Shown here: one piece after another, positions 1 to 64,000 of the stretch | Layout of the letters: every line of letters begins with the position of its first letter | Position numbering within the stretch: position 1 is the first letter of the stretch | DNA from: Bradyrhizobium sp. dw_78 | GTDB lineage: Bacteria > Pseudomonadota > Alphaproteobacteria > Rhizobiales > Xanthobacteraceae | Direction of reading: 5' to 3' | Assembly: GCF_018449525.1 (NCBI RefSeq) | Contig: NZ_JAAVUS010000011.1 | Coordinates: 1 to 64,000, forward strand | DNA length: 64,000 nucleotides | Program-made: the position numbers and the translations under genes | The notes under the pieces: generated by a model | What the model was told of the DNA's origin: nothing | The model's input: the letters and a program-made list of their open reading frames with translations, nothing else | Database searches by the model: none

Positions 1-300
1 GGTCAATATCGCTCGTTTATGGAAAGTTAATGAACGGGACCTGGCCGAGCCCTCCTCGAAGGGATGATGGCACCCGCTACAGCGCCCGCGATCAAAGCTG
101 AGCTTGAAAGCTGACCGTAATTTAGGGGCCGATGTGATCGCGCCGGCATCCTCATCGAGGCATCGTTCGGGAGTTATTTATCCGCAAAAGGCGCGACGAG
201 CCGAAACTGCTTCGCACATGCAGGGGTGGCTTTTGTCTCTCGGGCTGCGCGCGCCGTGGTGAGCATTGAAACAGCCGGGGGCTTTGACTATCCCGAAGAG

Positions 301-442
301 ATGTCCGAGCAGGATATCGCGTGCTTTCGAAAGCAGGCGGAGGAGTGTCACCAACAGGCTGAACGGGTCGTCAACCCGCTCGACAGAGGCATGGCCGATG
401 ATTGGGATCAGGCTGGCACAGGATTCCACAGGGCAAAGATAA
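301..442 (+). pseudogene. Broken small conserved gene, SEQDIA-type hypothetical
   Basis: The reading from ATG 301 begins MSEQDIACFRKQAEECHQQ, which I recognise as the start of a short (about 50 aa) conserved Bradyrhizobium protein of unknown role, normally ending in a W-x-(R/K)-L-A-Q helix. Here the frame breaks at a GGG run at 404-406: dropping one G gives W-I-R-L-A-Q-D-S-T-G-Q-R and then TAA at 440-442. About five codons after P-L-D also seem missing. The family match is from memory; the frame break is seen directly. It could be a true pseudogene or a base-calling error in the G run. Confidence 0.5.
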
Positions 443-691
443 AGAGATCGGCTCAATTGGTATCCTCTTTCAGTTTCGATGGTTATTCGAAAGGGCGGTT
501 GCGAGCACCGCCCCTACCTAATTTGATTCTCGCGTCGAGTTGTCTTTGCCGCAGCCAACCGCGGGCTGCCCTGGATAGTAACCATTGAATTTAGATACGT
601 TCTATTTCGGGCGGCGCGCGAAATGTTCATGGCGCTGCAACCTTTTGCGTATGCGCACGTTATCACTACCTGATTTAGGTTGGGGTGAAGT

Positions 692-880
692 ATGATTGTT
701 GAGATAAAGAACGAAAGATCCTCACCACTGCCGAGCGCGAAGCTCGCGCCGCATTCAGGAGCGTTGAAGCCGAGAAGGCATTGACCGATCGTGAGCGCCT
801 TCAAAAAGGCGTTCCACAAGAACCGGGAGCGACCAAAGGCTGAGCGATTGGCGCGCGAGACCCAATTGAAAGAGAAATGA
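692..880 (+). pseudogene. Broken small conserved charged protein
   Basis: Two frames joined give a short charged protein: a segment reading TTAEREARAAFRSVEAEKAL, then after an A run near 810-815 a second reading A-F-H-K-N-R-E-R-P-K-A-E-R-L-A-R-E, ending at TGA 878-880. This matches in style a small lysine/arginine/glutamate-rich helical protein common in Bradyrhizobium (from memory). A third shift is needed near 715 to reach the ATG at 692. No function is known to me. The A5 run is a likely indel site, so either decay or a sequence error. Confidence 0.4.
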
Positions 881-1108
881 TTCTGCGTGTTTCGCTTTGG
901 AATCAGGACGATGAGGGGCAGCCTGTATATGAACCCAACTGTCTTAATCCGGATTAGACAGTATCCTAATTGCCCCGTTGTGTTCACTTGTGGCCCGTGT
1001 TTCGATCTAAGGGGTATAGACTTTTCTCCATCACCGCTCAGTGCATGGCTTTCATCGGTTATGAGAACGCCGGTTGTGCTCCCGCCCACTCGAACAGGAG
1101 GCAGCGCC

Positions 1109-1312
1109 ATGCAGCAGCAGCGACGCCGTTTCAAGAAAACCACCACATTAAATCAGCGCCTGGCGGAAGAGGCCCAACGCCTGCGAAAAGAAGCCCAAGG
1201 CATCCCGCCGGGAATTGAGCGTGAACGCCTAATTCGCAGAGTGCGGCACGCGGAAACCGCTGCCTATATGCACGAAGGGCTCACGTCTTCCGGCTTGCAA
1301 CCACCGAAGTAA
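1109..1312 (+). CDS. Small conserved basic protein, unknown function
   Basis: This 67-residue protein begins MQQQRRRFKKTTTLNQRLAE and ends G-L-Q-P-P-K. It is rich in Arg, Lys, Gln and Glu, with a helical middle (residues 14-45) and no membrane segment. I recall close relatives as short hypothetical proteins in Bradyrhizobium, hence a real gene rather than chance. The start at 1109 is chosen because AGGAGG lies about nine bases upstream; a longer in-frame reading from 887 has no such site. It is the one intact small gene in a stretch where its neighbours are broken. No function can be assigned. Confidence 0.6.
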   Translation: MQQQRRRFKKTTTLNQRLAEEAQRLRKEAQGIPPGIERERLIRRVRHAETAAYMHEGLTSSGLQPPK

Positions 1313-1360
1313 GCTCATTGCCCCATTCGCTCGACTACGCCGATCGCGGTGTCATGCACA

Positions 1361-1781
1361 TCAATAAGGGGACTTTTCGTCGGCATTGGGGTTACCCGGC
1401 GCTGTTGTCCAAGCGGGTTCGACGAGCGTCGTGATTCTCCGGCCCACGCCGTCGATCTGGCATACTAGGAGATCCTGTTCCTCGGTGTAGGCCAATGTCC
1501 GTCAGGCGCGGCGAAACGAGTGCGTGCCGTAAGCGCGGGTGATCGCCGAATTGCTGGGACACGGTAAGTTATCCCTTGCGGCGCGAGCGATCAGGAGGAA
1601 GACGCTTTGCATGTCTTTCGGAAGGATGCCGGACCGAAGCCAGACTTCCCGCCAAGCGTCGTCGTCTTCTTCCATATCGCTGGAGAGTCCTGGCGTCGAA
1701 ATCGTCCAGCTTTTGTTGCCAGATTCGGACCTCGTCCTGTGTCTTGTATTTGTAACTCCCTAATCCGATGCGGGTTTCCAT
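1361..1781 (-). pseudogene. Decayed conserved gene with frameshift and internal stop
   Basis: Read from 1781 downward the product starts METRIGLGSYKYKTQDEVRI and runs to L-Q-R-Y-G. The reading then shifts frame near 1670 to M-E-E-D-D-D-A-W-R-E-V-W and continues through A-A-R-D-N-L-P-C-P-S-N and Y-G-T-H-S-F-R-R-A. There it meets an in-frame TGA (a CGA to TGA change would explain it). It carries on with R-T-L-A-Y-T-E-E-Q-D-L-L-V-C-Q to a final TGA at 1361-1363. The joined protein (about 140 aa) looks like a conserved alphaproteobacterial hypothetical with a helix-turn-helix-like C-terminal half. Two independent lesions make decay more likely than a single sequencing error. Confidence 0.5.
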
Positions 1782-1901
1782 TGGGCCGCAGCGGATGATA
1801 CGCCGGCGAGCGTAAGCGTTCCGATCACGAGCGGGGCGATAAAAATTCTCATGGCGTTCATTTCGTTTTGTTTCTCATAAGCTGACGCCCGCGTAAACGG
1901 A

Positions 1902-2447
1902 TCAGCCGATGGCAGCGACAGCGGGCTCTACGGCTTTGGTATGCACATCGACGCGCGAGGGATTGACGCTGCCGAGGATCGTCTTGGCTCGGGCAATTTC
2001 CGCCGCCGGGCCGTGTGCGAGCACCAGGAAGCTGTCGGTTTCCAGCGCGGTTTCATATTGGATCACGCTGTCCTTCGGCACGCCAATGCTGTAGAGCGCC
2101 GCGGCGAGGGCACTTATGCCGCCGACGATGACGGCATTCTCGATGGCAGCAATCACAATCGTGGCGATATAGCCGAGCACGACAACTTGCCCGACAACGG
2201 GAACGGTTATGAACAGCCCACCCAGGAACAAGCCCCAGAAGCCGCCCCAGAATGCACCGCGCGTGCCCCAGAATTTGATGCGATCGCCGGTATTGTAGAA
2301 TCCGACAACCTTTTCGTCGGTGTGGTAACCCTTGCCGACCACACTGAGGTTTTTCATTTCAAAGCCTGCGGCGGTCAGCTTCTTGATCGCCGTTTCAGCC
2401 GCGGGATGGTCGGTGAAGACGGCGATGACTGTGTCGTTATTTTCCAT
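1902..2447 (-). CDS. General-stress-protein-like membrane protein
   Basis: The 181-residue protein has a cytoplasmic N-terminal part (residues 1-55) of the type seen in YflT / general stress protein 17M-like proteins, starting M-E-N-N-D-T-V-I-A-V-F. A glycine-rich hydrophobic centre of two or three membrane spans follows (about 60-120), and then a ferredoxin-like C-terminal segment. The family is linked to stress responses but has no known reaction. The start at 2447 follows an AAGGAG site. Its upstream region holds the shared 12-mer described at 2587-2618, in the orientation that points to this gene. No partner gene is adjacent, so it is probably monocistronic. Confidence 0.75.
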   Translation of the reverse strand: MENNDTVIAVFTDHPAAETAIKKLTAAGFEMKNLSVVGKGYHTDEKVVGFYNTGDRIKFWGTRGAFWGGFWGLFLGGLFITVPVVGQVVVLGYIATIVIAAIENAVIVGGISALAAALYSIGVPKDSVIQYETALETDSFLVLAHGPAAEIARAKTILGSVNPSRVDVHTKAVEPAVAAIG

Positions 2448-2848
2448 CGGTATTCTCCTTTTGAGGGGTAAGCTGGGTCATCGCGCCGGCTGTCCGTATC
2501 GTTCTTGGGCGCATGCCAAAGGCGCAGCCTGAAGGCCGCGGATTCGGAGTTGATCTTTGCCCCAAGATTAGGTTGGAGGTCCCCTACCAAGATAGACTCG
2601 GAAACTACTCAGTCTTGGCTCACGCACCACGGCGACATCATGGAAATGGTAACGAGAGTTGGTGCTTCGGGAACCGCGCTGAACTCCATGAAGTCCGCGC
2701 TTCATCTCACCCGCTCGCGCCGGCCGCGCAACCCGGTCCAGCTTCGCCGAGGCGAGGGCTATCGGTCGGGCCCGTCACAAAAAGCGGGTTCATCTTTGAA
2801 CGACGGTCGAGGAGCATCTTCAACGCCGGTTGACGCATAGGATTGGCT
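2448..2848. other. Intergenic region upstream of the stress-protein gene
   Basis: No convincing gene is seen in this stretch. Open frames here (for example 2505-2840 on the plus strand) lack family resemblance and a ribosome site. Its only clear structure is the dyad with the shared 12-mer at 2587-2618. Confidence 0.5.
2587..2618 (-). promoter_or_regulatory. Shared 12-mer site A, inside a larger dyad
   Basis: The minus strand reads GTAGTTTCCGAG at 2608-2597. Around it lie outer arms CCAAGA and TCTTGG (2587-2592 and 2613-2618) and a weaker inner GTAG/CTAT pair. The site is about 150 bases upstream of the ATG at 2447 and points toward that gene. The identical 12-mer recurs upstream of three other transcription units in this window. 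Confidence 0.6.
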
Positions 2849-3079
2849 TTATGTCGGTGCCCTAAGATCGCTGGCCAGCAGCCAGCCCGCCTGGTCCGAT
2901 TTCATCGGATCAGTCGCAACGGGTGCGATGTGGGTGTGATCGCACCTGTCGTATTCGAATGTACGGATATCGAAAGCGGATAGTCCTCGCGCAAGCGTCA
3001 TCTGTGCGTCGCATTTCGGGCAATGGGGACGCACTAGGGCGTAGAGCGGAAGACGCGAGGAAGAAAAAGTCTCTGGCAT
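2849..3079 (-). CDS. Small zinc-ribbon-like protein
   Basis: This protein of about 76 residues carries C-P-K-C near residue 20 and, further on, T-F-E-Y-D-R-C-D-H. The latter is a degenerate version of the second C-P-x-C knuckle that relatives keep. The C-terminus (A-T-D-P-M-K-S-D ... W-L) also matches a short family I remember from Bradyrhizobium. The first Cys of the second knuckle is replaced by Tyr/Asp, so metal binding is uncertain. The start is set at ATG 3079; a TTG at 3091 is possible. No operon partner is evident. Function unknown. Confidence 0.55.
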   Translation of the reverse strand: MPETFSSSRLPLYALVRPHCPKCDAQMTLARGLSAFDIRTFEYDRCDHTHIAPVATDPMKSDQAGWLLASDLRAPT

Positions 3080-3126
3080 CAGCCCATCCAATGTATACGC
3101 GTTCGGCCATTTTTGATCTTAAGAGC

Positions 3127-3594
3127 CTACGCAGCGACATGGCGACCTGGCTGCGCTACAGTCGTTTCCGGGGCAGTTGAGTTGATTGGGTGGGTCCAGT
3201 CAGCGGCGAGCGCCAGACGAGCCAACTCCGGTAGCGACTTCGAGCCGGTTCTTCGCATGATCGAGGCTCGATGATTTTCGACGGTACGTTGGCTGATCCC
3301 AAGATCCGCAGCGATGTTCTTGCTCGGATGACCGACAAGGACCAGCTTCATGATCTCATGCTCTCGAGGGGTCAAGCTCGCGAGACGGTTTTCGGCGGCG
3401 TGGTGTAATCCGAACATCATGGTGACCAGTTCCTCCCTTTCCCGGAGGACGGGGCATCCTGCACATGTCGCCGCATAACTGATCTGGTGCAAAACAACTG
3501 CGCCAGTTGCACCTTCAAACGTGATTTTGGAATGTGAAAGCGGGCCTGTCCAGCGTTCGTTCTGGACGTTGTCTTGCACTTTACAGGGGAACAT
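3127..3594 (-). CDS. FixJ-like LuxR-family regulator with CxxC pair (copy 1)
   Basis: The 155-residue protein ends in a LuxR/FixJ-type helix-turn-helix (about residues 75-135: L-T-P-R-E-H-E-I-M, then S-K-N-I-A-A-D-L-G-I-S, then R-T-V-E-N-H-R-A-S-I-M). The C-terminal part resembles the FixJ DNA-binding domain. There is no receiver domain. The N-terminal half is short and contains A-T-C-A-G-C-P, a CxxC pair that could bind metal or form a disulfide. A GGAG sits eight bases before the ATG at 3594, supporting this start. It is a clear paralog of the gene at 9432-9863. Target sites are not proven, but the shared GTAGTTTCCGAG boxes are candidates. Confidence 0.8.
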   Translation of the reverse strand: MFPCKVQDNVQNERWTGPLSHSKITFEGATGAVVLHQISYAATCAGCPVLREREELVTMMFGLHHAAENRLASLTPREHEIMKLVLVGHPSKNIAADLGISQRTVENHRASIMRRTGSKSLPELARLALAADWTHPINSTAPETTVAQPGRHVAA

Positions 3595-3743
3595 CGGCGC
3601 TACTCCAGCCGCGCTGGAGCGGCTCTGCGATAAGCCTGTGCGGTGAGGCTGAGTTCCCTAACAAGTTTGTTCGCCGAGGTTGGTTGCACCGGGCACGCGC
3701 AATGCAGCGATGCGTCGAAAGCCATGTTTTTCTCATTGGTTAA

Positions 3744-3771
3744 GGTCAATTTTGACCACGGTGTCGGTCAA
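3744..3771. promoter_or_regulatory. Three alternating GGTCAA half-sites upstream of regulator copy 1
   Basis: GGTCAATTTTGACC (3744-3757) is an inverted repeat of GGTCAA with a 2-nt spacer. A third GGTCAA follows at 3766-3771 and forms a second inverted pair with the middle half-site. The cluster lies 150-177 bases upstream of the regulator start at 3594. Part of it is shared with the upstream region of the paralog. The surrounding 3595-3919 stretch shows no gene. Confidence 0.45.
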
Positions 3772-3919
3772 GGAATGGGATAGCGTACAGTGGTTTCTTG
3801 TGCGCTATCGATATTCGTCAGATTGCCGCTTGAGATGATCACGGGTCGGGACGATCATCCGAGGTCATCCCCCAACCGCCTTTTCAACTTTTCAGGGACT
3901 GAGCGAGCCGGTTAATTGG

Positions 3920-4237
3920 CTAAACCTCATTTGCGAAGCTCAGCGATGCCTCGATGGCTTCCTGCCAAATATCATTGGTGGCCACGCCCTCATCCTCCAG
4001 TCTCTGCATAAGCGCGCCCACCGCGGCAGCAGAGGCATCTGCAAGTCGATCATTTCCGGAAGCCCGGGTGCGCATTGCGTTGACGAATGGCCGAATCGCC
4101 TCGACGGCTTCGGCAGATGGCAGGCTGCGAGCCCCGTGAAGGATATGAAGCATATCGCAGACCAAATGCGGCGGTGGCGTCTTGGGGACCGGATTCGCGT
4201 CGGTACGCAAGCCTTCTTCAATTGCTTTATGAGCCAT
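3920..4237 (-). CDS. Hypothetical protein, soluble and helical
   Basis: A 105-residue protein beginning M-A-H-K-A-I-E-E-G. It has no recognisable domain; a helical stretch rich in Ala and Glu fills residues 40-100. The start at 4237 is preferred over the ATG at 4246 because the GGAG at 4247-4250 sits nine bases from the former and directly against the latter. It ends about 200 bases downstream of the efflux operon start-to-end block on the same strand but is separated from it by a gene-free stretch. Unknown function. Confidence 0.5.
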   Translation of the reverse strand: MAHKAIEEGLRTDANPVPKTPPPHLVCDMLHILHGARSLPSAEAVEAIRPFVNAMRTRASGNDRLADASAAAVGALMQRLEDEGVATNDIWQEAIEASLSFANEV

Positions 4238-4443
4238 CGCCGTCATCTCCTTTGGTGGACGCTGATTTTGCAATCGTCGAGCGCGTCGGTTTTATCTCGC
4301 CGCCGAACCTGGGGCATTCATGCCGGTCGGCTGTTGCTGGCGGCCACATAAACGGGGCTTTCGCGCGTAAACATCCGAAGCGCTGTCCGGAGTGAACTGG
4401 TTGTCGCTTCAGATGTTCCAGTCCGCGCCGGTGCTGCGGCCCG

Positions 4444-7400
4444 CTACTCGACCTCCGGACTCCTCGACCGCAAACTCGCGATCCAATCACCCAGCCGGTC
4501 GAGATAGAGATAGATCACCGGCGTCGTGAACAATGTCAGCGCCTGACTGACAATCAGGCCTCCGACCATGGCGTAGCCGAGTGGCTGCCTGAGTTCCGAG
4601 CCGGTGCCCTGGCCGAGCATAAGAGGAACTCCGCCAAGCATTGCCGCCATCGTTGTCATCAGGATCGGCCGGAACCGCAGCAGCGCGGCGCGGCGGATGG
4701 CGTCCTTGGCCGACAAATGATCGTCCCGCTGCGCCACCATCGCGAAGTCGACCAGCAGGATGCCGTTCTTTTTGACGATGCCGATCAGCAGGATAATGCC
4801 AATCAGCGCGATCACGCTGAAATCGAAATGGAACAGCATCAGCGTCGCCAGCGCCCCGGCGCCTGCCGATGGCAGCGTCGACAAGATCGTTAGCGGGTGG
4901 ATATAGCTCTCATAGAGGATGCCGAGGATCAGATAGACGATCGCCAACGCGCCCACGATCAACAGCGGTATCGTCGAGAGTGATTGCTGGAACGCCTGTG
5001 CGTTGCCCTGAAAGCTAGTCGTGATCGTGACCGGGAGCTTCAGCCCACGCCTTGTGCCATCCACCGCGTCGGTCGCTTCGCCGAGTGATACGTTCGGAGC
5101 GAGGTTGAAACTGAGTGTGACGGCCGGGAACTGGCTCTGGTGGCTGATGGAGAGCGGCTGGACCGGTACCGTCGTCCATCGCGCGAATATCGAAAGTGGC
5201 ACCTCACTTCCCGTCGTGGGTGACTTCAGGTAGATTGTGCCGAGCGTGTCAACTTCGCCCTGCAGGGTCGGCAGCACCTCCATGATCACTTCATAGGTCG
5301 AAAGCTGGGTGAAGTACTGGGCGATTTGACGCTGGCCAAAGGCATCGTAGAGCGTGTCGTCGATCGTTTGAAGGGTCACGCCGTAGCGCGAAGCCTGGCT
5401 TCGATCGATCGTCGTCGTCAGTGTCGTGCCCTGTGTCTGTTGGTCGGATGCCACGTCCCGCAATTGTGACAAGCTCTGCAACGTCGCCAGCATCTTCGGC
5501 GCCCAAGCGTTCAGTTCGTCCAGATCGGGATCCTGCAGCGTGTACTGATACTGGGTGCGCGAAGCGCGTCCACCCACCGTCACATCCTGCGTGGCCTGCA
5601 AAAATAGCCGCGCACCCTGGACCGCGGCCAGGCCGGGTGCCAGCCGCGCGATGATCTGATCGGCGGTCGCCGTGCGCTGATCGCGCGGCTTCAACGTGAT
5701 AAACAGACGGCCGGTGTTGAGCGCGTTGCCGGTGCTGCCGATGGACATAGCGACATGCGCCACTGCAGTATCGTTCTGAACGACGGCGCCCAGCGCTTCC
5801 ATGCGCCGCATCATTTCAGCCGGGGCAACGTCCTGTCCTGCCTCGGCGACGCCGGTGATCAGTCCGGTATCCTGTTGCGGAAAGAAGCCTTTCGGAATGA
5901 TGACGAAAAGATAGACCGTCAAGGCGAGGGTTGTGAGGAAGACGAGCAGCGTCACGAATCGGAATTTAAGTACGCCGTCGAGTCCCTGCTCATAGAGTTT
6001 CAACAGGGCCTCGAAGGCTCGCTCGCTCCCCGCGTAAATGCGTCCATGCTTGGCCGCCTTGGACGAGGTCAGGAAGCGGGATGCCATCATGGGCGTCAAG
6101 GTCAGCGATACGATGGCTGACACGACGATCGTCATCGACAGCGTCGCGGCGAATTCGCGGAACAGCCGGCCGATGATGCCCCCCATCAGGAACAGCGGGA
6201 TCAGCACGGCGATCAGCGATATGCTGATCGAGACGATGGTGAAGGCGATCTCGCGCGACCCCTTCAGCGCGGCCGCGAATGGCTTCTCGCCCTTCTCGAT
6301 ATAGCGCGTGATGTTTTCCAACATCACGATGGCGTCGTCGACGACGAATCCGACCGAAATGGTGAGCGCCATGAGCGAGAGATTATCGAGACTATAGCCC
6401 GCGATCCACATCAGCGCGCATGCGCCAAGCAAGGCCAGCGGCACCGCGACGCTGGGGATGATCGTTGCCCAGAGGTTACGCAGGAATATGAAGATCACCA
6501 TGATCACCAGCGCGATGGTGAGCAACAGCGTGAACTGGACGTCCTGGATGGACGCGCGGATTGTCTGCGTGCGGTCGCTCAGCACGAAGATGCTGATGGC
6601 GGGCGGCATGGTCGCCTTCAGCCGCGGCAGAGCCGCCATGATGCTGTCGACGGTGGTGATGACATTGGCGCCCGGCTGCTGGTAGATGACAAGGAAGACG
6701 CCGCGCTTGCCGTCGGCCCAGGCGGCCTGTGTCGAATCCTGCGCCGCGGTGACAGCGTCACCGATGTCGCGCACACGCACCGACCCATTATCGCGATAAG
6801 CGACAATAACATCGTTCCAGGGCTCGGCCGTGATGAGTTGATCGTTGGTGTAAATGGTGTACGAGCGTTTATTGCCTTTGATCGCGCCTTTCGGACTATC
6901 GGTGGTCGCCGCGGAAAGCTGCGTGCGCACATCTTCGAGCGACAGGCCTTTCGCCACCAGCTTTGACGGGTCGAGCTGGATGCGGATCGCCGGCTTCTGC
7001 TGGCCTCCGACGGTGACCTGGGCCACGCCGGAAATCTGGCTGATCTGTTGGGCAAGCTTGGTCTCGATGTCGTCATCGACCTCGGTCAGCGGCAGGGTTT
7101 CCGAGGTCGCCGCGAGCAACAATATGGGCGAATCTGCGGGATTCACCTTGCGGTAGGTCGGTGGCGCCGGCAGGTCCTTCGGCAATTGCCCACCGGCGGC
7201 GTTAATCGCTGCCTGCACGTCGTTCGCAGCTCCGTCGATGTCACGGTCGAGGTCAAACTGAATTGTGATCGCAGTCGAGCCAAGCGTGCTTGTCGAGGTC
7301 ATCTGCGAGATACTTGGTATCTGGGTGAATTGGGTTTCCAGCGGTTGGGCCACAGCGGAGGCCATCGTGTCGGGGCTGGCGCCGGGCAGCGACGCCGACA

Positions 7401-7545
7401 CTTGAATGGTCGGGAAGTCGACCTGCGGCAAGGGCGCCACCGGCAATCTGGGATAGGCGACGATACCGACGAACAGGATACCGATCATCAGCAACGAGGT
7501 GGCGATCGGATGTCGGATGAATGGCTCGGAAATGCCGCCCGCCAC
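4444..7545 (-). CDS. RND-family multidrug efflux permease (MdtB/MdtC-like)
   Basis: The 1033-residue protein has full RND layout: a first membrane helix near residues 12-30, a large periplasmic porter loop, then a block of helices, repeated twice. Proton-relay residues are present: the adjacent Asp pair in V-V-D-D-A-I-V-M-L-E-N near residue 400, and the Lys in G-I-V-K-K-N-G-I late in the protein. The N-terminal wording (P-L-P-Q-V-D-F-P-T-I-Q-V) is that of MdtB/MdtC/HAE1 drug pumps rather than heavy-metal pumps. It follows its adaptor gene with a 2-base gap. Unlike MdtABC systems there is only one permease, so a homotrimer is expected. No outer-membrane factor gene is adjacent. Confidence 0.92.
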   Translation of the reverse strand: MAGGISEPFIRHPIATSLLMIGILFVGIVAYPRLPVAPLPQVDFPTIQVSASLPGASPDTMASAVAQPLETQFTQIPSISQMTSTSTLGSTAITIQFDLDRDIDGAANDVQAAINAAGGQLPKDLPAPPTYRKVNPADSPILLLAATSETLPLTEVDDDIETKLAQQISQISGVAQVTVGGQQKPAIRIQLDPSKLVAKGLSLEDVRTQLSAATTDSPKGAIKGNKRSYTIYTNDQLITAEPWNDVIVAYRDNGSVRVRDIGDAVTAAQDSTQAAWADGKRGVFLVIYQQPGANVITTVDSIMAALPRLKATMPPAISIFVLSDRTQTIRASIQDVQFTLLLTIALVIMVIFIFLRNLWATIIPSVAVPLALLGACALMWIAGYSLDNLSLMALTISVGFVVDDAIVMLENITRYIEKGEKPFAAALKGSREIAFTIVSISISLIAVLIPLFLMGGIIGRLFREFAATLSMTIVVSAIVSLTLTPMMASRFLTSSKAAKHGRIYAGSERAFEALLKLYEQGLDGVLKFRFVTLLVFLTTLALTVYLFVIIPKGFFPQQDTGLITGVAEAGQDVAPAEMMRRMEALGAVVQNDTAVAHVAMSIGSTGNALNTGRLFITLKPRDQRTATADQIIARLAPGLAAVQGARLFLQATQDVTVGGRASRTQYQYTLQDPDLDELNAWAPKMLATLQSLSQLRDVASDQQTQGTTLTTTIDRSQASRYGVTLQTIDDTLYDAFGQRQIAQYFTQLSTYEVIMEVLPTLQGEVDTLGTIYLKSPTTGSEVPLSIFARWTTVPVQPLSISHQSQFPAVTLSFNLAPNVSLGEATDAVDGTRRGLKLPVTITTSFQGNAQAFQQSLSTIPLLIVGALAIVYLILGILYESYIHPLTILSTLPSAGAGALATLMLFHFDFSVIALIGIILLIGIVKKNGILLVDFAMVAQRDDHLSAKDAIRRAALLRFRPILMTTMAAMLGGVPLMLGQGTGSELRQPLGYAMVGGLIVSQALTLFTTPVIYLYLDRLGDWIASLRSRSPEVE

Positions 7546-7547
7546 GA

Positions 7548-8744
7548 TCAGGGCGCCTTGGCTTGAGGGGTCGCCGTGGCATCGCCGGGTGGGGCTGACT
7601 GGACAACGGAGCCCTGAACCAGGCGGTATTGGCCCGCGGTCACCACGGTCTCGCCGGGCTGCAACCCCTGCAGGACAACGGCCGTTCCGGCATCATCCTC
7701 ACCGATCTTGATGGGGTGCATCTCGACTTTGGCGTCGGCGTTGACAACATAAGCGTAGAGCCCGTTAGGTCCGTGCTGAATTGCATCGTCGGAGACGACG
7801 GTCACCTGTTTCCGCGTCTCGACCAGCAGGCGCGTCGAAACTGACAGGCCGGGCCATAATGCATCGTCCTTGTTCTCGAACGTCGCCTTCATGCTGATGG
7901 TGCCGCTCGCTTGATCGACCAAATTATTGACAATGGCGAGATGGCCCTGGGACAGGATTTTTGAGCCATCCGAACTACGGACGATCACGGGCACGGCGCC
8001 GGCGGCGAAAGCGATATTGATCCGCGGGATGTCCTGTTCGGGAGCTGTGAAAACCACCGAGATCGGTTGCAGCTTTGCAATCGTCACGATCCCCGTGGCG
8101 CTGGCCGCATGAACGATGTTGCCGAGATCGACGAGACGGAAGCTGGTCTTCCCCGTGATAGGGGATCGGATCGTGGTGTAGCCGACTTGAGTCTGGGCGG
8201 TATCGATCAAAGCCTGATCGCCATCGATCTGGGCGGTCAACTGATCGACCGTAGATTGCTGCGTGTCGAGCTGTTGCCGTGTGGCGTATTCTTGCTTGGC
8301 CAGAGTGGCATATCGCTGCAGGTTGAGCTGGGCGTCTTTCAGACTGGCCAGATCTTGTACCTTTTTCGCGAGGGCTTGATCCAGGACCGCCTGGTAAGGT
8401 CGCGGATCGATCTCGACGAGAATGTCGCCCTGCTTGACCATCTGGCCTTGCTTGAATGCGACCTTGGTGATTTCACCATCGACGCGGCTGCTTACGGTGA
8501 CGGTCTCGTAGGATTCGGCGGTGCCAAGCCCGTTGAGGTAGACAGCGAAATCGGCTGTCCGTGTTTTGGCGGTGCTGACGGGAACAGGTGCAGCCGCCTC
8601 ACTTGCGCTTTGGTCTTTGGCTCCCGTTCCCGTGACGTTCCCATAGTAATGACGCCAGCCGAGGTAGCCTGCCAGCGCGATCGCCGCTACAGGAACCAGA
8701 AGCTTCCAGCTGCCTCGGAGACTTAATGTGTAAGGCGAGGACAA
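7548..8744 (-). CDS. RND efflux periplasmic adaptor (MdtA/AcrA-like)
   Basis: The 398-residue protein has one N-terminal membrane anchor (residues 12-28). A lipoyl/barrel-sandwich segment follows (V-S-S-R-V-D-G-E-I near 85), then a long alpha-hairpin (about 110-180), the second lipoyl half (T-I-R-S-P-I-T-G near 190) and beta-barrel domains. It bridges the inner-membrane pump and an outer-membrane channel. It is the first gene of a two-gene operon with the permease. A copy of the shared 12-mer lies 69 bases upstream of its ATG, so it may be controlled with the hydrogenase operon. Confidence 0.9.
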   Translation of the reverse strand: MSSPYTLSLRGSWKLLVPVAAIALAGYLGWRHYYGNVTGTGAKDQSASEAAAPVPVSTAKTRTADFAVYLNGLGTAESYETVTVSSRVDGEITKVAFKQGQMVKQGDILVEIDPRPYQAVLDQALAKKVQDLASLKDAQLNLQRYATLAKQEYATRQQLDTQQSTVDQLTAQIDGDQALIDTAQTQVGYTTIRSPITGKTSFRLVDLGNIVHAASATGIVTIAKLQPISVVFTAPEQDIPRINIAFAAGAVPVIVRSSDGSKILSQGHLAIVNNLVDQASGTISMKATFENKDDALWPGLSVSTRLLVETRKQVTVVSDDAIQHGPNGLYAYVVNADAKVEMHPIKIGEDDAGTAVVLQGLQPGETVVTAGQYRLVQGSVVQSAPPGDATATPQAKAP

Positions 8745-8812
8745 AAGCGCGTTCTCTAGAAACTCCGGGAATTAGGAGTTCAGGATAGCGGTCGATGATC
8801 GGGGCGAGTACC

Positions 8813-8824
8813 CTCGGAAACTAC
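8813..8824 (-). promoter_or_regulatory. Shared 12-mer site B, upstream of efflux operon
   Basis: The minus strand reads GTAGTTTCCGAG here, followed by G-GTAC, so a GTAG-N9-GTAC partial dyad. It lies 69 bases from the adaptor ATG at 8744 and points toward it. The rest of 8745-9431 holds no gene that I can support. Confidence 0.6.
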
Positions 8825-9311
8825 GCAGGCTGACTCGGCGAATGTTCATCAGCTTGCTGAATTCTGCCATGCGGCTGCAGGGCCCGACGAGCAAACTCCA
8901 CTCGTGGCGGGATAGCAACCGTAGCGAATGAAATCAGTCTCGAGACAGGCCTGCAGGACGGAATACTGCCGACGTCGCGCCGTGTTCAGCATCGTCCTGA
9001 CCGGCTGGATTTCTAGGGGCATAGGAACGTAGCTTCCTCAGCGGTTCTTCCATGCGGAAGCCCGCGAGAGTATCAGACTACGCGATGTCTTACGAGACTG
9101 ACTTCTCGCTCCTCGCAAGAATTCCATCGTTACCGCCGCCGACGTGCTGCGTGCGATAGGTTCCCAGAAACCTTGCCGCTAGATGGCATCGATCGGATTA
9201 GATAAAGCTGTTATAAAATTGCTCCACCGAAAGTTGCTCTAGATCCAGCGGCCGAGGAGAATCAACCCGGTAGCATTGTTGTGATATCTCATGTTCAGCG
9301 AAGCTTGTGAG

Positions 9312-9322
9312 CAAAATTGACC
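9312..9322 (+). promoter_or_regulatory. CAAAATTGACC word upstream of regulator copy 2
   Basis: CAAAATTGACC occurs here about 110 bases before the ATG at 9432. The same 11-mer, in the same orientation relative to the gene, is part of the GGTCAA cluster upstream of regulator copy 1 (3744-3757, minus strand). It may be a common operator of the two paralogs. Confidence 0.35.
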
Positions 9323-9431
9323 AGACTCGCTGACTTGGCGGAGCAGTATGGCCTACACATTGTTGCCAGGCGTGCGCAATGGCCGGGTCAACCTGCTGGC
9401 GTTGCGCGTTGGATGCGAGAGCGGAGTTATT

Positions 9432-9863
9432 ATGATGCGCCACTACCATATCCGCGACCACGAAGATTTCGCCGACGAGCGCATGAGACCTGTCTCGGGC
9501 TCAATAGCCGGAATTGAAGATGCGATTAGTGAAGCCATGCTTCACACCGGCTACCCGGCAAAATGCGGCGGGTGTCATGTGCTTCAAAAAAGGGACGATC
9601 TGCTTCTTAAACTGCTCGGGGTGCATGAAGATGCAGAGAAGCGTCTCTCAGGTCTTACCCATCGACAGTATCAGGTCATGAGGTTGGTTCTCGCCGGCGT
9701 TCTGAGCAAGAATATCGCAGTGGATCTTTGCATCAGCCGGCGCACCGTTGAAAATCATCGTGCCTCGATCATGAAAAGAACAGGTGCGAAGTCGCTTCCG
9801 GAATTAGCGCGCTTGGCGCTCGCCGCCGACTGGATAAATCCAATCAAAGTGACGGCTCAATGA
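9432..9863 (+). CDS. FixJ-like LuxR-family regulator with CxxC pair (copy 2)
   Basis: From ATG 9432 the product is 143 residues, beginning M-M-R-H-Y-H-I-R-D-H. An N-terminal half of unknown fold contains A-K-C-G-G-C-H, a CxxC pair at the position matching copy 1. The C-terminal half is a FixJ/LuxR helix-turn-helix with R-T-V-E-N-H-R-A-S-I-M and the ending L-P-E-L-A-R-L-A-L-A-A-D-W that copy 1 also has. No phosphorylation domain is present, so sensing would be through the Cys-containing part. A longer in-frame start at 9348 exists but has no counterpart in copy 1. It lies between the efflux operon and the hox operon. Confidence 0.78.
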   Translation: MMRHYHIRDHEDFADERMRPVSGSIAGIEDAISEAMLHTGYPAKCGGCHVLQKRDDLLLKLLGVHEDAEKRLSGLTHRQYQVMRLVLAGVLSKNIAVDLCISRRTVENHRASIMKRTGAKSLPELARLALAADWINPIKVTAQ

Positions 9864-10171
9864 CGCTGCCATCCTTAAATTGCCCAGTGCTGGATAAGGG
9901 GTTTTGCTCCGAGTTATCCCTAGCATTCGTGCCGAGCGGCAGGAAACGTCGCCGTTTTGTAAGGCATTGTCGTACGCCGAACCAAATCCGTTGGTCACGG
10001 GGCTCGCGGTGCCCGCTCTGCTGACGTAGCAACCAATCGCGCGCCCCGGGTTGATTGCAAGACCGGCTGAACACCTTCGGGGGCTTCTGGAACCGAGGTA
10101 CGCTGATCGCTCGAAATACATTGCTCGCTCGTATGCTTGAAATCTCGCCGCGCAATCTTCGGCATGGCTAG

Positions 10172-10183
10172 GTAGTTTCCGAG
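10172..10183 (+). promoter_or_regulatory. Shared 12-mer site C, upstream of hox operon
   Basis: GTAGTTTCCGAG is followed by C-CTACC, giving a clean dyad GGTAG-N9-CTACC (10171-10189). It lies 76 bases before the hoxF ATG at 10260, a distance fitting an activator just upstream of a promoter. Otherwise 9864-10232 contains no supported gene. Confidence 0.65.
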
Positions 10184-10259
10184 CCTACCGCGTGCGATCG
10201 TTAGACGGCTATCTTCTGAAGTCGAAAAACCATTGCGGCTAGATCACGGCGGTTGCGGC

Positions 10260-12098
10260 ATGACGACGTTGGATGGGACCGAGGCATCTGTATGCAGCAA
10301 CGCCCTTACGATAGGGGCCATCGTCGATGAGTTTAAATCCGACCGTAATCGTCTGTTGGATATTGTTGGGCGGGTGCAGCACCGCTTCGGTCATGTCAGT
10401 CAGGAAGCGATAAGTTCAATCTCAAGTAGACTTGGCATGCATCCCGTCGAAGTCATTGAGATGGTGTCCTTTTATGCATTCTTCGACCAGACGCCGCGAG
10501 GGCGCAACCGGATCCGTCTCTCGAAGACGCCAATCTCGATGATGAATGGCGCCAGGGAAGTCGCAGAGGCGTTTGGGCAATCGCTGGGCATTGCTATGGG
10601 GGAGACGTCGCTTGATGGCATGTTCACGCTGGAATGGACGAATGATATTGGCATGGCTGATCAGGAACCGGCGGCCTTGGTCAACGGGATGATATTGACT
10701 TCGCTTACGCCGCTGGATGTGCCTGGGATCATTGCTGCTCTCCGACATGAGGAGGACGGCCTTGGTCTGTCGTCCTATCCGCCCACAGCGGCGCAGGCAT
10801 TGAAGTTGCCGAAATCCAACGTGCGCCCAAGCCTCATTCAAGCCGGGCCGCTGCTGACGAGGCCGGTGGTTCGGGCACGCGGACTAAAGGCTGCCCTGGC
10901 CATGACGCCTGAGAAAGTCATCGAAGAGATCACGAGTTCCAAACTCCGGGGGCGCGGCGGTGCCGGATTTCCAACCGGCATGAAGTGGCGCCTTACTCGA
11001 AAGTCGGCAGGCAAGGAGCATTACATTCTTTGCAATGCCGATGAGGGGGAGCCAGGCACCTTTAAGGATCGAATGTTGCTCGCCGAGTTTCCGGATCTGG
11101 TTTTTGACGGACTGACCATCGCCGGCTACGCTCTCGGTTCGCAGCATGGAATCCTATATCTCCGGGGCGAGTACGCCTATCTGTGGGAGACACTTCAGGA
11201 AACGTTGAGGACTCGCCGCAGCCTCGGGCTGCTCGGCGCGAATATCTGTGGGCGGCAAGGATTTGATTTCGATATTCGAATTCAACTCGGCGCTGGTGCT
11301 TACATATGTGGTGAAGAATCCTCGCTGATTGAATCGCTTGAGGGCAAGCGTGGCTCGCCACGCGATCGACCGCCGTTCCCGACGGAGCGCGGTTACTTAC
11401 AACAGCCGACCGCCATCGACAATGTCGAGACCCTGATCTGCGCCGCCCGCATCTTGGAGAAAGGCGTGGCTTGGTTCACGAGTTATGGCACGAAGGAGTC
11501 GGCCGGTACGAAGCTGATCAGCGTCTCGGGCGATTGCGCTCGACCCGGCGTCTATGAAGTGCCGTTCGGCGTCACCGTCAGCGAGCTTCTAGACTTGGTC
11601 GGCGGAGCGGACGCTATTTACGTCCAGGTGAGCGGTCCTTCGGGCCATTCGGTCGCACCGAAGGATTTCGGCCGGAGCATCGCCTATGAGGATCTATCGA
11701 CCGGAGGCTCGACGATGGTCTTCGGTCCGCAGCGCGACGTGCTCGATGTCGCGATGCAATTCGCCGAGTTTTTTGTTGAGGAATCCTGCGGATGGTGTAC
11801 GCCCTGCCGCGTCGGCACCACACTGCTCAAGCAAGGCATGGAGAAAGTGCTCGCTGGTCGTGCGACGCTTTCGGATCTCTCGGAGATGGAAGCGCTCGGC
11901 CAAACCGTCGTGCGGATGAGCCGGTGCGGCCTCGGCCAGTCGGCCCCCAACCCCATCCTGACCACAATGCGAAATTTCCCCGAACTCTACGAGGCCCGAC
12001 TTGCGGCCGTCCCGTTCACGCCGCTCGTGACTTTGCATGACGCCTTGCGCGAAGCCGTGGCGGTCCAGGGCCGCGAGCCACTCAGTGAGGAAACGTGA
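10260..12098 (+). CDS. hoxF: NAD-reducing hydrogenase diaphorase subunit HoxF
   Basis: HoxF passes electrons between the hydrogenase module and NAD+. From ATG 10260 it is 612 residues, the usual size of a NuoE-NuoF fusion. The NuoE-like part (1-170) lacks the four Cys that hold [2Fe-2S] in NuoE; the sites read L-S-K-T-P-I-S and N-D-I-G-M. The NuoF-like part has the FMN glycine loop GRGGAGFPTG (231-240), the N-A-D-E-G-E-P-G-T-F-K-D-R NADH/FMN segment (259-271), and [4Fe-4S] ligands C510, C513, C516 and C556. A TTG start at 10233 is possible. It is the first gene of the operon and follows site C. Confidence 0.95.
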   Translation: MTTLDGTEASVCSNALTIGAIVDEFKSDRNRLLDIVGRVQHRFGHVSQEAISSISSRLGMHPVEVIEMVSFYAFFDQTPRGRNRIRLSKTPISMMNGAREVAEAFGQSLGIAMGETSLDGMFTLEWTNDIGMADQEPAALVNGMILTSLTPLDVPGIIAALRHEEDGLGLSSYPPTAAQALKLPKSNVRPSLIQAGPLLTRPVVRARGLKAALAMTPEKVIEEITSSKLRGRGGAGFPTGMKWRLTRKSAGKEHYILCNADEGEPGTFKDRMLLAEFPDLVFDGLTIAGYALGSQHGILYLRGEYAYLWETLQETLRTRRSLGLLGANICGRQGFDFDIRIQLGAGAYICGEESSLIESLEGKRGSPRDRPPFPTERGYLQQPTAIDNVETLICAARILEKGVAWFTSYGTKESAGTKLISVSGDCARPGVYEVPFGVTVSELLDLVGGADAIYVQVSGPSGHSVAPKDFGRSIAYEDLSTGGSTMVFGPQRDVLDVAMQFAEFFVEESCGWCTPCRVGTTLLKQGMEKVLAGRATLSDLSEMEALGQTVVRMSRCGLGQSAPNPILTTMRNFPELYEARLAAVPFTPLVTLHDALREAVAVQGREPLSEET

Positions 12099-12099
12099 A

Positions 12100-12822
12100 A
12101 TGGTTGCCGCCAGCTTTAAATTCAACATCGACGGGATCGAGGTCGAGGCGACTGAGGGCCAATCGGTGATCGAAGCCTGCGACGAGGCCGGTATCTATAT
12201 TCCGCGCTTGTGCCATCATCCGGAACTGCCTCCCTCCGGAAACTGCCGCGTCTGTACCTGCAAGATCAATGGCCGCCACAGTGCCGCCTGCGTGACCCCG
12301 GCCGCGCATGGCATGGTGATCGAGAACGATACGCCGCAGCTCACCAGCGACCGGCGCGCCGTTATCGAAATGCTGTTCGTGGAGGGCAATCATCCTTGCC
12401 CCTATTGCGTGGCGAGTGGCGACTGCGAATTACAGGCGCTCGGGTACCGGCTGGGCATGGTTGCGCCCACTCAACCATATCAGTGGCCTGAGCGGAAGAT
12501 CGATGCCACGCATCCTGACATCTATCTCGACCACGACCGCTGCATTCTCTGTTCGCGCTGCATTCGCGCGTCGCGGATGGAGGATGGCAAGACGGTTTTC
12601 GGCTTTGAAGGACGCGGGATCGCGATGCGGCTGAATGTCGATGCGCAGGGAGGCCTTGGGGAAACCCAGATGGCCGCGATTGACAAGGCGGCGAGTGTCT
12701 GTCCGGTCGCTTGTATCGTCATCAAACGTCACAACTACCAGGTTCCAAACGGTAGCCGTCGCTTCGACAAGACGCCAATCGGCAGCGATATCGAGGCGAA
12801 ACGAACAAGGCGTCAGTCATGA
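12100..12822 (+). CDS. hoxU: NAD-reducing hydrogenase iron-sulfur subunit HoxU
   Basis: HoxU wires electrons between HoxY and HoxF in the cytoplasmic enzyme. The 240-residue protein holds a plant-type [2Fe-2S] site (C38, C49, C52, C64), a NuoG-type H98-x-C100-x2-C103-x5-C109 site, and further ferredoxin-like ligands C148, C151, C154, C201 and C205. The start at 12100 lies one base after the hoxF stop and follows GTGAGGAA. The last bases overlap the hoxY start (ATGA), so translation is probably coupled. All cluster ligands I expect are present. Confidence 0.95.
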   Translation: MVAASFKFNIDGIEVEATEGQSVIEACDEAGIYIPRLCHHPELPPSGNCRVCTCKINGRHSAACVTPAAHGMVIENDTPQLTSDRRAVIEMLFVEGNHPCPYCVASGDCELQALGYRLGMVAPTQPYQWPERKIDATHPDIYLDHDRCILCSRCIRASRMEDGKTVFGFEGRGIAMRLNVDAQGGLGETQMAAIDKAASVCPVACIVIKRHNYQVPNGSRRFDKTPIGSDIEAKRTRRQS

Positions 12823-13409
12823 CAGCGACGCTCGACGCAGGTTCAACGACAGGCCCGGCAGCGTCACGCTCCAAGCCGAGTCTCGCGACCTGCGCCCTGA
12901 CAGGCTGTTTTGGATGCCACATGTCGCTTCTCGATATCGACGAGCGAATCCTCGAATTGGTCGACCTCGTCGATCTGGACGTGTCACCGTTCGATGACAA
13001 GAAAGCGTTCGATCGACAGGTTGATGTCGGCTTCGTCGAAGGCGGCTGCTCGAATGAGTACAATGTCAAGGAGCTCAGGGAATTCCGCAAGCATTGCCGT
13101 ATCCTGATCTCGGTCGGCGCATGCGCGATCAATGGCGGCGTACCTGCGATGCGCAACACGATCGGTCTTCGGGAGTGCCTGGAGGCGGTCTATCTCAACG
13201 GGCCGTCTCTCGAAGGCGCCGGCATGATTCCGAACGACGAGGATCTGCCGCTGCTCCTCGACCGTGTCTACCCATCGCATGAGATCGTGAAGATCGACTA
13301 TTTCCTGCCAGGTTGCCCGCCTTCCGGCGACGCCATGTGGGAGGGGCTCAAGGCCTTGCTCACCGGCAAGGCACCGACTTTGCCCTACTTGCTGTGCAAG
13401 TACGAATGA
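12819..13409 (+). CDS. hoxY: [NiFe] hydrogenase small subunit HoxY
   Basis: The 196-residue small subunit carries the proximal [4Fe-4S] cluster next to the NiFe site. Ligands visible are C30 and C33 (T-G-C-F-G-C-H), C102 (G-A-C-A-I-N-G-G) and C166 (L-P-G-C-P-P-S-G). There is no twin-arginine signal, fitting a soluble group 3 enzyme rather than a membrane uptake hydrogenase. The start overlaps the hoxU stop by four bases. An extra 20-residue Ala/Ser/Thr-rich N-terminal tail precedes the conserved core. Confidence 0.95.
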   Translation: MTATLDAGSTTGPAASRSKPSLATCALTGCFGCHMSLLDIDERILELVDLVDLDVSPFDDKKAFDRQVDVGFVEGGCSNEYNVKELREFRKHCRILISVGACAINGGVPAMRNTIGLRECLEAVYLNGPSLEGAGMIPNDEDLPLLLDRVYPSHEIVKIDYFLPGCPPSGDAMWEGLKALLTGKAPTLPYLLCKYE

Positions 13410-13434
13410 TGCGCGCCATACAGGGACGTACACC

Positions 13435-14916
13435 ATGAGCGATGTTCAGGTCAGTCAGCCACAGGGTAACCCGCTGAAGGGCCGCCTGGGACCGCGTAAA
13501 ATCGTCATCGATCCGGTGACCCGCGTTGAAGGCCACGGCAAGGTTACCATCAAGCTCAACGAGGCCGGCGAGGTCGAACAGGCACGGTTTCATATCGTGG
13601 AGTTCCGCGGGTTCGAGAGATTCATCTGTGGGCGCATGTATTGGGAGGTTCCCGTCATCGTTCAGCGCCTCTGCGGTATTTGTCCGGTGAGCCATCATCT
13701 TGGCGCCGGCAAAGCAATGGATGTCATCGCCGGAGTAGACCAGTTGACGCCGACGGCAGAGAAGATGCGGAGGCTGATGCATTACGGCCAGGTGCTGCAG
13801 TCGAACGCCCTGAATTTTTTTCATCTGGCCTCGCCTGATCTTCTGCTCGGCTTCGAAGCGCCGGTCGCGCAACGCAACATAATTGGCGTGATCGAAGCCT
13901 TTCCGCAAGTCGGCAAGTGGGCGATCTTTATCCGCAAATACGGTCAGCAAGTGATCGCCGCGACCGGCGGCAGGCGAATCCATCCAAGACTGTGCATCCC
14001 AGGCGGAGTCAACCAGAACCTGACCGTGGAGAACCGGGATGCGCTCAGGAAGGATATCGATCAAATCATCAATTGGTGTTGCGAGGCTCTGGAGCTTCAC
14101 AAATCCTTTGTTCATTCGCATGAGACGCTGCACGAGACATTTGCAAGCTTTCCGTCGAGCTACATGAGCCTCGTCGGAGCAGATGGCGGAATGGATCTAT
14201 ACGATGGCACGCTCCGCGCCATCGATGCGGACGGCGAGTCGATCTTCGAGGGCGTCCGCCCGGTCGACTACCGCGACTACCTCACCGAGGAAGTCCGCTC
14301 CTGGAGCTATATGAAGTTTCCACACATTCGTTCGCTCGGGCGCGAGGACGGCTGGTATCGGGTCGGTCCCCTGGCACAACTGAACTGCTGTGCCTTCATC
14401 GGCACACCTATCGCCGAGATCGCACGCAAGGAGTTCATGGCGCTTGGGCATGGCGGGCTGGTCCATGCGACGCTTGCCTATCACTGGGCGCGGCTGATCT
14501 GCATGATCCACTGCGCCGAGACGATCAAGAAACTTCTATTCGACGATGATCTTCAAGGGACCGATTTGGTCGCGAGCGGCCAGCGCCGGTCGGAAGGCGT
14601 TGCGATCATCGAAGCGCCACGCGGCACGTTGCTTCATCACTACGCGGTGGACCATAACGACCAGGTGACCAGCGCCAACCTCATCGTTTCGACAACCAAC
14701 AATAACGAGGCGATGAATCGGTCCGTGACCAAGGTCGCCATCGATTATCTTGCCGGCCACGAGATCACCGAAGGTCTGCTGAACCACATCGAGGTCGCGA
14801 TTCGGGCCTATGACCCGTGTCTCTCATGCGCCACACACGCGCTTGGCCAGATGCCGCTCGTCGTCACGCTCGAGGATGCCGAAGGTTCGGTGATTGCGAC
14901 CCGGATAAAAGAATGA
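13435..14916 (+). CDS. hoxH: [NiFe] hydrogenase large subunit HoxH precursor
   Basis: HoxH houses the NiFe(CN)2CO centre. In its 493 residues the N-terminal ligand motif is R78-L-C80-G-I-C83-P-V-S-H87 and the C-terminal one D460-P-C462-L-S-C465-A-T-H468, so all four nickel cysteines are intact. Twenty-five residues follow H468 and should be cut off by HoxW after nickel insertion. The motif wording (R-x-C-G-I-C-P-x-S-H-H with D-P-C-x-x-C-x-x-H) suits group 3d bidirectional NAD-linked enzymes. It starts 25 bases after hoxY and its stop overlaps hoxW (ATGA). Confidence 0.96.
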   Translation: MSDVQVSQPQGNPLKGRLGPRKIVIDPVTRVEGHGKVTIKLNEAGEVEQARFHIVEFRGFERFICGRMYWEVPVIVQRLCGICPVSHHLGAGKAMDVIAGVDQLTPTAEKMRRLMHYGQVLQSNALNFFHLASPDLLLGFEAPVAQRNIIGVIEAFPQVGKWAIFIRKYGQQVIAATGGRRIHPRLCIPGGVNQNLTVENRDALRKDIDQIINWCCEALELHKSFVHSHETLHETFASFPSSYMSLVGADGGMDLYDGTLRAIDADGESIFEGVRPVDYRDYLTEEVRSWSYMKFPHIRSLGREDGWYRVGPLAQLNCCAFIGTPIAEIARKEFMALGHGGLVHATLAYHWARLICMIHCAETIKKLLFDDDLQGTDLVASGQRRSEGVAIIEAPRGTLLHHYAVDHNDQVTSANLIVSTTNNNEAMNRSVTKVAIDYLAGHEITEGLLNHIEVAIRAYDPCLSCATHALGQMPLVVTLEDAEGSVIATRIKE

Positions 14917-15407
14917 GTTCGGTCGCAACAAAGATGGCGCCTGCAAATGGACAGGCCCGCATCCTGGTTCTGGGCTACGGCAATCCGGGGCGCCAGGACG
15001 ACGGCCTGGGTCCGGCGATGGTCGCCGAAATCGAGAGGCTGGCATGGCGCAATGTCACCGCTCATGACAATTACCAGCTCAACATCGAAGATGCGATCGA
15101 TGTCGCGGAGCATGACATCGTGTGGTTCGTGGACGCTGCGAGGGCCGGGCCAGCGCCATACTCCATGAGCGATCTTTCTCCTGCATCAGGCATCGAGTTC
15201 ACCAGTCACCTGGTCCGGCCGGAGGTTATCCTGGCGATAGCCCGGCAATATTACGGCGGGTCACCGCGGGCATTTCTGGTCGGCATACGAGGCTATGAAT
15301 TCGAGTTCCTGGAGGAACTCACGATGGAAGCGAAGCATAATCTGCGTGCCGCGCTAGCGATGCTTGGTGAACGCATACGCTCTTGTCAGACCGGAGAGGC
15401 GCCATGA
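14913..15407 (+). CDS. hoxW: HoxH C-terminal maturation endopeptidase HoxW
   Basis: The 164-residue protein belongs to the HyaD/HycI/HoxW endopeptidase family, which removes the large-subunit tail once nickel is in place. The start of the conserved core reads I-L-V-L-G-Y-G-N-P-G-R-Q-D-D-G-L-G; its Asp is one of the metal-sensing acids of this family. A second acid follows in V-D-A-A-R-A, and a C-terminal V-G-I-R-G-Y-E-F-E matches soluble-hydrogenase proteases. The start at 14913 is inside the hoxH stop. Its likely substrate is the HoxH of the same operon. Confidence 0.92.
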   Translation: MSSVATKMAPANGQARILVLGYGNPGRQDDGLGPAMVAEIERLAWRNVTAHDNYQLNIEDAIDVAEHDIVWFVDAARAGPAPYSMSDLSPASGIEFTSHLVRPEVILAIARQYYGGSPRAFLVGIRGYEFEFLEELTMEAKHNLRAALAMLGERIRSCQTGEAP

Positions 15408-15829
15408 ATATCGGTTTTGGCAATTCAAGGAAGACCATACTCCTGATCGATGAAGACGCTCATGCGCGGGCAACGCTACGCATCGCCCTTGAAAATGCCG
15501 GCTTCACGGTTGGCGAAGCGGCGAATGGACGGGAGGGTGAGCGCACGGCGCGGCGGATCAAGCCGGATGTCATTCTGGCCGAGCTGATGATCGAACCCGC
15601 CGATGCTGGTGGAACGGTTTCGGAGCGGCTCAGGGCGACCGGCAGCACGACACCGTTCTACATCGTCAGCACGGCCGGCGAGGCGCTTGTTGGATCCGTC
15701 GGGCTGCACGAACTCGGCGTCTCCGGCGTATTCCTCAAGCCTATCGATCCCGCGGTCATGATCCAGGCGCTCAAGACGCGCCTTGATGTCACCGAACGTG
15801 CGGCTCGCGGGGAGCGAGGGGATGCATGA
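15404..15829 (+). CDS. Stand-alone receiver-like protein inside hox operon, phospho-Asp replaced by Glu
   Basis: The 141-residue protein has the fold signature of a response-regulator receiver: T-I-L-L-I-D-E-D (acid pocket, residues 11-18), S-T at 89-90 and F-L-K-P-I-D (Lys112). The strand that should end in the phosphorylated Asp reads V-I-L-A-E-L-M-I, with Glu at position 60. Glu often mimics the phosphorylated state, so it may be constitutively active or purely a docking module. There is no output domain. ATGA overlap with hoxW and an 8-base overlap with hypA embed it firmly in the operon. A role in assembly or in signalling is open; I know no established name. Confidence 0.85.
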   Translation: MNIGFGNSRKTILLIDEDAHARATLRIALENAGFTVGEAANGREGERTARRIKPDVILAELMIEPADAGGTVSERLRATGSTTPFYIVSTAGEALVGSVGLHELGVSGVFLKPIDPAVMIQALKTRLDVTERAARGERGDA

Positions 15830-16163
15830 AGTGTCCCTTATCGAAGGCATTGTCGATCTGGTCGCAGCAGAGGCGCGAAAGCAGGCATTCTCGCAGGTAC
15901 GGGTAATCCGTCTGAGGCTCGGCGCCCTTGGGCATGCCGAACCGGAGGCGCTGCGGTTCTGCTTCGACGCGGTTACGAACGGTACCATCGCCGATGGTGC
16001 GCGGCTGGAGATCGAGATGGTGCCTGGGCGGGGCTGGTGTTTCGGTTGCGAAAGTACCGCATTGCTTGATGAACGGTTCGCGGCATGTCCGCACTGCGGA
16101 AAAGCGCCGCTTCAAATCTTGGCTGGCGACGAGTTGCAGTTGGCGGAATTGGAGGTCGATTGA
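15822..16163 (+). CDS. hypA: Hydrogenase nickel-insertion protein HypA
   Basis: HypA delivers nickel with HypB to the immature large subunit. The 113-residue protein starts M-H-E-V-S-L, keeping the N-terminal H2/E3 nickel site. Its structural zinc site is C73-x2-C76 and C89-x2-C92. The start at 15822 is fixed by this M-H-E motif, although an in-frame ATG exists upstream at 15783. It overlaps the receiver-like gene by eight bases and touches hypB (TGATG). Confidence 0.93.
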
Positions 16164-17053
16164 TGTGCATAATATGCGGATGCGGGACAGAAGACATCTC
16201 GATTGGAAAGATTGGCGGCCACAACCAAACTGGATCGCACACGTTTGGTCATTCACATCATGATCATGTGCATGGCCACGCGCATGAACATGCAAATGGT
16301 ACCCATGACCACGACCACGAATCGATTGATTTCGGTACGGGGCCGGCGGGTTTGGCGGTTGCGGGGCTGAGCCAGGAACGGACAATCCGTATTGAGCGCG
16401 ATATCCTTTCGAAAAATGGTGCATTCGCCGACGCCAATCGTGTGCGGCTGCGCGGGGCAGGAATCTTCGCGCTCAACTTCGTTTCCAGTCCTGGTTCCGG
16501 CAAAACTTCATTGCTGGTACGAACGATCGCTGAATTGAAGGAGCGATTTTCGATCGCGGTGATCGAGGGAGACCAACAAACTTCGAACGATGCCGACAGA
16601 ATCCGCGCCGCCGGTGCGCCGGCCGTCCAGATCAACACCGGCAAGGGCTGCCATCTCGATGCTCACATGGTGGGTCATGCGTTGCATCGTCTACCTGTGA
16701 CGGCGGGCGGCCTGCTGTTCATCGAGAACGTCGGCAATCTCGTTTGCCCCGCCGCTTTCGATCTTGGCGAGGCGCACAAGGTCGTCGTGCTCTCGGTTAC
16801 CGAGGGTGAGGACAAGCCGCTCAAATATCCGGATATGTTTGCTGCAGCCGACCTGATGCTTCTCAACAAGATCGATCTTTTGCCTCATGTTGATTTCGAC
16901 GTGAACGCTTGTATCGAAGCGGCGCAGCGCGTGAATCCGAATATTCAGACCATGCTCGTCTCGGCGAGAACGGGGGAGGGGCTTCAGGCCTTCTATGACT
17001 GGATTGCGGCTCAAGCGTCAACGGTGGCCAAAATGGACGAGTGTGCGGAATGA
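16163..17053 (+). CDS. hypB: Hydrogenase nickel chaperone GTPase HypB
   Basis: The 296-residue protein begins with a C2-x2-C5-x-C7 high-affinity nickel motif. A His-rich stretch (about residues 20-52, some 13 His) of the kind that stores nickel follows. The GTPase domain has the P-loop S-S-P-G-S-G-K-T (108-115) and N-K-I-D guanine-recognition motif. HypB supplies nickel energised by GTP hydrolysis. Start at 16163 shares one base with the hypA stop; an earlier in-frame ATG at 16085 would place it inside hypA and before the Cys motif, so it was not used. Confidence 0.94.
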
Positions 17054-17060
17054 GGTCCTG

Positions 17061-19349
17061 ATGCATACACCGGCCATATCCGCGATCAACGTCAGCCGCG
17101 TGCGAATTCGCGTCAGCGGAGCCGTACAAGGCGTCGGATTCCGGCCTTTCATGCATCATCTGGCCGCACGCTACAGCCTCGCGGGCTTCGTTCTGAATGA
17201 CGGAGAAAGCGTTGTGGCGGAGATCGAGGGTGTTCAGCTGGATAAGTTTATCGGCGAATTGGACATGCAGAAGCCGACTCTTGCACGGATCGACCGAATT
17301 GTGGTCACCTCCCTGCCATTCGAGGGGCAAAAGGGATTTACGATTCGCGAAAGTGTGGGAACTGAGCGCGGATCGGCCCGCATCGTTCCCGATGCAGCCA
17401 CATGCCCATCATGCCTCGGCGAACTGTTCGACGTTGACAGCCGCTTCCATCTTTATGCCTTCGTGACATGTACGCAGTGCGGCCCACGGTCCACGATTGT
17501 CCATAGGTTGCCTTACGATCGACTGAATACCTCAATGGCTGGATTCGCCCCGTGCGGGGCGTGCGCGCGTGACTACCGCGATCCCGCCAACCGCCGGTTC
17601 CACGCGGAGACGATTGCATGTGCGGTGTGCGGTCCGCGGATGAGCCATTCCATCGGTGAGATAGCCGCGGCTCTGCGCCGCGGGATGATCGTGGCTTTGA
17701 AAGGGGTCGGCGCTTATCAGCTCATGTGTGATGCAACGAACGAAGCCGCGGTAACCCAATTACGCCGGCGTAAGCAACGGCCGGGTAAGCCTCTCGCAGT
17801 CATGGCCGCCAATGTTGCGTCGGTCGAATACTTTGCTGCGCCGACCGTCGAGGAGCGGAAATTGCTCGGCCACATCTGCCGCCCAATCGTTCTTGTGCGA
17901 AGTCGTATGGAATTGGCTCCATCCGTGGCACCTGGAATGAATCGCGTCGGCGTCATGCTTCCTTCCGCGCCCGTTCATCATCTGCTGTTCCACGCTTTAG
18001 CAGGTTATCCAGCGGGCTTGGTCTGGCTTGACGCACCCCATCTGACGTCGCTTGTCGCCACCAGCGCCAATATCGGTGGCCAACCCCCGATCATCGACGA
18101 GCTTGAGGCAAAAGAAGCGCTCGTTGATATCGCCGATCTGGTGGTGACGCATGATCGGCCGATCCTCGTCCGCATGGATGATTCTGTCATGGCCGTCGTC
18201 GATGACGCGCCCGTCATGATTCGCCGGTCGCGCGGTCTCGTGCCCGAACCGATCGATCTTGGGGAGGATGGACCAACCGTGCTCGCGACCGGAGCGCATC
18301 TGAAGGCGACGCTCTGTGTGACTCGGGGACGCGAGGCCTTCGTCTCCCAGCATTTGGGCGATCTCCGTGCGGCGGATACGATCCGCTTCTATCAGGATAC
18401 TGCACGGCAAATGATGGCGACCCTGGGAGTCGCGCCCGAGATCGTTGCTTGTGATCTACATCCCGACTATCGCTCTACATTGTTTGCCCAATCGACCGGC
18501 TTGCCGCTGCTACAGGTTCAGCACCACGCCGCGCATATAGCTGCCGTCGCCGCCGAACATCAGATGCGGGGAAGAGTTCTCGGAGTGGCACTCGATGGCT
18601 ATGGCTACGGTGACGATGGAGCCGCATGGGGCGGTGAACTGATTTTGTTAAGCGGCGCGACGTGGAAAAGATTGGGTCACCTTGCTCCTCTTGCGATGCC
18701 GGGGGGAGACCGCGCCGCGCTGGAGCCGTGGCGGATGGGCGTAGCCGCTTTAACCGCTTTGGGCCGAGGTGCGGAAGCCGCCAGACGTTTTCCCGGCATA
18801 GCGCTAGCGAGCCGCCTTGCGTCAGCGCCGGATGTGATCGGGGCTGCGGTGATGACAACCAGCATGGGACGACTGTTCGATGCCGCCGCTGCACTGCTCG
18901 GCGTGAACACACGACAGAACTATGAGGGCCAGGCGGCGATGGAACTAGAGGCGTTGGTGCGTAGCGCGAAATGCCTGCCCAGCGGTTATCGCATCGCCAA
19001 CCATGTGCTGGATTTCCGCCCCCTTCTGGCCGGACTTCTGGAGCCGGGTTTGCAGGCGGACGAGGGCGCGGACGTGTTCCACGGCACGCTGATCGAAGGT
19101 CTCGCCGAATGGATTAGCCGGACGGCCAATGAACTCGGCGGGATCGAAATTGTGCTCGGTGGTGGCTGCCTGACAAATCGTGTTCTGGCGGAGGGGCTTG
19201 CTTTTCGGTTGCGTGGCTTAGGCCTCAATCCGCGGCTGCCACGCGCGGTACCCGCCAACGATGGCGGTCTTTCGCTCGGGCAGGCGGCGATGGCGCGGGC
19301 TTATCTCGTCGCCGGGACCGCCGCCTCAAGCCATGCAATAAGGAGATGA
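17061..19349 (+). CDS. hypF: Carbamoyltransferase HypF
   Basis: HypF makes the carbamoyl group that HypE turns into the cyanide ligands. The 762-residue protein has in order: an acylphosphatase domain (V-S-G-A-V-Q-G-V-G-F-R-P-F, about 18-30), two zinc fingers (C-P-S-C ... C-T-Q-C and C-G-A-C ... C-A-V-C, about 114-190), a YrdC-like domain (about 200-385) and a Kae1-like carbamoyltransferase domain with H-H-A-A-H and G-G-G-C-L-T-N. All catalytic blocks seem complete. A GAGG lies just before the ATG at 17061, seven bases after hypB. Confidence 0.95.
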   Translation: MHTPAISAINVSRVRIRVSGAVQGVGFRPFMHHLAARYSLAGFVLNDGESVVAEIEGVQLDKFIGELDMQKPTLARIDRIVVTSLPFEGQKGFTIRESVGTERGSARIVPDAATCPSCLGELFDVDSRFHLYAFVTCTQCGPRSTIVHRLPYDRLNTSMAGFAPCGACARDYRDPANRRFHAETIACAVCGPRMSHSIGEIAAALRRGMIVALKGVGAYQLMCDATNEAAVTQLRRRKQRPGKPLAVMAANVASVEYFAAPTVEERKLLGHICRPIVLVRSRMELAPSVAPGMNRVGVMLPSAPVHHLLFHALAGYPAGLVWLDAPHLTSLVATSANIGGQPPIIDELEAKEALVDIADLVVTHDRPILVRMDDSVMAVVDDAPVMIRRSRGLVPEPIDLGEDGPTVLATGAHLKATLCVTRGREAFVSQHLGDLRAADTIRFYQDTARQMMATLGVAPEIVACDLHPDYRSTLFAQSTGLPLLQVQHHAAHIAAVAAEHQMRGRVLGVALDGYGYGDDGAAWGGELILLSGATWKRLGHLAPLAMPGGDRAALEPWRMGVAALTALGRGAEAARRFPGIALASRLASAPDVIGAAVMTTSMGRLFDAAAALLGVNTRQNYEGQAAMELEALVRSAKCLPSGYRIANHVLDFRPLLAGLLEPGLQADEGADVFHGTLIEGLAEWISRTANELGGIEIVLGGGCLTNRVLAEGLAFRLRGLGLNPRLPRAVPANDGGLSLGQAAMARAYLVAGTAASSHAIRR

Positions 19350-19353
19350 TCGT

Positions 19354-19593
19354 ATGTGTCTCGCCATCCCCATCCGTGTCGAACAGCTTCTTCCAGACGA
19401 TATGGCGCGGGTCACGTTGGGTGGCGTCTCGAAGATCGTATCCACAGCTCTCGTCGAGGCAGTGCGAGTCGGCGATTATCTGATCATCCATGTCGGCTAC
19501 GCGTTGGCGAGACTCGATCCGGACGAAGCCGAGCGCACGCTCGCATTGATGCGCGAGGCTGCGGTGCCCGAGATGGAAGAGTGCCGGCCATGA
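19354..19593 (+). CDS. hypC: Hydrogenase assembly chaperone HypC
   Basis: The 79-residue protein begins M-C-L-A-I-P, the family signature whose Cys2 binds the Fe(CN)2CO unit with HypD and later the large subunit. It has the family's small beta-barrel pattern (D-Y-L-I-I-H-V-G-Y-A-L). AAGGAG lies upstream of the start. It is the only copy; no separate hoxL-like or hybG-like chaperone is seen. Its stop overlaps the hypD start. Confidence 0.94.
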   Translation: MCLAIPIRVEQLLPDDMARVTLGGVSKIVSTALVEAVRVGDYLIIHVGYALARLDPDEAERTLALMREAAVPEMEECRP

Positions 19594-20744
19594 GATATAT
19601 CGATGAATATCGTGACGGTGCATTGGCCCGCGCTATCGCCGTAACTATAGCCCGCGAAGCAGTGCCGGATCGTCGGTACCAGTTCATGGAGTTCTGTGGC
19701 GGCCACACCCATGCAATTTCGCGCTACGGGATCGAGGATTTACTTCCTGCAAACATCCAGATGGTGCATGGGCCAGGTTGTCCTGTTTGCGTCCTCCCGG
19801 TAGGGCGCATTGATGACGCCATCAGAATGGCGATGCGCCCTGAGGTGACGCTATGTACCTATGCAGATCTGCTACGTGTACCGGCCTCCGGCGATACCAG
19901 CTTGCTCAAGGCGCGCGCCGCCGGCGCTGACATCCGCATGGTATATTCGACGCTGGATGCGATCCGCCTCGCCGAGGCGGAACCGGATCGCGAGGTCGTT
20001 TTTTTTGCGATCGGATTTGAGACGACCACCCCGCCGACTGCGATTGCTATCCGGCAGGCGCGCAAAAAGCGGCTGACGAATTTCAGCGTGTTCTGCAACC
20101 ACGTTCTCACGCCGCCGGCGATCCGCGCAATCCTCGACAGCCCGGAGGTGCCGGGTCTTGGGCGTGTTCGGGTCGACGGTTTCGTGGGACCAGCCCATGT
20201 CAGCACGGTGATCGGGACACTGCCGTACGATAGTGTCGCCGCGGAATTCGAAAAGCCTGTCGTCATCGCGGGGTTCGAACCGCTCGATGTGGTGCAGGCC
20301 ATCCTCATGCTGGTCCGCCAGATGAACGAGGGCCGCCATGATGTAGAAAACCAATATATCCGAGCGGTCACGGCGCAAGGCAACCTGATCGCACAGCGGG
20401 AAATCGCCGAGATCTTTGAAGTGCGCGCGAGTTTCGAATGGCGTGGATTGGGAGAGCTTCCGGCGAGCGCGCTGCGTTTCCGCGAATCCTATGCCGATCT
20501 CGATGCAGAGCGACGCTTCGTAATTGAAACCATACCGGCTGCCGACAATCCCGCCTGTGAATGCGCTACCATTCTCCGGGGCCTCAAGAAGCCTGCGCAG
20601 TGTAAACTGTTCGGCACGCTTTGCTCCCCCGAGACGCCGATGGGCCCTTGCATGGTATCGCCGGAAGGAGCCTGCGCCGCGCACTGGACCTACGGTCGGT
20701 TTCGAGACAAAGCGAAAATCGACGCGGAAAAGGCCATCGCATGA
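19590..20744 (+). CDS. hypD: Fe-S scaffold HypD for Fe(CN)2CO assembly
   Basis: The 384-residue protein is the scaffold on which HypC and HypE build the Fe(CN)2CO unit. Family motifs are present: F-C-G-G-H-T-H near residue 36, G-P-G-C-P-V-C near 68, and the C-terminal [4Fe-4S] region with C-E-C, A-Q-C, T-L-C and G-P-C spaced over about 40 residues. Start at 19590 is set by the ATGA overlap with hypC; the longer in-frame reading from 19356 lies inside hypC and is a shadow. Confidence 0.94.
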   Translation: MRYIDEYRDGALARAIAVTIAREAVPDRRYQFMEFCGGHTHAISRYGIEDLLPANIQMVHGPGCPVCVLPVGRIDDAIRMAMRPEVTLCTYADLLRVPASGDTSLLKARAAGADIRMVYSTLDAIRLAEAEPDREVVFFAIGFETTTPPTAIAIRQARKKRLTNFSVFCNHVLTPPAIRAILDSPEVPGLGRVRVDGFVGPAHVSTVIGTLPYDSVAAEFEKPVVIAGFEPLDVVQAILMLVRQMNEGRHDVENQYIRAVTAQGNLIAQREIAEIFEVRASFEWRGLGELPASALRFRESYADLDAERRFVIETIPAADNPACECATILRGLKKPAQCKLFGTLCSPETPMGPCMVSPEGACAAHWTYGRFRDKAKIDAEKAIA

Positions 20745-21790
20745 CCGCATCGAGACTCCGCACACGCAAACTGGATCTCCGGAGTGGTCGCGTCGACCTG
20801 TCCCATGGCGCGGGTGGCCGGGCGATGACGCAGCTGATCAAGGACGTGTTCCTGGAGGCTTTCACAAACCCGTTGCTTGACCAGGGCAACGACCAGGCCG
20901 CATTTAATGTGCCGGGCGGCCGCATGGTGATGTCGACCGACGCGTATGTCATTTCGCCCTTGTTCTTTCCGGGCGGGGACATCGGCTCCCTGGCTGTGCA
21001 TGGCACGATCAATGACGTGGCCATGGCGGGTGCCCGCCCGTTGCACCTCGCGGTCAGCTTCATCCTCGAGGAAGGCTTTCCGCTGGCTGACCTGCAAAAG
21101 ATCGCAAACAGTATGGGCAATGCCGCGCGCGATGCGAAGATCACGATCGTAACTGGCGACACCAAGGTCGTCGAGCGCGGGAAAGCTGACGGCGTTTTCA
21201 TCTCGACGACCGGGATTGGCGTGGTCCCGCCCGGCCTCGATCTGTCAGGGGATCGCGCGCGGCCGGGCGATCAAGTCATCCTCTCCGGTTCGATCGGAGA
21301 CCACGGGGTGGCGGTGATGTCGAAACGCAGCAATCTCGGATTCGAGACGGAAATACAGTCGGACAGCGCGGCTCTGCACGAACTCGTTTTTGCAATGGTG
21401 GATGCTGTCGGACCGTCGCTTCGCCTCATGCGCGACCCGACCCGCGGTGGGCTGGCCGCTACCCTCAACGAGATCTCGCAGCAATCGGGAGTGGGATTCT
21501 CCATCAACGAGAGCACGATCCCGGTTCGGCCGGAAGTGGCCGCCGCCTGCGAACTCCTGGGATTGGACCCGCTCAATGTTGCCAATGAAGGCAAGTTGAT
21601 CGCCGTCGTGGCGCCGGAAGCTGTCGAGGCCCTGCTCGCTGCGATGCGTGGTCATCCGCTGGGTCGTGACGCCGCTCTCATCGGTGCGGCGACCCAAGAC
21701 GATCAACATTTTGTGCAGATGACGACCTCATTTGGTGGTGGCCGCATCGTGGACTGGCTCTCCGGTGAACAGCTTCCGAGGATTTGCTGA
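20741..21790 (+). CDS. hypE: Cyanide-forming dehydratase HypE
   Basis: The 349-residue PurM-like protein dehydrates the thiocarboxamide on its own C-terminal Cys to thiocyanate. The last residues read L-P-R-I-C, so that Cys is intact. Also seen are S-H-G-A-G-G near residue 21, the N-D-V-A-M-A-G-A ATP-binding block near 91 and the G-D-T-K-V-V segment. The start at 20741 overlaps the hypD stop. It is the last gene of the operon; about 320 bases without a gene follow. Confidence 0.94.
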   Translation: MTASRLRTRKLDLRSGRVDLSHGAGGRAMTQLIKDVFLEAFTNPLLDQGNDQAAFNVPGGRMVMSTDAYVISPLFFPGGDIGSLAVHGTINDVAMAGARPLHLAVSFILEEGFPLADLQKIANSMGNAARDAKITIVTGDTKVVERGKADGVFISTTGIGVVPPGLDLSGDRARPGDQVILSGSIGDHGVAVMSKRSNLGFETEIQSDSAALHELVFAMVDAVGPSLRLMRDPTRGGLAATLNEISQQSGVGFSINESTIPVRPEVAAACELLGLDPLNVANEGKLIAVVAPEAVEALLAAMRGHPLGRDAALIGAATQDDQHFVQMTTSFGGGRIVDWLSGEQLPRIC

Positions 21791-22008
21791 CAACAAGATT
21801 GCTGTGCAAACCCGAGCCGAGCGCGGCTCATCCGGTTAGACGCGACGTGTCCCCCTCAACGGCACGCCCGCCGTGACGCCCAGCGCGCAATGACATCAAT
21901 GTGATGTTGCAAGATTAGCTGCACCAGAGCACCGCTCATCCGATTCGACCGGCCAACGGCGTGGTTTCGGGGGCGTTCTGTTTCTCGATTCTGAGTTGGC
22001 GGGCGTGA

Positions 22009-22020
22009 GTAGTTTCCGAG
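22009..22020 (+). promoter_or_regulatory. Shared 12-mer site D, upstream of aldehyde dehydrogenase operon
   Basis: GTAGTTTCCGAG is followed by T-CTACC, so GTAG-N9-CTAC is again a dyad. It lies 88 bases before the ATG at 22109. The remainder of 21791-22108 has no gene; a weak 6-bp hairpin follows hypE at 21814-21829 without a T tract. Confidence 0.65.
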
Positions 22021-22108
22021 TCTACCCCCGCAGTTCTATTGATGGCTATGGTTCAGCAACTACCCGGCGACCTTTGGTCGCCTTACGACATCGAAAGAGA
22101 ACCAGGAC

Positions 22109-23491
22109 ATGGCCTATCAAAGTCTCAATCCCGCCACCGGCAAGCTCATCAAGAAATTCGAAGAGCTCACCGACAAGCAGCTCGAGGAAAAGCTGGCCAT
22201 CGCCGCGAAATGTTTCGAAACCTGGAAGCGAAAGTCGTACGCCGAGCGTGCGGTGATCGTAAACAAGGCAGCGAAGCTGCTGCACGAACAGGCCGAGGCA
22301 TTTGCGCATACCATGACGCTGGAAATGGGCAAGCGGATCGGTGAGGCGCGGGGCGAGGTGGAGTTCAGCTCGAATATCCTTGCCTACTACGCCAAGAACG
22401 CCGAACGGTTCCTTGCCAACGTCGAACTCCATCCGACGCTCGGCGATGGTCATATGGAAAGCAGCCCCATTGGCGTGATCTTCGGTGTGGAACCCTGGAA
22501 CTTTCCCTACTATCAGCTTGCCCGTGTCGCGGGTCCGCATCTGATGGCGGGCAACGTACTGGTGGTGAAGCATGCCGGCTGCGTTCCACAATGCGCGGTC
22601 GCCTTCGAAAAGCTCTGGATCGATGCCGGTGCGCCGGCCGGTCTATATACCAATCTGCTGATCTCGCATGAGCAGTCCGACCGCGTGGTCGATGATCCTA
22701 GGGTCAAGGGTGTAGCGCTGACCGGCAGCGTTGCCGCCGGCAAGAGCATTGCGGCTCGCGCCGGCAAGGCCCTCAAGCCATCCTCGATGGAGCTCGGCGG
22801 CAGCGACGCGTTCATCGTACTCGACGACGCCGACCTCGAACATACCGTGAAGTGGGCGGTATGGGGCCGGATGTACAATACTGGGCAGACCTGCTGCGCC
22901 GCGAAGCGGTTCATCGTTGTCGAAAAGCTCGCCGACAAATTTCTCGAGAAGTTCAAGACCGCACTCGAAGCGCTCAAGGCCGGTGATCCCTTGGACGAGA
23001 AGACAACAATGGGTCCGTTGTCCACGGAATCGGCGTTGGTCGATCTTCTCAAACAGGTCGACGTTGCTGTTGCTCACGGAGCCAAAGTGCTCATGGGCGG
23101 CAAGCGGGTCGATCGTCCGGGCGCCTTCATGCAGCCCACGATTTTGACGGACGTCAAACCGGATAACCCAGCTTTCCGTGACGAATTCTTCGGTCCGGTT
23201 GCGATGTTCTTCCGCGTCAAGGACGAAGACGCTGCCATCGCGCTTGCTAATGATTCCGACTTTGGCCTCGGCGGCTCCGTGTTCACCAAGGATCTCGCAC
23301 GCGGCAAACGTGTGGCCAGCCAAGTCGATACCGGCATGATGTTCATCAACAGCATCAGCTGGTCGGATGCGGAGCTGCCGTTTGGCGGCATCAAGAACTC
23401 CGGCTACGGGCGCGAGCTTGGCGACATGGGTATCCAGGAGTTCGTGAACAAGAAGCTGGTTCGCTACGTGACGGCCGAAGCGCCACTCTGA
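22109..23491 (+). CDS. NAD(P)-dependent aldehyde dehydrogenase, succinate-semialdehyde type
   Basis: The 460-residue enzyme oxidises an aldehyde to the acid. It has the catalytic Cys in N-T-G-Q-T-C-C-A (about 260-267), the general-base Glu in M-E-L-G-G-S-D (about 230), and the nucleotide-binding T-G-S-V-A-A-G-K loop (about 207-214). Length and wording are nearest to the short Sad/GabD-like succinate-semialdehyde dehydrogenases. Its place before pnt and adh, however, makes acetaldehyde or another fermentation aldehyde equally plausible. It is the first gene after site D. A strong hairpin separates it from pntAA. Confidence 0.9.
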   Translation: MAYQSLNPATGKLIKKFEELTDKQLEEKLAIAAKCFETWKRKSYAERAVIVNKAAKLLHEQAEAFAHTMTLEMGKRIGEARGEVEFSSNILAYYAKNAERFLANVELHPTLGDGHMESSPIGVIFGVEPWNFPYYQLARVAGPHLMAGNVLVVKHAGCVPQCAVAFEKLWIDAGAPAGLYTNLLISHEQSDRVVDDPRVKGVALTGSVAAGKSIAARAGKALKPSSMELGGSDAFIVLDDADLEHTVKWAVWGRMYNTGQTCCAAKRFIVVEKLADKFLEKFKTALEALKAGDPLDEKTTMGPLSTESALVDLLKQVDVAVAHGAKVLMGGKRVDRPGAFMQPTILTDVKPDNPAFRDEFFGPVAMFFRVKDEDAAIALANDSDFGLGGSVFTKDLARGKRVASQVDTGMMFINSISWSDAELPFGGIKNSGYGRELGDMGIQEFVNKKLVRYVTAEAPL

Positions 23492-23498
23492 AGCACTT

Positions 23499-23528
23499 CG
23501 ATCGACGCCATTGATCTGGCGTCGATCG
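23499..23528 (+). terminator. Strong hairpin between aldehyde dehydrogenase and pntAA
   Basis: CGATCGACGCCA (23499-23510) and its exact complement (23517-23528) form a 12-bp perfect stem with the 6-nt loop TTGATC. It starts eight bases after the stop codon. No T run follows, so it may be an attenuator or an mRNA-stability element rather than a full intrinsic terminator. Confidence 0.55.
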
Positions 23529-23624
23529 CGCGGCGCAGACTGCGTCATCGCGTAGGCCGTGGTCGGCGTCCAGCGCTTTCCGTCAGTCCGTTGGTTCGAA
23601 TAGCGTCAAGAGCCGGAGTCACTC

Positions 23625-24797
23625 ATGTATGTCAACGTCGCCGTTCTCAAGGAAACACAGCTGCATGAACGCAGGGTGGCGCTGGTGCCGTCAGTGACCG
23701 GCAAGCTGATCAAGCTGGGCGCTAAACTTCATATGCAGTTGGACGCTGGCGCCGCAGTCAAATTAAGCGACGCCGCATTCAAGGACGTTACGTTCATGAC
23801 TGATCGCAAGGTGCTGGTTAGTGACGCCGACGTGGTGCTTGCCGTGCAGCCGCCTGATCTGGCTGTAATCGATACGATGAAAGAAGGCGCGATCCTGATT
23901 TCATTCGTCTATGCGGAAAATGAAAAGGCGCTGGTACAGCGCTTGCTGGACAGGAAGATCACCTGTTTTGCGATGGAACGCGTCCCGCGTATTACCCGGG
24001 CCCAAGCCATGGATGCCTTGTCGAGCCAGTCTGCTTTGGCCGGCTATTATGCCGTTGCAATCGGCATGACCCATATGGCCAGCGTGCTCCCCAAGATCAC
24101 GTCGGCCGCGGGCGTGATTGGGCCGGCCAAGGTGTTGGTCATGGGCTTGGGCGTTGCGGGCTTGGAGGCGATCGCCACCGCCCAGCGGCTCGGCGCCGTG
24201 GTCGAGGGCTACGACATCCGCCCTGCAACCAAGGATCAAGCGCTTTCACTGGGCGCGACCTTCGTGGATACGGGCGTGGATGCCACAGGTGAGGGCGGGT
24301 ACGCCCGTGCGCTCACGCCTGAGGAAAAGATCAAGGTCGAAGACGCGCTTACCAAGCATATCCAGGGTTCCGACCTGATCATTACCACCGCCGCAATTCC
24401 CGGCAGGCCGTCGCCGAAACTCATCAGCAGGGCGCAAGTAGCCGGCATGAAATCAGGCGCCGTAATTGTCGATCTCTCCGCCGAAGGCGGCGGAAATTGC
24501 GAGGACACGCGACCCGGCGAAACGGCTGCGATCGGTCCGGTGACGATCGTTGCCCCGCTGAATGTTCCGTCGCTACTCGGCAGGGATGCCAGTGAGCTCT
24601 ATGCGAAGAATGTCGCAAGCCTGCTCATGCTGATGATGAAGGACAACATCATCGCCCTGAACTGGGACGATGAGGTGCTTGCCAAGACGGTCCTGACCCA
24701 CGCGGGAAGGATGCACAGCGATAAGAGCGAGCAGGGCGCCTATCCCAGCAACGCCATCGAGAAAACTGCCGGCAAGGCGCCCATCAAGGCGGCCTGA
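23625..24797 (+). CDS. pntAA: Proton-translocating transhydrogenase subunit alpha-1
   Basis: This 390-residue soluble subunit (dI) binds NAD(H) and exchanges hydride with PntB. The dinucleotide fold shows G-L-G-V-A-G-L-E (about 170-178) with the acceptor Y-D-I-R-P. The N-terminal domain begins V-A-V-L-K-E-T, typical of the alanine dehydrogenase/PntA fold, and R-V-A-L-V-P follows. The gene is split from the membrane part, as in alphaproteobacteria, unlike fused PntA of Escherichia coli. It is followed after 21 bases by pntAB. Confidence 0.93.
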   Translation: MYVNVAVLKETQLHERRVALVPSVTGKLIKLGAKLHMQLDAGAAVKLSDAAFKDVTFMTDRKVLVSDADVVLAVQPPDLAVIDTMKEGAILISFVYAENEKALVQRLLDRKITCFAMERVPRITRAQAMDALSSQSALAGYYAVAIGMTHMASVLPKITSAAGVIGPAKVLVMGLGVAGLEAIATAQRLGAVVEGYDIRPATKDQALSLGATFVDTGVDATGEGGYARALTPEEKIKVEDALTKHIQGSDLIITTAAIPGRPSPKLISRAQVAGMKSGAVIVDLSAEGGGNCEDTRPGETAAIGPVTIVAPLNVPSLLGRDASELYAKNVASLLMLMMKDNIIALNWDDEVLAKTVLTHAGRMHSDKSEQGAYPSNAIEKTAGKAPIKAA

Positions 24798-24818
24798 GTG
24801 CGAGGAGGAGATAGCGCA

Positions 24819-25130
24819 ATGGACTTTTCAATCGAGATCACCGGCTTTGTGGCTTTGTATATCTTCATGCTGGCTGCCTTTGCCGGTTGGGTCATCATCG
24901 GCCATGTCCCGGCAATCCTGCATACGCCTCTGATGTCCGGATCGAATTTTGTGCATGGCATCGTGGTCGTCGGCGGCATGTTCGCACTTCTCAACGCCAG
25001 CACGGTTCAGGAGCAGGCAATCGGCTTTTTCGCTGTGCTGCTTGGCGCCGGCAATGCCGCGGGCGGGTATGCCGTGACCCATCGTATGCTTGCCATGTTC
25101 CAGACAAGCGGCCACGCCGACAAACGATAA
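24819..25130 (+). CDS. pntAB: Proton-translocating transhydrogenase subunit alpha-2
   Basis: The 103-residue protein is the small membrane part of domain II, with three or four hydrophobic helices (about 9-30, 38-60 and 65-88). The start at ATG 24819 follows GGAGGAG; a GTG at 24798 is in frame but lies before that site. It sits between pntAA and pntB, the standard order, and completes the proton channel with the PntB helices. Confidence 0.92.
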   Translation: MDFSIEITGFVALYIFMLAAFAGWVIIGHVPAILHTPLMSGSNFVHGIVVVGGMFALLNASTVQEQAIGFFAVLLGAGNAAGGYAVTHRMLAMFQTSGHADKR

Positions 25131-25175
25131 AGAGCAACTCATGCGAAGCCGAGTTCAAAATGGCGCGTTGAGGGA

Positions 25176-26630
25176 ATGACAATGACAAGTATTGCCCAAT
25201 TGATCATCGGTGTAACTGATCTTGCGGCTGCGTTTCTCTTTATGTACGGGCTCAAGCGGATGTCGTCGCCGGTGACCGCGCCGTCAGGCATCTTCGTGGC
25301 TGGCATCGGTATGTTGGTGGCCATCCTCGCGAGCTTTCTCTATGTCTTTGATGCAGGTGCGTCCGCAAAGCCGCACTTGGTGGCTAATGCAGGGCTTGGT
25401 GTCGTCGCGCTTATCGTCGGAGGCGGCGTCGCCTGGTGGGCCGGCAAGAAAGTCGCGATGACGGCCATGCCGCAGATGGTTGCCATCTATAACGGCATGG
25501 GAGGCGGCGCCGCCGGCGCGATCGCAGCGGTCGAACTGTTCAGCGCCAGGGTGCCGGGAGCGGTTCAGCTTGTGGTGACCTTGCTGGGCGCCCTGATCGG
25601 CGCAATTTCCTTCTCCGGCTCGCTGATTGCCTGGGCCAAGCTCCAGGGCGTCCTTAACAAGCCGCTGCGGGTGAAGGGCCAGCAAATCTTCAATGGCTTG
25701 GTGATGCTGACGACCCTCGCCGTGGGCGGTTACATTGTTTTCGTAGCTGACCGTGGTGTAACCCCGCTGATACCGATGCCCGATCTGATCTGGCTGTTCT
25801 TCGGCTGCGCATTGGTGTTTGGCATTTTGATGACGCTACCGATCGGCGGCGCCGATATGCCGGTGGTGATCTCGATCTACAATGCCTTTACCGGTCTCGC
25901 GGTGGGCCTCGAAGGGTTCGTGCTGCAGAACCCGGCGTTGATGATCGCCGGCATGGTGGTTGGCGCCGCCGGTCTGCTCCTGACGCTGCTGATGGCGAAG
26001 GCGATGAACCGCTCGATCAGCAACATCCTGTTCACAAACTTCGGAACCGTCGTCCAGCGAAAGCAGGGCGACATCAAAGGCAGTCTCAAGCCGGTTGAGG
26101 CGGGCGATGCCGGTATCTTCATGCGTTACGCCAGCACGGTCATCATTGTACCAGGCTATGGTCTCGCCGTCGCGCAGGGACAGCAGAAGCTCTATGAGTT
26201 CGTTAAACTACTGCAGGGGGCCGGCGTTTCGGTCAAATTCGCGGTCCATCCGGTGGCTGGGCGCATGCCCGGTCAGATGGACGTCCTGCTGGCGGAGGCG
26301 GGGGTCCCTTACGACCTGATTTTTCAACTCGACGACATCAACGAGGAATTCGCCAACACCGATGTTGCGCTGGTCATCGGCGCCAACGATGTGGTGAACC
26401 CCGCGGCGCGAACCGAAAAATCTTCGCCGATTTACGGCATGCCGATCCTTAACGCCGACAAGGCCAAGAAGGTCTACGTGGTCAAGCGTGGCGAAGGCAA
26501 AGGCTATGCCGGCATCGTGAACGCGCTGTTCTACGGCGACAATTGCGACATGGTCTATGGCGATGCCGCAGCCGTGCTGGGGAAGATGATCGAGGCGGTC
26601 CGCGCCTTGGGTACAAAAGCTGCCGCGTGA
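25176..26630 (+). CDS. pntB: Proton-translocating transhydrogenase subunit beta
   Basis: The 484-residue subunit has nine or so membrane helices in its first 280 residues. The NADP(H)-binding domain III follows, with V-P-G-Y-G-L-A-V-A-Q (about 326-335) and the later G-A-N-D-V-V-N-P-A-A. It couples proton entry to NADPH formation from NADH. With PntAA/PntAB it gives a complete enzyme. Its place behind an aldehyde dehydrogenase and downstream of an NAD-linked hydrogenase suggests a role in balancing NADH and NADPH. Confidence 0.94.
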   Translation: MTMTSIAQLIIGVTDLAAAFLFMYGLKRMSSPVTAPSGIFVAGIGMLVAILASFLYVFDAGASAKPHLVANAGLGVVALIVGGGVAWWAGKKVAMTAMPQMVAIYNGMGGGAAGAIAAVELFSARVPGAVQLVVTLLGALIGAISFSGSLIAWAKLQGVLNKPLRVKGQQIFNGLVMLTTLAVGGYIVFVADRGVTPLIPMPDLIWLFFGCALVFGILMTLPIGGADMPVVISIYNAFTGLAVGLEGFVLQNPALMIAGMVVGAAGLLLTLLMAKAMNRSISNILFTNFGTVVQRKQGDIKGSLKPVEAGDAGIFMRYASTVIIVPGYGLAVAQGQQKLYEFVKLLQGAGVSVKFAVHPVAGRMPGQMDVLLAEAGVPYDLIFQLDDINEEFANTDVALVIGANDVVNPAARTEKSSPIYGMPILNADKAKKVYVVKRGEGKGYAGIVNALFYGDNCDMVYGDAAAVLGKMIEAVRALGTKAAA

Positions 26631-26681
26631 GCGGTCGTTGAAGGATGTCGACTGATTCAACTCGAAAGCAGGAGCTACCAA

Positions 26682-27773
26682 ATGGCCGCAAAAATGCACG
26701 TAGCCGTCGTCGAGCAGTTCGGAAAACCCTTGGTGCAGCAGGAATGGGACATCCCATCCCCTGGGCCCGGTCAAATCCTGGTCAAGACCGAGGCCTGCGG
26801 CGTTTGCCATACTGATTTGCATGCCGCGACCGGCGACTGGCCGCTAAAGCCCAAGCTGCCGTTCATTCCGGGACACGAGGCCATCGGCCGCGTCACCGCG
26901 GTGGGAGCCGGCGTTACGATCGTTAAGGAGGGCGACCGCGTCGGCGTGCCCTGGCTCTATTCGGCATGCGGTCATTGCGAGCATTGCCTGAGCGCGTGGG
27001 AGACGGTGTGCGGCGAAGCGCAATTCGGCGGCTATACGAGGAATGGCGGCTTTGCCGAATACGTCATAGCCGATCCGAACTACGTCGCTCACATACCGGC
27101 CGACCTCGACCCAAAGCAGGCCGCTCCCCTGATCTGTGCCGGCATCACGAGTTACAAGGGCATCAAGGAGACCAAGACCAAGCCGGGTGACTGGATCGTC
27201 ATCTCGGGCGCCGGCGGCCTCGGGCATCTCGCCATTCAATATGCCAAGGTCATGGGCCTGCAGGTCTGCGCCGTCGATATCGATGACGCCAAGCTCGCGC
27301 TGGCGAAAACCATGGGGGCCGATCTTGTGGTCAACGCCCTGCATGGCGACCCGGCAGAAGCCGTGAAGAAGGGCACTAACGGTGGCGCGCATGGCGTGCT
27401 GATCACCGCGCCATCGCTCGGTGCGTTCAAGCAGGGCATCGGCATGACGCGCAAGCGCGGCACCTGCGTCCTGGTCGGCCTACCGCCGGGTGATTTTCCC
27501 GTGCCGCTGTTTGATGTCGTGGCGAACTGCATCACCATCCGCGGTTCCTTTGTCGGCACCCGCGAGGATATGGTCGAAGCGCTGGCGTTTGCCGCCGAGG
27601 GCAAGGTCAAAGCTGATATCGAGCTACAGCCGCTTTCGGACATCAACGACGTCTTCGATCGCCTCAAGCACGGCAAGGTGGCCGGCCGCGTGGTGCTCGA
27701 TTTCTTGGGAACGAAGGCTGACGATCGTCAATCGAAAGCCTCCGCGGCTAAACGCGATACCATCGCCGTATAG
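26682..27773 (+). CDS. adhP: Zinc-dependent alcohol dehydrogenase, AdhP-like
   Basis: The 363-residue medium-chain enzyme oxidises primary alcohols or reduces aldehydes with NAD(H). Catalytic zinc ligands are in C-G-V-C-H-T-D (about 39-45) and G-H-E-A (about 67-70). Structural zinc cysteines are in A-C-G-H-C-E-H-C plus V-C-G. The Rossmann loop is G-A-G-G-L-G-H. The C-terminal tail after V-V-L-D-F-L-G is Lys/Ala-rich, and the stop codon coincides with the edge of a recombinase remnant. The tail may therefore have been altered, though the catalytic core is whole. It follows pntB by 51 bases. Confidence 0.92.
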   Translation: MAAKMHVAVVEQFGKPLVQQEWDIPSPGPGQILVKTEACGVCHTDLHAATGDWPLKPKLPFIPGHEAIGRVTAVGAGVTIVKEGDRVGVPWLYSACGHCEHCLSAWETVCGEAQFGGYTRNGGFAEYVIADPNYVAHIPADLDPKQAAPLICAGITSYKGIKETKTKPGDWIVISGAGGLGHLAIQYAKVMGLQVCAVDIDDAKLALAKTMGADLVVNALHGDPAEAVKKGTNGGAHGVLITAPSLGAFKQGIGMTRKRGTCVLVGLPPGDFPVPLFDVVANCITIRGSFVGTREDMVEALAFAAEGKVKADIELQPLSDINDVFDRLKHGKVAGRVVLDFLGTKADDRQSKASAAKRDTIAV

Positions 27774-27885
27774 GTCGCCGCGCAGCACGATGGCCAGATC
27801 TTCCGCGTCAGGCACGAGCGTCAACTTCTCGATTGGCGTCCGGAAGACTTCCGCCGCCTCGGCCCTCACATCCTCGTTCTGCGGG
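27774..27885 (-). repeat. Recombinase-remnant direct repeat, left copy
   Basis: About 112 bases matching 49688-49800, same orientation, with about five substitutions and one indel. Together the copies bracket 22 kb of accessory genes. Confidence 0.75.
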
Positions 27886-27985
27886 CTCCCATAGAGTACC
27901 GCGATCCGCTGGCGATAAATCTCCGCCATGTTCGGATGCAGGAGGGGCGGTGGCTCCTCAGCGTTCGTCGCGAGCGTTGTTGCGC
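27774..27985 (-). pseudogene. Serine recombinase remnant, C-terminal part (copy 1)
   Basis: The minus strand encodes P-L-L-H-P-N-M-A-E-I-Y-R-Q-R-I and then E-A-A-E-V-F-R-T ... E-D-L-A-I-V-L-R-G-D-L. I recognise this as the C-terminal region of large serine recombinases common in rhizobial genomes. About 70 codons remain without a frameshift. The N-terminal catalytic domain is absent and the 3' end is cut exactly at the adh stop codon. The 27771-27885 part is about 95% identical to 49686-49800. It is a scar of an excised or rearranged element. Confidence 0.7.
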
Positions 27986-28049
27986 CTCGTTGAGACCATC
28001 GTGAATAATACAAGCGGTAGATACTGATCCATTTGCCGGCGTTGGCCCC

Positions 28050-28673
28050 TTAGGCGTTGGCGTAGTATGAAAGCAATTGCTGCGCGTCATCGGAAAGCCA
28101 GTCGGCCACCCCGGATATGTAGCCGGCGATGCGTCCAGATGGCGTGATCAGGTAGGTCACCGGCATGCCGTAGGCCGAGAGGGCGGCCGGACTCTCGTTC
28201 GACGCGCTTACGAGCTTCCCTTCCGGGTCGAGGTAGATGGGGAGCGAACGAACGGCGAGCCTGTCGAGAAAGGACTTGATGTCAGTTCGGTCTTTCTTCT
28301 CGGCCGATACGGCGGCGACCTGGACTTGACCGGCCGTCGCCTGATGAAATCGTTCCAGCAACGGAAGGTCAGTCCGGCATGCATCGCACCAGGTCGCCCA
28401 AAGATTGACAAGCAGGATCTTGTTGGCGACAGGAGCCAAACGTGCGGGCCGGCCCTTCAAATCGGTCAACGTCACGGCAGGCAATTGCGTCGCCGGCTCA
28501 ATGATCGTGAACTGGAATCTCGATGTCCGGAAGGCAGGCGGGCGATCATAGGTCTGAGCCCGCGACCGCCCGCTCGGAAGGAGGGATACGGCGAAACCCA
28601 GAAGCGGGAAAAGAGCCACGCGACGGGAAATCGGGCGGGGAAGGAAGGGTGACGCAGAAGCCGATCTATCCAT
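28050..28673 (-). CDS. TlpA-like thioredoxin-fold protein, exported
   Basis: The 207-residue protein has an N-terminal signal (R-R-V-A-L-F-P-L-L-G-F-A-V-S, cut near R-A-Q). A thioredoxin fold of the TlpA/ResA type follows, with the redox motif W-C-D-A-C near residue 98 and a cis-Pro loop M-P-V-T-Y near 172. It would reduce or oxidise disulfides in the periplasm. Its start overlaps the stop of the DsrE-like gene by eight bases, so the two are translated together. That pairing fits periplasmic thiol or sulfur chemistry. Confidence 0.82.
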   Translation of the reverse strand: MDRSASASPFLPRPISRRVALFPLLGFAVSLLPSGRSRAQTYDRPPAFRTSRFQFTIIEPATQLPAVTLTDLKGRPARLAPVANKILLVNLWATWCDACRTDLPLLERFHQATAGQVQVAAVSAEKKDRTDIKSFLDRLAVRSLPIYLDPEGKLVSASNESPAALSAYGMPVTYLITPSGRIAGYISGVADWLSDDAQQLLSYYANA

Positions 28674-28962
28674 GGATATAGCTCCACCGCGCTTCCTGGA
28701 GTTCGATAACCCGGCGGATGCCGAACGGGACGAGCCGCGCGCCTGGAATCAAAGGGATGGCGGTGCCTTCCTTTTGCTCCGCGATCTGCCGTGACGAATT
28801 GCACATGCTGAAAACAATGCCGGGCACGGTTCGTAGCACTTCGGCGAGTGGCGACTGAAAAGGAGATTTGTCGGCGCGGAAGATCGTGATCCCCGAACCG
28901 TTTGCGACGACCTCGATACGGATCTGCTCGTTCGACTCACCGACACCATCTGGCATTTCCAC
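28666..28962 (-). CDS. DsrE-like protein, short or 5'-truncated
   Basis: The 98-residue product contains I-E-V-V-A-N-G-S-G-I, then F-S-M-C-N-S-S, and ends L-V-P-F-G-I-R-R-V-I-E-L-Q-E-A-R-W-S-Y-I. These are the middle and end of DsrE-family proteins, which carry sulfur or regulate redox. The conserved Cys is kept. Relatives are usually 115-150 residues with an N-terminal strand that is missing from the ATG-started form. The frame stays open upstream beyond 29080 without a good start. Either a non-ATG start or a 5' truncation is possible. Confidence 0.55.
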   Translation of the reverse strand: MEMPDGVGESNEQIRIEVVANGSGITIFRADKSPFQSPLAEVLRTVPGIVFSMCNSSRQIAEQKEGTAIPLIPGARLVPFGIRRVIELQEARWSYIHG

Positions 28963-29233
28963 GGCATGTTGAAACCGCCACCGCAGGCGCAGACCTTGAT
29001 CGACGTACCGCCGGATCCGGCAAACCAGGATTCCGGCGGCGCACTGCTTTACGACGACCGTGTTACCACGGCCGGCCGGCTGATCGTTTCCACTCGATCC
29101 ATTTTATCATCACGGCAGCAATTTCATGCCGGCGACGACGAAGTTTCTGGACGGGATTTTGCCGTGGGCGAGGGCGATGGCGCATTCGTCGGGTGCGTAG
29201 AGCGACGCTCAACCTGTCTTATGGATTGTCTGA

Positions 29234-29412
29234 TCTATTCGCGATTTTCTCCGGGGGGCCGTGGCAGCCGAGCGGCACCATGGCGCCGATCGTTTCCTGG
29301 GCCGCGAGCGGGATCGGACGCTAGGCCCCGCGCCCAGGCGGTGTCGATCGGGCCAGGGCAGACACAATTGGCACGCACGCCATAAGGCGCCTGTTCCAGC
29401 GCGCCCCCTCGG
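29234..29412 (-). pseudogene. SDR oxidoreductase remnant with frameshift
   Basis: The minus strand reads A-P-Y-G-V-R-A-N-C-V-C-P-G-P-I-D-T-A-W-A-R, the post-catalytic segment of a short-chain dehydrogenase. After D-P-A the frame shifts and continues A-A-Q-E-T-I-G-A-M-V-P-L-G, ending soon after E-K-I-A-N. Both ends of the gene are missing. The neighbouring 29119-29215 and 29413-29614 stretches contain no supported gene, though an unassigned open minus reading lies in the former. Confidence 0.5.
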
Positions 29413-29614
29413 CGGAGGCGAACTTTTGTGTCGATTTGAGTGGACGAGGTGGGTCTTTGCTTGCCGCACGCTCCGCACTGGATTTGATTTATATTTCGGA
29501 TGGGGCCGGTTGGGACCGCAAATCCGGTTACGTCTCGGGTGGAGCGGAACGACCGTAATGGACAAATTGCGCTGGTTCCGCGCTTAAATAAACGACATTC
29601 GCACGAGGCGTTCG

Positions 29615-30568
29615 CTATAACGCCCCATTTTTTACCGGATTGCGCTTTGGTAAAAGCGATCGCGGCAGTATGAGGGGAGTGCGTGCGTTTCTCATCATCC
29701 GGATTGTGTGGAGAAATGCTTTTAAGATTGGTGACGTGTCATCGCGGCGGTGAATGCAGTTAAAGTCGACCATTACAGGTGGTGATCTATTCAAGCGCCG
29801 AAAGGCCACGCCCGGCAAACTCATCTGTGAAACGGTTGCCGGCACTAGCGACACACCGAAACCTGCCGCGACAAGCGATACGGCCGTTACGGAGTCGACT
29901 ACCTCCTGAGAGATGGCGGGCTGAAATCCATCTTCAAGGCAAAGCGCAAATATCATATCCATCAAATTCGGTCTTGGCCCACTGGCAAAAATCACCATCG
30001 GTCGTTCGGAAATCTGCTTAAGCGAAACCGAAGATCGCTTGGACAAAGGGTCGGCCTCGTTGATGGCAACGACCAACGGCTCACTGCGCACCTTTTCGTT
30101 GGCGATTCCGGCCAGCTTCAGACCAAGAAGATTGAAGCCGACCGTGACGCGACGATCATACAATGCTTCGAGCTGTTTCTCCTTGTTCATCGCGTGGACA
30201 ACGACCTCGATGTCGGGAAATTGCATCCGGAACGTTTGCAGTAATTGCGGTACAGCGAGGATATTCGAGCCGAATAGGCCGACGTCCAGCCGGCCCGATT
30301 GGCCCAGACCCGCCAGCTTCGTGCGCTCTTGCGCACGCGTTGCCAGCGCGAGAATGTTGCGCGCTTCCTCAAATAGGACTTGGCCGGCATTTGTCATTCG
30401 AACGCCCTTACGGGTTCGCTGAAACAGGGAAGTGCCCACCTCCGTTTCAAGTTGCTGTATCTGCCGGGTCAGGGGTGGCTGCGCCATATTCAGTCGGTTC
30501 GCCGCACGGCCAATGTTTGCTTCTTCAGCAACAGCTATGAAGTAGCGCAAACGTCGGAGATCCATCAC
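29615..30568 (-). CDS. LysR-family transcriptional regulator
   Basis: The 317-residue protein has an N-terminal winged helix (L-R-R-L-R-Y-F-I-A-V-A-E-E, then P-P-L-T-R-Q-I-Q-Q-L-E) and a C-terminal ligand-binding domain of the BenM/CatM/CbnR kind. It is divergent from the Bug-type binding protein gene, the usual LysR arrangement. A perfect dyad with ATAC-N7-GTAT lies 13 bases before its start. It probably controls the receptor-FAH-HyuA-HyuB operon and itself; the inducer is unknown. Confidence 0.88.
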   Translation of the reverse strand: MMDLRRLRYFIAVAEEANIGRAANRLNMAQPPLTRQIQQLETEVGTSLFQRTRKGVRMTNAGQVLFEEARNILALATRAQERTKLAGLGQSGRLDVGLFGSNILAVPQLLQTFRMQFPDIEVVVHAMNKEKQLEALYDRRVTVGFNLLGLKLAGIANEKVRSEPLVVAINEADPLSKRSSVSLKQISERPMVIFASGPRPNLMDMIFALCLEDGFQPAISQEVVDSVTAVSLVAAGFGVSLVPATVSQMSLPGVAFRRLNRSPPVMVDFNCIHRRDDTSPILKAFLHTIRMMRNARTPLILPRSLLPKRNPVKNGAL

Positions 30569-30580
30569 GCCTCCAATTCA

Positions 30581-30601
30581 ATCATACCAGGAAGGTATGA
30601 T
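30581..30601. promoter_or_regulatory. LysR-type operator, ATAC-N7-GTAT dyad
   Basis: Arms ATCATACC (30581-30588) and GGTATGAT (30594-30601) are perfectly complementary with a 5-nt spacer. Inside they contain ATAC-N7-GTAT, the consensus for BenM/CatM-type LysR proteins. It sits between the divergent lysR and receptor genes. Confidence 0.7.
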
Positions 30602-30703
30602 AGCGCCATGTAACATATATTGGACGGTATCAAAATAGACCGATACTGCTTTGAACACCAACCGTCGCCTGAACGAGCGACGGAATCAGAACAGGGGAGA
30701 AAC

Positions 30704-31672
30704 ATGCTCATCAAGCTTGGAGGGTTACTGTGCTCGGCTGTACTGCTTTGCTGCTCCATTTCGAAGGCTGGAGCCCTGGAATTTCCGACGAGAGTGGTGC
30801 GTATCATTGTGCCCTACGCGCCTGGTGGTTCTGCAGAAGCGCAAGCTCGAACGCTTGCCGAAGAGCTAAGCAAAATCTGGAAGCAGCAGGTCATCGTCGA
30901 GGATAAACCAGGCGCGGGTACGACGATTGGCGCAGCCTACGTGGCGAGTTCGCCACCTGACGGTTACACGCTATACTTGGCCGGGACATCGCATACCATC
31001 GCACCCAGTCTCTACAACAGCGTCAGGTACGACGCAGTCAAAAGTTTTTCGCCAATTTCCCGCGTCGCGACGTCTCCGTTCATCTTGATGGTCAATCCAT
31101 CGTTGGGAGTTAATTCGGTTGCGGACTTTCTTGCTTTGGCCCGAGCCAAGCCGGGAAAGCTAAATTACGGTACCTCGGGTATCGGCGCGGGCCCTCATCT
31201 TGCCACAGAAATGCTGGTGGCCGCGACCAAGATCGACGTGCGTCATGTGCCTTTCAAGGGTTCTGCGCCTGCGATGACCGCATTGCTTGGAAATTTCGTT
31301 GAGTTCGGTATGGGCGATATGAGCGCATTGCCCAGCATCAAGGCTGGCTCGCTGCAGGCCCTCGCCGTCACAACAGCAAAACGGAGCTCGCAGTTGCCCG
31401 ATGTTCCTACGTTTGATGAAGCCATTCAGAGGGGACTCGAGGTAACGAACTGGAGTTCGATTCTCGCGCCGGCAAACACCCCGCCCGAATTGATAAATTT
31501 CATCAACGGTTCAATCGCCGCCGCCTTGCAATCGCCGGATTTGAAAAAGTCGTATGAAGCGCAAGGGTTCGAGCCGGCGCCGAGCACGCCTGATGAACTT
31601 CGAGATTTCATGACTGCCGAGGTCAAGAAATATCGAGATTTGGTCGAGCAAGCGGGAATCCAGGCGGAATGA
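30704..31672 (+). CDS. Tripartite tricarboxylate transporter (Bug) binding protein
   Basis: The 322-residue protein has a signal peptide (hydrophobic core about residues 7-20, cut near A-G-A). It carries the Bug-family opening R-I-I-V-P-Y-A-P-G-G, then A-G-A-G-T-T-I-G-A and the G-Y-T-L-Y block. It would capture a small carboxylate or amide in the periplasm. No TctA/TctB membrane partners are nearby, so it must borrow them or act in sensing. The start at 30704 follows GGGGAGAAAC; the longer reading from 30620 lacks a signal. It is first in an operon with catabolic enzymes. Confidence 0.87.
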   Translation: MLIKLGGLLCSAVLLCCSISKAGALEFPTRVVRIIVPYAPGGSAEAQARTLAEELSKIWKQQVIVEDKPGAGTTIGAAYVASSPPDGYTLYLAGTSHTIAPSLYNSVRYDAVKSFSPISRVATSPFILMVNPSLGVNSVADFLALARAKPGKLNYGTSGIGAGPHLATEMLVAATKIDVRHVPFKGSAPAMTALLGNFVEFGMGDMSALPSIKAGSLQALAVTTAKRSSQLPDVPTFDEAIQRGLEVTNWSSILAPANTPPELINFINGSIAAALQSPDLKKSYEAQGFEPAPSTPDELRDFMTAEVKKYRDLVEQAGIQAE

Positions 31673-31783
31673 AGCCGAGGGCCTGACGGCCGTATCGAGG
31701 CGGTGATGCGAAGCGGTAGCGACCAAAGGGTCGAGCGGGAACATATATAAATCAAGTGCTGATACCTCAAAGGAAGCAGTAAA

Positions 31784-32659
31784 ATGAAGTTGGTCAGTTT
31801 TCAACACGGCGGTTCTTGTCATTACGGAGCAGTGAAGGGCACCAAGGTCGTGGACCTTGGTTCGAGGTTGGGAAGTCTATACCCCACGATCGTCGATTTC
31901 ATTGCGCGGGATGGCCTGCCCATCGCGAAGTCGGTTGTCGAAAACGAGGCTGGGGATTTTGAATATGACGATCTGGCATTATTGCCGGTCGTGCCCAACC
32001 CAAGTCGTATCATATGCGTCGGTCTTAATTACCATGACCACATCAGCGAAGCGAACCGTCAGCTCAACCGAACGGATAAGGGGTTTGACCGGCCGATGAT
32101 TTTTGCACGCTGGCCGGAATCCTTGACTGCGCACCGGCAGCCAATCTTTCGGCCTAAGGTATCGACTCAACTCGACTACGAGGCCGAACTGCTTGCGGTT
32201 ATTGGCAAGGACACCGGTCGCTACGTGCCGGCAGACAAGGCGCTCGATTACGTATTCGGATATTCGTGTCTGAACGAAGCTTGCCTGCGCGACTACCAAA
32301 AGCACAGCCGGCAGATTAACCCTGGCAAGAATTTCGAGAAGACAGGCGCCACGGGCCCATGGATCGTGACGGCTAACGAAATAAAGGATCCCGAAAATCT
32401 TGACATTGAAATGCGCCTCAACGGCAAGACCATGCAGAAGGCCAATACGAAGGACATGATCCACTCTGTGGCACAGGTCATCGAGTATGTAACGGAATGG
32501 ATGCCGCTGCGTGCCGGCGATTTGATCGCCAGCGGAACCATGGGCGGCGTTGGATTTGCACGAGATCCGCAGGTTTTCATGAAGCCCGGCGACGTCGCCG
32601 AGATCATCATCGAAGGCATCGGTACGTTGCGCAACGTGATCGAGGACGAGCGGATTTAA
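31784..32659 (+). CDS. Fumarylacetoacetate hydrolase-family enzyme
   Basis: The 291-residue protein has the FAH C-terminal domain. It begins around residue 66 with C-V-G-L-N-Y-H-D-H, metal ligands appear in D-Y-E-A-E-L, and S-G-T-M-G-G-V-G lies near the end. The family hydrolyses or hydrates acylpyruvates and related diketo acids with Mg or Mn. The reaction here is unknown; its operon with HyuA/HyuB suggests work on the ring-opened product. AAGGAAG precedes the ATG. Confidence 0.85.
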   Translation: MKLVSFQHGGSCHYGAVKGTKVVDLGSRLGSLYPTIVDFIARDGLPIAKSVVENEAGDFEYDDLALLPVVPNPSRIICVGLNYHDHISEANRQLNRTDKGFDRPMIFARWPESLTAHRQPIFRPKVSTQLDYEAELLAVIGKDTGRYVPADKALDYVFGYSCLNEACLRDYQKHSRQINPGKNFEKTGATGPWIVTANEIKDPENLDIEMRLNGKTMQKANTKDMIHSVAQVIEYVTEWMPLRAGDLIASGTMGGVGFARDPQVFMKPGDVAEIIIEGIGTLRNVIEDERI

Positions 32660-32738
32660 GGCCGCGACGCTCCGATAATTCCAACTCAACCAAGTGGCCG
32701 TTGATCGTGTGTAGCGCATGGATCGAAGAGGAAGAAGC

Positions 32739-34874
32739 ATGTCACCCGAGGAAAAGGCGATGCGAGCCGGCGATCAATCGATTTCGGTCGGCGTTGATGT
32801 CGGCGGCACGTTTACCGACCTGGTAATTTACGATGCGCGCACGAGCGAGGTTCGCACCGCCAAGGTGCTGACTACGCCGAGGGATATTCCAGCCGGAATA
32901 TTCCAATCATTCGATCAGGTTTCGGCAAGACTCTCCGAAGCGCAATATGTGAAGCACGGTACAACGACTGCCATCAACACGGCGCTAGAGCGCAGCGGCG
33001 CGAAGACGGCCCTGATCACCACCAGAGGGTTTCGCGATATACTGGAACTCGGCCGCGGAAACCGGCCGGATTCATTCAACCTTTTCTATCGGCGGCTGCC
33101 GCCATTAGTGTCTCGCGATCTTCGCCATGAGATCAGCGCACGGATGGATGGCCAGGGCAATGAAATCGCGCCCGTTCTCTTCGATGAATTGGACGAGATA
33201 TTGCGCGAAATGGCTGCGCAAGGCGTTGAAGCGATAGCGGTGTGCCTGCTGCACGCCTATCGCAATCCCCAGCATGAGCGTGCTGTCGGTGAATACCTTC
33301 GCTCGAAATCCAAAAGTTTTGTGTCGCTGTCGCATGAATTGTCCCGCGAATGGCGCGAACACGAACGAACGTCTACGGCCGTAGCCAACGCCTATGTGGG
33401 CCCACGTATGGAGCGTTATCTGGAATCGCTCCAAGGCAGGCTGACAGAGGAGGGTCTTGCCGGCGCGTTGCTGCTGATGGAGTCCAATGGCGGGGTGATG
33501 ACGGGCAAACTTGCTGCGCAGCATCCGGTCTATCTGCTGGAGTCGGGGCCGGTGGCGGGAGCCGTGGCCGCGGCCGCGCTGACACGAAAACTTGGCTACG
33601 ACAACGCCATTTCGTTTGACATGGGCGGCACAACAGCCAAATGCACGCTTATCAACAAGGGGCGCATTGAGATTGCCGACATCTATTATGTCGGCGGTTA
33701 CGAGCAGGGTTATCCCGTACAGGTCCCTGTGGTGGATATCATTGAAGTCGGCGCGGGCGGCGGAAGCATCGCCTATCTCGATCCGGTGGGCTCCCTAAAG
33801 GTGGGCCCGCGCAGCGCAGGAGCAGAACCCGGTCCTGTCTGTTATGGTCGGGGCGGTACGGAGCCGACGATTACCGATGCCAACGCTGCGCTTGGCCGGC
33901 TTGCACCGAGCGGTCTGCTCGGCGGTGAAATGGCACTGGATACTGACGCCGCAAAGCGTGCGATCCACGACCGGATCGCCGCGCCGCTCGGCCTACCGGA
34001 TGTTCAGGTTGCCAGCGGGATCATTCGACTGGCGGTGGTGACGATGTCCGCAGCGGTCCGGCGCATCAGCATCGAGCGCGGCCATGATCCGCGCGATTTC
34101 GTTCTCATCGTCAGCGGCGGCGCGGGGCCGCTTCACGCCAGCGCCATCGCCCGGGAATTATCGATCCCGGCGGTGCTGGTGCCACCTCTGCCAGGTCATT
34201 TTTCCGCGTGGGGCATGCTGCTTGCCGATCTTCGTTTCGACAATGCCCAGACCTACATCGCCGATCTGGAAGTGGCCGATAGTTCCGATATCGAAGCCCA
34301 GTTTCGAACGATGGAGGAGGCCGCCAGAGAGCGGCTGCGTGATGCGGCGCCGCGGCTTGAGGCCATCGAGATATCCCGGTACATCGACGTCCGTTATGCC
34401 GGTCAGGAGCACACGGTCAGAGTACCTGCGCCTCGAGAGTTTTCGTCCGACGGTGCAAAGTCCGTGTTACACAACACGTTCATGGAAATGTACGCCCAGC
34501 GCTATGGTCACGCTGATCCACGCGGCAAACTGCAGCTTGTTACACTGCGTGTCGTGCTTGACGGCTTGGTCGACAAGCCGAGGCTTGAAAGCTTCCGTCC
34601 GAAGGCCACCGTGCCGGCGAAGCCGGTTGTGTCGCGGCAGGCATTTTTCGATGAGTCGGGCTGGGTCGATTGTCCTGTCTATCAGCGTGAAGCGCTTGCG
34701 GCAGGCCAGAAATTTGTGGGGCCGGCTATCATCGTCGAAACCGGCTCGACCACCGTGGTCGCGCCGGGAGATCGCGGCGAGATCGACAACCTTGGAAATA
34801 TAATCATTCATGTGGCGTCCAGGCACAGCGTCTCGGAGCGACAGCTGGAAAAAGTGGGAGCGGAAGCGCAATGA
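32739..34874 (+). CDS. hyuA: Hydantoinase/oxoprolinase subunit A (HyuA-like)
   Basis: The 711-residue protein is an ATP-using subunit of the hydantoinase A/oxoprolinase/acetone carboxylase family. The actin-like nucleotide fold shows G-V-D-V-G-G-T-F-T-D (about 14-23), K-H-G-T-T-T-A and the second-half D-M-G-G-T-T-A-K. It opens cyclic amides or carboxylates a substrate at the cost of ATP, together with the B subunit. The start is set at 32739 after GAGGAAG; an ATG at 32718 is in frame. Its stop overlaps the next start (ATGA). Confidence 0.9.
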   Translation: MSPEEKAMRAGDQSISVGVDVGGTFTDLVIYDARTSEVRTAKVLTTPRDIPAGIFQSFDQVSARLSEAQYVKHGTTTAINTALERSGAKTALITTRGFRDILELGRGNRPDSFNLFYRRLPPLVSRDLRHEISARMDGQGNEIAPVLFDELDEILREMAAQGVEAIAVCLLHAYRNPQHERAVGEYLRSKSKSFVSLSHELSREWREHERTSTAVANAYVGPRMERYLESLQGRLTEEGLAGALLLMESNGGVMTGKLAAQHPVYLLESGPVAGAVAAAALTRKLGYDNAISFDMGGTTAKCTLINKGRIEIADIYYVGGYEQGYPVQVPVVDIIEVGAGGGSIAYLDPVGSLKVGPRSAGAEPGPVCYGRGGTEPTITDANAALGRLAPSGLLGGEMALDTDAAKRAIHDRIAAPLGLPDVQVASGIIRLAVVTMSAAVRRISIERGHDPRDFVLIVSGGAGPLHASAIARELSIPAVLVPPLPGHFSAWGMLLADLRFDNAQTYIADLEVADSSDIEAQFRTMEEAARERLRDAAPRLEAIEISRYIDVRYAGQEHTVRVPAPREFSSDGAKSVLHNTFMEMYAQRYGHADPRGKLQLVTLRVVLDGLVDKPRLESFRPKATVPAKPVVSRQAFFDESGWVDCPVYQREALAAGQKFVGPAIIVETGSTTVVAPGDRGEIDNLGNIIIHVASRHSVSERQLEKVGAEAQ

Positions 34875-36631
34875 ACAAGCAAACCATACTGCGCACGGAT
34901 CCGATTACCTTCGAGGTCATCGACTTTCTACTTCGCGCCATCGCCAGCGAACTTGAGACTAATCTGACCCGGACGTCCTATAGCCTCATGATCTATGAGT
35001 ATAAGGATTTTGCTGTTGGCATTGTTGCAGCCGATGGCCAGTTGATCTGCCAGGGAACCGGCGGCCTGCCGATTTTTCTGGCCGACATTGGGGCTCCGTT
35101 GAAATCCGTGCTCGAAGCGCATCCGATCGAGACCATTCGTCCGGGCGATGCCTTCGTTACCAACGATCCCGAGGCGAGTGGTCAACACTTGAACAACGTG
35201 ACCATGTATACGCCTGTATTTGGAGAAAACGGCGAAGACCTCATCGCGTTTATTACGGTGCGCGCGCATTGGACCGATATCGGCGGGGCGGTCTTCGGCT
35301 CGATGATGACGAGTAGCAGTACGGAAATCTTTCAGGAAGGCATTCAGTTTCCCGCGCTTAAGTTCTGCAACGCAGGCACTGACGACGGTCAGATTTTGCG
35401 CCTTATCGCAAAGAACAGCCGTATTCCGGAAATCACCATCGGCGATCTCCAGGCTCAGCTTGCGGCGTGCAGATTGGGCGAGCAGCGTCTCAAGGAAATG
35501 ATGGCGCGCTATGGATGGGATACGATTCGGGCTACCATCGACGAGCGCTGGGTGCGGTCCGAAATGCTGGCGCGCAAGCGTATCGAGGACGTGCCTGATG
35601 GTACGTACGAGGCGTCGTGCTGGCTCGACAATGATGGCATCGAACTTGATCGCAGATTGCCGTTCAATTTCAAGGTCCACATCCAGGGGGATGAGGTCGC
35701 CATCGACTTCACCGACATCGTCAACCAGGTCAAGGGTCCCTACAACGCCGGCATGATCGGAGGCGGAATTACCGCGGCGAAAGTCGCTTACAAGTACGCC
35801 TTGATACCTGATCTGCACTCGGATGAGGGATGTTTCCGTCCACTGAAGGTGATTTTGCCGCCCGGCAAGATCCTTAGCGCCGGCGAGAACGCGCCGATGG
35901 CCAGATTCAATGTGATCATGGCTACCGTCATCGATGGATTGATCAAGGCATTTGGTGAGGCTGTCCCGAGCAATGTCGCTGCTGCGCATCATGCAGCCCA
36001 GAATTCCATCCAGTTCACCGGGCGGCGCAGCAACGGCAAGTTATGGAATTACAACGATACCGCGCACGGAGGCTGGGGCGCGTCTCTCGGATCGGATGGC
36101 AGCGGACCGTTCAAGACGATGTCGCATGGCGACTGCAAAGACATTCCCGCCGAGATCGTTGAGGCGCTTTATCCTATCAGGATAGAGGAGGTGTCCCTCC
36201 GGCAGGATTCTGGTGGCGCGGGAAAGCATCGCGGTGGCTTAGGAACGGTCAGGCGGTGTACGGTGCTGGATGATGCCAACCTTACCACCGCCTGGGAACG
36301 TACGACATGCCCGCCGTGGGGGCTGTTTGGGGGCAAACCTGCCGAAGTCGGATCTATCACCGTCATCGCACCTGACCGATCGTCGACATCGATCACGAAG
36401 GTTACCCAGGCGGGGATCAAGCAGGGAACACAGGTAGTCTTTCTGACCGCCGGTGGCGGCGGCTGCGGCGATCCATTTGAACGTCCGGTCGCGGAGGTCG
36501 TTCGTGACATCGACCTCGGCTATGTGAGTGGCGAACGGGCGGCACGGGATTACGGCGTGGTTTTGACCAGCGCAGGAAGGCTCGACGAACAGGCCACTGT
36601 GGAACGTCGCAGATCTCGACCGGCACCATAG
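34871..36631 (+). CDS. hyuB: Hydantoinase/oxoprolinase subunit B (HyuB-like)
   Basis: The 586-residue protein matches hydantoinase B along its length, from D-P-I-T-F-E-V-I to the C-terminal G-G-G-G-C-G-D-P. Family blocks visible are V-T-N-D-P (about 95), H-W-T-D-I-G-G (about 136) and Y-N-A-G-M-I-G-G-G. It is coupled to hyuA by overlap. The substrate could be hydantoin, 5-oxoproline or another lactam; the sequence alone does not decide. Confidence 0.9.
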   Translation: MNKQTILRTDPITFEVIDFLLRAIASELETNLTRTSYSLMIYEYKDFAVGIVAADGQLICQGTGGLPIFLADIGAPLKSVLEAHPIETIRPGDAFVTNDPEASGQHLNNVTMYTPVFGENGEDLIAFITVRAHWTDIGGAVFGSMMTSSSTEIFQEGIQFPALKFCNAGTDDGQILRLIAKNSRIPEITIGDLQAQLAACRLGEQRLKEMMARYGWDTIRATIDERWVRSEMLARKRIEDVPDGTYEASCWLDNDGIELDRRLPFNFKVHIQGDEVAIDFTDIVNQVKGPYNAGMIGGGITAAKVAYKYALIPDLHSDEGCFRPLKVILPPGKILSAGENAPMARFNVIMATVIDGLIKAFGEAVPSNVAAAHHAAQNSIQFTGRRSNGKLWNYNDTAHGGWGASLGSDGSGPFKTMSHGDCKDIPAEIVEALYPIRIEEVSLRQDSGGAGKHRGGLGTVRRCTVLDDANLTTAWERTTCPPWGLFGGKPAEVGSITVIAPDRSSTSITKVTQAGIKQGTQVVFLTAGGGGCGDPFERPVAEVVRDIDLGYVSGERAARDYGVVLTSAGRLDEQATVERRRSRPAP

Positions 36632-36806
36632 ATTGGCATTGGGAGTTCTGATCGGATGTGAGTCAGTCCATCGACTGACATGCTAATCATACAAATGCAG
36701 GCGGTCTGCCAACTGATAAGCTTTGGGATGAAGTTTGCGAGTTAGTGTCGGCCCACTTGTCAGCGCCTGAGTTTCAATGGTTGGCGAGGGCCTCGCCTCG
36801 GCCTAT

Positions 36807-36849
36807 CTCAATCTGAAGGTCATAGGTTCAAATCCTATCCCAGCAACCA
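36807..36849 (+). tRNA. 3' fragment of initiator tRNA (tRNA-fMet), likely attachment-site remnant
   Basis: The sequence from CTCAATCTGAAGG through the T arm (ATAGG-TTCAAAT-CCTAT) and the final CAACCA matches the 3' half of alphaproteobacterial initiator tRNA, with the anticodon loop damaged. No 5' half or matching acceptor strand lies upstream, so it cannot be a working tRNA. Such 3' ends are typically left at the border of integrated elements. The rest of 36632-37085 shows no supported gene. Confidence 0.65.
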
Positions 36850-37085
36850 CTTTTGTTATAACTCACTCACTGTCCCGGTCTAAACCGCAGGGACGGCTTG
36901 GCTTTTTCAGAAGAACAAAGGGGCCGAGACCATGGAGTTGATCCAGTCGCGGGCGGCCTGACGATATCTATCGAGATCAACATCTATAGAGATCAACGGG
37001 CGGACATCCTGAGACGACAGTTATTGAGACCAGAGAGCAAATCGCCGCTCAATATTTGCACGACGAATTGGGAACGAGAATGGCT

Positions 37086-37502
37086 TCAAAGGGACGTGCG
37101 TAGCACTTCCAACCCGGGCAGGAGAAGGACGCTCTCCTGCTCGTTTGGATCCGTGCGCGAGATGATGGCGACGGCCTCCTCGGTCTTGCTTGGATTGTAG
37201 GGCAGGTGTGGCACGCCGGCGGGGATGTAGAAGAAGTCGCCGGGGCTTACCACGGTATGATGCTCGAGCCTCTCTCCATGCCAGCAGTGGGATACACCCT
37301 GCAGCGCGTAGATCGCGGTTTCATGTCCTTCGTGCTTGTGGGCCTTGGCGTGCGCGCCGGGCGGGATCCTCACAAGCTGCATGTGGATACCCTGAGCCCC
37401 CACGGACTCCGCCGAGATCCCGACATTGTAGAGCAGATCCTGCTTGCCCTTTATCGTGCTGCCCGGCCGCACAAGCTGGCATTCCGATGTCGTGGTATGC
37501 AT
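37086..37502 (-). CDS. Cupin-domain protein
   Basis: The 138-residue protein is a single cupin barrel. Motif 1 reads H-A-K-A-H-K-H-E-G-H-E-T-A (about 49-61) and offers three His and a Glu for metal. Motif 2 reads P-G-D-F-F-Y-I-P-A-G-V-P-H (about 88-100). It could be a dioxygenase, isomerase or sensor; nothing selects among these. A gene-poor region follows upstream. It lies just right of the tRNA remnant and on the strand of the AraC/SDR genes. Confidence 0.75.
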   Translation of the reverse strand: MHTTTSECQLVRPGSTIKGKQDLLYNVGISAESVGAQGIHMQLVRIPPGAHAKAHKHEGHETAIYALQGVSHCWHGERLEHHTVVSPGDFFYIPAGVPHLPYNPSKTEEAVAIISRTDPNEQESVLLLPGLEVLRTSL

Positions 37503-37933
37503 TCGTCAGTCCTCTCCATCTCGTGCGGGGTGAGAATTCGCGGTCATCGATCCCGTGACGACGGTTGACCGGCGCTCAGCGTAGAACGGATAGAATCCCG
37601 TTGTGAGACAAGGCGCGCCCTTTGACTTGTCGATTTGCGCACCCGGCTGAGGAAGCGGCCCTAGCGCCCCTTCGCATAAAATGGGCGATGGCTCCCCCGG
37701 GGCTGAATCAAACTGCAAACTTCGACCACTCGAAGGGCATGCCGTCGCCGAGATCGCGGCGGGCGAGGGGACGCAGAAATAAGGGCAAATGGAGCTCACC
37801 GATATGGGGCCGAACGACAGCCAGCGGCGATGTCGGCCCCCAGCGGCGCAAGCGAGCAAACGTCAATCGAGGCTGATCTGAGGCCGGCAATTTCCATTTT
37901 TCACCGTCTTTCAATTGCAGCATTTGCGCTGGC
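37503..37933. other. Gene-poor region between cupin and AraC genes
   Basis: A minus-strand reading ending at 37708 (G-D-G-M-P-F-E-W-S-K-F-A-V at its C-terminus) looks protein-like over its last 45 codons. I cannot name it and it lacks a clear start, so it may be a fragment. Nothing else is seen. Confidence 0.35.
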
Positions 37934-38905
37934 TCATCTCGCGATCGTTGCCGGATGCCCGCTTGGGGGATGACCGAAGCGCTGACGGAACTTGCGTGAA
38001 AAGTGGGCGTAGTCCAAAAAGCCGCAAGCATAGGCAATCTGCCCGAGCAGTTCGTCGTTTCCAAGCAATGCACGACGCCGAAGGATGCGTGACGCATAGT
38101 CCAGACGAACCGAAGAGATAAAATAGCTGCAAGTCGTACCGCGTGCGCTAAAGAGCTTCTGCAGATAGCGTACTGAAATCCCTGCTTCGGCCGCGACTAC
38201 GGATGCGGTCAACTCCGGATCTGCGAATCGAGCCCTGATCAGGCTGCAGATCCGGCTGAACAACTTATCGCTGTAAGCCGAAATCAATCTGTGCTCGTCC
38301 GGAGCGAATGCAGCAGCCAGAAGATCATAGATAACCAACCTCATATGGTTTTCCGGCACCGCCGGCGCGGGCTCTCGCTCTTCAAGAGCCTCTGTAATCA
38401 GTTGAATGAGCAGGCGATTGGCGGCGGTGCCTCGCCGATGGAGGCCGCACCTCGGTTCGTATCCCAGGTGAGCGACGAGTTGCTGGCGCGGAAGATGCAA
38501 GGCAACGTGCCGGGCGACGCCAGGCTCTCGAAGGACAGCTATGGGACGGGCTGGATCGACGAGCATTAAATCTCCCTGCTCGAGATTTAATAGAGTATCG
38601 CCGTGATCTATCGCCGATTTGCCGGCTATCTGGAAGACAACGCTATATTTATCTGTGCCGACTATCTGAAACACCACGCCATCATCAGAGCCATCGAGGC
38701 GCGTATGTCGCCGGGCGCGGTCAATTCGCGGGATATTGCAAGCGACATCGAGGGCTTCCAGCCCGTAAAGGCTGAAGGGGCACGACCAACCCACAAATGT
38801 CTCTGGGTCAAATCCCGATGGTTCATGTGCGCAGGCCAGCTGGACTGAAGATATCCATTCATCGCCAGGCGTTGTCACGAGAGCCGGGACGTCGTTCGTT
38901 CCCAC
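37934..38905 (-). CDS. AraC-family regulator (AraC-binding-like N-domain), copy 1
   Basis: The 323-residue protein has an N-terminal AraC-binding-like sensing domain (about 20-200, with L-E-Q-G-D-L-M-L-V-D-P). A C-terminal double helix-turn-helix follows (S-V-R-Y-L-Q-K-L-F near 255, then F-L-D-Y-A-H-F-S-R-K-F near 300). It follows the SDR gene by two bases on the same strand, so it is co-transcribed. It is a close paralog of the regulator at 43628-44677. A 10-bp perfect dyad lies inside its coding region at 38565-38591. Confidence 0.87.
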   Translation of the reverse strand: MGTNDVPALVTTPGDEWISSVQLACAHEPSGFDPETFVGWSCPFSLYGLEALDVACNIPRIDRARRHTRLDGSDDGVVFQIVGTDKYSVVFQIAGKSAIDHGDTLLNLEQGDLMLVDPARPIAVLREPGVARHVALHLPRQQLVAHLGYEPRCGLHRRGTAANRLLIQLITEALEEREPAPAVPENHMRLVIYDLLAAAFAPDEHRLISAYSDKLFSRICSLIRARFADPELTASVVAAEAGISVRYLQKLFSARGTTCSYFISSVRLDYASRILRRRALLGNDELLGQIAYACGFLDYAHFSRKFRQRFGHPPSGHPATIAR

Positions 38906-38907
38906 GA

Positions 38908-39693
38908 TTAATCCCGTTTCTCAGCGTGCATATTTTCAACGGACTTACTGAGTTGTTTGAAAATAATATCCGGCGCAACCCTGCTCATAAGCTTGAGGCG
39001 GTTGCTCAGGCCGGGCCGGATTTCGAGGCAGTCCTTCTCGATCTGCTCGATTGCGTATCTCGCCAAGGTATGGACGTCCATCGCTTTCACACCGAGAAAG
39101 TCAGCCGTTTGAAAACCATCCTTGAACAAAGGCGTCTCGGTGAAAGGCGGCGCCAATTCAAACACGCTGACGTTGGTGTTCTTCAACTGAATACGAAGCG
39201 ACTGCGTGAAGGAGTGTAACGCGGCTTTCGTCGCGGAATAGACCGGCGATATCGCAAACGGCACGAAGGCTAATCCTGAAGAAACATTGACGATAGCGCC
39301 TTTGTTCTGCTTTTTCAGCAGCGGCAGGAACTGCATAACCATACGGATCGAACCGCTCAGGTTGATCTCGATCTCGCGTGTGATGTCCTGCAAATCAGAT
39401 CCGGCCGTCTGCAGATTGATTTTCCGCATGACGCCGGCGTTGTTGATAAGCATCTTCATCCTGGGAAATTCCTCGGCGACGTGCTGGTAAAGGTCGGCAA
39501 TCGACCCGGGATCGCTTACATCACTCTTGACGGCGTGGATGCCTGGAAGCGCGGCGCTTGCGGCATCAAGATTGGATTGGCTCCGCCCGGTGACAATCAA
39601 TTTGTTCCCGCGCGCCAAAAGCTGAGCGGCGAGTTCGAAGCCAATGCCGGATGTTCCACCCGTTATCAGAATCGTATTGTCGCAAATTTCCAT
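38908..39693 (-). CDS. Short-chain dehydrogenase (DltE-like)
   Basis: The 261-residue protein has the cofactor loop T-G-G-T-S-G-I-G-F-E (about 11-20), N-N-A-G-V (about 85-89), and the catalytic S ... Y-S-A-T-K (about 142-160). It is an NAD(P)-dependent oxidoreductase most like DltE/YbbO-type SDRs in wording. The substrate is unknown. It is the first gene of a two-gene unit with the AraC regulator, which may respond to its substrate or product. Confidence 0.87.
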   Translation of the reverse strand: MEICDNTILITGGTSGIGFELAAQLLARGNKLIVTGRSQSNLDAASAALPGIHAVKSDVSDPGSIADLYQHVAEEFPRMKMLINNAGVMRKINLQTAGSDLQDITREIEINLSGSIRMVMQFLPLLKKQNKGAIVNVSSGLAFVPFAISPVYSATKAALHSFTQSLRIQLKNTNVSVFELAPPFTETPLFKDGFQTADFLGVKAMDVHTLARYAIEQIEKDCLEIRPGLSNRLKLMSRVAPDIIFKQLSKSVENMHAEKRD

Positions 39694-39937
39694 ATCAATT
39701 TTCCCGAGCTGGCATAGCTCACCATCGCCATACCCTGAATGGGGCGGATGTTGATCATGCGCTTGAATTGTTGGACGTTCTTATGCCGCGGACCTGCTCC
39801 AAGCGCTGCCATGACTCGCATCCCAGCAAAAGCAGGGCGCGGCAAAGACTAATGACGACATCGGTTCGATGTGCGCCGGGTCTGCGGAACAGGATAGGAG
39901 TTCGGCCGCCAAAGCTCTTGGCGAAACTTGCGCTCCT

Positions 39938-40846
39938 TCAGGCGATTCTTGCGGAAATCCAAAACTGCCGCGGCGTCAAACCAACGATCCGCTTGAAATG
40001 AAAGGCGAACTGGCTTTGATCGGAAAAGCCAACGCGCTGCGCTATATCGGCCAGAACGATATTGTCGAGGCCTTGCAAAAGTTGCTGGGCGCGTTCCACG
40101 CGTCGCGCAATCAGGTATTGATGCGGTGTCAATCCGGTCGCCGCCTTGAACTGCCTTGCGAAGTGATAGGGACTGAGATTTGCGACAGATGCCATTTCCT
40201 CCAGCGTCGGACCGACATCGAGATGTTCCATCACATACTCGACAACCCTGTCGAGCCTCCGACGCTCTAATACGCCATCTCTCGGGTTAGCCGGCGATCG
40301 TGGTCCCACGATATAGCGGAGCAGGTGAATGGCCAGAATGTTGGCTAGGGAGCCGCTCATGAGCGGTCCTCCGTCGCTGCCAGAGGTCAACTCAGAACCT
40401 ATGGCTAGCATCGCAGCGCGAAGATCGGGGATATTCGGAAGCCTGAGTGGAGGAATCACGATCTGAGTTGGATCAAGCCCCAGCGAATCTATTGCGACTC
40501 GCCTGATAAGGCCCGGCTCAAGGTAAACATGGAACGAATCCTTGCGTCCCATCCATCGCCAGTTCACGAGGCATTCGGCCGGCACGACCGTGATGGAACC
40601 TACCGGAGCCTGTAATTTTAGGTCGCTTCCCTCATGGCGCAGGTCCATCTTTTCGGGCGGTCGCGTAACCATGACAAGTGCATGCATCGGCAAGCACAGG
40701 TCGACCTCGCTTGAAGGTAGCTCACGAAAGCGAAGTGCGTGAAGTTCTTTCCACTTATGCGGGCGGCTTGATGTCACCGGCTCGTAAGAGGATGTTTCCC
40801 ACAAGGCCTCTCTTGAGTTGACGAAAACGTACCCCTGTTGCGGCAT
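39938..40846 (-). CDS. AraC-family regulator, unrelated to the paralog pair
   Basis: From ATG 40846 the product is 302 residues: a cupin-like N-domain and a C-terminal AraC double helix-turn-helix (S-P-Y-H-F-A-R-Q-F-K near residue 235; V-G-F-S-D-Q-S-Q-F-A-F-H-F near 280). The start is fixed by AGAGGAG a few bases upstream; the longer frame to 41038 has no such site. Its N-domain differs from the copies at 37934 and 43628. It may regulate the adjacent SDR-AraC unit or the VOC gene. Confidence 0.85.
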   Translation of the reverse strand: MPQQGYVFVNSREALWETSSYEPVTSSRPHKWKELHALRFRELPSSEVDLCLPMHALVMVTRPPEKMDLRHEGSDLKLQAPVGSITVVPAECLVNWRWMGRKDSFHVYLEPGLIRRVAIDSLGLDPTQIVIPPLRLPNIPDLRAAMLAIGSELTSGSDGGPLMSGSLANILAIHLLRYIVGPRSPANPRDGVLERRRLDRVVEYVMEHLDVGPTLEEMASVANLSPYHFARQFKAATGLTPHQYLIARRVERAQQLLQGLDNIVLADIAQRVGFSDQSQFAFHFKRIVGLTPRQFWISARIA

Positions 40847-41316
40847 GAATACTCCTCTGGCCCAAGGTCGTGCCCATATGGTCCGTGCTAATTGATGCGA
40901 CTTGGACCCTGCTCTATGAGCGCCAGGCAATCCCTCGTCTTCGTCATTAATTGCCCGCGCACAACGAACAAATGCCGTGACTCGTAATGCGGCAAACCAA
41001 GTGCGCAAACAGATAAGCCAAAGGCAAGCTTTGGTCACGCTCTTTCACGTGATGAACCGCTAGCCGACAACCTGTCGCCGATGCCTGCTCACCAGATCGT
41101 TGGAATTAAGGGGCGCCAGCGAGGTGCCTGACGATGTCTGCGTTTTGAGCAGACAATTGCATTTTATGCGGACGTGAAAATAAGATCGATTTCGATCAGA
41201 ACGCCCATCCTTTCGCGACGCGCAAGGCCCCTAACTCTCGCCGATAGCGAGGACAAGGATCCTTCGACCAAGCCGTTGCCGCTGCCTTGGTTAGGGTTGG
41301 AATCGACCCCTTCTCC
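40847..41316. other. Intergenic region, no gene seen
   Basis: Between the AraC regulator and the VOC gene. Plus-strand open frames (for example 41174-41554) are antisense shadows of the VOC gene. No clear operator or hairpin was found, only a short CAAAG/CTTTG inverted pair near 41029-41043. Confidence 0.4.
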
Positions 41317-41760
41317 CTATAATTTGGGCCGCATTTCAATCGAGAAAAGTCCCTTTCCCTCCTCGATGAACTCAATGAGGTTGCCATCGGGATCGCGGAT
41401 AAAAACTGTTCCGGTCCCGAATGTCAGGGGATCGCCCGAATCCGTCAAAGCATGTTCCTTCATGCTGTTGTCCATTTGGAACGGCTGCTGTCCCGCGGCA
41501 AGGAGCGTTCTGAGCAGGTTCTGCAGATCAGCGACTTGCAGGGCGAAATGCTGAACGGTGCGATGCGGGGATGCGTCCTTTGGATCGGCCTTGGGGATAG
41601 CGACCAAATGTAACGTGCTGGCTGCGTTCAGAACCAGCCAGGATTTCACTTTATGGTGTGGCTTGAGACCAAGAACACCACTGTAGAATGCGTCGGCGGC
41701 TTCCTTGTTTTGCACAACGAGGCAGACATGGTTGATGGATAGGATGTCGACGTCCGGCAT
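41317..41760 (-). CDS. VOC-family (glyoxalase/ring-cleavage dioxygenase fold) protein
   Basis: The 147-residue protein starts M-P-D-V-D-I and has one VOC module pair. Metal-ligand candidates are the His in I-N-H-V-C-L-V-V (about 10), the His in V-Q-H-F-A-L-Q (about 69) and the Glu in L-I-E-F-I-E (about 133). The family includes glyoxalases, extradiol dioxygenases and resistance proteins. The start at 41760 follows CAGGAG. Next upstream on the same strand is a diheme cytochrome c, about 90 bases away. Confidence 0.8.
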   Translation of the reverse strand: MPDVDILSINHVCLVVQNKEAADAFYSGVLGLKPHHKVKSWLVLNAASTLHLVAIPKADPKDASPHRTVQHFALQVADLQNLLRTLLAAGQQPFQMDNSMKEHALTDSGDPLTFGTGTVFIRDPDGNLIEFIEEGKGLFSIEMRPKL

Positions 41761-41847
41761 ATTTTGCTCCTGAAGCCTGAGATCGCCCGCATTGAACATT
41801 GCACCTCATCGCCCTGCAGCCCGCCCCAGGGACTATGCGGTCTTTCT

Positions 41848-42819
41848 TCAGGGCGCCGCGACATGTGGGGAATCCGGCAGATGCTTGAGATAGGCGTATA
41901 TTGCGCCCAGTTCTTCATCATCCATCTTGCCGATCGCACGCCAGGGCATCAGACTGCCGTCGAGCTTGTAGCCGTTGGGGTCAACGCCAGTGCGCAGGGT
42001 GGTGATGAACTCCTCCAGTTTCCAATCCTCCACAACGGCAAGGTTGGGGCCGAGCGGGCCAAACTGCCCCGGAACGCCGCCCGTCAGATTGGCGCCATGA
42101 CATGTGCGGCAATCCTGATAGGAGAGGATGTATGCGCCGTATTCGGCGGTCGCCGCTTTAGACGGGGCTGTGACGGTGCCGGTGAAGACCGGTCGGCCCG
42201 CAGGGAATAGCCCCGCACCCACCATGACGAGGCCCAGCGGGTTGATCTGATCTGGCGGATTCGGCGTAGGTTCCCCAGCGGCGGGCACGCTTCTGATATA
42301 GGCGATGAGAGCACGAATATCGTCATCGCTCAGCTTACCGGCATTGGTGAGCGACATGATGATCAGCCGATGTCCGTCCGCGTCGACGCCGTTACGGATG
42401 GCGCGGAAAATTTCACCATCCGACCAGCGGCTCAACTGCCCGGCCGGCGTGAGATTGGCGGCGATCATCCGGCCGATCGGTACGGGCAAGTGCTCGCCCA
42501 GGTTTCTTCCTCCCGTGAGGATGCCCGCGCTTGAATGGCAGGCGCCACAAAAGGCGGAAGCGATCGTTTGCCCATGGTGAATTTGCTCGGATGTCATGGC
42601 GATCTTCAGGTCGGGCACCGGGGCGTGGCGAGCCTGCAACTTATAAAGCCCCGCGACTATCAAGACCGCGGGCAGGGCGAACGCTGCGGCCGCGAGTCCC
42701 GCCAGGCTTCCGCCGCCCCATTTAAGGAGGCGGTGTTTCGATCGCCAGGCTCGCATGGCCCAAAAGGCCAGGGTCGCAGAGAGGACGACAAGGATCGTTA
42801 AGCAGAACGCATTCAGCAT
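41848..42819 (-). CDS. Diheme cytochrome c, membrane-anchored
   Basis: The 323-residue protein has hydrophobic segments near residues 3-18 and 35-58. Two c-type heme sites follow: F-C-G-A-C-H (about 90) and C-R-T-C-H-G (about 238). Met ligands are plausible in I-M-S-L-T-N and L-M-P-W. It resembles the cytochrome subunits that take electrons from membrane dehydrogenases. No dehydrogenase large subunit is adjacent, so its partner is unknown. The start is set at 42819; an in-frame GTG or ATG slightly upstream (42849) is possible. Confidence 0.82.
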   Translation of the reverse strand: MLNAFCLTILVVLSATLAFWAMRAWRSKHRLLKWGGGSLAGLAAAAFALPAVLIVAGLYKLQARHAPVPDLKIAMTSEQIHHGQTIASAFCGACHSSAGILTGGRNLGEHLPVPIGRMIAANLTPAGQLSRWSDGEIFRAIRNGVDADGHRLIIMSLTNAGKLSDDDIRALIAYIRSVPAAGEPTPNPPDQINPLGLVMVGAGLFPAGRPVFTGTVTAPSKAATAEYGAYILSYQDCRTCHGANLTGGVPGQFGPLGPNLAVVEDWKLEEFITTLRTGVDPNGYKLDGSLMPWRAIGKMDDEELGAIYAYLKHLPDSPHVAAP

Positions 42820-43013
42820 GATGCCCCCGTGAGCTATCCGGTCGTCCAAAAGGCTTCGGTCATTGGGATCGATGATTGTGAACCGGGTCGCGCTGCGCGG
42901 TTGCCGCTTGCGCAGGCGCAGATATCGTTATCAGTGCGATAGCGAGAGGTAGGGTCCTCGAACAATCCGCCGAAACATGGCAATTGCGGCGTGCTTGGGC
43001 CTGCTGGATGCGA

Positions 43014-43547
43014 TCAAGCCGGCCCTCGGGGATATAGCGGCAACTGGCTTGCAATCTCGTCCGGAGCGAGGATTCGGACGCCATGCTGGTGCAATCGTCG
43101 CGCGACCTCCTCCAGATCTGCGGTCGAGTAGGTGATAGCTTCGGCAGGAAACTCCAGACTTTGAGCAGGAACGCTCTTGCTGCGGAAGGCATCCTCAAGC
43201 CCGCCGGGAGTAAATAGCGTGAGCAGGCGAAGCCGGGCCGAAAGGATGATGAATGCGTGCGGCTTCAATTTCGGCAGAAAGACGCAGCCCCCCTCGCTGA
43301 CCTCGAAGACCTCCTGGCCAACGAACACGTCAAAACTGCCTTCGAGCACATAAAAGAGTTCGTCCTCTCGCGAATGCACGTGCGGAGGAGGCTCGTTCCC
43401 CGGTTTTAAAACCGCCTCCATCAAGCAGTATGCGTCGTTGGTGTCTCCTGCTTCCGCAAGATTGGTTATCAAACTCCCCATGTAGCATTTGGAGGCCTCC
43501 AGCGACGGAGCGCGCTTGAACGCTGATGAAGTTGACGAATCTGACAT
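43014..43547 (-). CDS. Cupin protein, quercetinase-like
   Basis: The 177-residue protein holds a cupin barrel with P-P-H-V-H-S-R-E-D-E-L-F (about 55-66; two His and a Glu as metal ligands). Motif 2 reads G-G-C-V-F-L-P-K-L-K-P-H-A-F (about 85-98). The wording fits small quercetin-2,3-dioxygenase-like cupins. A C-terminal tail of 60 residues carries no further motif. It lies between the AraC paralog and the cytochrome on the same strand, which suggests a shared catabolic role. Confidence 0.78.
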   Translation of the reverse strand: MSDSSTSSAFKRAPSLEASKCYMGSLITNLAEAGDTNDAYCLMEAVLKPGNEPPPHVHSREDELFYVLEGSFDVFVGQEVFEVSEGGCVFLPKLKPHAFIILSARLRLLTLFTPGGLEDAFRSKSVPAQSLEFPAEAITYSTADLEEVARRLHQHGVRILAPDEIASQLPLYPRGPA

Positions 43548-43627
43548 GCATCCTCGGTCCGGCAAGATGAATTGCGCGGCACCATTGCTACGCGAGGTGC
43601 AGTATAGACGCCGACCGGACCCGGCCT

Positions 43628-44677
43628 TTAGTCAGGCAGCGCCATGTTGCTTGTCTGTTTGCGCACGGCGATGGACGTATGTGTGCTTGGAGGATGACCA
43701 AAGCGTTCGCGGAATTTGCGCGAAAAATGCGCATAGTCGAGAAAGCCGCACGCGAACGCAATCTCGCTGAGAGGCTCCTCGCTCCTGGAGAGTGTACGGC
43801 GCTGAAGCAGGCGCGACGCGTGATCGAGGCGGAGCGAATGAATGAAGTGGCTGCAGGTCGTGCCGCGCGCGCTGAAGAGTTTTTGAAGATAGCGAACCGA
43901 GATCCGGGCTTCGGCGGCGATGACGGACGGGGTCAGATCGGGGTCCGCCAAATGCGCTTCGATCATGTTGCAGATACCAGCGAACAGCTTGTCGGTATGG
44001 GCCGAGCCGCGCTCGTCGCCGGATGGCGCAAAAAGGGCGGCGAGCAAATCATAGACGACCAGCTGCATTTGGGCTGCCGGCAAATCGTCGGAGGGGCCGT
44101 TTCCCCGGGAGGCTTCGATCATGAGCTGCAGCAGCAAGCGGTTGGCGGCAGTCCCGCCCCGATGAAGTACGCCCTTTGGCTCAAAGCCCAAATGAGCGAC
44201 AAGCTGCCGGCGCGGCAGATGAAGTGCCATATGGCGAACGACGCCCGGCTCGTTGAAGACGGTAATCGGGCGTGTGGGATCGACGAGTATCAAATCCCCG
44301 GTGTCCAGCTCGAGAAGTCTGTCGCTGTGATCTATCGCCGATCTGCCCGATAGCTGAAAGATCAGGCTGTAATCCTCAAGGCCATCACGACGGGCGTGCC
44401 GTGAAGTGCGGTTAACTCTGCCAATATTGCTGCCGGCGTTGATTGCCTTCAGCCCGTGTACCTGGAAGGGATTAAACCAGCCCACGAATGTGTTTGAATC
44501 GATCCCGACGATATCATTTGCACATGCCTGCTTCAGCGATGACGTCCACTCGTCGCTTGTTAGTTTCCTGAGAGCTTGATCCGCTCCGCCTTCGCCCGCC
44601 GTTCTTATCAGGCTGTTGTCGGAAAAATGGATTCTTCTATGCAAGTTTTTCGTCCTCATATGGAATTGATCGAGCAA
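43628..44677 (-). CDS. AraC-family regulator, copy 2
   Basis: The 349-residue protein is closely related to the regulator at 37934-38905. Both share the N-domain ending G-D-L-x-L-V-D-P, the segment L-P-R-x-Q-L-V-A-H-L-G, and the DNA-binding S-V-R-Y-L-Q-K-L-F-S-A-R-G-T-T-C. Its N-terminus carries about 25 extra residues, so a start at 44659 or later is possible. It is divergent from the methyltransferase gene and heads the cupin-cytochrome-VOC strand. It may read the same operator as copy 1. Confidence 0.86.
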   Translation of the reverse strand: MLDQFHMRTKNLHRRIHFSDNSLIRTAGEGGADQALRKLTSDEWTSSLKQACANDIVGIDSNTFVGWFNPFQVHGLKAINAGSNIGRVNRTSRHARRDGLEDYSLIFQLSGRSAIDHSDRLLELDTGDLILVDPTRPITVFNEPGVVRHMALHLPRRQLVAHLGFEPKGVLHRGGTAANRLLLQLMIEASRGNGPSDDLPAAQMQLVVYDLLAALFAPSGDERGSAHTDKLFAGICNMIEAHLADPDLTPSVIAAEARISVRYLQKLFSARGTTCSHFIHSLRLDHASRLLQRRTLSRSEEPLSEIAFACGFLDYAHFSRKFRERFGHPPSTHTSIAVRKQTSNMALPD

Positions 44678-44915
44678 ATCATCATGAGCCCGACGATTTT
44701 CAGGGGGAGCTCAAAACAGGGCGAAGGACCGGCTGTGAATCGTGAAAGGTCAACGTAGTGCGTAAATGGACAAGCATCATGGCGCACCTATTCTAAAATC
44801 GGATTTCATCCAGGCCTATACGTCACGTCACGAACCATCGTGACGAACCGGGGATTTTATGTGGCTGTCCGCGCGGTTTGCGTTGCGGGTAACAAATATG
44901 TGTGAGGGGAATAAA

Positions 44916-45794
44916 ATGCCGATGGGCGAACAGCACGAAAATCCAGGTCAGCTTTCATGCTTTCAAGGAGAAGCGTCCTTGCAAGGCGAAAGGTCTTATT
45001 TGCTTGGATATTCAGAAGCCGAGATCCGGCGCCTGCTGTGCCAGGCGGAGATGCTACGGCCGATCACGGAGCGGCTTCTGAAGAGAGCAGGGCTTTGTGA
45101 GGGCATGCGGGTTTTGGATATGGGATGCGGCATGGGGGACGTAACGCTGCTTGCGGCGGCGATCGTCGGGCCGACCGGCTTTGTCGTTGGGGTGGATCGG
45201 AGTGGGGAAACCATCGGTCTCGCACGCCAAAGAGCAAGCGAGAGGAAAGTCGGCAATGCTGGTTTCGAGGTTGCCGCGCTGCCGGATATGGAAGGTCTGA
45301 AGGATTTTGATGCCGTCATTGGCCGTTACGTGCTGGTTCATCAGCCTGACCCTGTGGCCTTCCTTCGCGATATCTTGAAGTGCGTCAAGCCCGGTGGCTT
45401 GATCGTTTGCCATGAGGCCTATCCTCGATTTCCGATCTGTTCGAGCCCGCCACTGCAGATCTGGCAGGACGTCGGAGAATTTCTTCGCAAGGCCGCGGCT
45501 CACCTTCCCGGCGTCGACGCGTGTGAAGACATACAACAAACCTTCGAACAATCCGGTCTTCGGAAACGTGAGATCTATTATGAAATTCCGGTTATCCAGC
45601 ATCCTCAGTCGGAACTTATCGAGTGGGTCGCAAGCTCGGCGCGGACCTTCGCTCCCCTGGCTGAAGCCAACGGAGTTGAGGGCGCGGCAGTGCTTGATTT
45701 GCCTACGTTCGAGCAAAGGTCGCGGGACGCCATGCGGAAGGCGGGGAGCCATCTGACCGCGTGGCTACAGGTTTGTGCATGGGCCATCATATGA
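44916..45794 (+). CDS. SAM-dependent class I methyltransferase
   Basis: The 292-residue protein has the SAM-binding motif I V-L-D-M-G-C-G-M-G-D (about 64-73) and motif II V-V-G-V-D-R-S (about 88-94). The A-V-I-G-R-Y-V-L-V-H-Q segment follows, typical of small-molecule O- or C-methyltransferases. The start at 44916 follows TGAGGGGA. It is divergent from AraC copy 2 and is followed after 87 bases by an FAD monooxygenase, a pairing seen in aromatic or polyketide tailoring and degradation. The substrate is unknown. Confidence 0.83.
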   Translation: MPMGEQHENPGQLSCFQGEASLQGERSYLLGYSEAEIRRLLCQAEMLRPITERLLKRAGLCEGMRVLDMGCGMGDVTLLAAAIVGPTGFVVGVDRSGETIGLARQRASERKVGNAGFEVAALPDMEGLKDFDAVIGRYVLVHQPDPVAFLRDILKCVKPGGLIVCHEAYPRFPICSSPPLQIWQDVGEFLRKAAAHLPGVDACEDIQQTFEQSGLRKREIYYEIPVIQHPQSELIEWVASSARTFAPLAEANGVEGAAVLDLPTFEQRSRDAMRKAGSHLTAWLQVCAWAII

Positions 45795-45881
45795 AACTGA
45801 TTGTGGGATATTCCCCGCCGACCGGCGTGTGGATTCTTGTGGAGTGCGGATACCGGACGCCCTGTTCCGAAACGAGGTGAA

Positions 45882-46994
45882 ATGCGAATCCTGATTGTGG
45901 GGGCCGGCATTGCCGGTCTCGCCCTGGCAAAGGCCTTGGAGCAGCGGGGGATGGAGGCGCAGCTGATCGAGTGCCGGCCGGAGTTGCCGGTGACGGGCGC
46001 GGGGCTGTTTCTGCCTGGAAATGCGGTGCGGGCGATCGAACAACTCGGGCTGCGCGAAGAGGTCGCCGAAAAAGCCGTTCCCATCAAACGCCAGCTCATT
46101 CTTGACGCCGGCGGCAAAGTCTTGAATGCGATCGACTCGGAAAACTTCTGGCGTGAATGTGCATCCTGCCTTTCGTTGCAGCGCAAGGGCTTTCAGGACA
46201 TCCTCAAGGCCTCCCTTGGGCGCTCCACCATCGCCTTCGGCAGATCTATCGCAAGCCTGAAGCAGGATTCCGCCGGATGTTCGGTCACCTTCGATGATGG
46301 CGCGGCCGCCAAATATGATCTCGTCGTTGGCGCCGATGGGATGCATTCGACCGTTCGGGAGCTGGCCTCGTTGGGCGGATCAGCGCGTTATGTCGGCACG
46401 GTCTGCTGGCGGTTCATCACCCAAAACACTGCCGGGATCGACTGCTGGACCGCGATGCTCGGAACCGGCCGCACATTGCTGGCGATCCCGGTCAGCCGAA
46501 CGGATGTTTATGTTTATGCGGATATCTCTGTCCCCGGTGACGGCGTCCCCGGCCTGCCGCCAGATTCACCCCTACGATCGCTGTTCAAGGATTTTGCCGG
46601 GCCGGTATTTCCGCTGATCGACCGCTTGTCCGCGGACACGCCCATCCATTATGGGCCGATCGAGGAGGTGCGGCTGAAGGATTGGATAAGCGGCCGTGTC
46701 GTTCTGCTGGGCGACGCCGCGCATGGCTGTTCGCCAAATATGGCAGAAGGCGCCGGCATGGCGATGGAGGACGCTGTTGTTTTGGCGGAGGAGTTGTCCC
46801 GCAGCACCGACATCACCAAGGCTCTTCGCGCGTATATGGAACGACGAAGACCCAGAGTCGATTGGGTGCAAAACCAATGTCGCGCGCGCGATAAAATGCG
46901 CTCGCTGCCGGCTTTGCCGCGAGCTGCCGTGCTGCGATTATTTGGGACTTCCCTGTACAAGCGCAGTTACTCGCCCTTGCTCAAGTCTTTTTGA
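45882..46994 (+). CDS. FAD-dependent monooxygenase (PHBH-like)
   Basis: The 370-residue protein starts M-R-I-L-I-V-G-A-G-I-A-G (FAD dinucleotide loop, 6-12), has the middle D-G motif V-G-A-D-G-M-H-S (about 150) and the ribityl-binding L-L-G-D-A-A-H (about 278-284). It belongs with class A flavin hydroxylases and likely hydroxylates an aromatic ring. GAGGTGA precedes the ATG at 45882; an earlier in-frame ATG at 45801 lacks such a site. Confidence 0.85.
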   Translation: MRILIVGAGIAGLALAKALEQRGMEAQLIECRPELPVTGAGLFLPGNAVRAIEQLGLREEVAEKAVPIKRQLILDAGGKVLNAIDSENFWRECASCLSLQRKGFQDILKASLGRSTIAFGRSIASLKQDSAGCSVTFDDGAAAKYDLVVGADGMHSTVRELASLGGSARYVGTVCWRFITQNTAGIDCWTAMLGTGRTLLAIPVSRTDVYVYADISVPGDGVPGLPPDSPLRSLFKDFAGPVFPLIDRLSADTPIHYGPIEEVRLKDWISGRVVLLGDAAHGCSPNMAEGAGMAMEDAVVLAEELSRSTDITKALRAYMERRRPRVDWVQNQCRARDKMRSLPALPRAAVLRLFGTSLYKRSYSPLLKSF

Positions 46995-47136
46995 TCTCTC
47001 CTGGCATATGATGATCGCGGATAAGCGCCAGCTCCGCGGCTGGACAATCGCCGGGAGGGATCGTCGCCGGACGCGCGGTGTGCCGGATTCTGTTGACGAG
47101 ATGGTCCTGCTGCGTGTCGTTTACCAGGCTGTGCTG

Positions 47137-47153
47137 CTGACAATTTCTGTCAG
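47137..47153. promoter_or_regulatory. CTGACA-N5-TGTCAG dyad upstream of WYL regulator
   Basis: A perfect 6-5-6 dyad lies 38 bases before the regulator ATG at 47191. The same word, as two direct CTGACAG copies, lies downstream of the gene and before the next operon gene. This is a good candidate autoregulatory operator. Confidence 0.6.
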
Positions 47154-47190
47154 GGCATTAAGGTAACCTCGCCTCCAGCCGGGAGTCTGC

Positions 47191-47895
47191 ATGGGCCGTT
47201 CCACCCGCCTTCTTGCTCTGTTGCAAGCACTGCGAGGCCGCCGTCGTCCGGTGACCGCCGCGACGCTCGCGCGCGGGCTGGAGGTGTCCGAGCGCACGAT
47301 CTATCGCGACCTGTCGGAGCTGGCGGCTCAGGGCGCGCCGATCCAAGGAGAAGCTGGCGTCGGCTATATCCTGGGTCCCGGGCTGTTTCTGCCGCCGCTT
47401 ATGCTGACCGAGGACGAGACCGAGGCCGTTCTGCTCGGATTGCGCTATGTCGATCAGCGCGGCGACGACGTGTTGACGAAAGCCGCCGAGGGTGTCCGTG
47501 CCAAGATCACGGCCGTATTGTCTCGGGAGATGCAGGCGGCCGCGGATATGCCGCTATCGATGCCAGGACCCGGCGGCAAAGGGTTTCCGGAGAACAGGGT
47601 GCCTCTTGCTCTCCTGCGGTCGGCGATCCGGATGCAGAAACGACTGGCCATCGAATATGTTGACGAGCAGGACCGTCGCACCAGGCGTATCGTATGGCCG
47701 ATCCAGCTCGGCTTCATGGACAACGGCCGCGTGCTGACGGCCCGGTGCGAACTGCGCGAGGCATTCCGATTCTTCAGAACCGACCGGATCCTCTCGGCCG
47801 AGCTGCGCGACCGTTACCCGGCGCGGCGGGCAGACCTGTTGCGCAACTTTCAGGCCCAGCTTCGGGATGAAGCAGCATCGTCGAGACACTCCTGA
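47191..47895 (+). CDS. HTH-WYL (YafY-type) transcriptional regulator
   Basis: The 234-residue protein has an N-terminal DeoR-like winged helix (L-A-R-G-L-E-V-S-E-R-T-I-Y-R-D, about 28-42). A WYL domain follows, with the I-E-Y-V-D-E and R-I-V-W-P-I-Q segments (about 153-175). WYL domains bind small ligands or nucleic acid. It leads the NTF2-like/SDR/DUF1330 gene group on the same strand; CTGACA words flank it on both sides. Likely a local autoregulator controlling those genes. Confidence 0.85.
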   Translation: MGRSTRLLALLQALRGRRRPVTAATLARGLEVSERTIYRDLSELAAQGAPIQGEAGVGYILGPGLFLPPLMLTEDETEAVLLGLRYVDQRGDDVLTKAAEGVRAKITAVLSREMQAAADMPLSMPGPGGKGFPENRVPLALLRSAIRMQKRLAIEYVDEQDRRTRRIVWPIQLGFMDNGRVLTARCELREAFRFFRTDRILSAELRDRYPARRADLLRNFQAQLRDEAASSRHS

Positions 47896-47908
47896 CAGAA
47901 TCTGACAG
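47892..47908 (+). promoter_or_regulatory. Tandem CTGACAG words before NTF2-like gene
   Basis: CTGACAG occurs at 47892-47898 and again at 47902-47908, a 10-base step (one helical turn). It overlaps the end of the WYL gene and lies about 40 bases before the next start. It shares its core with the dyad at 47137-47153. Confidence 0.5.
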
Positions 47909-47950
47909 GGGCACCGATTAGCCTCCGTTATCACGGCGGAGATGGAAATC

Positions 47951-48322
47951 ATGCGGAACATATCGGCCGAAACATTGCCCCGGATCATCCTGGACCACGT
48001 TGCTGCCTATCGGAGCCACGACGTTGAGGCGTTCATGGCGACGCTGGCGCCGGATGCCCTCGTCAATGACGCCAAGCGCGAGTTCCTCGGTCATCCGGCC
48101 ATTCGGGCATGGGCGGACAAGGAGATCTTCGGCGACAACGTCATCCTGGAGATCGAGAGCGCCTTCGAACAATCCAGCAGTTCGATCGTGCGCTGTCGCG
48201 CCGACGGCGACTTCGACAAGTCGAAGCTGCCGGACCCCGTGATCCTCACCTACTACTTCGCCGTAAGGGGAAATTTGATTACCCAGGTGATCATCCTGCT
48301 CAACAGCAAGAACGCTCTCTAA
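47951..48322 (+). CDS. NTF2-like / SnoaL-like protein
   Basis: A 123-residue protein with the cone-shaped NTF2-like pattern: an N-terminal helix (L-P-R-I-I-L-D-H-V-A-A-Y), the E-F-L-G-H-P-A-I-R segment and a C-terminal strand ending in I-I-L-L-N-S. The family covers ketosteroid-isomerase-like enzymes and binding proteins. The start at 47951 is chosen because GGAG at 47938-47941 is nine bases away, whereas the ATG at 47942 directly abuts it. It is followed by an SDR gene after about 40 bases. Confidence 0.75.
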   Translation: MRNISAETLPRIILDHVAAYRSHDVEAFMATLAPDALVNDAKREFLGHPAIRAWADKEIFGDNVILEIESAFEQSSSSIVRCRADGDFDKSKLPDPVILTYYFAVRGNLITQVIILLNSKNAL

Positions 48323-48364
48323 ACCTGGATTGACCACACAAGGCAGACTGTTGGAGCAAGAACG

Positions 48365-49162
48365 ATGACCTATCCCTTTTCCGTTCATGTTGATGAATTC
48401 AGGGACAAGCGTGTGCTGGTGACGGGCGGCACCAAAGGCATGGGCGCGGCCATGGTCGAGCGCTTCCGCATCAGCGGCGCGAGGATCGCCACTACGGCGC
48501 GCTCCGAGCCGATCGGCCTCCAAGAGGATGTGCTCTTCATTAAGGCCGATATTTCCACGCCGGCGGGCACGAACACCGTGGCCGAGCGCCTCAGCCGCGA
48601 ATGGGGCGGCCTGGATGTCCTGGTCAACAATGTCGGCGGAACCGCTACCAAACGAGGCGGTTACGAAGTTGTGACTGACGAGGATTGGCAGACGATCTTC
48701 GACGTCAACCTGCTCGGAGCGGTGCGTCTGGATCGAGCCTTCCTTTCGGGCATGCTGGCGCGCGGCTCAGGCGCGATCATCCATATCGGCTCTGTGGCGC
48801 ATTTGCTTCCCTTCGCCAATTCCACCCTGGCCTATGCGGCGTCGAAGGCGGCGCTGCGGACCTACAGCAAGGGCCTGTCCAAAGTTGCCGCGCCCCAGGG
48901 CGTGCGCGTCAACATGATCTCGCCAGGCTTCATCGAGACAACGGGCGCACAGGGCATGATCCAGGACATCGCCCGTAATCAGAGCATTCCGGAGAATGCT
49001 GCGCGCAAGGTCATCATGAACATGCTCGGTGGCATCCCGGTCGGCCGCACCGGCCTGCCGGAAGAGGTAGCGGAACTGACCGCCTTCCTTGCCTCGGAGC
49101 GAGCCGGGTTCATCTGCGGCGTCGATTATGTCCTCGACGGCGGCGCCATACAGACCGTTTGA
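48365..49162 (+). CDS. Short-chain dehydrogenase/reductase
   Basis: The 265-residue protein has the cofactor loop T-G-G-T-K-G-M-G (about 20-27) and V-N-N-V-G-G (about 86-91). Catalytic S/Y/K appear in G-S-V-A-H and Y-A-A-S-K-A-A (about 142-163), and the C-terminal C-G-V-D-Y-V-L-D-G-G is intact. It is a complete classical SDR of unknown substrate in the WYL-headed operon. Confidence 0.87.
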   Translation: MTYPFSVHVDEFRDKRVLVTGGTKGMGAAMVERFRISGARIATTARSEPIGLQEDVLFIKADISTPAGTNTVAERLSREWGGLDVLVNNVGGTATKRGGYEVVTDEDWQTIFDVNLLGAVRLDRAFLSGMLARGSGAIIHIGSVAHLLPFANSTLAYAASKAALRTYSKGLSKVAAPQGVRVNMISPGFIETTGAQGMIQDIARNQSIPENAARKVIMNMLGGIPVGRTGLPEEVAELTAFLASERAGFICGVDYVLDGGAIQTV

Positions 49163-49197
49163 GACTTGGATTTATAGTTGTCGAAGGGGAATACGAA

Positions 49198-49486
49198 ATG
49201 AGCGCCTACCTGATCTTTACTCGTGAGCAGACACTCGATGCGGAGGAGTTGGCGCTGTACTGGAGCAAAGGTTCGGGTGACTTTTGTGGTGCATGACATG
49301 AAGGTATTGGCAGCCTACGGAGCGTACGAAGATCTGGAAGGACCGAGGACCGAAGGCACGGTGATCGCTGAATTCCCCAGCATGGAGGCGGCGAAAGCAT
49401 GGTACGACAGTCCCTCCTATCGCGACGCGCGGCAGCATCGGCTCGGAGGCACCGTCTATCGAGGAACGCTGGTCGCGGGCGTCTGA
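49198..49486 (+). pseudogene. DUF1330 protein gene with one-base frameshift
   Basis: The start M-S-A-Y-L-I-F-T-R-E-Q-T-L (ATG 49198 after AGGGGA) belongs to the DUF1330 family but stops after 32 codons. The rest, M-K-V-L-A-A-Y-G-A-Y-E-D-L onward to G-T-L-V-A-G-V, lies in the +1 frame. Removing one G from the GG at about 49270 restores a full-length protein of about 95 residues. Both halves are well preserved, so this is either a very recent mutation or a sequence error. It closes the WYL operon. Confidence 0.7.
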
Positions 49487-49498
49487 TTAATGTGAACC

Positions 49499-49805
49499 CC
49501 GCACCACTGCGTGCCATCGGGTTTCTCATAAGGCCACCTCGGAGAAGGTTGCTCGACCAATAGCAAGAATCGCGTGTTGCGTGTCCTCGCAGCCAATGAT
49601 TCTTGCGAAAGCAAGGCACCCAAAGCCTGGCCTCCGAAAGGACGTCGGGTTTTTTCTTGTTCGCGGCGAACCGCAGGATGGCGGCTAGGTCGCCGCGCAG
49701 CACGATGGCCAGATCTTCCGCGTCCGGCACGAGCCGTCAACTTATCGATTAGCGTCCGGAAGACTTCCGCCGCCTCGGCCTTCACATCCTCGTTCTGCAG
49801 GCACT
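49499..49805 (-). pseudogene. Serine recombinase remnant, C-terminal part (copy 2)
   Basis: The minus strand reads A-E-A-A-E-V-F-R-T-L-I-D-K-L-T, shifts frame at one extra base near 49738 relative to copy 1, continues E-D-L-A-I-V-L-R-G-D-L-A-A-I-L-R-F-A-A-N-K-K and shifts again before L-S-Q-E-S-L-A-A-R-T-R-N-T-R-F. It extends further toward the C-terminus than copy 1 but less far upstream. The overlapping 115 bases are about 95% identical to copy 1, in the same orientation. Confidence 0.7.
49688..49800 (-). repeat. Recombinase-remnant direct repeat, right copy
   Basis: Partner of 27774-27885. One extra base in this copy breaks the reading frame. Confidence 0.75.
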
Positions 49806-50196
49806 CATATTCGAGATCGATGTTCGATCGTCGGTAGCCGCGACCGAACTGAGTTGAGCATCGCGCGAAGAGCGACAGTCGGAGATTTTGGGGGGAATCA
49901 GCCGTGATCGCGTACGAACCGGCGCGTGTGATCGGTAACGCGCAGGCACGTCATGACCCATGGGCCGGAACCGATCGCTTTCAGTGGGTGAACGAGTTTG
50001 GCATCGTCGACATAGTTGAGGGCGCTGTTGAGCCGGCGCGGTGGCCAATCGGGGATACGACGCATAATCGTAGGAGTAGCTTCCTCGCTGATCGCGAACC
50101 ATTCGGGGGACGTTTGGGTCATATTTACGGTCTAGCGGGCGTGCGCGATCATCTACAACTATTACGAATAGACGAGATTCACTCTATGGAGTAGGC
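49806..50196. other. Gene-poor region left of the accessory island
   Basis: Open frames on both strands (49904-50194 plus, 49898-50122 minus) have no family resemblance known to me and weak start context. The minus one (from M-T-Q-T-S-P-E-W-F) is the more protein-like, but I cannot support it as a gene. Confidence 0.35.
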
Positions 50197-50754
50197 ATGG
50201 AATCTATCAGCATCCCCGTATCAATCTTATCGCTCGCTATTTCTCTCGGCACGTTCTGGCTGGCGTTCATCGACCGGGGCCGACTGAAGATGACGAAGCC
50301 GACAATTGTATTCTTCGGTTTCGATGCCGTGCCGAAGGTAACACCCAAAGTGTTTTTGCGGACCTTGCTTTACAGCACGGCGACCCGCGGACAGGTGGTT
50401 GAGGGCATGTATGTGAAATTGCGGCATGCAGACGACGAACGCATATTCAGCTTCTGGGGCTACGGCGAAACGGAAAAGCTATCTCCCGGCAGCGGGCTAT
50501 ATGTAAGTCGCGCCGGCATAGCCGCCAACCATCACTTTGTTCTGTCCGTCCACGAACCCACTTATCAATTCAAGCCGGGTCCCTATGAGATTGACGTGCT
50601 TGCTAACATTGTGGGGCGCCAAGAGCCGAGGAAGCTTACCACAATTGAGTTGATACTATCCGAAGAACTCGCTGCCGCGCTTGGACGTCAGGAAGGAGTA
50701 TTATTCGAGCGCAAGATCAGCGGCGAATACGAAGGTCATGCAAGAGAACGATAG
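50197..50754 (+). CDS. Membrane-anchored hypothetical protein
   Basis: The 185-residue protein begins with one hydrophobic segment (I-P-V-S-I-L-S-L-A-I-S-L-G-T-F-W-L-A-F, about 6-24). A soluble, beta-rich part follows with no motif I know. The A/T content is higher than in the hox region. It is convergent with the 514-residue gene at 50828, whose 3' end is 73 bases away. I do not recognise the family. Confidence 0.6.
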   Translation: MESISIPVSILSLAISLGTFWLAFIDRGRLKMTKPTIVFFGFDAVPKVTPKVFLRTLLYSTATRGQVVEGMYVKLRHADDERIFSFWGYGETEKLSPGSGLYVSRAGIAANHHFVLSVHEPTYQFKPGPYEIDVLANIVGRQEPRKLTTIELILSEELAAALGRQEGVLFERKISGEYEGHARER

Positions 50755-50827
50755 GCCGTACAGCCCGTTAGATCGATACTGCCGGCTGCGAGCGGTTCGG
50801 GCGCTCTGCCATCGACAGGTACGCGCA

Positions 50828-52372
50828 TCACACAGACGGCAAAGAGCTGCGCCGTGATGCCCAGGCACGTTTTATGGATCTCGCACGATGCGCGCTACGG
50901 GCGGCCAAACGAGCCAGGCGGTTCCAACTCAAATATTTTCGCCATCGAATTTTCCGGTCGGGTGCTTGCGGAGGGAGCCATCCCGCTACGGGGCCGACGT
51001 GAACGTCGATCCCGTAAGCATATTGCTGCTGATTATAAGGCGCGCCGCGGTATAAGATGGCCTCGCAAGTCCCGGCGAGTTTGCGATATATGCCATTGTC
51101 GGTCGCACAGCTAAACAGTAGCGCCGCGCAAAACTGCTTCCCATCCGCCTTTGCGACTACCGTGACGTACAGCGCCTGCTCATCTGGTTCTCCAACCTCA
51201 ACACTCCAGCCCGCGTCTCGGATGGGGCGAACCAGTTCCTTGATGCAGTCGTTGGACAACATCGCCTTGCGCAGAAGCGCGCCATTATCCGTCGGCATCT
51301 CGGGCACAAGGCGGCCGTGTTTCTGGTAGCGCTTCTGTTCGATCATTTTGAGGCTCATTCGTGCGTTACCCTGGAGCAAGGCTTGCTGCCAGAGCAGCTT
51401 ACTGTCCTCGTTCATCTCCGGGAAAAAGAACGACACAAGGTGGGACTCGTCATGCCACGATTCAATGAGGGCCAAAGTCGCCAGAGCGACCACAAGACGG
51501 CTGAAATTCGCTGATTGCTGCCAGTCGGAATGCGTGCCGTGCGCAAACATATGGCGATTGAGCCATGTTACTCCGTCATATTCTCCGGTCTTGCGGAAGA
51601 AGGATTTCTGTAACCAGCGTCGATAAGTTTCAAAGGTGAAGACACGTTCATCCTGACCAAAAAGATAATCCCCGCTCAGATAATCCTGCGGCACCCACAT
51701 CTTTTCATAGTGTGCCTGCGCGGCAGTTTCGACGGCACGATTGATCACACGGTCGACTTTTGCGGATACGGGAAGCTCGTCTCCTGCGCCGGAAACGATT
51801 CGAGTCAGGCTTCCTTCAATCGCCGGAATAAGAGCTGAGATGCTGGCCGCGCGGTACCCGCTATAAAAAGCGAGATATGCCTCACGCGCCAGGGCGCAAA
51901 CATCCTTCAGGCTTCGCGTGGCGGGAAGGATTTGCGCGACGCAAACGGCCTGGAACGACAGGATATACAACGTGGATGTATGATAGTTGAACATTTCTAT
52001 GGCCTGCTGCTTCGAGCGGCCTTGGGCGGAGATCAGGATTTTATCGGAGGCTCCCCTTGAAACCCACAACGGGGAAAACCATTCCATCTTCTCCCATAAC
52101 GCCGCTTTCGCCTCGGCCTTTTGCCGCCGCAGCTCCCAGCCCGGATCGCCTTGCGCGGGAATTTTCGGGAAACAGGCTTTGACTTCCCCGACGGTCAGAA
52201 CTATGGCCGGTGTCTTCGCAAAGGCTCCGACATCGCGCTCCTCCACAAGCGTCACGTCAAGGCCGCGTTCTCCAGCCCAGAGTTGAATATCTTCAGGCTT
52301 GAGCGCAGCAAGCGACGGCGCGTTCAGGGCGCGATACCAAATGGCTTTGAAGTGGTCCTCTAGATTCGACAT
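50828..52372 (-). CDS. Unrecognised protein with HEPN-like RxxxxH motif
   Basis: The 514-residue protein is not one I can name. Residues 150-300 are helical and contain W-L-N-R273-H-M-F-A-H278-G, an R-x4-H pattern in the L-N-R-H-x-x-x-H-G wording seen in HEPN-like domains of defence and RNase proteins. A restriction-like or nucleotide-processing N-domain is possible but not shown. The C-terminus is rich in Arg and Trp. The gene lies in an island of unrelated accessory genes, which fits a defence role; this is inference. Confidence 0.65.
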   Translation of the reverse strand: MSNLEDHFKAIWYRALNAPSLAALKPEDIQLWAGERGLDVTLVEERDVGAFAKTPAIVLTVGEVKACFPKIPAQGDPGWELRRQKAEAKAALWEKMEWFSPLWVSRGASDKILISAQGRSKQQAIEMFNYHTSTLYILSFQAVCVAQILPATRSLKDVCALAREAYLAFYSGYRAASISALIPAIEGSLTRIVSGAGDELPVSAKVDRVINRAVETAAQAHYEKMWVPQDYLSGDYLFGQDERVFTFETYRRWLQKSFFRKTGEYDGVTWLNRHMFAHGTHSDWQQSANFSRLVVALATLALIESWHDESHLVSFFFPEMNEDSKLLWQQALLQGNARMSLKMIEQKRYQKHGRLVPEMPTDNGALLRKAMLSNDCIKELVRPIRDAGWSVEVGEPDEQALYVTVVAKADGKQFCAALLFSCATDNGIYRKLAGTCEAILYRGAPYNQQQYAYGIDVHVGPVAGWLPPQAPDRKIRWRKYLSWNRLARLAARSAHRARSIKRAWASRRSSLPSV

Positions 52373-52415
52373 TTTTTTCGCCGCAATAGTTTTTCTTCCG
52401 CCATCGTCTGCACCT

Positions 52416-52664
52416 CTACAGGGTACTTAGATCGTCCGGTACGTCGCCGAACTTCTTGATGATCGTTGCATCGCCAAAATCGCCGGTGGCGGGATCTCCA
52501 GTTCGGCTGAAGGCCATGGCTCCCACATGTCCCGGTTTGCGCGATAGTGCTTCCGCGCGCATCACGACCGCGACCGGGTTGAAGCATTCTGTCGGCTCGC
52601 CGGCCGCAATGCCGTCGTCGGCAGCGACAAAGGGCAGCGCCACGAAGTAGGTTACTTCCGTCAT
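52416..52664 (-). CDS. Small conserved protein, unknown function
   Basis: The 82-residue protein begins M-T-E-V-T-Y-F-V-A-L-P-F and contains A-F-S-R-T-G-D-P-A-T-G-D-F-G-D-A. I recall near-identical short proteins in rhizobial accessory regions, so it is a real gene. There is no known domain. It lies ten bases from the next minus-strand small gene and is probably co-transcribed with it. Confidence 0.65.
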   Translation of the reverse strand: MTEVTYFVALPFVAADDGIAAGEPTECFNPVAVVMRAEALSRKPGHVGAMAFSRTGDPATGDFGDATIIKKFGDVPDDLSTL

Positions 52665-52673
52665 GGTTCGCTC

Positions 52674-52883
52674 CTAGCCGGAATAGGTATGAAATCTTCC
52701 CCGCACAAAGGCGTGGGAGACGGCTTTCATCAATTCGTCAACCTCGGTCTCCAGATATTCGTTCGCGACAATCAACGCGCGGATCGTCGAACGCATGTCG
52801 CCGTCGCATGCCTCGATGGCCTGATCCACGGCAGCCTCCAGTCCGTCCGCGTCCTGTGTGTTCGGTAGCGAGCCAGACGACAT
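52674..52883 (-). CDS. Small conserved helical protein, unknown function
   Basis: The 69-residue protein is mostly helical (A-V-D-Q-A-I-E-A-C-D-G-D-M-R and L-E-T-E-V-D-E-L-M-K-A-V-S-H) and ends G-R-F-H-T-Y-S-G. I remember this ending in conserved hypothetical proteins of the group. It is divergent from the 185-residue protein at 52934 and precedes the small gene at 52416 in a likely two-gene unit. Confidence 0.62.
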   Translation of the reverse strand: MSSGSLPNTQDADGLEAAVDQAIEACDGDMRSTIRALIVANEYLETEVDELMKAVSHAFVRGRFHTYSG

Positions 52884-52933
52884 GACGCTGTTCCAGGTTG
52901 ACCGGTCACGCCCTGTGTTCCTATTTTGTTCTC

Positions 52934-53491
52934 ATGAAGTCAACCCGTCGTTTTAAGCCGCCCTGGACGCTGATCCGGGAAAATTCCGAGTGCTACACCG
53001 TTCAGGACGCCAACGGTGTGACGGTGGCCTGGCTGTATTGCCGCGACGATTCACAGCGTTACAGTTTCGGTGCCGGCGAGTTCACATCGGAGGAGGCGCG
53101 CCGGATCGGAAAGGCCATCAGCCGGATTCCCGAATTCATGACCCAGCGGCAGGGCTTTCACCAGCGTGGGGGAGGGCCGCGCTGGTGCGCCGATCGGCCC
53201 TATCATGTCGCGCTGGAGGACACCTACATTCGCGCCCACTGGGACGAAATTGACGCGCTCTGCAAGCTCAATAGCCTGCCGTTCAATTCGACCGGCGAGA
53301 CCATCCAGAACGAAGGCGTATGGAAGGTCTATGAGTTCACCTGGCAAATGGATGCCATCCTGTTTTGGGATCGCTTCGAGGGTCGCTGGCTGCGCGGCAG
53401 CGAGTTTCACTATCCCGAGCGACCTGCAAATTTGCCGTCCTTGAAACCGCTCCAGAGTTGGCCGAAATTCAAGCCGCGAAATACGCGGTAG
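52934..53491 (+). CDS. Conserved hypothetical protein next to YedK remnant
   Basis: The 185-residue soluble protein starts M-K-S-T-R-R-F-K-P-P-W, has A-R-R-I-G-K-A-I-S-R-I-P-E-F and ends W-P-K-F-K-P-R-N. I recognise it as a conserved rhizobial hypothetical that is often found near a YedK-type gene. No enzymatic motif stands out. The start is set at the ATG at 52934; a TTG at 52898 extends the frame but is less likely. It ends 17 bases before the YedK fragment. Confidence 0.68.
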   Translation: MKSTRRFKPPWTLIRENSECYTVQDANGVTVAWLYCRDDSQRYSFGAGEFTSEEARRIGKAISRIPEFMTQRQGFHQRGGGPRWCADRPYHVALEDTYIRAHWDEIDALCKLNSLPFNSTGETIQNEGVWKVYEFTWQMDAILFWDRFEGRWLRGSEFHYPERPANLPSLKPLQSWPKFKPRNTR

Positions 53492-53508
53492 CAGATCGCA
53501 GGTCTACG

Positions 53509-53664
53509 ATGTGCAATCTCTATTCGATTACGACCAATCAGGCGGCCATCGTCGCGCTGTTTCGCGTGCCGAACCGCTATGTCGGCAATCTGCCGCCGAT
53601 GCCCGGCGTGCTTCCGGTTTACCCGACGCCGGTCGTGCGCAACGCGGCCGCTCGCTATTCTTAG
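53509..53664 (+). pseudogene. YedK/SRAP (SOS response-associated peptidase) N-terminal fragment
   Basis: The 51-codon reading starts M-C-N-L-Y-S-I-T-T-N, with the catalytic Cys2 that crosslinks abasic DNA, and continues P-P-M-P-G-V-L-P-V-Y-P. It then stops. Full-length SRAP proteins are about 220 residues, so the rest is lost. The fragment would not be active. The break may mark the joint where the island of 53.9-56.7 kb was inserted. Confidence 0.65.
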
Positions 53665-53949
53665 CAATCGGTCCAGGTCCGTCGTGAGTCAATCGCGTCA
53701 GTTTGCCGGTGCGCCGGTCACGTCCGGTCTTACCTTATGAACGACGACGGCAGCATCGATCGGCATGTCTCAAAGGTGCCAGAGGTGGACCTCGCTTGAA
53801 TCGCTGGACACGACGGAGGGCCTGCCCCAGTAGCAGGCTCGGCTATATTTCGATCATACCAAACAGCCGACGAGCCATAATGGCGAGGACTCTACCCTAC
53901 GTAGCTGCTATAGTTTACAGAAAATCTATAGCTGGTTTCGGAGCCCACA
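53665..53949. other. Gene-free joint, possible promoter for the two-gene unit
   Basis: No supported gene. Near its right end is an A/T-rich stretch with two CTATAG words (about 53908-53932), which could hold a -10 element for the gene at 53950. A short reading L-M-N-D-D-G-S-I-D-R-H-V near 53736-53770 may be a gene tail. Confidence 0.3.
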
Positions 53950-54636
53950 ATGCCAGAGCAGTCCTTTTTCGAAACGGAAGCTCTTTTGACTCTTTTGAAC
54001 GCTGCGTCGTCGCGCCTGGGAATTTCGGCTTCTGATCTGCAAAACATTACAGATGAGATTTCGGACCAGGACGCCACCCGGCTGAACGGCGAATTGGTCG
54101 AAATACTTAAGTTACTCCCCTCGACCGCAATAGAAATGGAGGAGGAATTGCCTCCGCCAGGGATCGATCAGTCCAGGCTGTCGTTTCGAATTTGGCGACA
54201 GACCAACTCAGACCGTCAACCGAACAAGATGTTGTTTATCCGAGTGAAGGACGCCGCTCCAACTGTCGGCATAGGCCTTGTCGGCCTCGTCCTTGCGCTT
54301 GCTACGCTGTCACCCTCTGCTATCACATCGGGAATGTCGACCGTGAAGGGCGTTTACGACAACTTTGTAAAGTTGAAGAGCCCGGAAGACGACGACGCAA
54401 TGAGCATCTATGACGCGCTATTAAAATGCGCGGCTACAATCACCGTTGAGACTGAACAGCCCTCTGTTTCAGGCGTAAAAGCCGCCGAACTTGCCGACTT
54501 TGGCGGTCCAAGTGGGGATCGAGCCGCAAAGGCACTTAAACGACTGAAGGATTTGAGCCTCGCGGAAGTAGCTGCCTGGGGCGATTCAGGTGGGGATCTC
54601 GCGCATCCCGATAATCTTTGGCGTCTCAGAGCTTGA
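53950..54636 (+). CDS. Unrecognised membrane-associated protein, first gene of a two-gene unit
   Basis: The 228-residue protein has a helical N-part (1-60), a hydrophobic segment (V-G-I-G-L-V-G-L-V-L-A-L-A-T-L, about 104-122) and a C-terminal segment (about 160-228). The C-terminal part could be a small helical bundle or winged helix (K-A-L-K-R-L-K-D-L-S-L). I do not recognise the family. It is followed by the HExxH gene with a 2-base gap, so the two are translated as one unit. A/T content is raised compared with flanking genes, which suggests transfer. Confidence 0.6.
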   Translation: MPEQSFFETEALLTLLNAASSRLGISASDLQNITDEISDQDATRLNGELVEILKLLPSTAIEMEEELPPPGIDQSRLSFRIWRQTNSDRQPNKMLFIRVKDAAPTVGIGLVGLVLALATLSPSAITSGMSTVKGVYDNFVKLKSPEDDDAMSIYDALLKCAATITVETEQPSVSGVKAAELADFGGPSGDRAAKALKRLKDLSLAEVAAWGDSGGDLAHPDNLWRLRA

Positions 54637-54638
54637 CC

Positions 54639-56303
54639 ATGTCGAGGGCAAGAGCGTTTATCGGCCGAATTTTTGCGAAAATCATAAGGTCGGCAAAGGC
54701 GGTACCGGGTAAAGAGCCGTCCGCGGAGCCGTTGCGGCTAAATGAAATCAAGTGGCAAAGAAATTCTTTGGGATTGTCCCAGCGCTCCGGCACTGTGTAC
54801 GGCTCATATTCGCACAGGTATCTGTCCGTCAGCGCCGTAAGCATGGGAGAAATCGAATCTGAACAACAGCTCGAAGAGCTGCTAGCAGAGAGCCAAGGCG
54901 CCTCGCTGCTAGATTTGGCGATGCGCCACACCGTGATCTTTCACGAATATCGTCACTTTCACGACTGTTTCGGAACCAGCGCCGGAATCTTTTCGTTTCT
55001 CAACTATGTGCAGTGTCTCGAGGCGTTCCTGGACGTTTGCAGGAGGTTACGTGAGGAAGGCGTCGAGTTCAGATTCCCGTTCGGCGAATGGATTCAGCAA
55101 AGAGACTGCCCGGCTTATGTCAAAGAGTTTTATCGGCAGCTCGCCTTCGGTACGTTCTACCGTTTAATCTTTGATGGTACGTGCGAATTACCACCACAGA
55201 GGGGCGAGGACGGTGAATCTTGGCGCGACTTTTTGATCCGATTCGGCCCAGAAAGCATTCACATTCCGGCCTTTCCGCTAACGTTTGGAGTGCAGGATCC
55301 TGGTGAGCCGGAGGGACTTAGTCCTGTCGTGCATTGGGTCCCTCTGGGTTTTAACGTCTTGATCGAGGGTAATGCACAAGCCTTGCAAAGACGCCTGCTG
55401 GTATCCAGCTTCTCCGAAGCTGCGGACCGTGAGCTGGAAATTGCCCAAACGTTGCACGTATCGCATCACCCCATCGACGAAAAACTGGATCACTTGGACA
55501 TCACGTCCAATATCGTCGAACCGTACCGGATTACAGACCTGCTTCTCTCCAAGTATTTGAGAAAGTACCACGAAAAGCTCGAAAAGTTTCCGCGCCGCTG
55601 GATCACTCATCTGACAGACTTAGCTCTGATGGCCTCTCCCATGGAAAGCTTTGGGGAAAAGTCAAGGAGCATGCCTCCCGGTGGAAGGTTCGTGCAGATG
55701 ATCGAACTCACAAAATGGCCAGACTCCGCCGAAGACTCTCCGCAATTCCCGTCGGGGTTTTCCCGCGACGATTTGATAGCTATTCGAGATAGTATACGCG
55801 ACTGCGGCGGTCCGGAAGAGATAACCGGACAGTCAGTTTTCTCGCCCGTAGAATATATAGCGCGCTATGTACGCCAACATATCATAGCGCCTATCCTGGA
55901 TCTCAGAATTCAATATGGGAACGAGATCTTTAGCGATTTTGATTTGTATCTTTCGAAGTTCTCGGAGTTTCCCACTGCGCCGATGGTGACCATCGGCGCT
56001 AAAACCCGTGCGTCTGGCGACACTCCGCCGGAGTTTTTTAATTGGTGGACACGCTTCGTCATGATCGGTGAGGTGGCCGAGCAAATCTGGTCTGGGCGTC
56101 GCATTATCTGTTGTCCGCGAGCGTACCCTACAGTCGAAGGTATAGCGGGGTTCGATTTCGCCGCCGAACCGGGATGTGAAACCAATCTTGCTGCCAAGAT
56201 TTGTGGCACTTGGGACAAAAAGAGGACACAGGCACTGCCAGACTGCTACTTCGGATTTCTGATGAAAGGGCTCTTTGGTCGTAGCGACACTCCGCGAGAA
56301 TAG
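54639..56303 (+). CDS. Unrecognised protein with HExxH motif, second gene of the unit
   Basis: The 554-residue protein carries I-F-H102-E103-Y-R-H106-F-H-D, a zinc-peptidase-like HExxH in a predicted helix. A third ligand cannot be assigned by eye. No signal peptide is evident; the first 20 residues are basic. Two Cys-rich spots (I-I-C-C-P and a later C near 535) are present. It is coupled to the preceding membrane protein. Such a pair, membrane component plus protease-like effector, is reminiscent of defence or toxin units, but no family name can be given. Confidence 0.62.
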   Translation: MSRARAFIGRIFAKIIRSAKAVPGKEPSAEPLRLNEIKWQRNSLGLSQRSGTVYGSYSHRYLSVSAVSMGEIESEQQLEELLAESQGASLLDLAMRHTVIFHEYRHFHDCFGTSAGIFSFLNYVQCLEAFLDVCRRLREEGVEFRFPFGEWIQQRDCPAYVKEFYRQLAFGTFYRLIFDGTCELPPQRGEDGESWRDFLIRFGPESIHIPAFPLTFGVQDPGEPEGLSPVVHWVPLGFNVLIEGNAQALQRRLLVSSFSEAADRELEIAQTLHVSHHPIDEKLDHLDITSNIVEPYRITDLLLSKYLRKYHEKLEKFPRRWITHLTDLALMASPMESFGEKSRSMPPGGRFVQMIELTKWPDSAEDSPQFPSGFSRDDLIAIRDSIRDCGGPEEITGQSVFSPVEYIARYVRQHIIAPILDLRIQYGNEIFSDFDLYLSKFSEFPTAPMVTIGAKTRASGDTPPEFFNWWTRFVMIGEVAEQIWSGRRIICCPRAYPTVEGIAGFDFAAEPGCETNLAAKICGTWDKKRTQALPDCYFGFLMKGLFGRSDTPRE

Positions 56304-56378
56304 TCGGCCTTCAATTCGAGAATGTGTTGCCCCTAAGGAATGTCTGTCGAGGGTCAAAGACGTCTTGATGGCCCCAAA

Positions 56379-56666
56379 AAAGCAGCGGCTACCGTGCTCA
56401 GCTTTGCGATTTTGGCTGACTATTTTCCGAAACAGCTCGCCGGGCGGGCTAACGGAGCGCTGAATCTGTTCCACATCGCCGCAGCGTTTGCGGTGCAGTA
56501 CATAACCGGTGTCGTGCTTCAGCATTGGACGCCTGAAGCCGGGCATTATCCCGAAATCGCTTATCAGACAGCCTTTGCTCTCAACCTCGTCCTCCAGATC
56601 GTGGCATGGATCTGGTTTGCGCGGCCGTGGGCCTTTCTTCGACATCCGACGACATGCCGCGGATAA
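56379..56666 (+). pseudogene. MFS transporter fragment
   Basis: About 95 codons read V-L-S-F-A-I-L-A-D-Y-F-P-K, A-G-R-A-N-G-A-L-N-L-F-H-I and end in a membrane helix (L-N-L-V-L-Q-I-V-A-W-I-W-F-A). These match inner and terminal membrane helices of a major facilitator transporter. The upstream ten or so helices are missing. It marks the right border of the island. Confidence 0.6.
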
Positions 56667-56675
56667 CGGTCTCCT

Positions 56676-57086
56676 CTAGGCCTTGCCGGACTTGCTTTCC
56701 CAGGCGGAGGGGACGCTGGCGCCGGTGGCGTGGTCGATGATGAACAGCCAGTTCCCGTCAGGCTGGCGGCGCGCGATCTCGATCGCACTGCCCGTCAGCG
56801 TGATTTTGCCTTCGTGACGGAAGCGGTAGTCGGCGCGCGCCAGAGCGATATCGCCATTGACGCCGACGAAATTGACCTTGGTTTCGATGGCGCCGGGCAC
56901 GTTCGCCAGACCCGCGAGGCTCTTGCGGATCGCTTCATGCCCAATCACCGGGCTGGGGCCGTCGAACAGGACCGCATCCGGCTCATACAGCGAGACCCAG
57001 GCGTCGACGTTGCGGCCCTCGTTGAAAATCCTGGCGAATGTCGCATTGGTCTGGCTGGGATCAGTGATCTTGTAAGCTTTGGACAT
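56676..57086 (-). CDS. SnoaL/NTF2-like protein, duplicated copy 1
   Basis: The 136-residue protein begins M-S-K-A-Y-K-I-T-D-P-S and has an NTF2-like fold pattern (D-A-W-V-S-L-Y-E-P-D-A-V, then V-N-F-V-G-V-N-G-D-I-A-L). It differs from copy 2 (61126-61536) at only about eight residues. The start at 57086 is set by comparison with copy 2. Homology with copy 2 continues 52 bases upstream and then ends. The palindromic operators of copy 2 are absent here, so its regulation must differ or be lost. Confidence 0.78.
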   Translation of the reverse strand: MSKAYKITDPSQTNATFARIFNEGRNVDAWVSLYEPDAVLFDGPSPVIGHEAIRKSLAGLANVPGAIETKVNFVGVNGDIALARADYRFRHEGKITLTGSAIEIARRQPDGNWLFIIDHATGASVPSAWESKSGKA

Positions 57087-57138
57087 CAGTGGCTCTTGGT
57101 TGGGAGACCCAGCAGCCCGGTTTCCCCGCTGATCGGGA
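56676..57138 (-). repeat. Segmental duplication, left copy
   Basis: These 463 bases, covering the SnoaL-like gene and 52 bases upstream, match 61126-61588 in the same orientation with no length change. The match ends at GATCGGGA in both. The two copies are 4.45 kb apart. Confidence 0.85.
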
Positions 57139-57260
57139 AAGGCATTGCAACGGCCGCTGCCTGATGACGCGCCGCGGATCGTTACGCGCGGCGCCGACAA
57201 AGAAGACCGTGCGGCCTCGTGAAAAAGCCACACCACTTCATCCGCGCCAGCGCAATCGTT

Positions 57261-57890
57261 TCACCAAGTTATCAGAGGAGCGCGGCGAAGCCAGGCGTCA
57301 TCGGTCAATTGCTTGACGACGAACTTCGCGACGTCGCGGCGAGCCACGGTCCCGCCATGGACCCGGGATAGATCGGTTTGCGCATGCACCGACCCCTTGG
57401 CGGGCTTGTCGTTCAGGATTGTCGGCCGGACCAGCACCCAGTCGAGATCACTGCCGCGGACGACATCTTCCTGGCGGTTCTTGTCCTGGTAGACCTTCCT
57501 CAGCAGCAACGGCAGAAACAATCTGTCGTAAAGAAAGCCGCCGTGACCGCGGCTGTCGCCGGCCCCCACGCCCGTGATGCACACCAGGCGGCGTACCTTC
57601 CGGTCGTCCATCGCTTTCACGAGCGCGCGTGTTGCCGCCGAAAGAAGGGTGACTTCGCGGAAGGGACTCATGGGTGTACCCAAGGAGCTGATCACGCCGG
57701 AACAACCCTCGAGCGCGCGCAAGAGGGCCTGCTCGTCGCGGGCGTCGCCCTCAACGAGGTCGGCCCCGGCAAGATGGGTCGCCTTCGCCTTGGATCGCAC
57801 CAGCGCCGTGACCGAGTGGCCCTGCAGGGCCGCTTCACGCACAATCTCGCGACCGGTGCCACCCGTTGCTCCCAGAATCAGGACTCGCAT
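57261..57890 (-). CDS. NmrA-like NAD(P)-binding protein (atypical SDR)
   Basis: The 209-residue protein starts M-R-V-L-I-L-G-A-T-G-G-T-G (dinucleotide loop, 6-13). It has the atypical SDR pattern with D-L-V-E-G-D-A-R (about 48-55) and Y-Q-D-K-N-R-Q-E (about 140). Relatives act as flavin or quinone reductases or as redox-sensing regulators. It lies in the segment between the two SnoaL copies. No catalytic claim is made beyond NAD(P) binding. Confidence 0.82.
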   Translation of the reverse strand: MRVLILGATGGTGREIVREAALQGHSVTALVRSKAKATHLAGADLVEGDARDEQALLRALEGCSGVISSLGTPMSPFREVTLLSAATRALVKAMDDRKVRRLVCITGVGAGDSRGHGGFLYDRLFLPLLLRKVYQDKNRQEDVVRGSDLDWVLVRPTILNDKPAKGSVHAQTDLSRVHGGTVARRDVAKFVVKQLTDDAWLRRAPLITW

Positions 57891-57973
57891 ATCGACAGCT
57901 CTGCCATGAAGAACGCCTCCTGCTTGGAGTAGTGGGTGGTTGTCATCTCGCTGCCTCCGGAGCGTTCGCCGGT

Positions 57974-58153
57974 TCAGGCCGCCTTTGCGGTCTTGAGCGT
58001 TGGGTAGACGGTGTAGCCCTTCGGCCCCACGCCGTAGAAGCTCGACGGATCAGGCTTGTTGAGCGGCGCGTCGGTTCGGAGGCGCTCCACCACGTCGAAA
58101 CGAGCCCCCGCGAATTTGCCGCCGGCGCCGACCGCTAGGATGGTTTCGCTCAT
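57974..58153 (-). pseudogene. NmrA-like oxidoreductase remnant, internally deleted
   Basis: The 59-codon frame begins M-S-E-T-I-L-A-V-G-A-G-G-K-F-A-G, an NAD(P)-binding start of the NmrA/quinone-reductase type. It then reads directly into what looks like an unrelated or distal segment ending K-T-A-K-A-A. The family is about 290 residues, so most is missing. The rest of 57891-58218 has no other supported gene. Confidence 0.4.
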
Positions 58154-58218
58154 CTATTTTGTCCTCGCGCGCAACGAAACATTTGTCGCCGCTCTTGTGG
58201 CAAACCCTCTAATCGCTT

Positions 58219-59259
58219 CTATCCGCCTGCGAAGGTGGCGTGAGTAACCGATACTGTCGTCCCCTTGGGACCGCTCATGGTGACGACCTGAGAATCGAGT
58301 TGCTTTGCAAGGGCTTTGACAATACCCGTTCCCAACCCGGTTTTCGGTTGGGCAAAAACGCCATCTGGCTTGCCCATTCCGTTGTCGGCGACCGAAAGCT
58401 TCCAGTCGGTCCCGGACACGTCGTATGCAACGGTAATCTGCCCGTCTTTCGTTTTTTCGTCGAAAGCATGCTTCAGCGCGTTTATGACCAGTTCGGTGAC
58501 GATCAATCCCAGACTCTCGGCGTTGACGCAGGTCGAAAGTCCGCCCTTGCCGAGCACCTTCAAAGAAATTGAAGCGCTGTCACCAATCATTGAATGCGTG
58601 AGTGCGCCGCAGAGCGTGGTTAGATAGGGCAGCATTTCCATCGTCCCAAGGCCGGCTGCAGCGTGAAGATGTCGCTGCACGGCTGCAACCGATATGACCC
58701 TGTTGTGGGCGTCCTGCAGATGACGTCGTGTCTCCTCGGACTCCACGGATTTTGCCTTCAACATGATGATGCTGGCGATGATCTGGAGACTGTTGGCAAC
58801 GCGGTGCTCGAGTTCATCGAGCAGCACATCCTTTTGTCGCAGCAACTCGTCCTTGTCGCGCTCCAGCGTACGTTGGACGGTAATATCCTCAACGCTGAGC
58901 AAGATATTCTTGTGCGCTTTCTCATAAAGAACGATGCAGGCATTCAACAGCAGGATGCGTTTTCCGATGCGAGGAAATTCATGCTCGACTTCATAATCAT
59001 CCATCGTACCGTGGTCCGGTATGATTTTTTCCAGCAATGTTCGAAGCTTTGGAATGTCCCACTCGCCGGCGCCCAACGCGTAAAGATGCTTGCCCCGGGA
59101 ATCGTCGGGATTGGTTGCGAACTTCACATAAAAGGATCGGCTCGCTGCGATGACCCGCAGGTCCTTGTCGAGAACGATGAGAGGTTCACGGACGGTGTCC
59201 ACCATGGCCTGCGCAAGGGCACAGGCATCTTCGACTTCACTGAATTGCTTTTTGAACAC
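58219..59259 (-). CDS. HisKA_2/HWE-type sensor histidine kinase with PAS domain
   Basis: From the GTG at 59259 (with GAGGGAAAGG upstream) the product is about 346 residues. A PAS domain occupies about 15-130. The phosphorylated-His box is L-L-D-E-L-E-H-R-V-A-N-S-L-Q (about 145-158), and an ATPase domain with N-A-L-K-H-A (N box) and V-A-D-N-G-M-G (G1) follows. The wording places it with the HisKA_2/HWE kinases that pair with PhyR-like or CheY-like receivers in alphaproteobacteria. No partner receiver is adjacent. The frame stays open to 60108, but that upstream part is antisense to the phosphate transporter. Confidence 0.8.
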   Translation of the reverse strand: MFKKQFSEVEDACALAQAMVDTVREPLIVLDKDLRVIAASRSFYVKFATNPDDSRGKHLYALGAGEWDIPKLRTLLEKIIPDHGTMDDYEVEHEFPRIGKRILLLNACIVLYEKAHKNILLSVEDITVQRTLERDKDELLRQKDVLLDELEHRVANSLQIIASIIMLKAKSVESEETRRHLQDAHNRVISVAAVQRHLHAAAGLGTMEMLPYLTTLCGALTHSMIGDSASISLKVLGKGGLSTCVNAESLGLIVTELVINALKHAFDEKTKDGQITVAYDVSGTDWKLSVADNGMGKPDGVFAQPKTGLGTGIVKALAKQLDSQVVTMSGPKGTTVSVTHATFAGG

Positions 59260-59412
59260 GAACGGCCTTTCCCTCGGAGCGCGCGACACCGGGATAGCGA
59301 GGCGTAGACCGGGGTATGGAGAGGATACAGACCAACGGCCAGATCGAGACTTAGGTCCGTGTTGTAGCTGGATTATAAAGTGAGCAATATTGATCACCAA
59401 CCTCGGGAGTGA

Positions 59413-60933
59413 GTGGCAAATCGCTCGCAATGTCGTCGACCGACTGATAGTCGGGTGCAGGCCAAGCCATGCGGTCTTTTGCGAAGTTTTTGCGACGCCG
59501 GAACAGAGAACAGTCGTCAGAGCTTGCTTCTGAAATCCGTTGAGGACACCGCATGCTCGTTTCCATTTCGCAGGGTTCGGCCCGCAGCATTGGCGATTCT
59601 GTCGGGTTGTTTCCTGCTGGTGCTGATCTTCGAATTCTCCAACGGCTTTCACGACACGGCCAACGCGGTCGCCACGGTGATCTATACCAACTCGCCGAAG
59701 CCGACCTACGCCGTTATATGGTCCGGATTGATGAATTTTCTCGGCGTGATCCTCGGTGGCATCGCCGTCGCCTACGCGCTGGTGGAGCTGATTCCGGCCG
59801 AAGTGCTGTCGCCGCCGGACGGCGAGGTCGCGGCGGGCATGCTGGTGGCGCTGTTCACCTCGGCGCTCCTGTGGAACGTCGGCACCTGGCGGCTGGGAAT
59901 TCCCAATTCCAGTTCGCACGCCTTGATCGGATCGCTGATCGGAATCGCCATCGAGACCGCGCTGACGCATGGACGCGGGTTGCACGACGGCGTCGACTGG
60001 CAACAGGTCTGGAGCGTGCTGGGTTCGCTGCTGCTGTCGCCGATATTGGGCTTCGGCCTGGCGCTGCTGCTGTTCAAGCTGCTTAGCAAGGTGATCCACG
60101 ACAAGCATCTTTACGAGCCCCCCGAGGGCGACAAGCCGCCGGTGTGGTGGATGCGCGGCCTCTTGGTCCTGACCTGCACCGGGGTGTCATTCGCGCATGG
60201 CACCAATGACGGGCAAAAGAGCATCGGCCTCATCATGCTGACGATCATCGGCCTGTTGCCGGCGTCCTATGCGCTGAACATGAATATCACGGCGCAGCAG
60301 ATCGCCGGCGTCGCGCAGGCCATGCCGGCCGCCTCGAGCCTGATCGAGCGTTACGGCAGCGAGCAAAAGCAGGGCGGCCTCGAGGGCGTCCACGCCCTCG
60401 GCGATCGCTTCGGCCGCATCAAGTCGGCTGACGACATCCCGGAGAAAGAGCGGTCGGCGGTGCGCAACGATCTCAACCGCGTGCTGGAGCAGTTGAAGAA
60501 CGCAGGCGAGGCCAAGGGCATCTCGGACGCCGACGAGAAGCAGGCCAAATCGATCCACGACGAGCTGATGAGATCGGTCGAATATGCACCGTGGTGGGTG
60601 CGCGTGTTGAGCGCGCTTTGCCTCGGGGCCGGCACCATGGTCGGCTACAAGCGGATCGTGAAAACGCTGGGCGAGGGGCTGGGCAACTCGCATCTGGTGC
60701 CAGCGCAGGGCGCGTCCGCCGAACTGGTCGCCGCCGGGCTGATCGGCTTTGCCGGTTTCTCCGGCTATCCCGTCAGCACCACGCATGTGGTCACCGGCGG
60801 CATCGCCGGAACCATGGTGGCGTCGGGCGCCGGCGTCCAGAGCGCCACGCTGTGGCAAATCGGGGCTGCGTGGCTGTTGACCCTTCCCGGTACGATTGCG
60901 ATTTCAGGAGGGCTCTTTTATCTGCTGTCTTGA
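59413..60933 (+). CDS. pit: Low-affinity inorganic phosphate transporter (PiT family)
   Basis: The 506-residue membrane protein carries the duplicated PiT signature: F-S-N-G-F-H-D-T-A-N-A-V-A-T-V (about 75-89) and F-A-H-G-T-N-D-G-Q-K-S (about 257-267). A long cytosolic loop (about 305-390) separates two helix bundles. It imports phosphate with protons or as metal-phosphate. The first about 60 residues are not typical of PiT and hold several Cys and Arg, so the true start may be later, near the first helix. No phoU/pstS-type neighbour is seen. Confidence 0.85.
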   Translation: MANRSQCRRPTDSRVQAKPCGLLRSFCDAGTENSRQSLLLKSVEDTACSFPFRRVRPAALAILSGCFLLVLIFEFSNGFHDTANAVATVIYTNSPKPTYAVIWSGLMNFLGVILGGIAVAYALVELIPAEVLSPPDGEVAAGMLVALFTSALLWNVGTWRLGIPNSSSHALIGSLIGIAIETALTHGRGLHDGVDWQQVWSVLGSLLLSPILGFGLALLLFKLLSKVIHDKHLYEPPEGDKPPVWWMRGLLVLTCTGVSFAHGTNDGQKSIGLIMLTIIGLLPASYALNMNITAQQIAGVAQAMPAASSLIERYGSEQKQGGLEGVHALGDRFGRIKSADDIPEKERSAVRNDLNRVLEQLKNAGEAKGISDADEKQAKSIHDELMRSVEYAPWWVRVLSALCLGAGTMVGYKRIVKTLGEGLGNSHLVPAQGASAELVAAGLIGFAGFSGYPVSTTHVVTGGIAGTMVASGAGVQSATLWQIGAAWLLTLPGTIAISGGLFYLLS

Positions 60934-61125
60934 GCAAATGACGTGGCTTCCCCCCGATTTCGAAGCGGCAACGATAAGATCCGTCATCAAGATTGGATGC
61001 GTCGTCGGACCCTGAATGATTGGCAGGTCAATGCCGATCGGATTCTGAATCCGGCGATCCAGCCGCTTGAAGCAGATTCCTCCCATCGATGGCGGCTGTG
61101 ACCACCGGGCTTAAAATTGTCGGCC

Positions 61126-61536
61126 TCAGGCCTTGCCGGATTCGGCCTCCCAAGCGGAGGGGACACTGGCACCGGTGGCGTGGTCGATGATGAACAGCCA
61201 GTTCCCGTCAGGCTGGCGGCGCGCGACTTCGATCGCGCTGCCCGTCAGCGTGATCTTGCCTTCGTGACGGAAACGGTAGTCGGCGCGCACCAAAGCGATG
61301 TCGCCATTGACGCCCACGAAATTGACCTTGGTTTCGATGGCGCCGGGCACGTTCGTCAGACCGGCGAGGCTCTTGCGGATCGCTTCATGCCCGATCACCG
61401 GGTTGGGGCCATCGAACAGCACCGCATCCGGCTCATAGAGCGAGACCCAGGCGTCGACGTTGCGGCCCTCGTTGAAAATCTTGGCGAATGTCGCATTGGT
61501 CTGGCTGGGATCGGTGATCTTGTAAGCTTTGGGCAT
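61126..61536 (-). CDS. SnoaL/NTF2-like protein, duplicated copy 2 (TetR-linked)
   Basis: The 136-residue protein begins M-P-K-A-Y-K-I-T-D-P-S and is about 94% identical to copy 1 at 56676. NTF2-like pattern and length are the same. Two palindromic operator-like sites and a divergent TetR gene lie upstream, so this copy probably has the original control region. Role unknown; the family holds small cone-shaped enzymes and binding proteins. Confidence 0.8.
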   Translation of the reverse strand: MPKAYKITDPSQTNATFAKIFNEGRNVDAWVSLYEPDAVLFDGPNPVIGHEAIRKSLAGLTNVPGAIETKVNFVGVNGDIALVRADYRFRHEGKITLTGSAIEVARRQPDGNWLFIIDHATGASVPSAWEAESGKA

Positions 61537-61588
61537 CGGTGGCTCCTGGTTGGGTGACCCAGCAGCCCGGTTTCCCCGATGATCGGGA
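61126..61588 (-). repeat. Segmental duplication, right copy
   Basis: Partner of 56676-57138. Beyond 61588 the right copy continues into the intergenic region with the TetR operators, which the left copy lacks. Confidence 0.85.
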
Positions 61589-61604
61589 GTTTGGGGCTTT
61601 ATCT

Positions 61605-61618
61605 GGAGTGATCACTCC
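61605..61618. promoter_or_regulatory. TetR operator 1, perfect palindrome
   Basis: GGAGTGATCACTCC is a perfect 14-bp palindrome between the divergent SnoaL-like and TetR genes. A second near-identical site lies 53 bases to the right (start to start), about five helical turns away. Confidence 0.7.
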
Positions 61619-61642
61619 CGTATAGTCTCGATCAGATGTTGG

Positions 61643-62284
61643 ATGTCAAGGTTTTGTGGAGTGATCACACCAGAAAAAGCATGGGTGCGGCGTGGCAGCG
61701 GGCGGCGGCACGCCTTTGACCGCCAGACCGTGGTCGAAGAGGCCATGAAGCTGTTCTGGGAGCGCGGCTACGAGGGGACGTCCTTTGTCGACCTGATCGC
61801 GGCCATGGGGATCAGCGCCTCGACCTTCTACAATTCATTCGGCAGCAAGGAGCAGCTCTTCATCGAGGCGGTCCACCACTACATCACCGGCCCGGGGGGC
61901 GAGCGGGTGACGAAGATTTTCTCTGCTCCCCATGATACCTGCACAGCCTTCGAGTTGCTGCTTGAGGCGGCGGCCTTCGATTTCACCAATTCGAATTACC
62001 CTGCCGGATGCATGATCTCGCTGGCCGGCACCCATGTCCCGCCAGACCAGCGCTCGGTTCGCGATGCGATGGTCAAGTTCCGAGCCAATTTCGAGCACAT
62101 GCTGAAGGATCGCTTGCGACGGGGCGTGGAAGCCGGCGACCTGGCGCCGGATACGGATGTGACCGAATTGGCCAGCTTCTTCGGAACCGTATTCCGCGGC
62201 ATGGCGGTGCAGGCGCGCGACGGCAAGTCGAGGAAGCATCTCCGGGGATTGGCGAAGATCGCCATGCGGGCGTGGCCCGCGTAG
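61643..62284 (+). CDS. TetR-family transcriptional regulator
   Basis: The 213-residue protein has the N-terminal TetR helix-turn-helix (V-V-E-E-A-M-K-L-F-W-E-R-G-Y-E-G-T-S and A-S-T-F-Y-N-S-F-G-S-K-E-Q-L-F, about 30-75) and a helical ligand-binding C-domain. Fourteen residues before V-R-R-G-S-G-R are atypical, so a GTG start at 61685 is possible. It is divergent from SnoaL copy 2, and two palindromes lie in or near its start; autoregulation and control of that gene are likely. Confidence 0.82.
   Translation: MSRFCGVITPEKAWVRRGSGRRHAFDRQTVVEEAMKLFWERGYEGTSFVDLIAAMGISASTFYNSFGSKEQLFIEAVHHYITGPGGERVTKIFSAPHDTCTAFELLLEAAAFDFTNSNYPAGCMISLAGTHVPPDQRSVRDAMVKFRANFEHMLKDRLRRGVEAGDLAPDTDVTELASFFGTVFRGMAVQARDGKSRKHLRGLAKIAMRAWPA
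61658..61671. promoter_or_regulatory. TetR operator 2, near-perfect palindrome
   Basis: GGAGTGATCACACC differs from operator 1 at one base of the right arm. If TetR starts at ATG 61643 the site lies inside its first codons; a GTG start at 61685 would place it just upstream. Confidence 0.6.
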
Positions 62285-62506
62285 AGCAAAGCCTTGCATG
62301 CATAAAGATTAGGTAAGGCGTCCACGGTTTTTCACCGCCGCATTCCGCGCGCCGATATCGACGCGCTGGACGAATGACGGCGAATTGTCGCCTGTGCGGG
62401 GACGGGGTGGGCATTGTCGCCAGCGCGCCGATTAGTCATTGGCTTCCGGTTGGGCTAGGCGGTCAGGGTTTGTGGTGGAGGAAGGCTGAAGTTGCCGCTA
62501 GCAGCG

Positions 62507-64000
62507 TCATGCGACGATGCGCAAACCGCTATCGGACAGCATCTTTTCGACCTCGGATGCCGGTCGCGGCGGATTGAAAAGATAGCCCTGGACCTCGTTG
62601 CATCCTTCCGATCGAAGAAGAGCCAATTGTTCGCTGGTCTCGACCCCTTCCGCGGTCGTCAGGATACCCAGACTCTTCCCAAGGCCCGTGACGGCCCGCA
62701 CGATGGCGGCGGAGTCTTCGCGGGTGGCGAGCTCGTTCACGAACGAACGGTCGATCTTGATCTTGTCGAACGGAAAACTGCGCAAATAGCTCAGGCTTGA
62801 ATAACCAGTTCCGAAGTCATCCATCGAGATATTGACGCCGAAGCCGCGCAGCTTGTGCAACGTGGCGAGTGTGGTCTCGGTTTCCTGCAGCAGTACCGAC
62901 TCGGTGATCTCCAGTTCGAGACGGCCGGCTACCAGGCCGGAGTCGCTCAACGCCGAGACCACGGATGAGAGCAGGTGTCTGTTCTTGAATTGCGCCGGAG
63001 ACAAATTCACCGCAACACGAACCGCCTGCGACCAGCTAGCCGCATCTCTGCAGGCTTTCCGAAGTACCCATTCGCCGATCGGGATAATCAATCCGGTCTC
63101 CTCCGCGAGCGGAATGAAGTCGAGCGGCGGGATGAGGCCGCGGAGCGGGTGGTGCCAGCGGACCAGGGCCTCAAAGCAGATGATGCGGTTGGACTTCAGA
63201 TCATGGATCGGTTGGTAGTATACCTCGAATTCGCTTCGTTTCAGGGCCGCCCGCAAATCGATCTCCAGCAGGCGGCGGGCCTGCGCGCGGGCATCCATTC
63301 CGGCCTCGAAAAAGCGGTAGGTGCCGCGACCGTCCGACTTGGCCCGATACAATGCCAGGTCGGCGCTCTTCATGATCTGATCCGGGCCATCTCCGTCCGA
63401 CGGTGCGAGCGAAATCCCGATGCTGACGCCGATCGTGAGTTGATGTGCCTGAATGACGTAGGGCGCCTCGACGGCCTCGATAAGGCGCCCGGCCAGCGAT
63501 GACGCTTCCGAGGCCTGAACTTCGGCGCTGAACTGGACGATCGCGAATTCGTCGCCGCCCAGCCGGCACACCATGTCGCGCTCGCGCAGGCACGCGGACA
63601 ACCGCTTGGCGACTTCCTTGAGCAGTTCGTCCCCGACGGAATGTCCCAGCGAGTCGTTGACCTCCTTGAAGCGATCGAGATCGAGACAAAGCACCGAGAT
63701 GTGGTCGCTTGATCTGGCATGACGAAGCGCCAGATCCAGCTCTTCACGGAACTTGGCCCGGTTCGGAAGTCCGGTCAGCGAGTCATGGTGGGCCATGTGG
63801 GAAAGCTGGGCCTGCGCCTTGCGCCATTCGGTGATGTCCTCGACCGTTGCGACCCATCCACCACCTTGCATAGGCTGTTCCACCACCCGGATGACCCGAC
63901 CCGACAAGGTTTCCATGATTTTGGTATTGGAGTTGCCCGCCTTGATGTCGGCCAGCACCCGGGCGAAAAATTCATCCGGATCTTCGGCAAATTCTCCCGC
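62507..64000 (-). CDS. GGDEF-EAL cyclic-di-GMP protein, 5' part cut by window end
   Basis: At least 497 codons are visible; the frame continues past 64000 and its start is outside. The left-most visible part is the end of a PAS/PAC module ([10 protein letters not shown]). Next comes a GGDEF domain with intact G-G-D-E-F (motif [10 protein letters not shown]), then an EAL domain with E-A-L-V-R-W-H-H-P and D-D-F-G-T-G-Y-S. Both active-site signatures look complete, so cyclase, phosphodiesterase or both are possible. It would link a sensed signal to motility or biofilm state. Confidence 0.9.

Follow-up and report, generated by a model that had tools for sequence, protein, structure and literature searches.

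The locus and its features

The window, that is, the whole stretch of 64,000 nucleotides from Bradyrhizobium sp. dw_78 that was analysed, carries two related regulator genes, q1 and q2, together with the predicted target genes, operators, predicted –10 hexamers and upstream elements given below.

1902–2447, reverse strand: YflT-like stress protein gene (PF11181), predicted target
2565–2570, reverse strand: predicted –10 hexamer TAATCT, 38 nt from the operator core start (YflT-like gene)
2594–2611, reverse strand: operator TGAGTAGTTTCCGAGTCT, upstream of the YflT-like gene
3127–3594, reverse strand: regulator q1, 155 aa; flexible N-end, CxxC at residues 44–47, coil helix 48–72, GerE/LuxR-type HTH at about 73–132
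3744–3759, reverse strand: element GTGGTCAAAATTGACC, upstream of q1; inverted repeat GGTCAA-AA-TTGACC
4444–8744, reverse strand: RND efflux operon, predicted target; membrane-fusion protein 7548–8744, pump 4444–7545
8782–8787, reverse strand: predicted –10 hexamer TATCCT, 37 nt from the operator core start (RND operon)
8810–8827, reverse strand: operator TGCGTAGTTTCCGAGGGT, upstream of the RND operon; one departure, without the CT half
9307–9322, forward strand: element GTGAGCAAAATTGACC, upstream of q2
9432–9863, forward strand: regulator q2, 143 aa; CxxC at residues 45–48, GerE/LuxR-type HTH at about 74–133
10169–10186, forward strand: operator TAGGTAGTTTCCGAGCCT, upstream of the hox hydrogenase operon
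10210–10215, forward strand: predicted –10 hexamer TATCTT, 38 nt from the operator core start (hox)
10233–16163, forward strand: hox NAD-linked [NiFe]-hydrogenase and first maturation genes, predicted target
15383–15829, forward strand: lone receiver (PF00072), within the predicted hox target
22006–22023, forward strand: operator TGAGTAGTTTCCGAGTCT, upstream of the aldehyde dehydrogenase/pnt operon
22047–22052, forward strand: predicted –10 hexamer TATGGT, 38 nt from the operator core start (aldehyde dehydrogenase/pnt)
22109–27773, forward strand: aldehyde dehydrogenase (PF00171), pnt-like genes and alcohol dehydrogenase (PF08240/PF00107), predicted target

The RND family names at 4444–8744 and the pnt names in 22109–27773 are what we take these sequences to be, and the genes at 10233–16163 are presumably hox genes; those at 22109–27773 were assumed, from order and strand, to form one operon. 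For q2, the mechanical ORF started at 9348, versus 9432 for the 143-aa product.

Two regulators with a common HTH and no receiver

The products of q1 and q2 were 53% identical over 140 aa (E 1e-47), and the common DNA-binding end described in an earlier note, made from the sequence alone, was recovered inside this alignment, including TVENHRASIM and LPELARLALAADW. The note had also held that neither protein has a receiver, which was borne out by the Pfam comparison: GerE (PF00196) was the single domain found, above its cut-off in both proteins (5.2e-17 for q1 and 2.3e-15 for q2), and Response_reg, the receiver expected of a NarL/FixJ regulator, was matched by neither of them up to E 1. The search of the 6.04 Mb of the own genome found no further HTH of the q1/q2 clade. 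The three other HTH matches there were limited to the HTH, with identities of 51%, 38% and 32% and a best E of 1.7e-12, and the closest of them belonged to a FixJ-like protein at C1:1156256, q1 and q2 being on contig C3.

Most of the nearest HTHs were the C-terminal ends of long open frames, many of about 1,470 aa. The TVENHR(A/S)-type HTH of this hybrid clade is present in q1 and q2, with identities of up to 83% for q1 and 76% for q2. Pfam scans of three hybrid proteins revealed CheB, CheR, PAS, HisKA, HATPase, receiver and GerE in L047, and PAS, HisKA, HATPase, receiver and GerE in L042 and L068, and a CxxC was found in the last 190 residues of none of the 79 open frames of more than 560 aa. 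In a tree of 66 HTH columns with unsettled bootstrap, from which the G764 ortholog of q1 (see below) was dropped as near-identical to q1, the two regulators were sisters (99/78) inside the hybrid clade, and two hybrids from other families were grouped with them (97/80, starred). Moreover, the clade included short frames that look truncated (L043, L071 and L079). It also included forms with a coil and no receiver, in G262 (L010) and in Acetobacteraceae (L037 and L086), and one Cys-rich form likewise lacking a receiver (L074); these suggest that the same HTH clade may have swapped its front more than once. The clade, which occurs in many Alphaproteobacteria and in some Pseudomonas, is apparently uncharacterised.

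The CxxC segment

The CxxC pairs, reported earlier as lying at the same place in both proteins, indeed occupied the same alignment columns, as CAGC in q1 and CGGC in q2, and were kept despite an N-domain identity of 33%. A family sample of 391 genomes, the own genome included, yielded a single full-length ortholog of q1, found in G764, which was about 80–81% identical to q1 and had CAEC at the CxxC columns; the earlier note had made its proposal depend on the conservation of the cysteines in orthologs, and this ortholog keeps the pair. With the flanking residues, the pair reads TCAGCP in q1, KCGGCH in q2 and KCAECQ in the ortholog, i.e., both cysteines were retained and the residues between and around them varied. 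Since the CxxC form was seen in three sequences, its conservation is that across one ortholog and one paralog. Nei-Gojobori counts on the single pair of q1 and the G764 ortholog gave a dN/dS of approximately 0.17 for the whole protein, 0.33 before the CxxC, 0.14 for the CxxC and coil, and 0.05 for the HTH, indicating that the q1-type protein is under constraint and that the Cys/coil segment is more so than the front end.

Judging from the samples searched, the CxxC form is rare. A profile of the three N-domains matched 3 of 265 genus genomes, i.e., the own genome, G764 and G723; the G723 match (E 1.3e-4) was rejected as spurious, as it contained a stop and spanned the end of an ABC-transporter frame and the start of a hydrolase frame. 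Among 397 genomes of the order, the profile matched the own genome alone, and among 385 genomes sampled from the class none of the matches listed outside the own genome started before residue 22 of 143. Three plasmid records covered at least 80% of q1, with Agrobacterium (33%) among the matches listed.

The earlier note had called the fold of the N-domain unknown and had proposed, among other options, a heme-type sensor. An AlphaFold2 model built on 24 rows (mean pLDDT 79.7) gave a helix at residues 30–45, the CxxC at the break and a helix at 48–72 running into the HTH. It was confident from about residue 51 and not in the front, the Cys segment having block means of 58–68. The model had no separate globular sensor domain, and comparison of the profile of three N-domains with solved structures returned a single, unconvincing hit, at E 0.04. 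Binding of c-type heme was rejected because CXXCH is not conserved, being present in q2 (CGGCH) and replaced by CAGCP in q1 and CAECQ in the ortholog. In a symmetric dimer of the modelled form, the two CxxC pairs would meet at the head of the coil, where a disulfide, zinc or an Fe-S cluster are alike possible. We infer that the CxxC may serve as a redox or metal switch.

The operator in the window and in the own genome

The 12-mer GTAGTTTCCGAG was the sole 12-mer with four copies in the window and was taken as the one meant by the earlier note, which had placed q1 and q2 among genes carrying it. This 12-mer, like its first 11 letters, occurred at four places in the 6.04 Mb of the genome, all inside one 20-kb stretch of the window, and GTAGTTTCCGA likewise had four copies, every one in the window, against two of the reversed 11-mer. 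It was the exact and extended forms that stood out in the window, and not the mismatch form: the plain 12-mer with up to two mismatches had 7 matches against a shuffle mean of 3.2, which was not significant. The extended site was TRNGTA(G/T)TTTCCGANNCT, and TRNGTAKTTTCCGANNCT had three exact matches in the window and a fourth with a single departure. All four sites were intergenic and pointed at the YflT-like gene and at the RND, hox and aldehyde dehydrogenase operons. FixK/FNR, sigma-54 and GTAMSTAG-type FixJ patterns had no match upstream of these genes.

The operator was absent from the promoters of q1 and q2 themselves, which counts against the reading preferred below. The two genes had in common a 16-nt element, GTGnnCAAAATTGACC, located about 110–150 nt upstream of each, with no other exact match in the window and with a counterpart in the upstream region of the G764 ortholog. 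Because they lack their own operator but share this element, q1 and q2 may be controlled together by something else.

Co-occurrence of the operator and the HTH clade

The association between site and regulator was assessed across genomes of the same family. All 12 clade-positive genomes (11 from the family search plus G867) had the form TRNGTAKTTTCCGANNCT, with 1–9 copies each, versus 1 of 68 clade-negative ones, the latter being 68 of the 73 other family genomes with a best HTH match weaker than E 1e-16. Fisher's exact p was 2e-13, uncorrected for kinship, and the reversed pattern had one match in the 80 genomes. The one clade-negative genome with a site, G431, was 79% complete and belonged to the same genus as the clade-positive G385.

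Similarly, in the 0.98 Mb of 80 clade loci, 47 loci contained a total of 74 occurrences of GTAGTTTCCG; the reversed pattern was seen 4 times, and 60 shuffled patterns gave 1.5 on average, with 11 as the highest count. The 18-letter site was present in 46 of the 80 loci and its reverse in none. These counts are not all independent, as some loci come from near-identical bins. In the DNA examined, GTAGTTTCCG was absent from 33 of the 80 loci, and 24 had neither GTAGTTTCCG nor GTATTTTCCGA. Columns outside the seed were also conserved in 114 sites, collected from 79 of the 80 loci together with the window, G764, G867 and G709 (L042, which shares its contig with G867, was omitted): position –3 was T in 109, –2 was a purine in 112, +13 was C in 102 and +14 was T in 111.

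Within the genus, 9 of 265 genomes had GAGTAGTTTCCGA: G764 had six copies, G867 three, the own genome two, and G709, G840, G861, G868, G875 and G745 a single copy each. A clade HTH lay 4–5 kb from the site in G867 and G709, and the single G709 match fitted the 18-letter site; in G840, G861, G868, G875 and G745, HTH matches reached at most 51% identity and the single sites did not fit the 18-letter form. G764 had 25 copies of the 9-letter core (65 of the reversed core), 9 of them within 3,384,774–3,443,204, around the q1 ortholog, and no other clade HTH, the next best being 47% identical. The island of this ortholog also included YflT, pntA-like and aldehyde dehydrogenase homologs, the YflT homolog being likewise preceded by the operator. 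No hox or RND homolog was found in the 39 kb examined around the ortholog, and therefore the target set is only partly shared with G764.

The idea that both proteins could read the same operator is supported by this comparison, and their candidacy as regulators of the genes with the 12-mer is strongly supported, both by the distribution of 12 of 12 versus 1 of 68 and by the four sites being the only ones in the own genome. At the level of sequence, reading of the operator by q1 and q2 is well supported.

A second signal at a fixed distance

Of 105 non-redundant sites, 71 had the dinucleotide TA at +37 (34) or +38 (37), versus 0–8 sites for any of the 48 remaining offsets in the range 15–64. 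T was also in excess at +42 (52 sites) and +43 (45 sites). All four window sites had TAnnnT at +37/38, for which the chance was about 1% per site. This second signal resembles a –10 hexamer, and the operator lies approximately at the –35 position; therefore the regulators should be class-II-like activators.

Elsewhere, 89 extended sites were considered. For 74 of them, mechanical selection gave an ORF of 100 aa or more that began within 350 nt. Among the best 25 of 61 families, these 74 ORFs included MCRA (5), Response_reg (5), BON (4), zinc ADH (4), YflT (4), Aldedh (3), MFS (3), KaiC (2), Usp (2) and HlyD (2). The regulon elsewhere looks like a stress and low-oxygen set. The aldehyde dehydrogenases downstream of the L044 and L070 sites were 83% and 82% identical to that of the window.

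Proposed mechanism and alternatives

The reading we prefer, with a probability of about 0.6, is that q1 and q2 are class-II-like activators in which a CxxC-headed coil has taken the place of receiver and kinase at an inherited operator and works as a thiol or metal switch. Both would derive from the C-terminal HTH of the CheB-CheR-PAS-kinase-receiver-HTH clade, having lost receiver and kinase, with a short helix–CxxC–coil segment now in the receiver's position before the HTH. They would bind TRNGTA(G/T)TTTCCGANNCT at the –35 place and recruit RNA polymerase to the TAnnnT 37–38 nt from the core start, switching on four operons (YflT-like; RND pump; hox; aldehyde dehydrogenase/pnt/alcohol dehydrogenase). 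The two CxxC pairs of the dimer would come together at the coil head and form a disulfide or bind a metal or an Fe-S cluster, and their state would set dimerisation, and hence DNA binding, in place of receiver phosphorylation. The hybrids and the shorter kinase-receiver-HTH forms have the HTH clade and the operator in common with q1 and q2; the three scanned carry the kinase and receiver that q1 and q2 lack, whereas the CxxC of q1 and q2 is absent from the hybrid ends (79 frames).

Another reading, which we consider rather unlikely, keeps the operator and drops the sensing: q1 and q2 would be constitutive HTH activators, the CxxC a structural clasp with, for example, a permanent zinc, and control would be exerted through their own transcription by way of the GGTCAAAATTGACC element. 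Truncated FixJ/NarL HTH domains that lack the receiver are still able to bind DNA, the inverted repeat upstream of both genes has two exact places in the window and no more, and the modelled position of the CxxC at the head of the coil would suit a clasp as well. No finding speaks directly against it, and the retention of the cysteines amid varying neighbours fits either reading.

It is improbable that the operators are read instead by FixJ or another ordinary FixJ/NarL regulator, with q1 and q2 acting elsewhere or competing. Nine letters of the site are those of a FixJ SELEX class, GTAGTTTCCC, as given in PMC4999443, and the own genome does encode the FixJ-like HTH protein (51%) mentioned above; however, the 68 clade-negative genomes all have ordinary HTHs, at E 1e-12 or better, and 67 of them are without the operator, and the four sites of the own genome adjoin q1 and q2 on C3, whereas the FixJ-like gene is on C1. 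Finally, that q1 and q2 are decaying fragments of former hybrid regulators would agree with their lack of every upstream domain of the scanned hybrids and with the truncated look of other short clade frames, but is hardly credible given the whole-protein dN/dS and the N-domain and Cys pair kept between the paralogs.

Returning to the activators with a CxxC switch, the broader conclusion would be that a phosphorelay regulator exchanged its kinase-receiver front for a CxxC coil of about 70 residues and so came to sense redox or metal directly in the cytosol, with the operators of the regulon unmoved, which we advance tentatively, at slightly less than even odds. If true, the genes for hydrogenase, pyridine nucleotide transhydrogenase and fermentation would answer directly to thiol redox with no kinase, and one HTH clade with a common operator would be driven by a large CheB-CheR-kinase chain in some proteins and by a short CxxC segment in others. 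The pair makes the replacement of an input domain at a fixed regulon directly testable, and the code of operator plus –10 predicts the regulon of the clade.

Comparison with known systems

Among the open-access papers listed in literature searches, neither the operator in connection with this clade nor receiver-less CxxC members were found described, and no system matching receiver-less CxxC regulators or CheB-CheR-LuxR fusions was found. FixJ is one of the closest known systems, and the best match of the q1/q2 HTH among solved structures was the FixJ chain 1x3u (79 residues, E 7.6e-18). PMC4999443 gives GTAGTTTCCC as one class selected by FixJ in SELEX, and the operator core is identical to it except for the last letter, so that the core GTAGTTTCC is common to both; because of this match, we take the core to be an old FixJ-family code. 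In contrast to FixJ, q1 and q2 have no receiver and a CxxC-headed coil instead, and their site continues with GANNCT. They scored 60.7 and 58.4 bits with the FixJ equivalog NF006900 (NCBIfam), below its cut-off of 255 bits.

PedR of Synechocystis is another small LuxR-type HTH regulator controlled by cysteine; it employs one cysteine, Cys80, for an intermolecular disulfide, and recognizes another DNA motif (PMC13421787), whereas q1 and q2 have a CxxC N-terminal to the HTH. The PedR model of NCBIfam matched them weakly, with 38.4 and 39.1 bits against a cut-off of 120. The architecture of q1 and q2 is also comparable to that of EL222, a one-component LOV-HTH protein (matches to 8a5r and 3p7n) in which another sensor occupies the place of the receiver before the same type of HTH; in EL222 this sensor is a LOV photosensor domain with no known CxxC segment.

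Genes and Repeats in the Window

3920-4273 (-), small gene without a match in the Pfam scan
3744-3759 (-), inverted repeat of the GGTCAAAATTGACC type preceding q1
9307-9322 (+), inverted repeat of the GGTCAAAATTGACC type preceding q2
15383-15829 (+), lone receiver domain gene (PF00072) within the hox/hyp gene run
about 56728-57023 and 61178-61473, pair of repeat-like segments

The product of the small gene at 3920-4273 presented 74% identity over 103 aa to that of the gene adjoining the ortholog of the regulator q1 in G764, a genome of the same family; this gene accompanies the regulator. A GGTCAAAATTGACC-like inverted repeat was common to the upstream regions of q1, its paralog q2 and the G764 ortholog. 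The lone receiver seems, by eye, to carry Glu (ILAELM) and not Asp at the phospho-acceptor position, and its product is perhaps a pseudo-receiver. Several 12-mers recur between the paired segments near 57 and 61 kb, always 4450 nt apart, which points to a direct repeat or duplication.

Relatives in the HTH Clade

L074 2254-2586, receiver-less HTH ORF containing TCACRLGGAC (Porphyrobacter MAG), clade of q1 and q2

Clade HTHs also occurred in loci L080, L083, L084 and L099, whose records are labelled Actinomycetota, Gemmatimonadota and Acidobacteriota, reflecting either lateral transfer or mis-binning. The clade members of L010 (genome G262), L037 and L086 lacked both receiver and CxxC and presented coil-like N-ends; predicted operators were located within 0.6 kb of the L010 member, and none was found in the locus DNA examined for L037 and L086. 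The L074 ORF carried three Cys ahead of the HTH, with operators about 4.8 kb away, and may represent a second Cys-type input swap in this clade.
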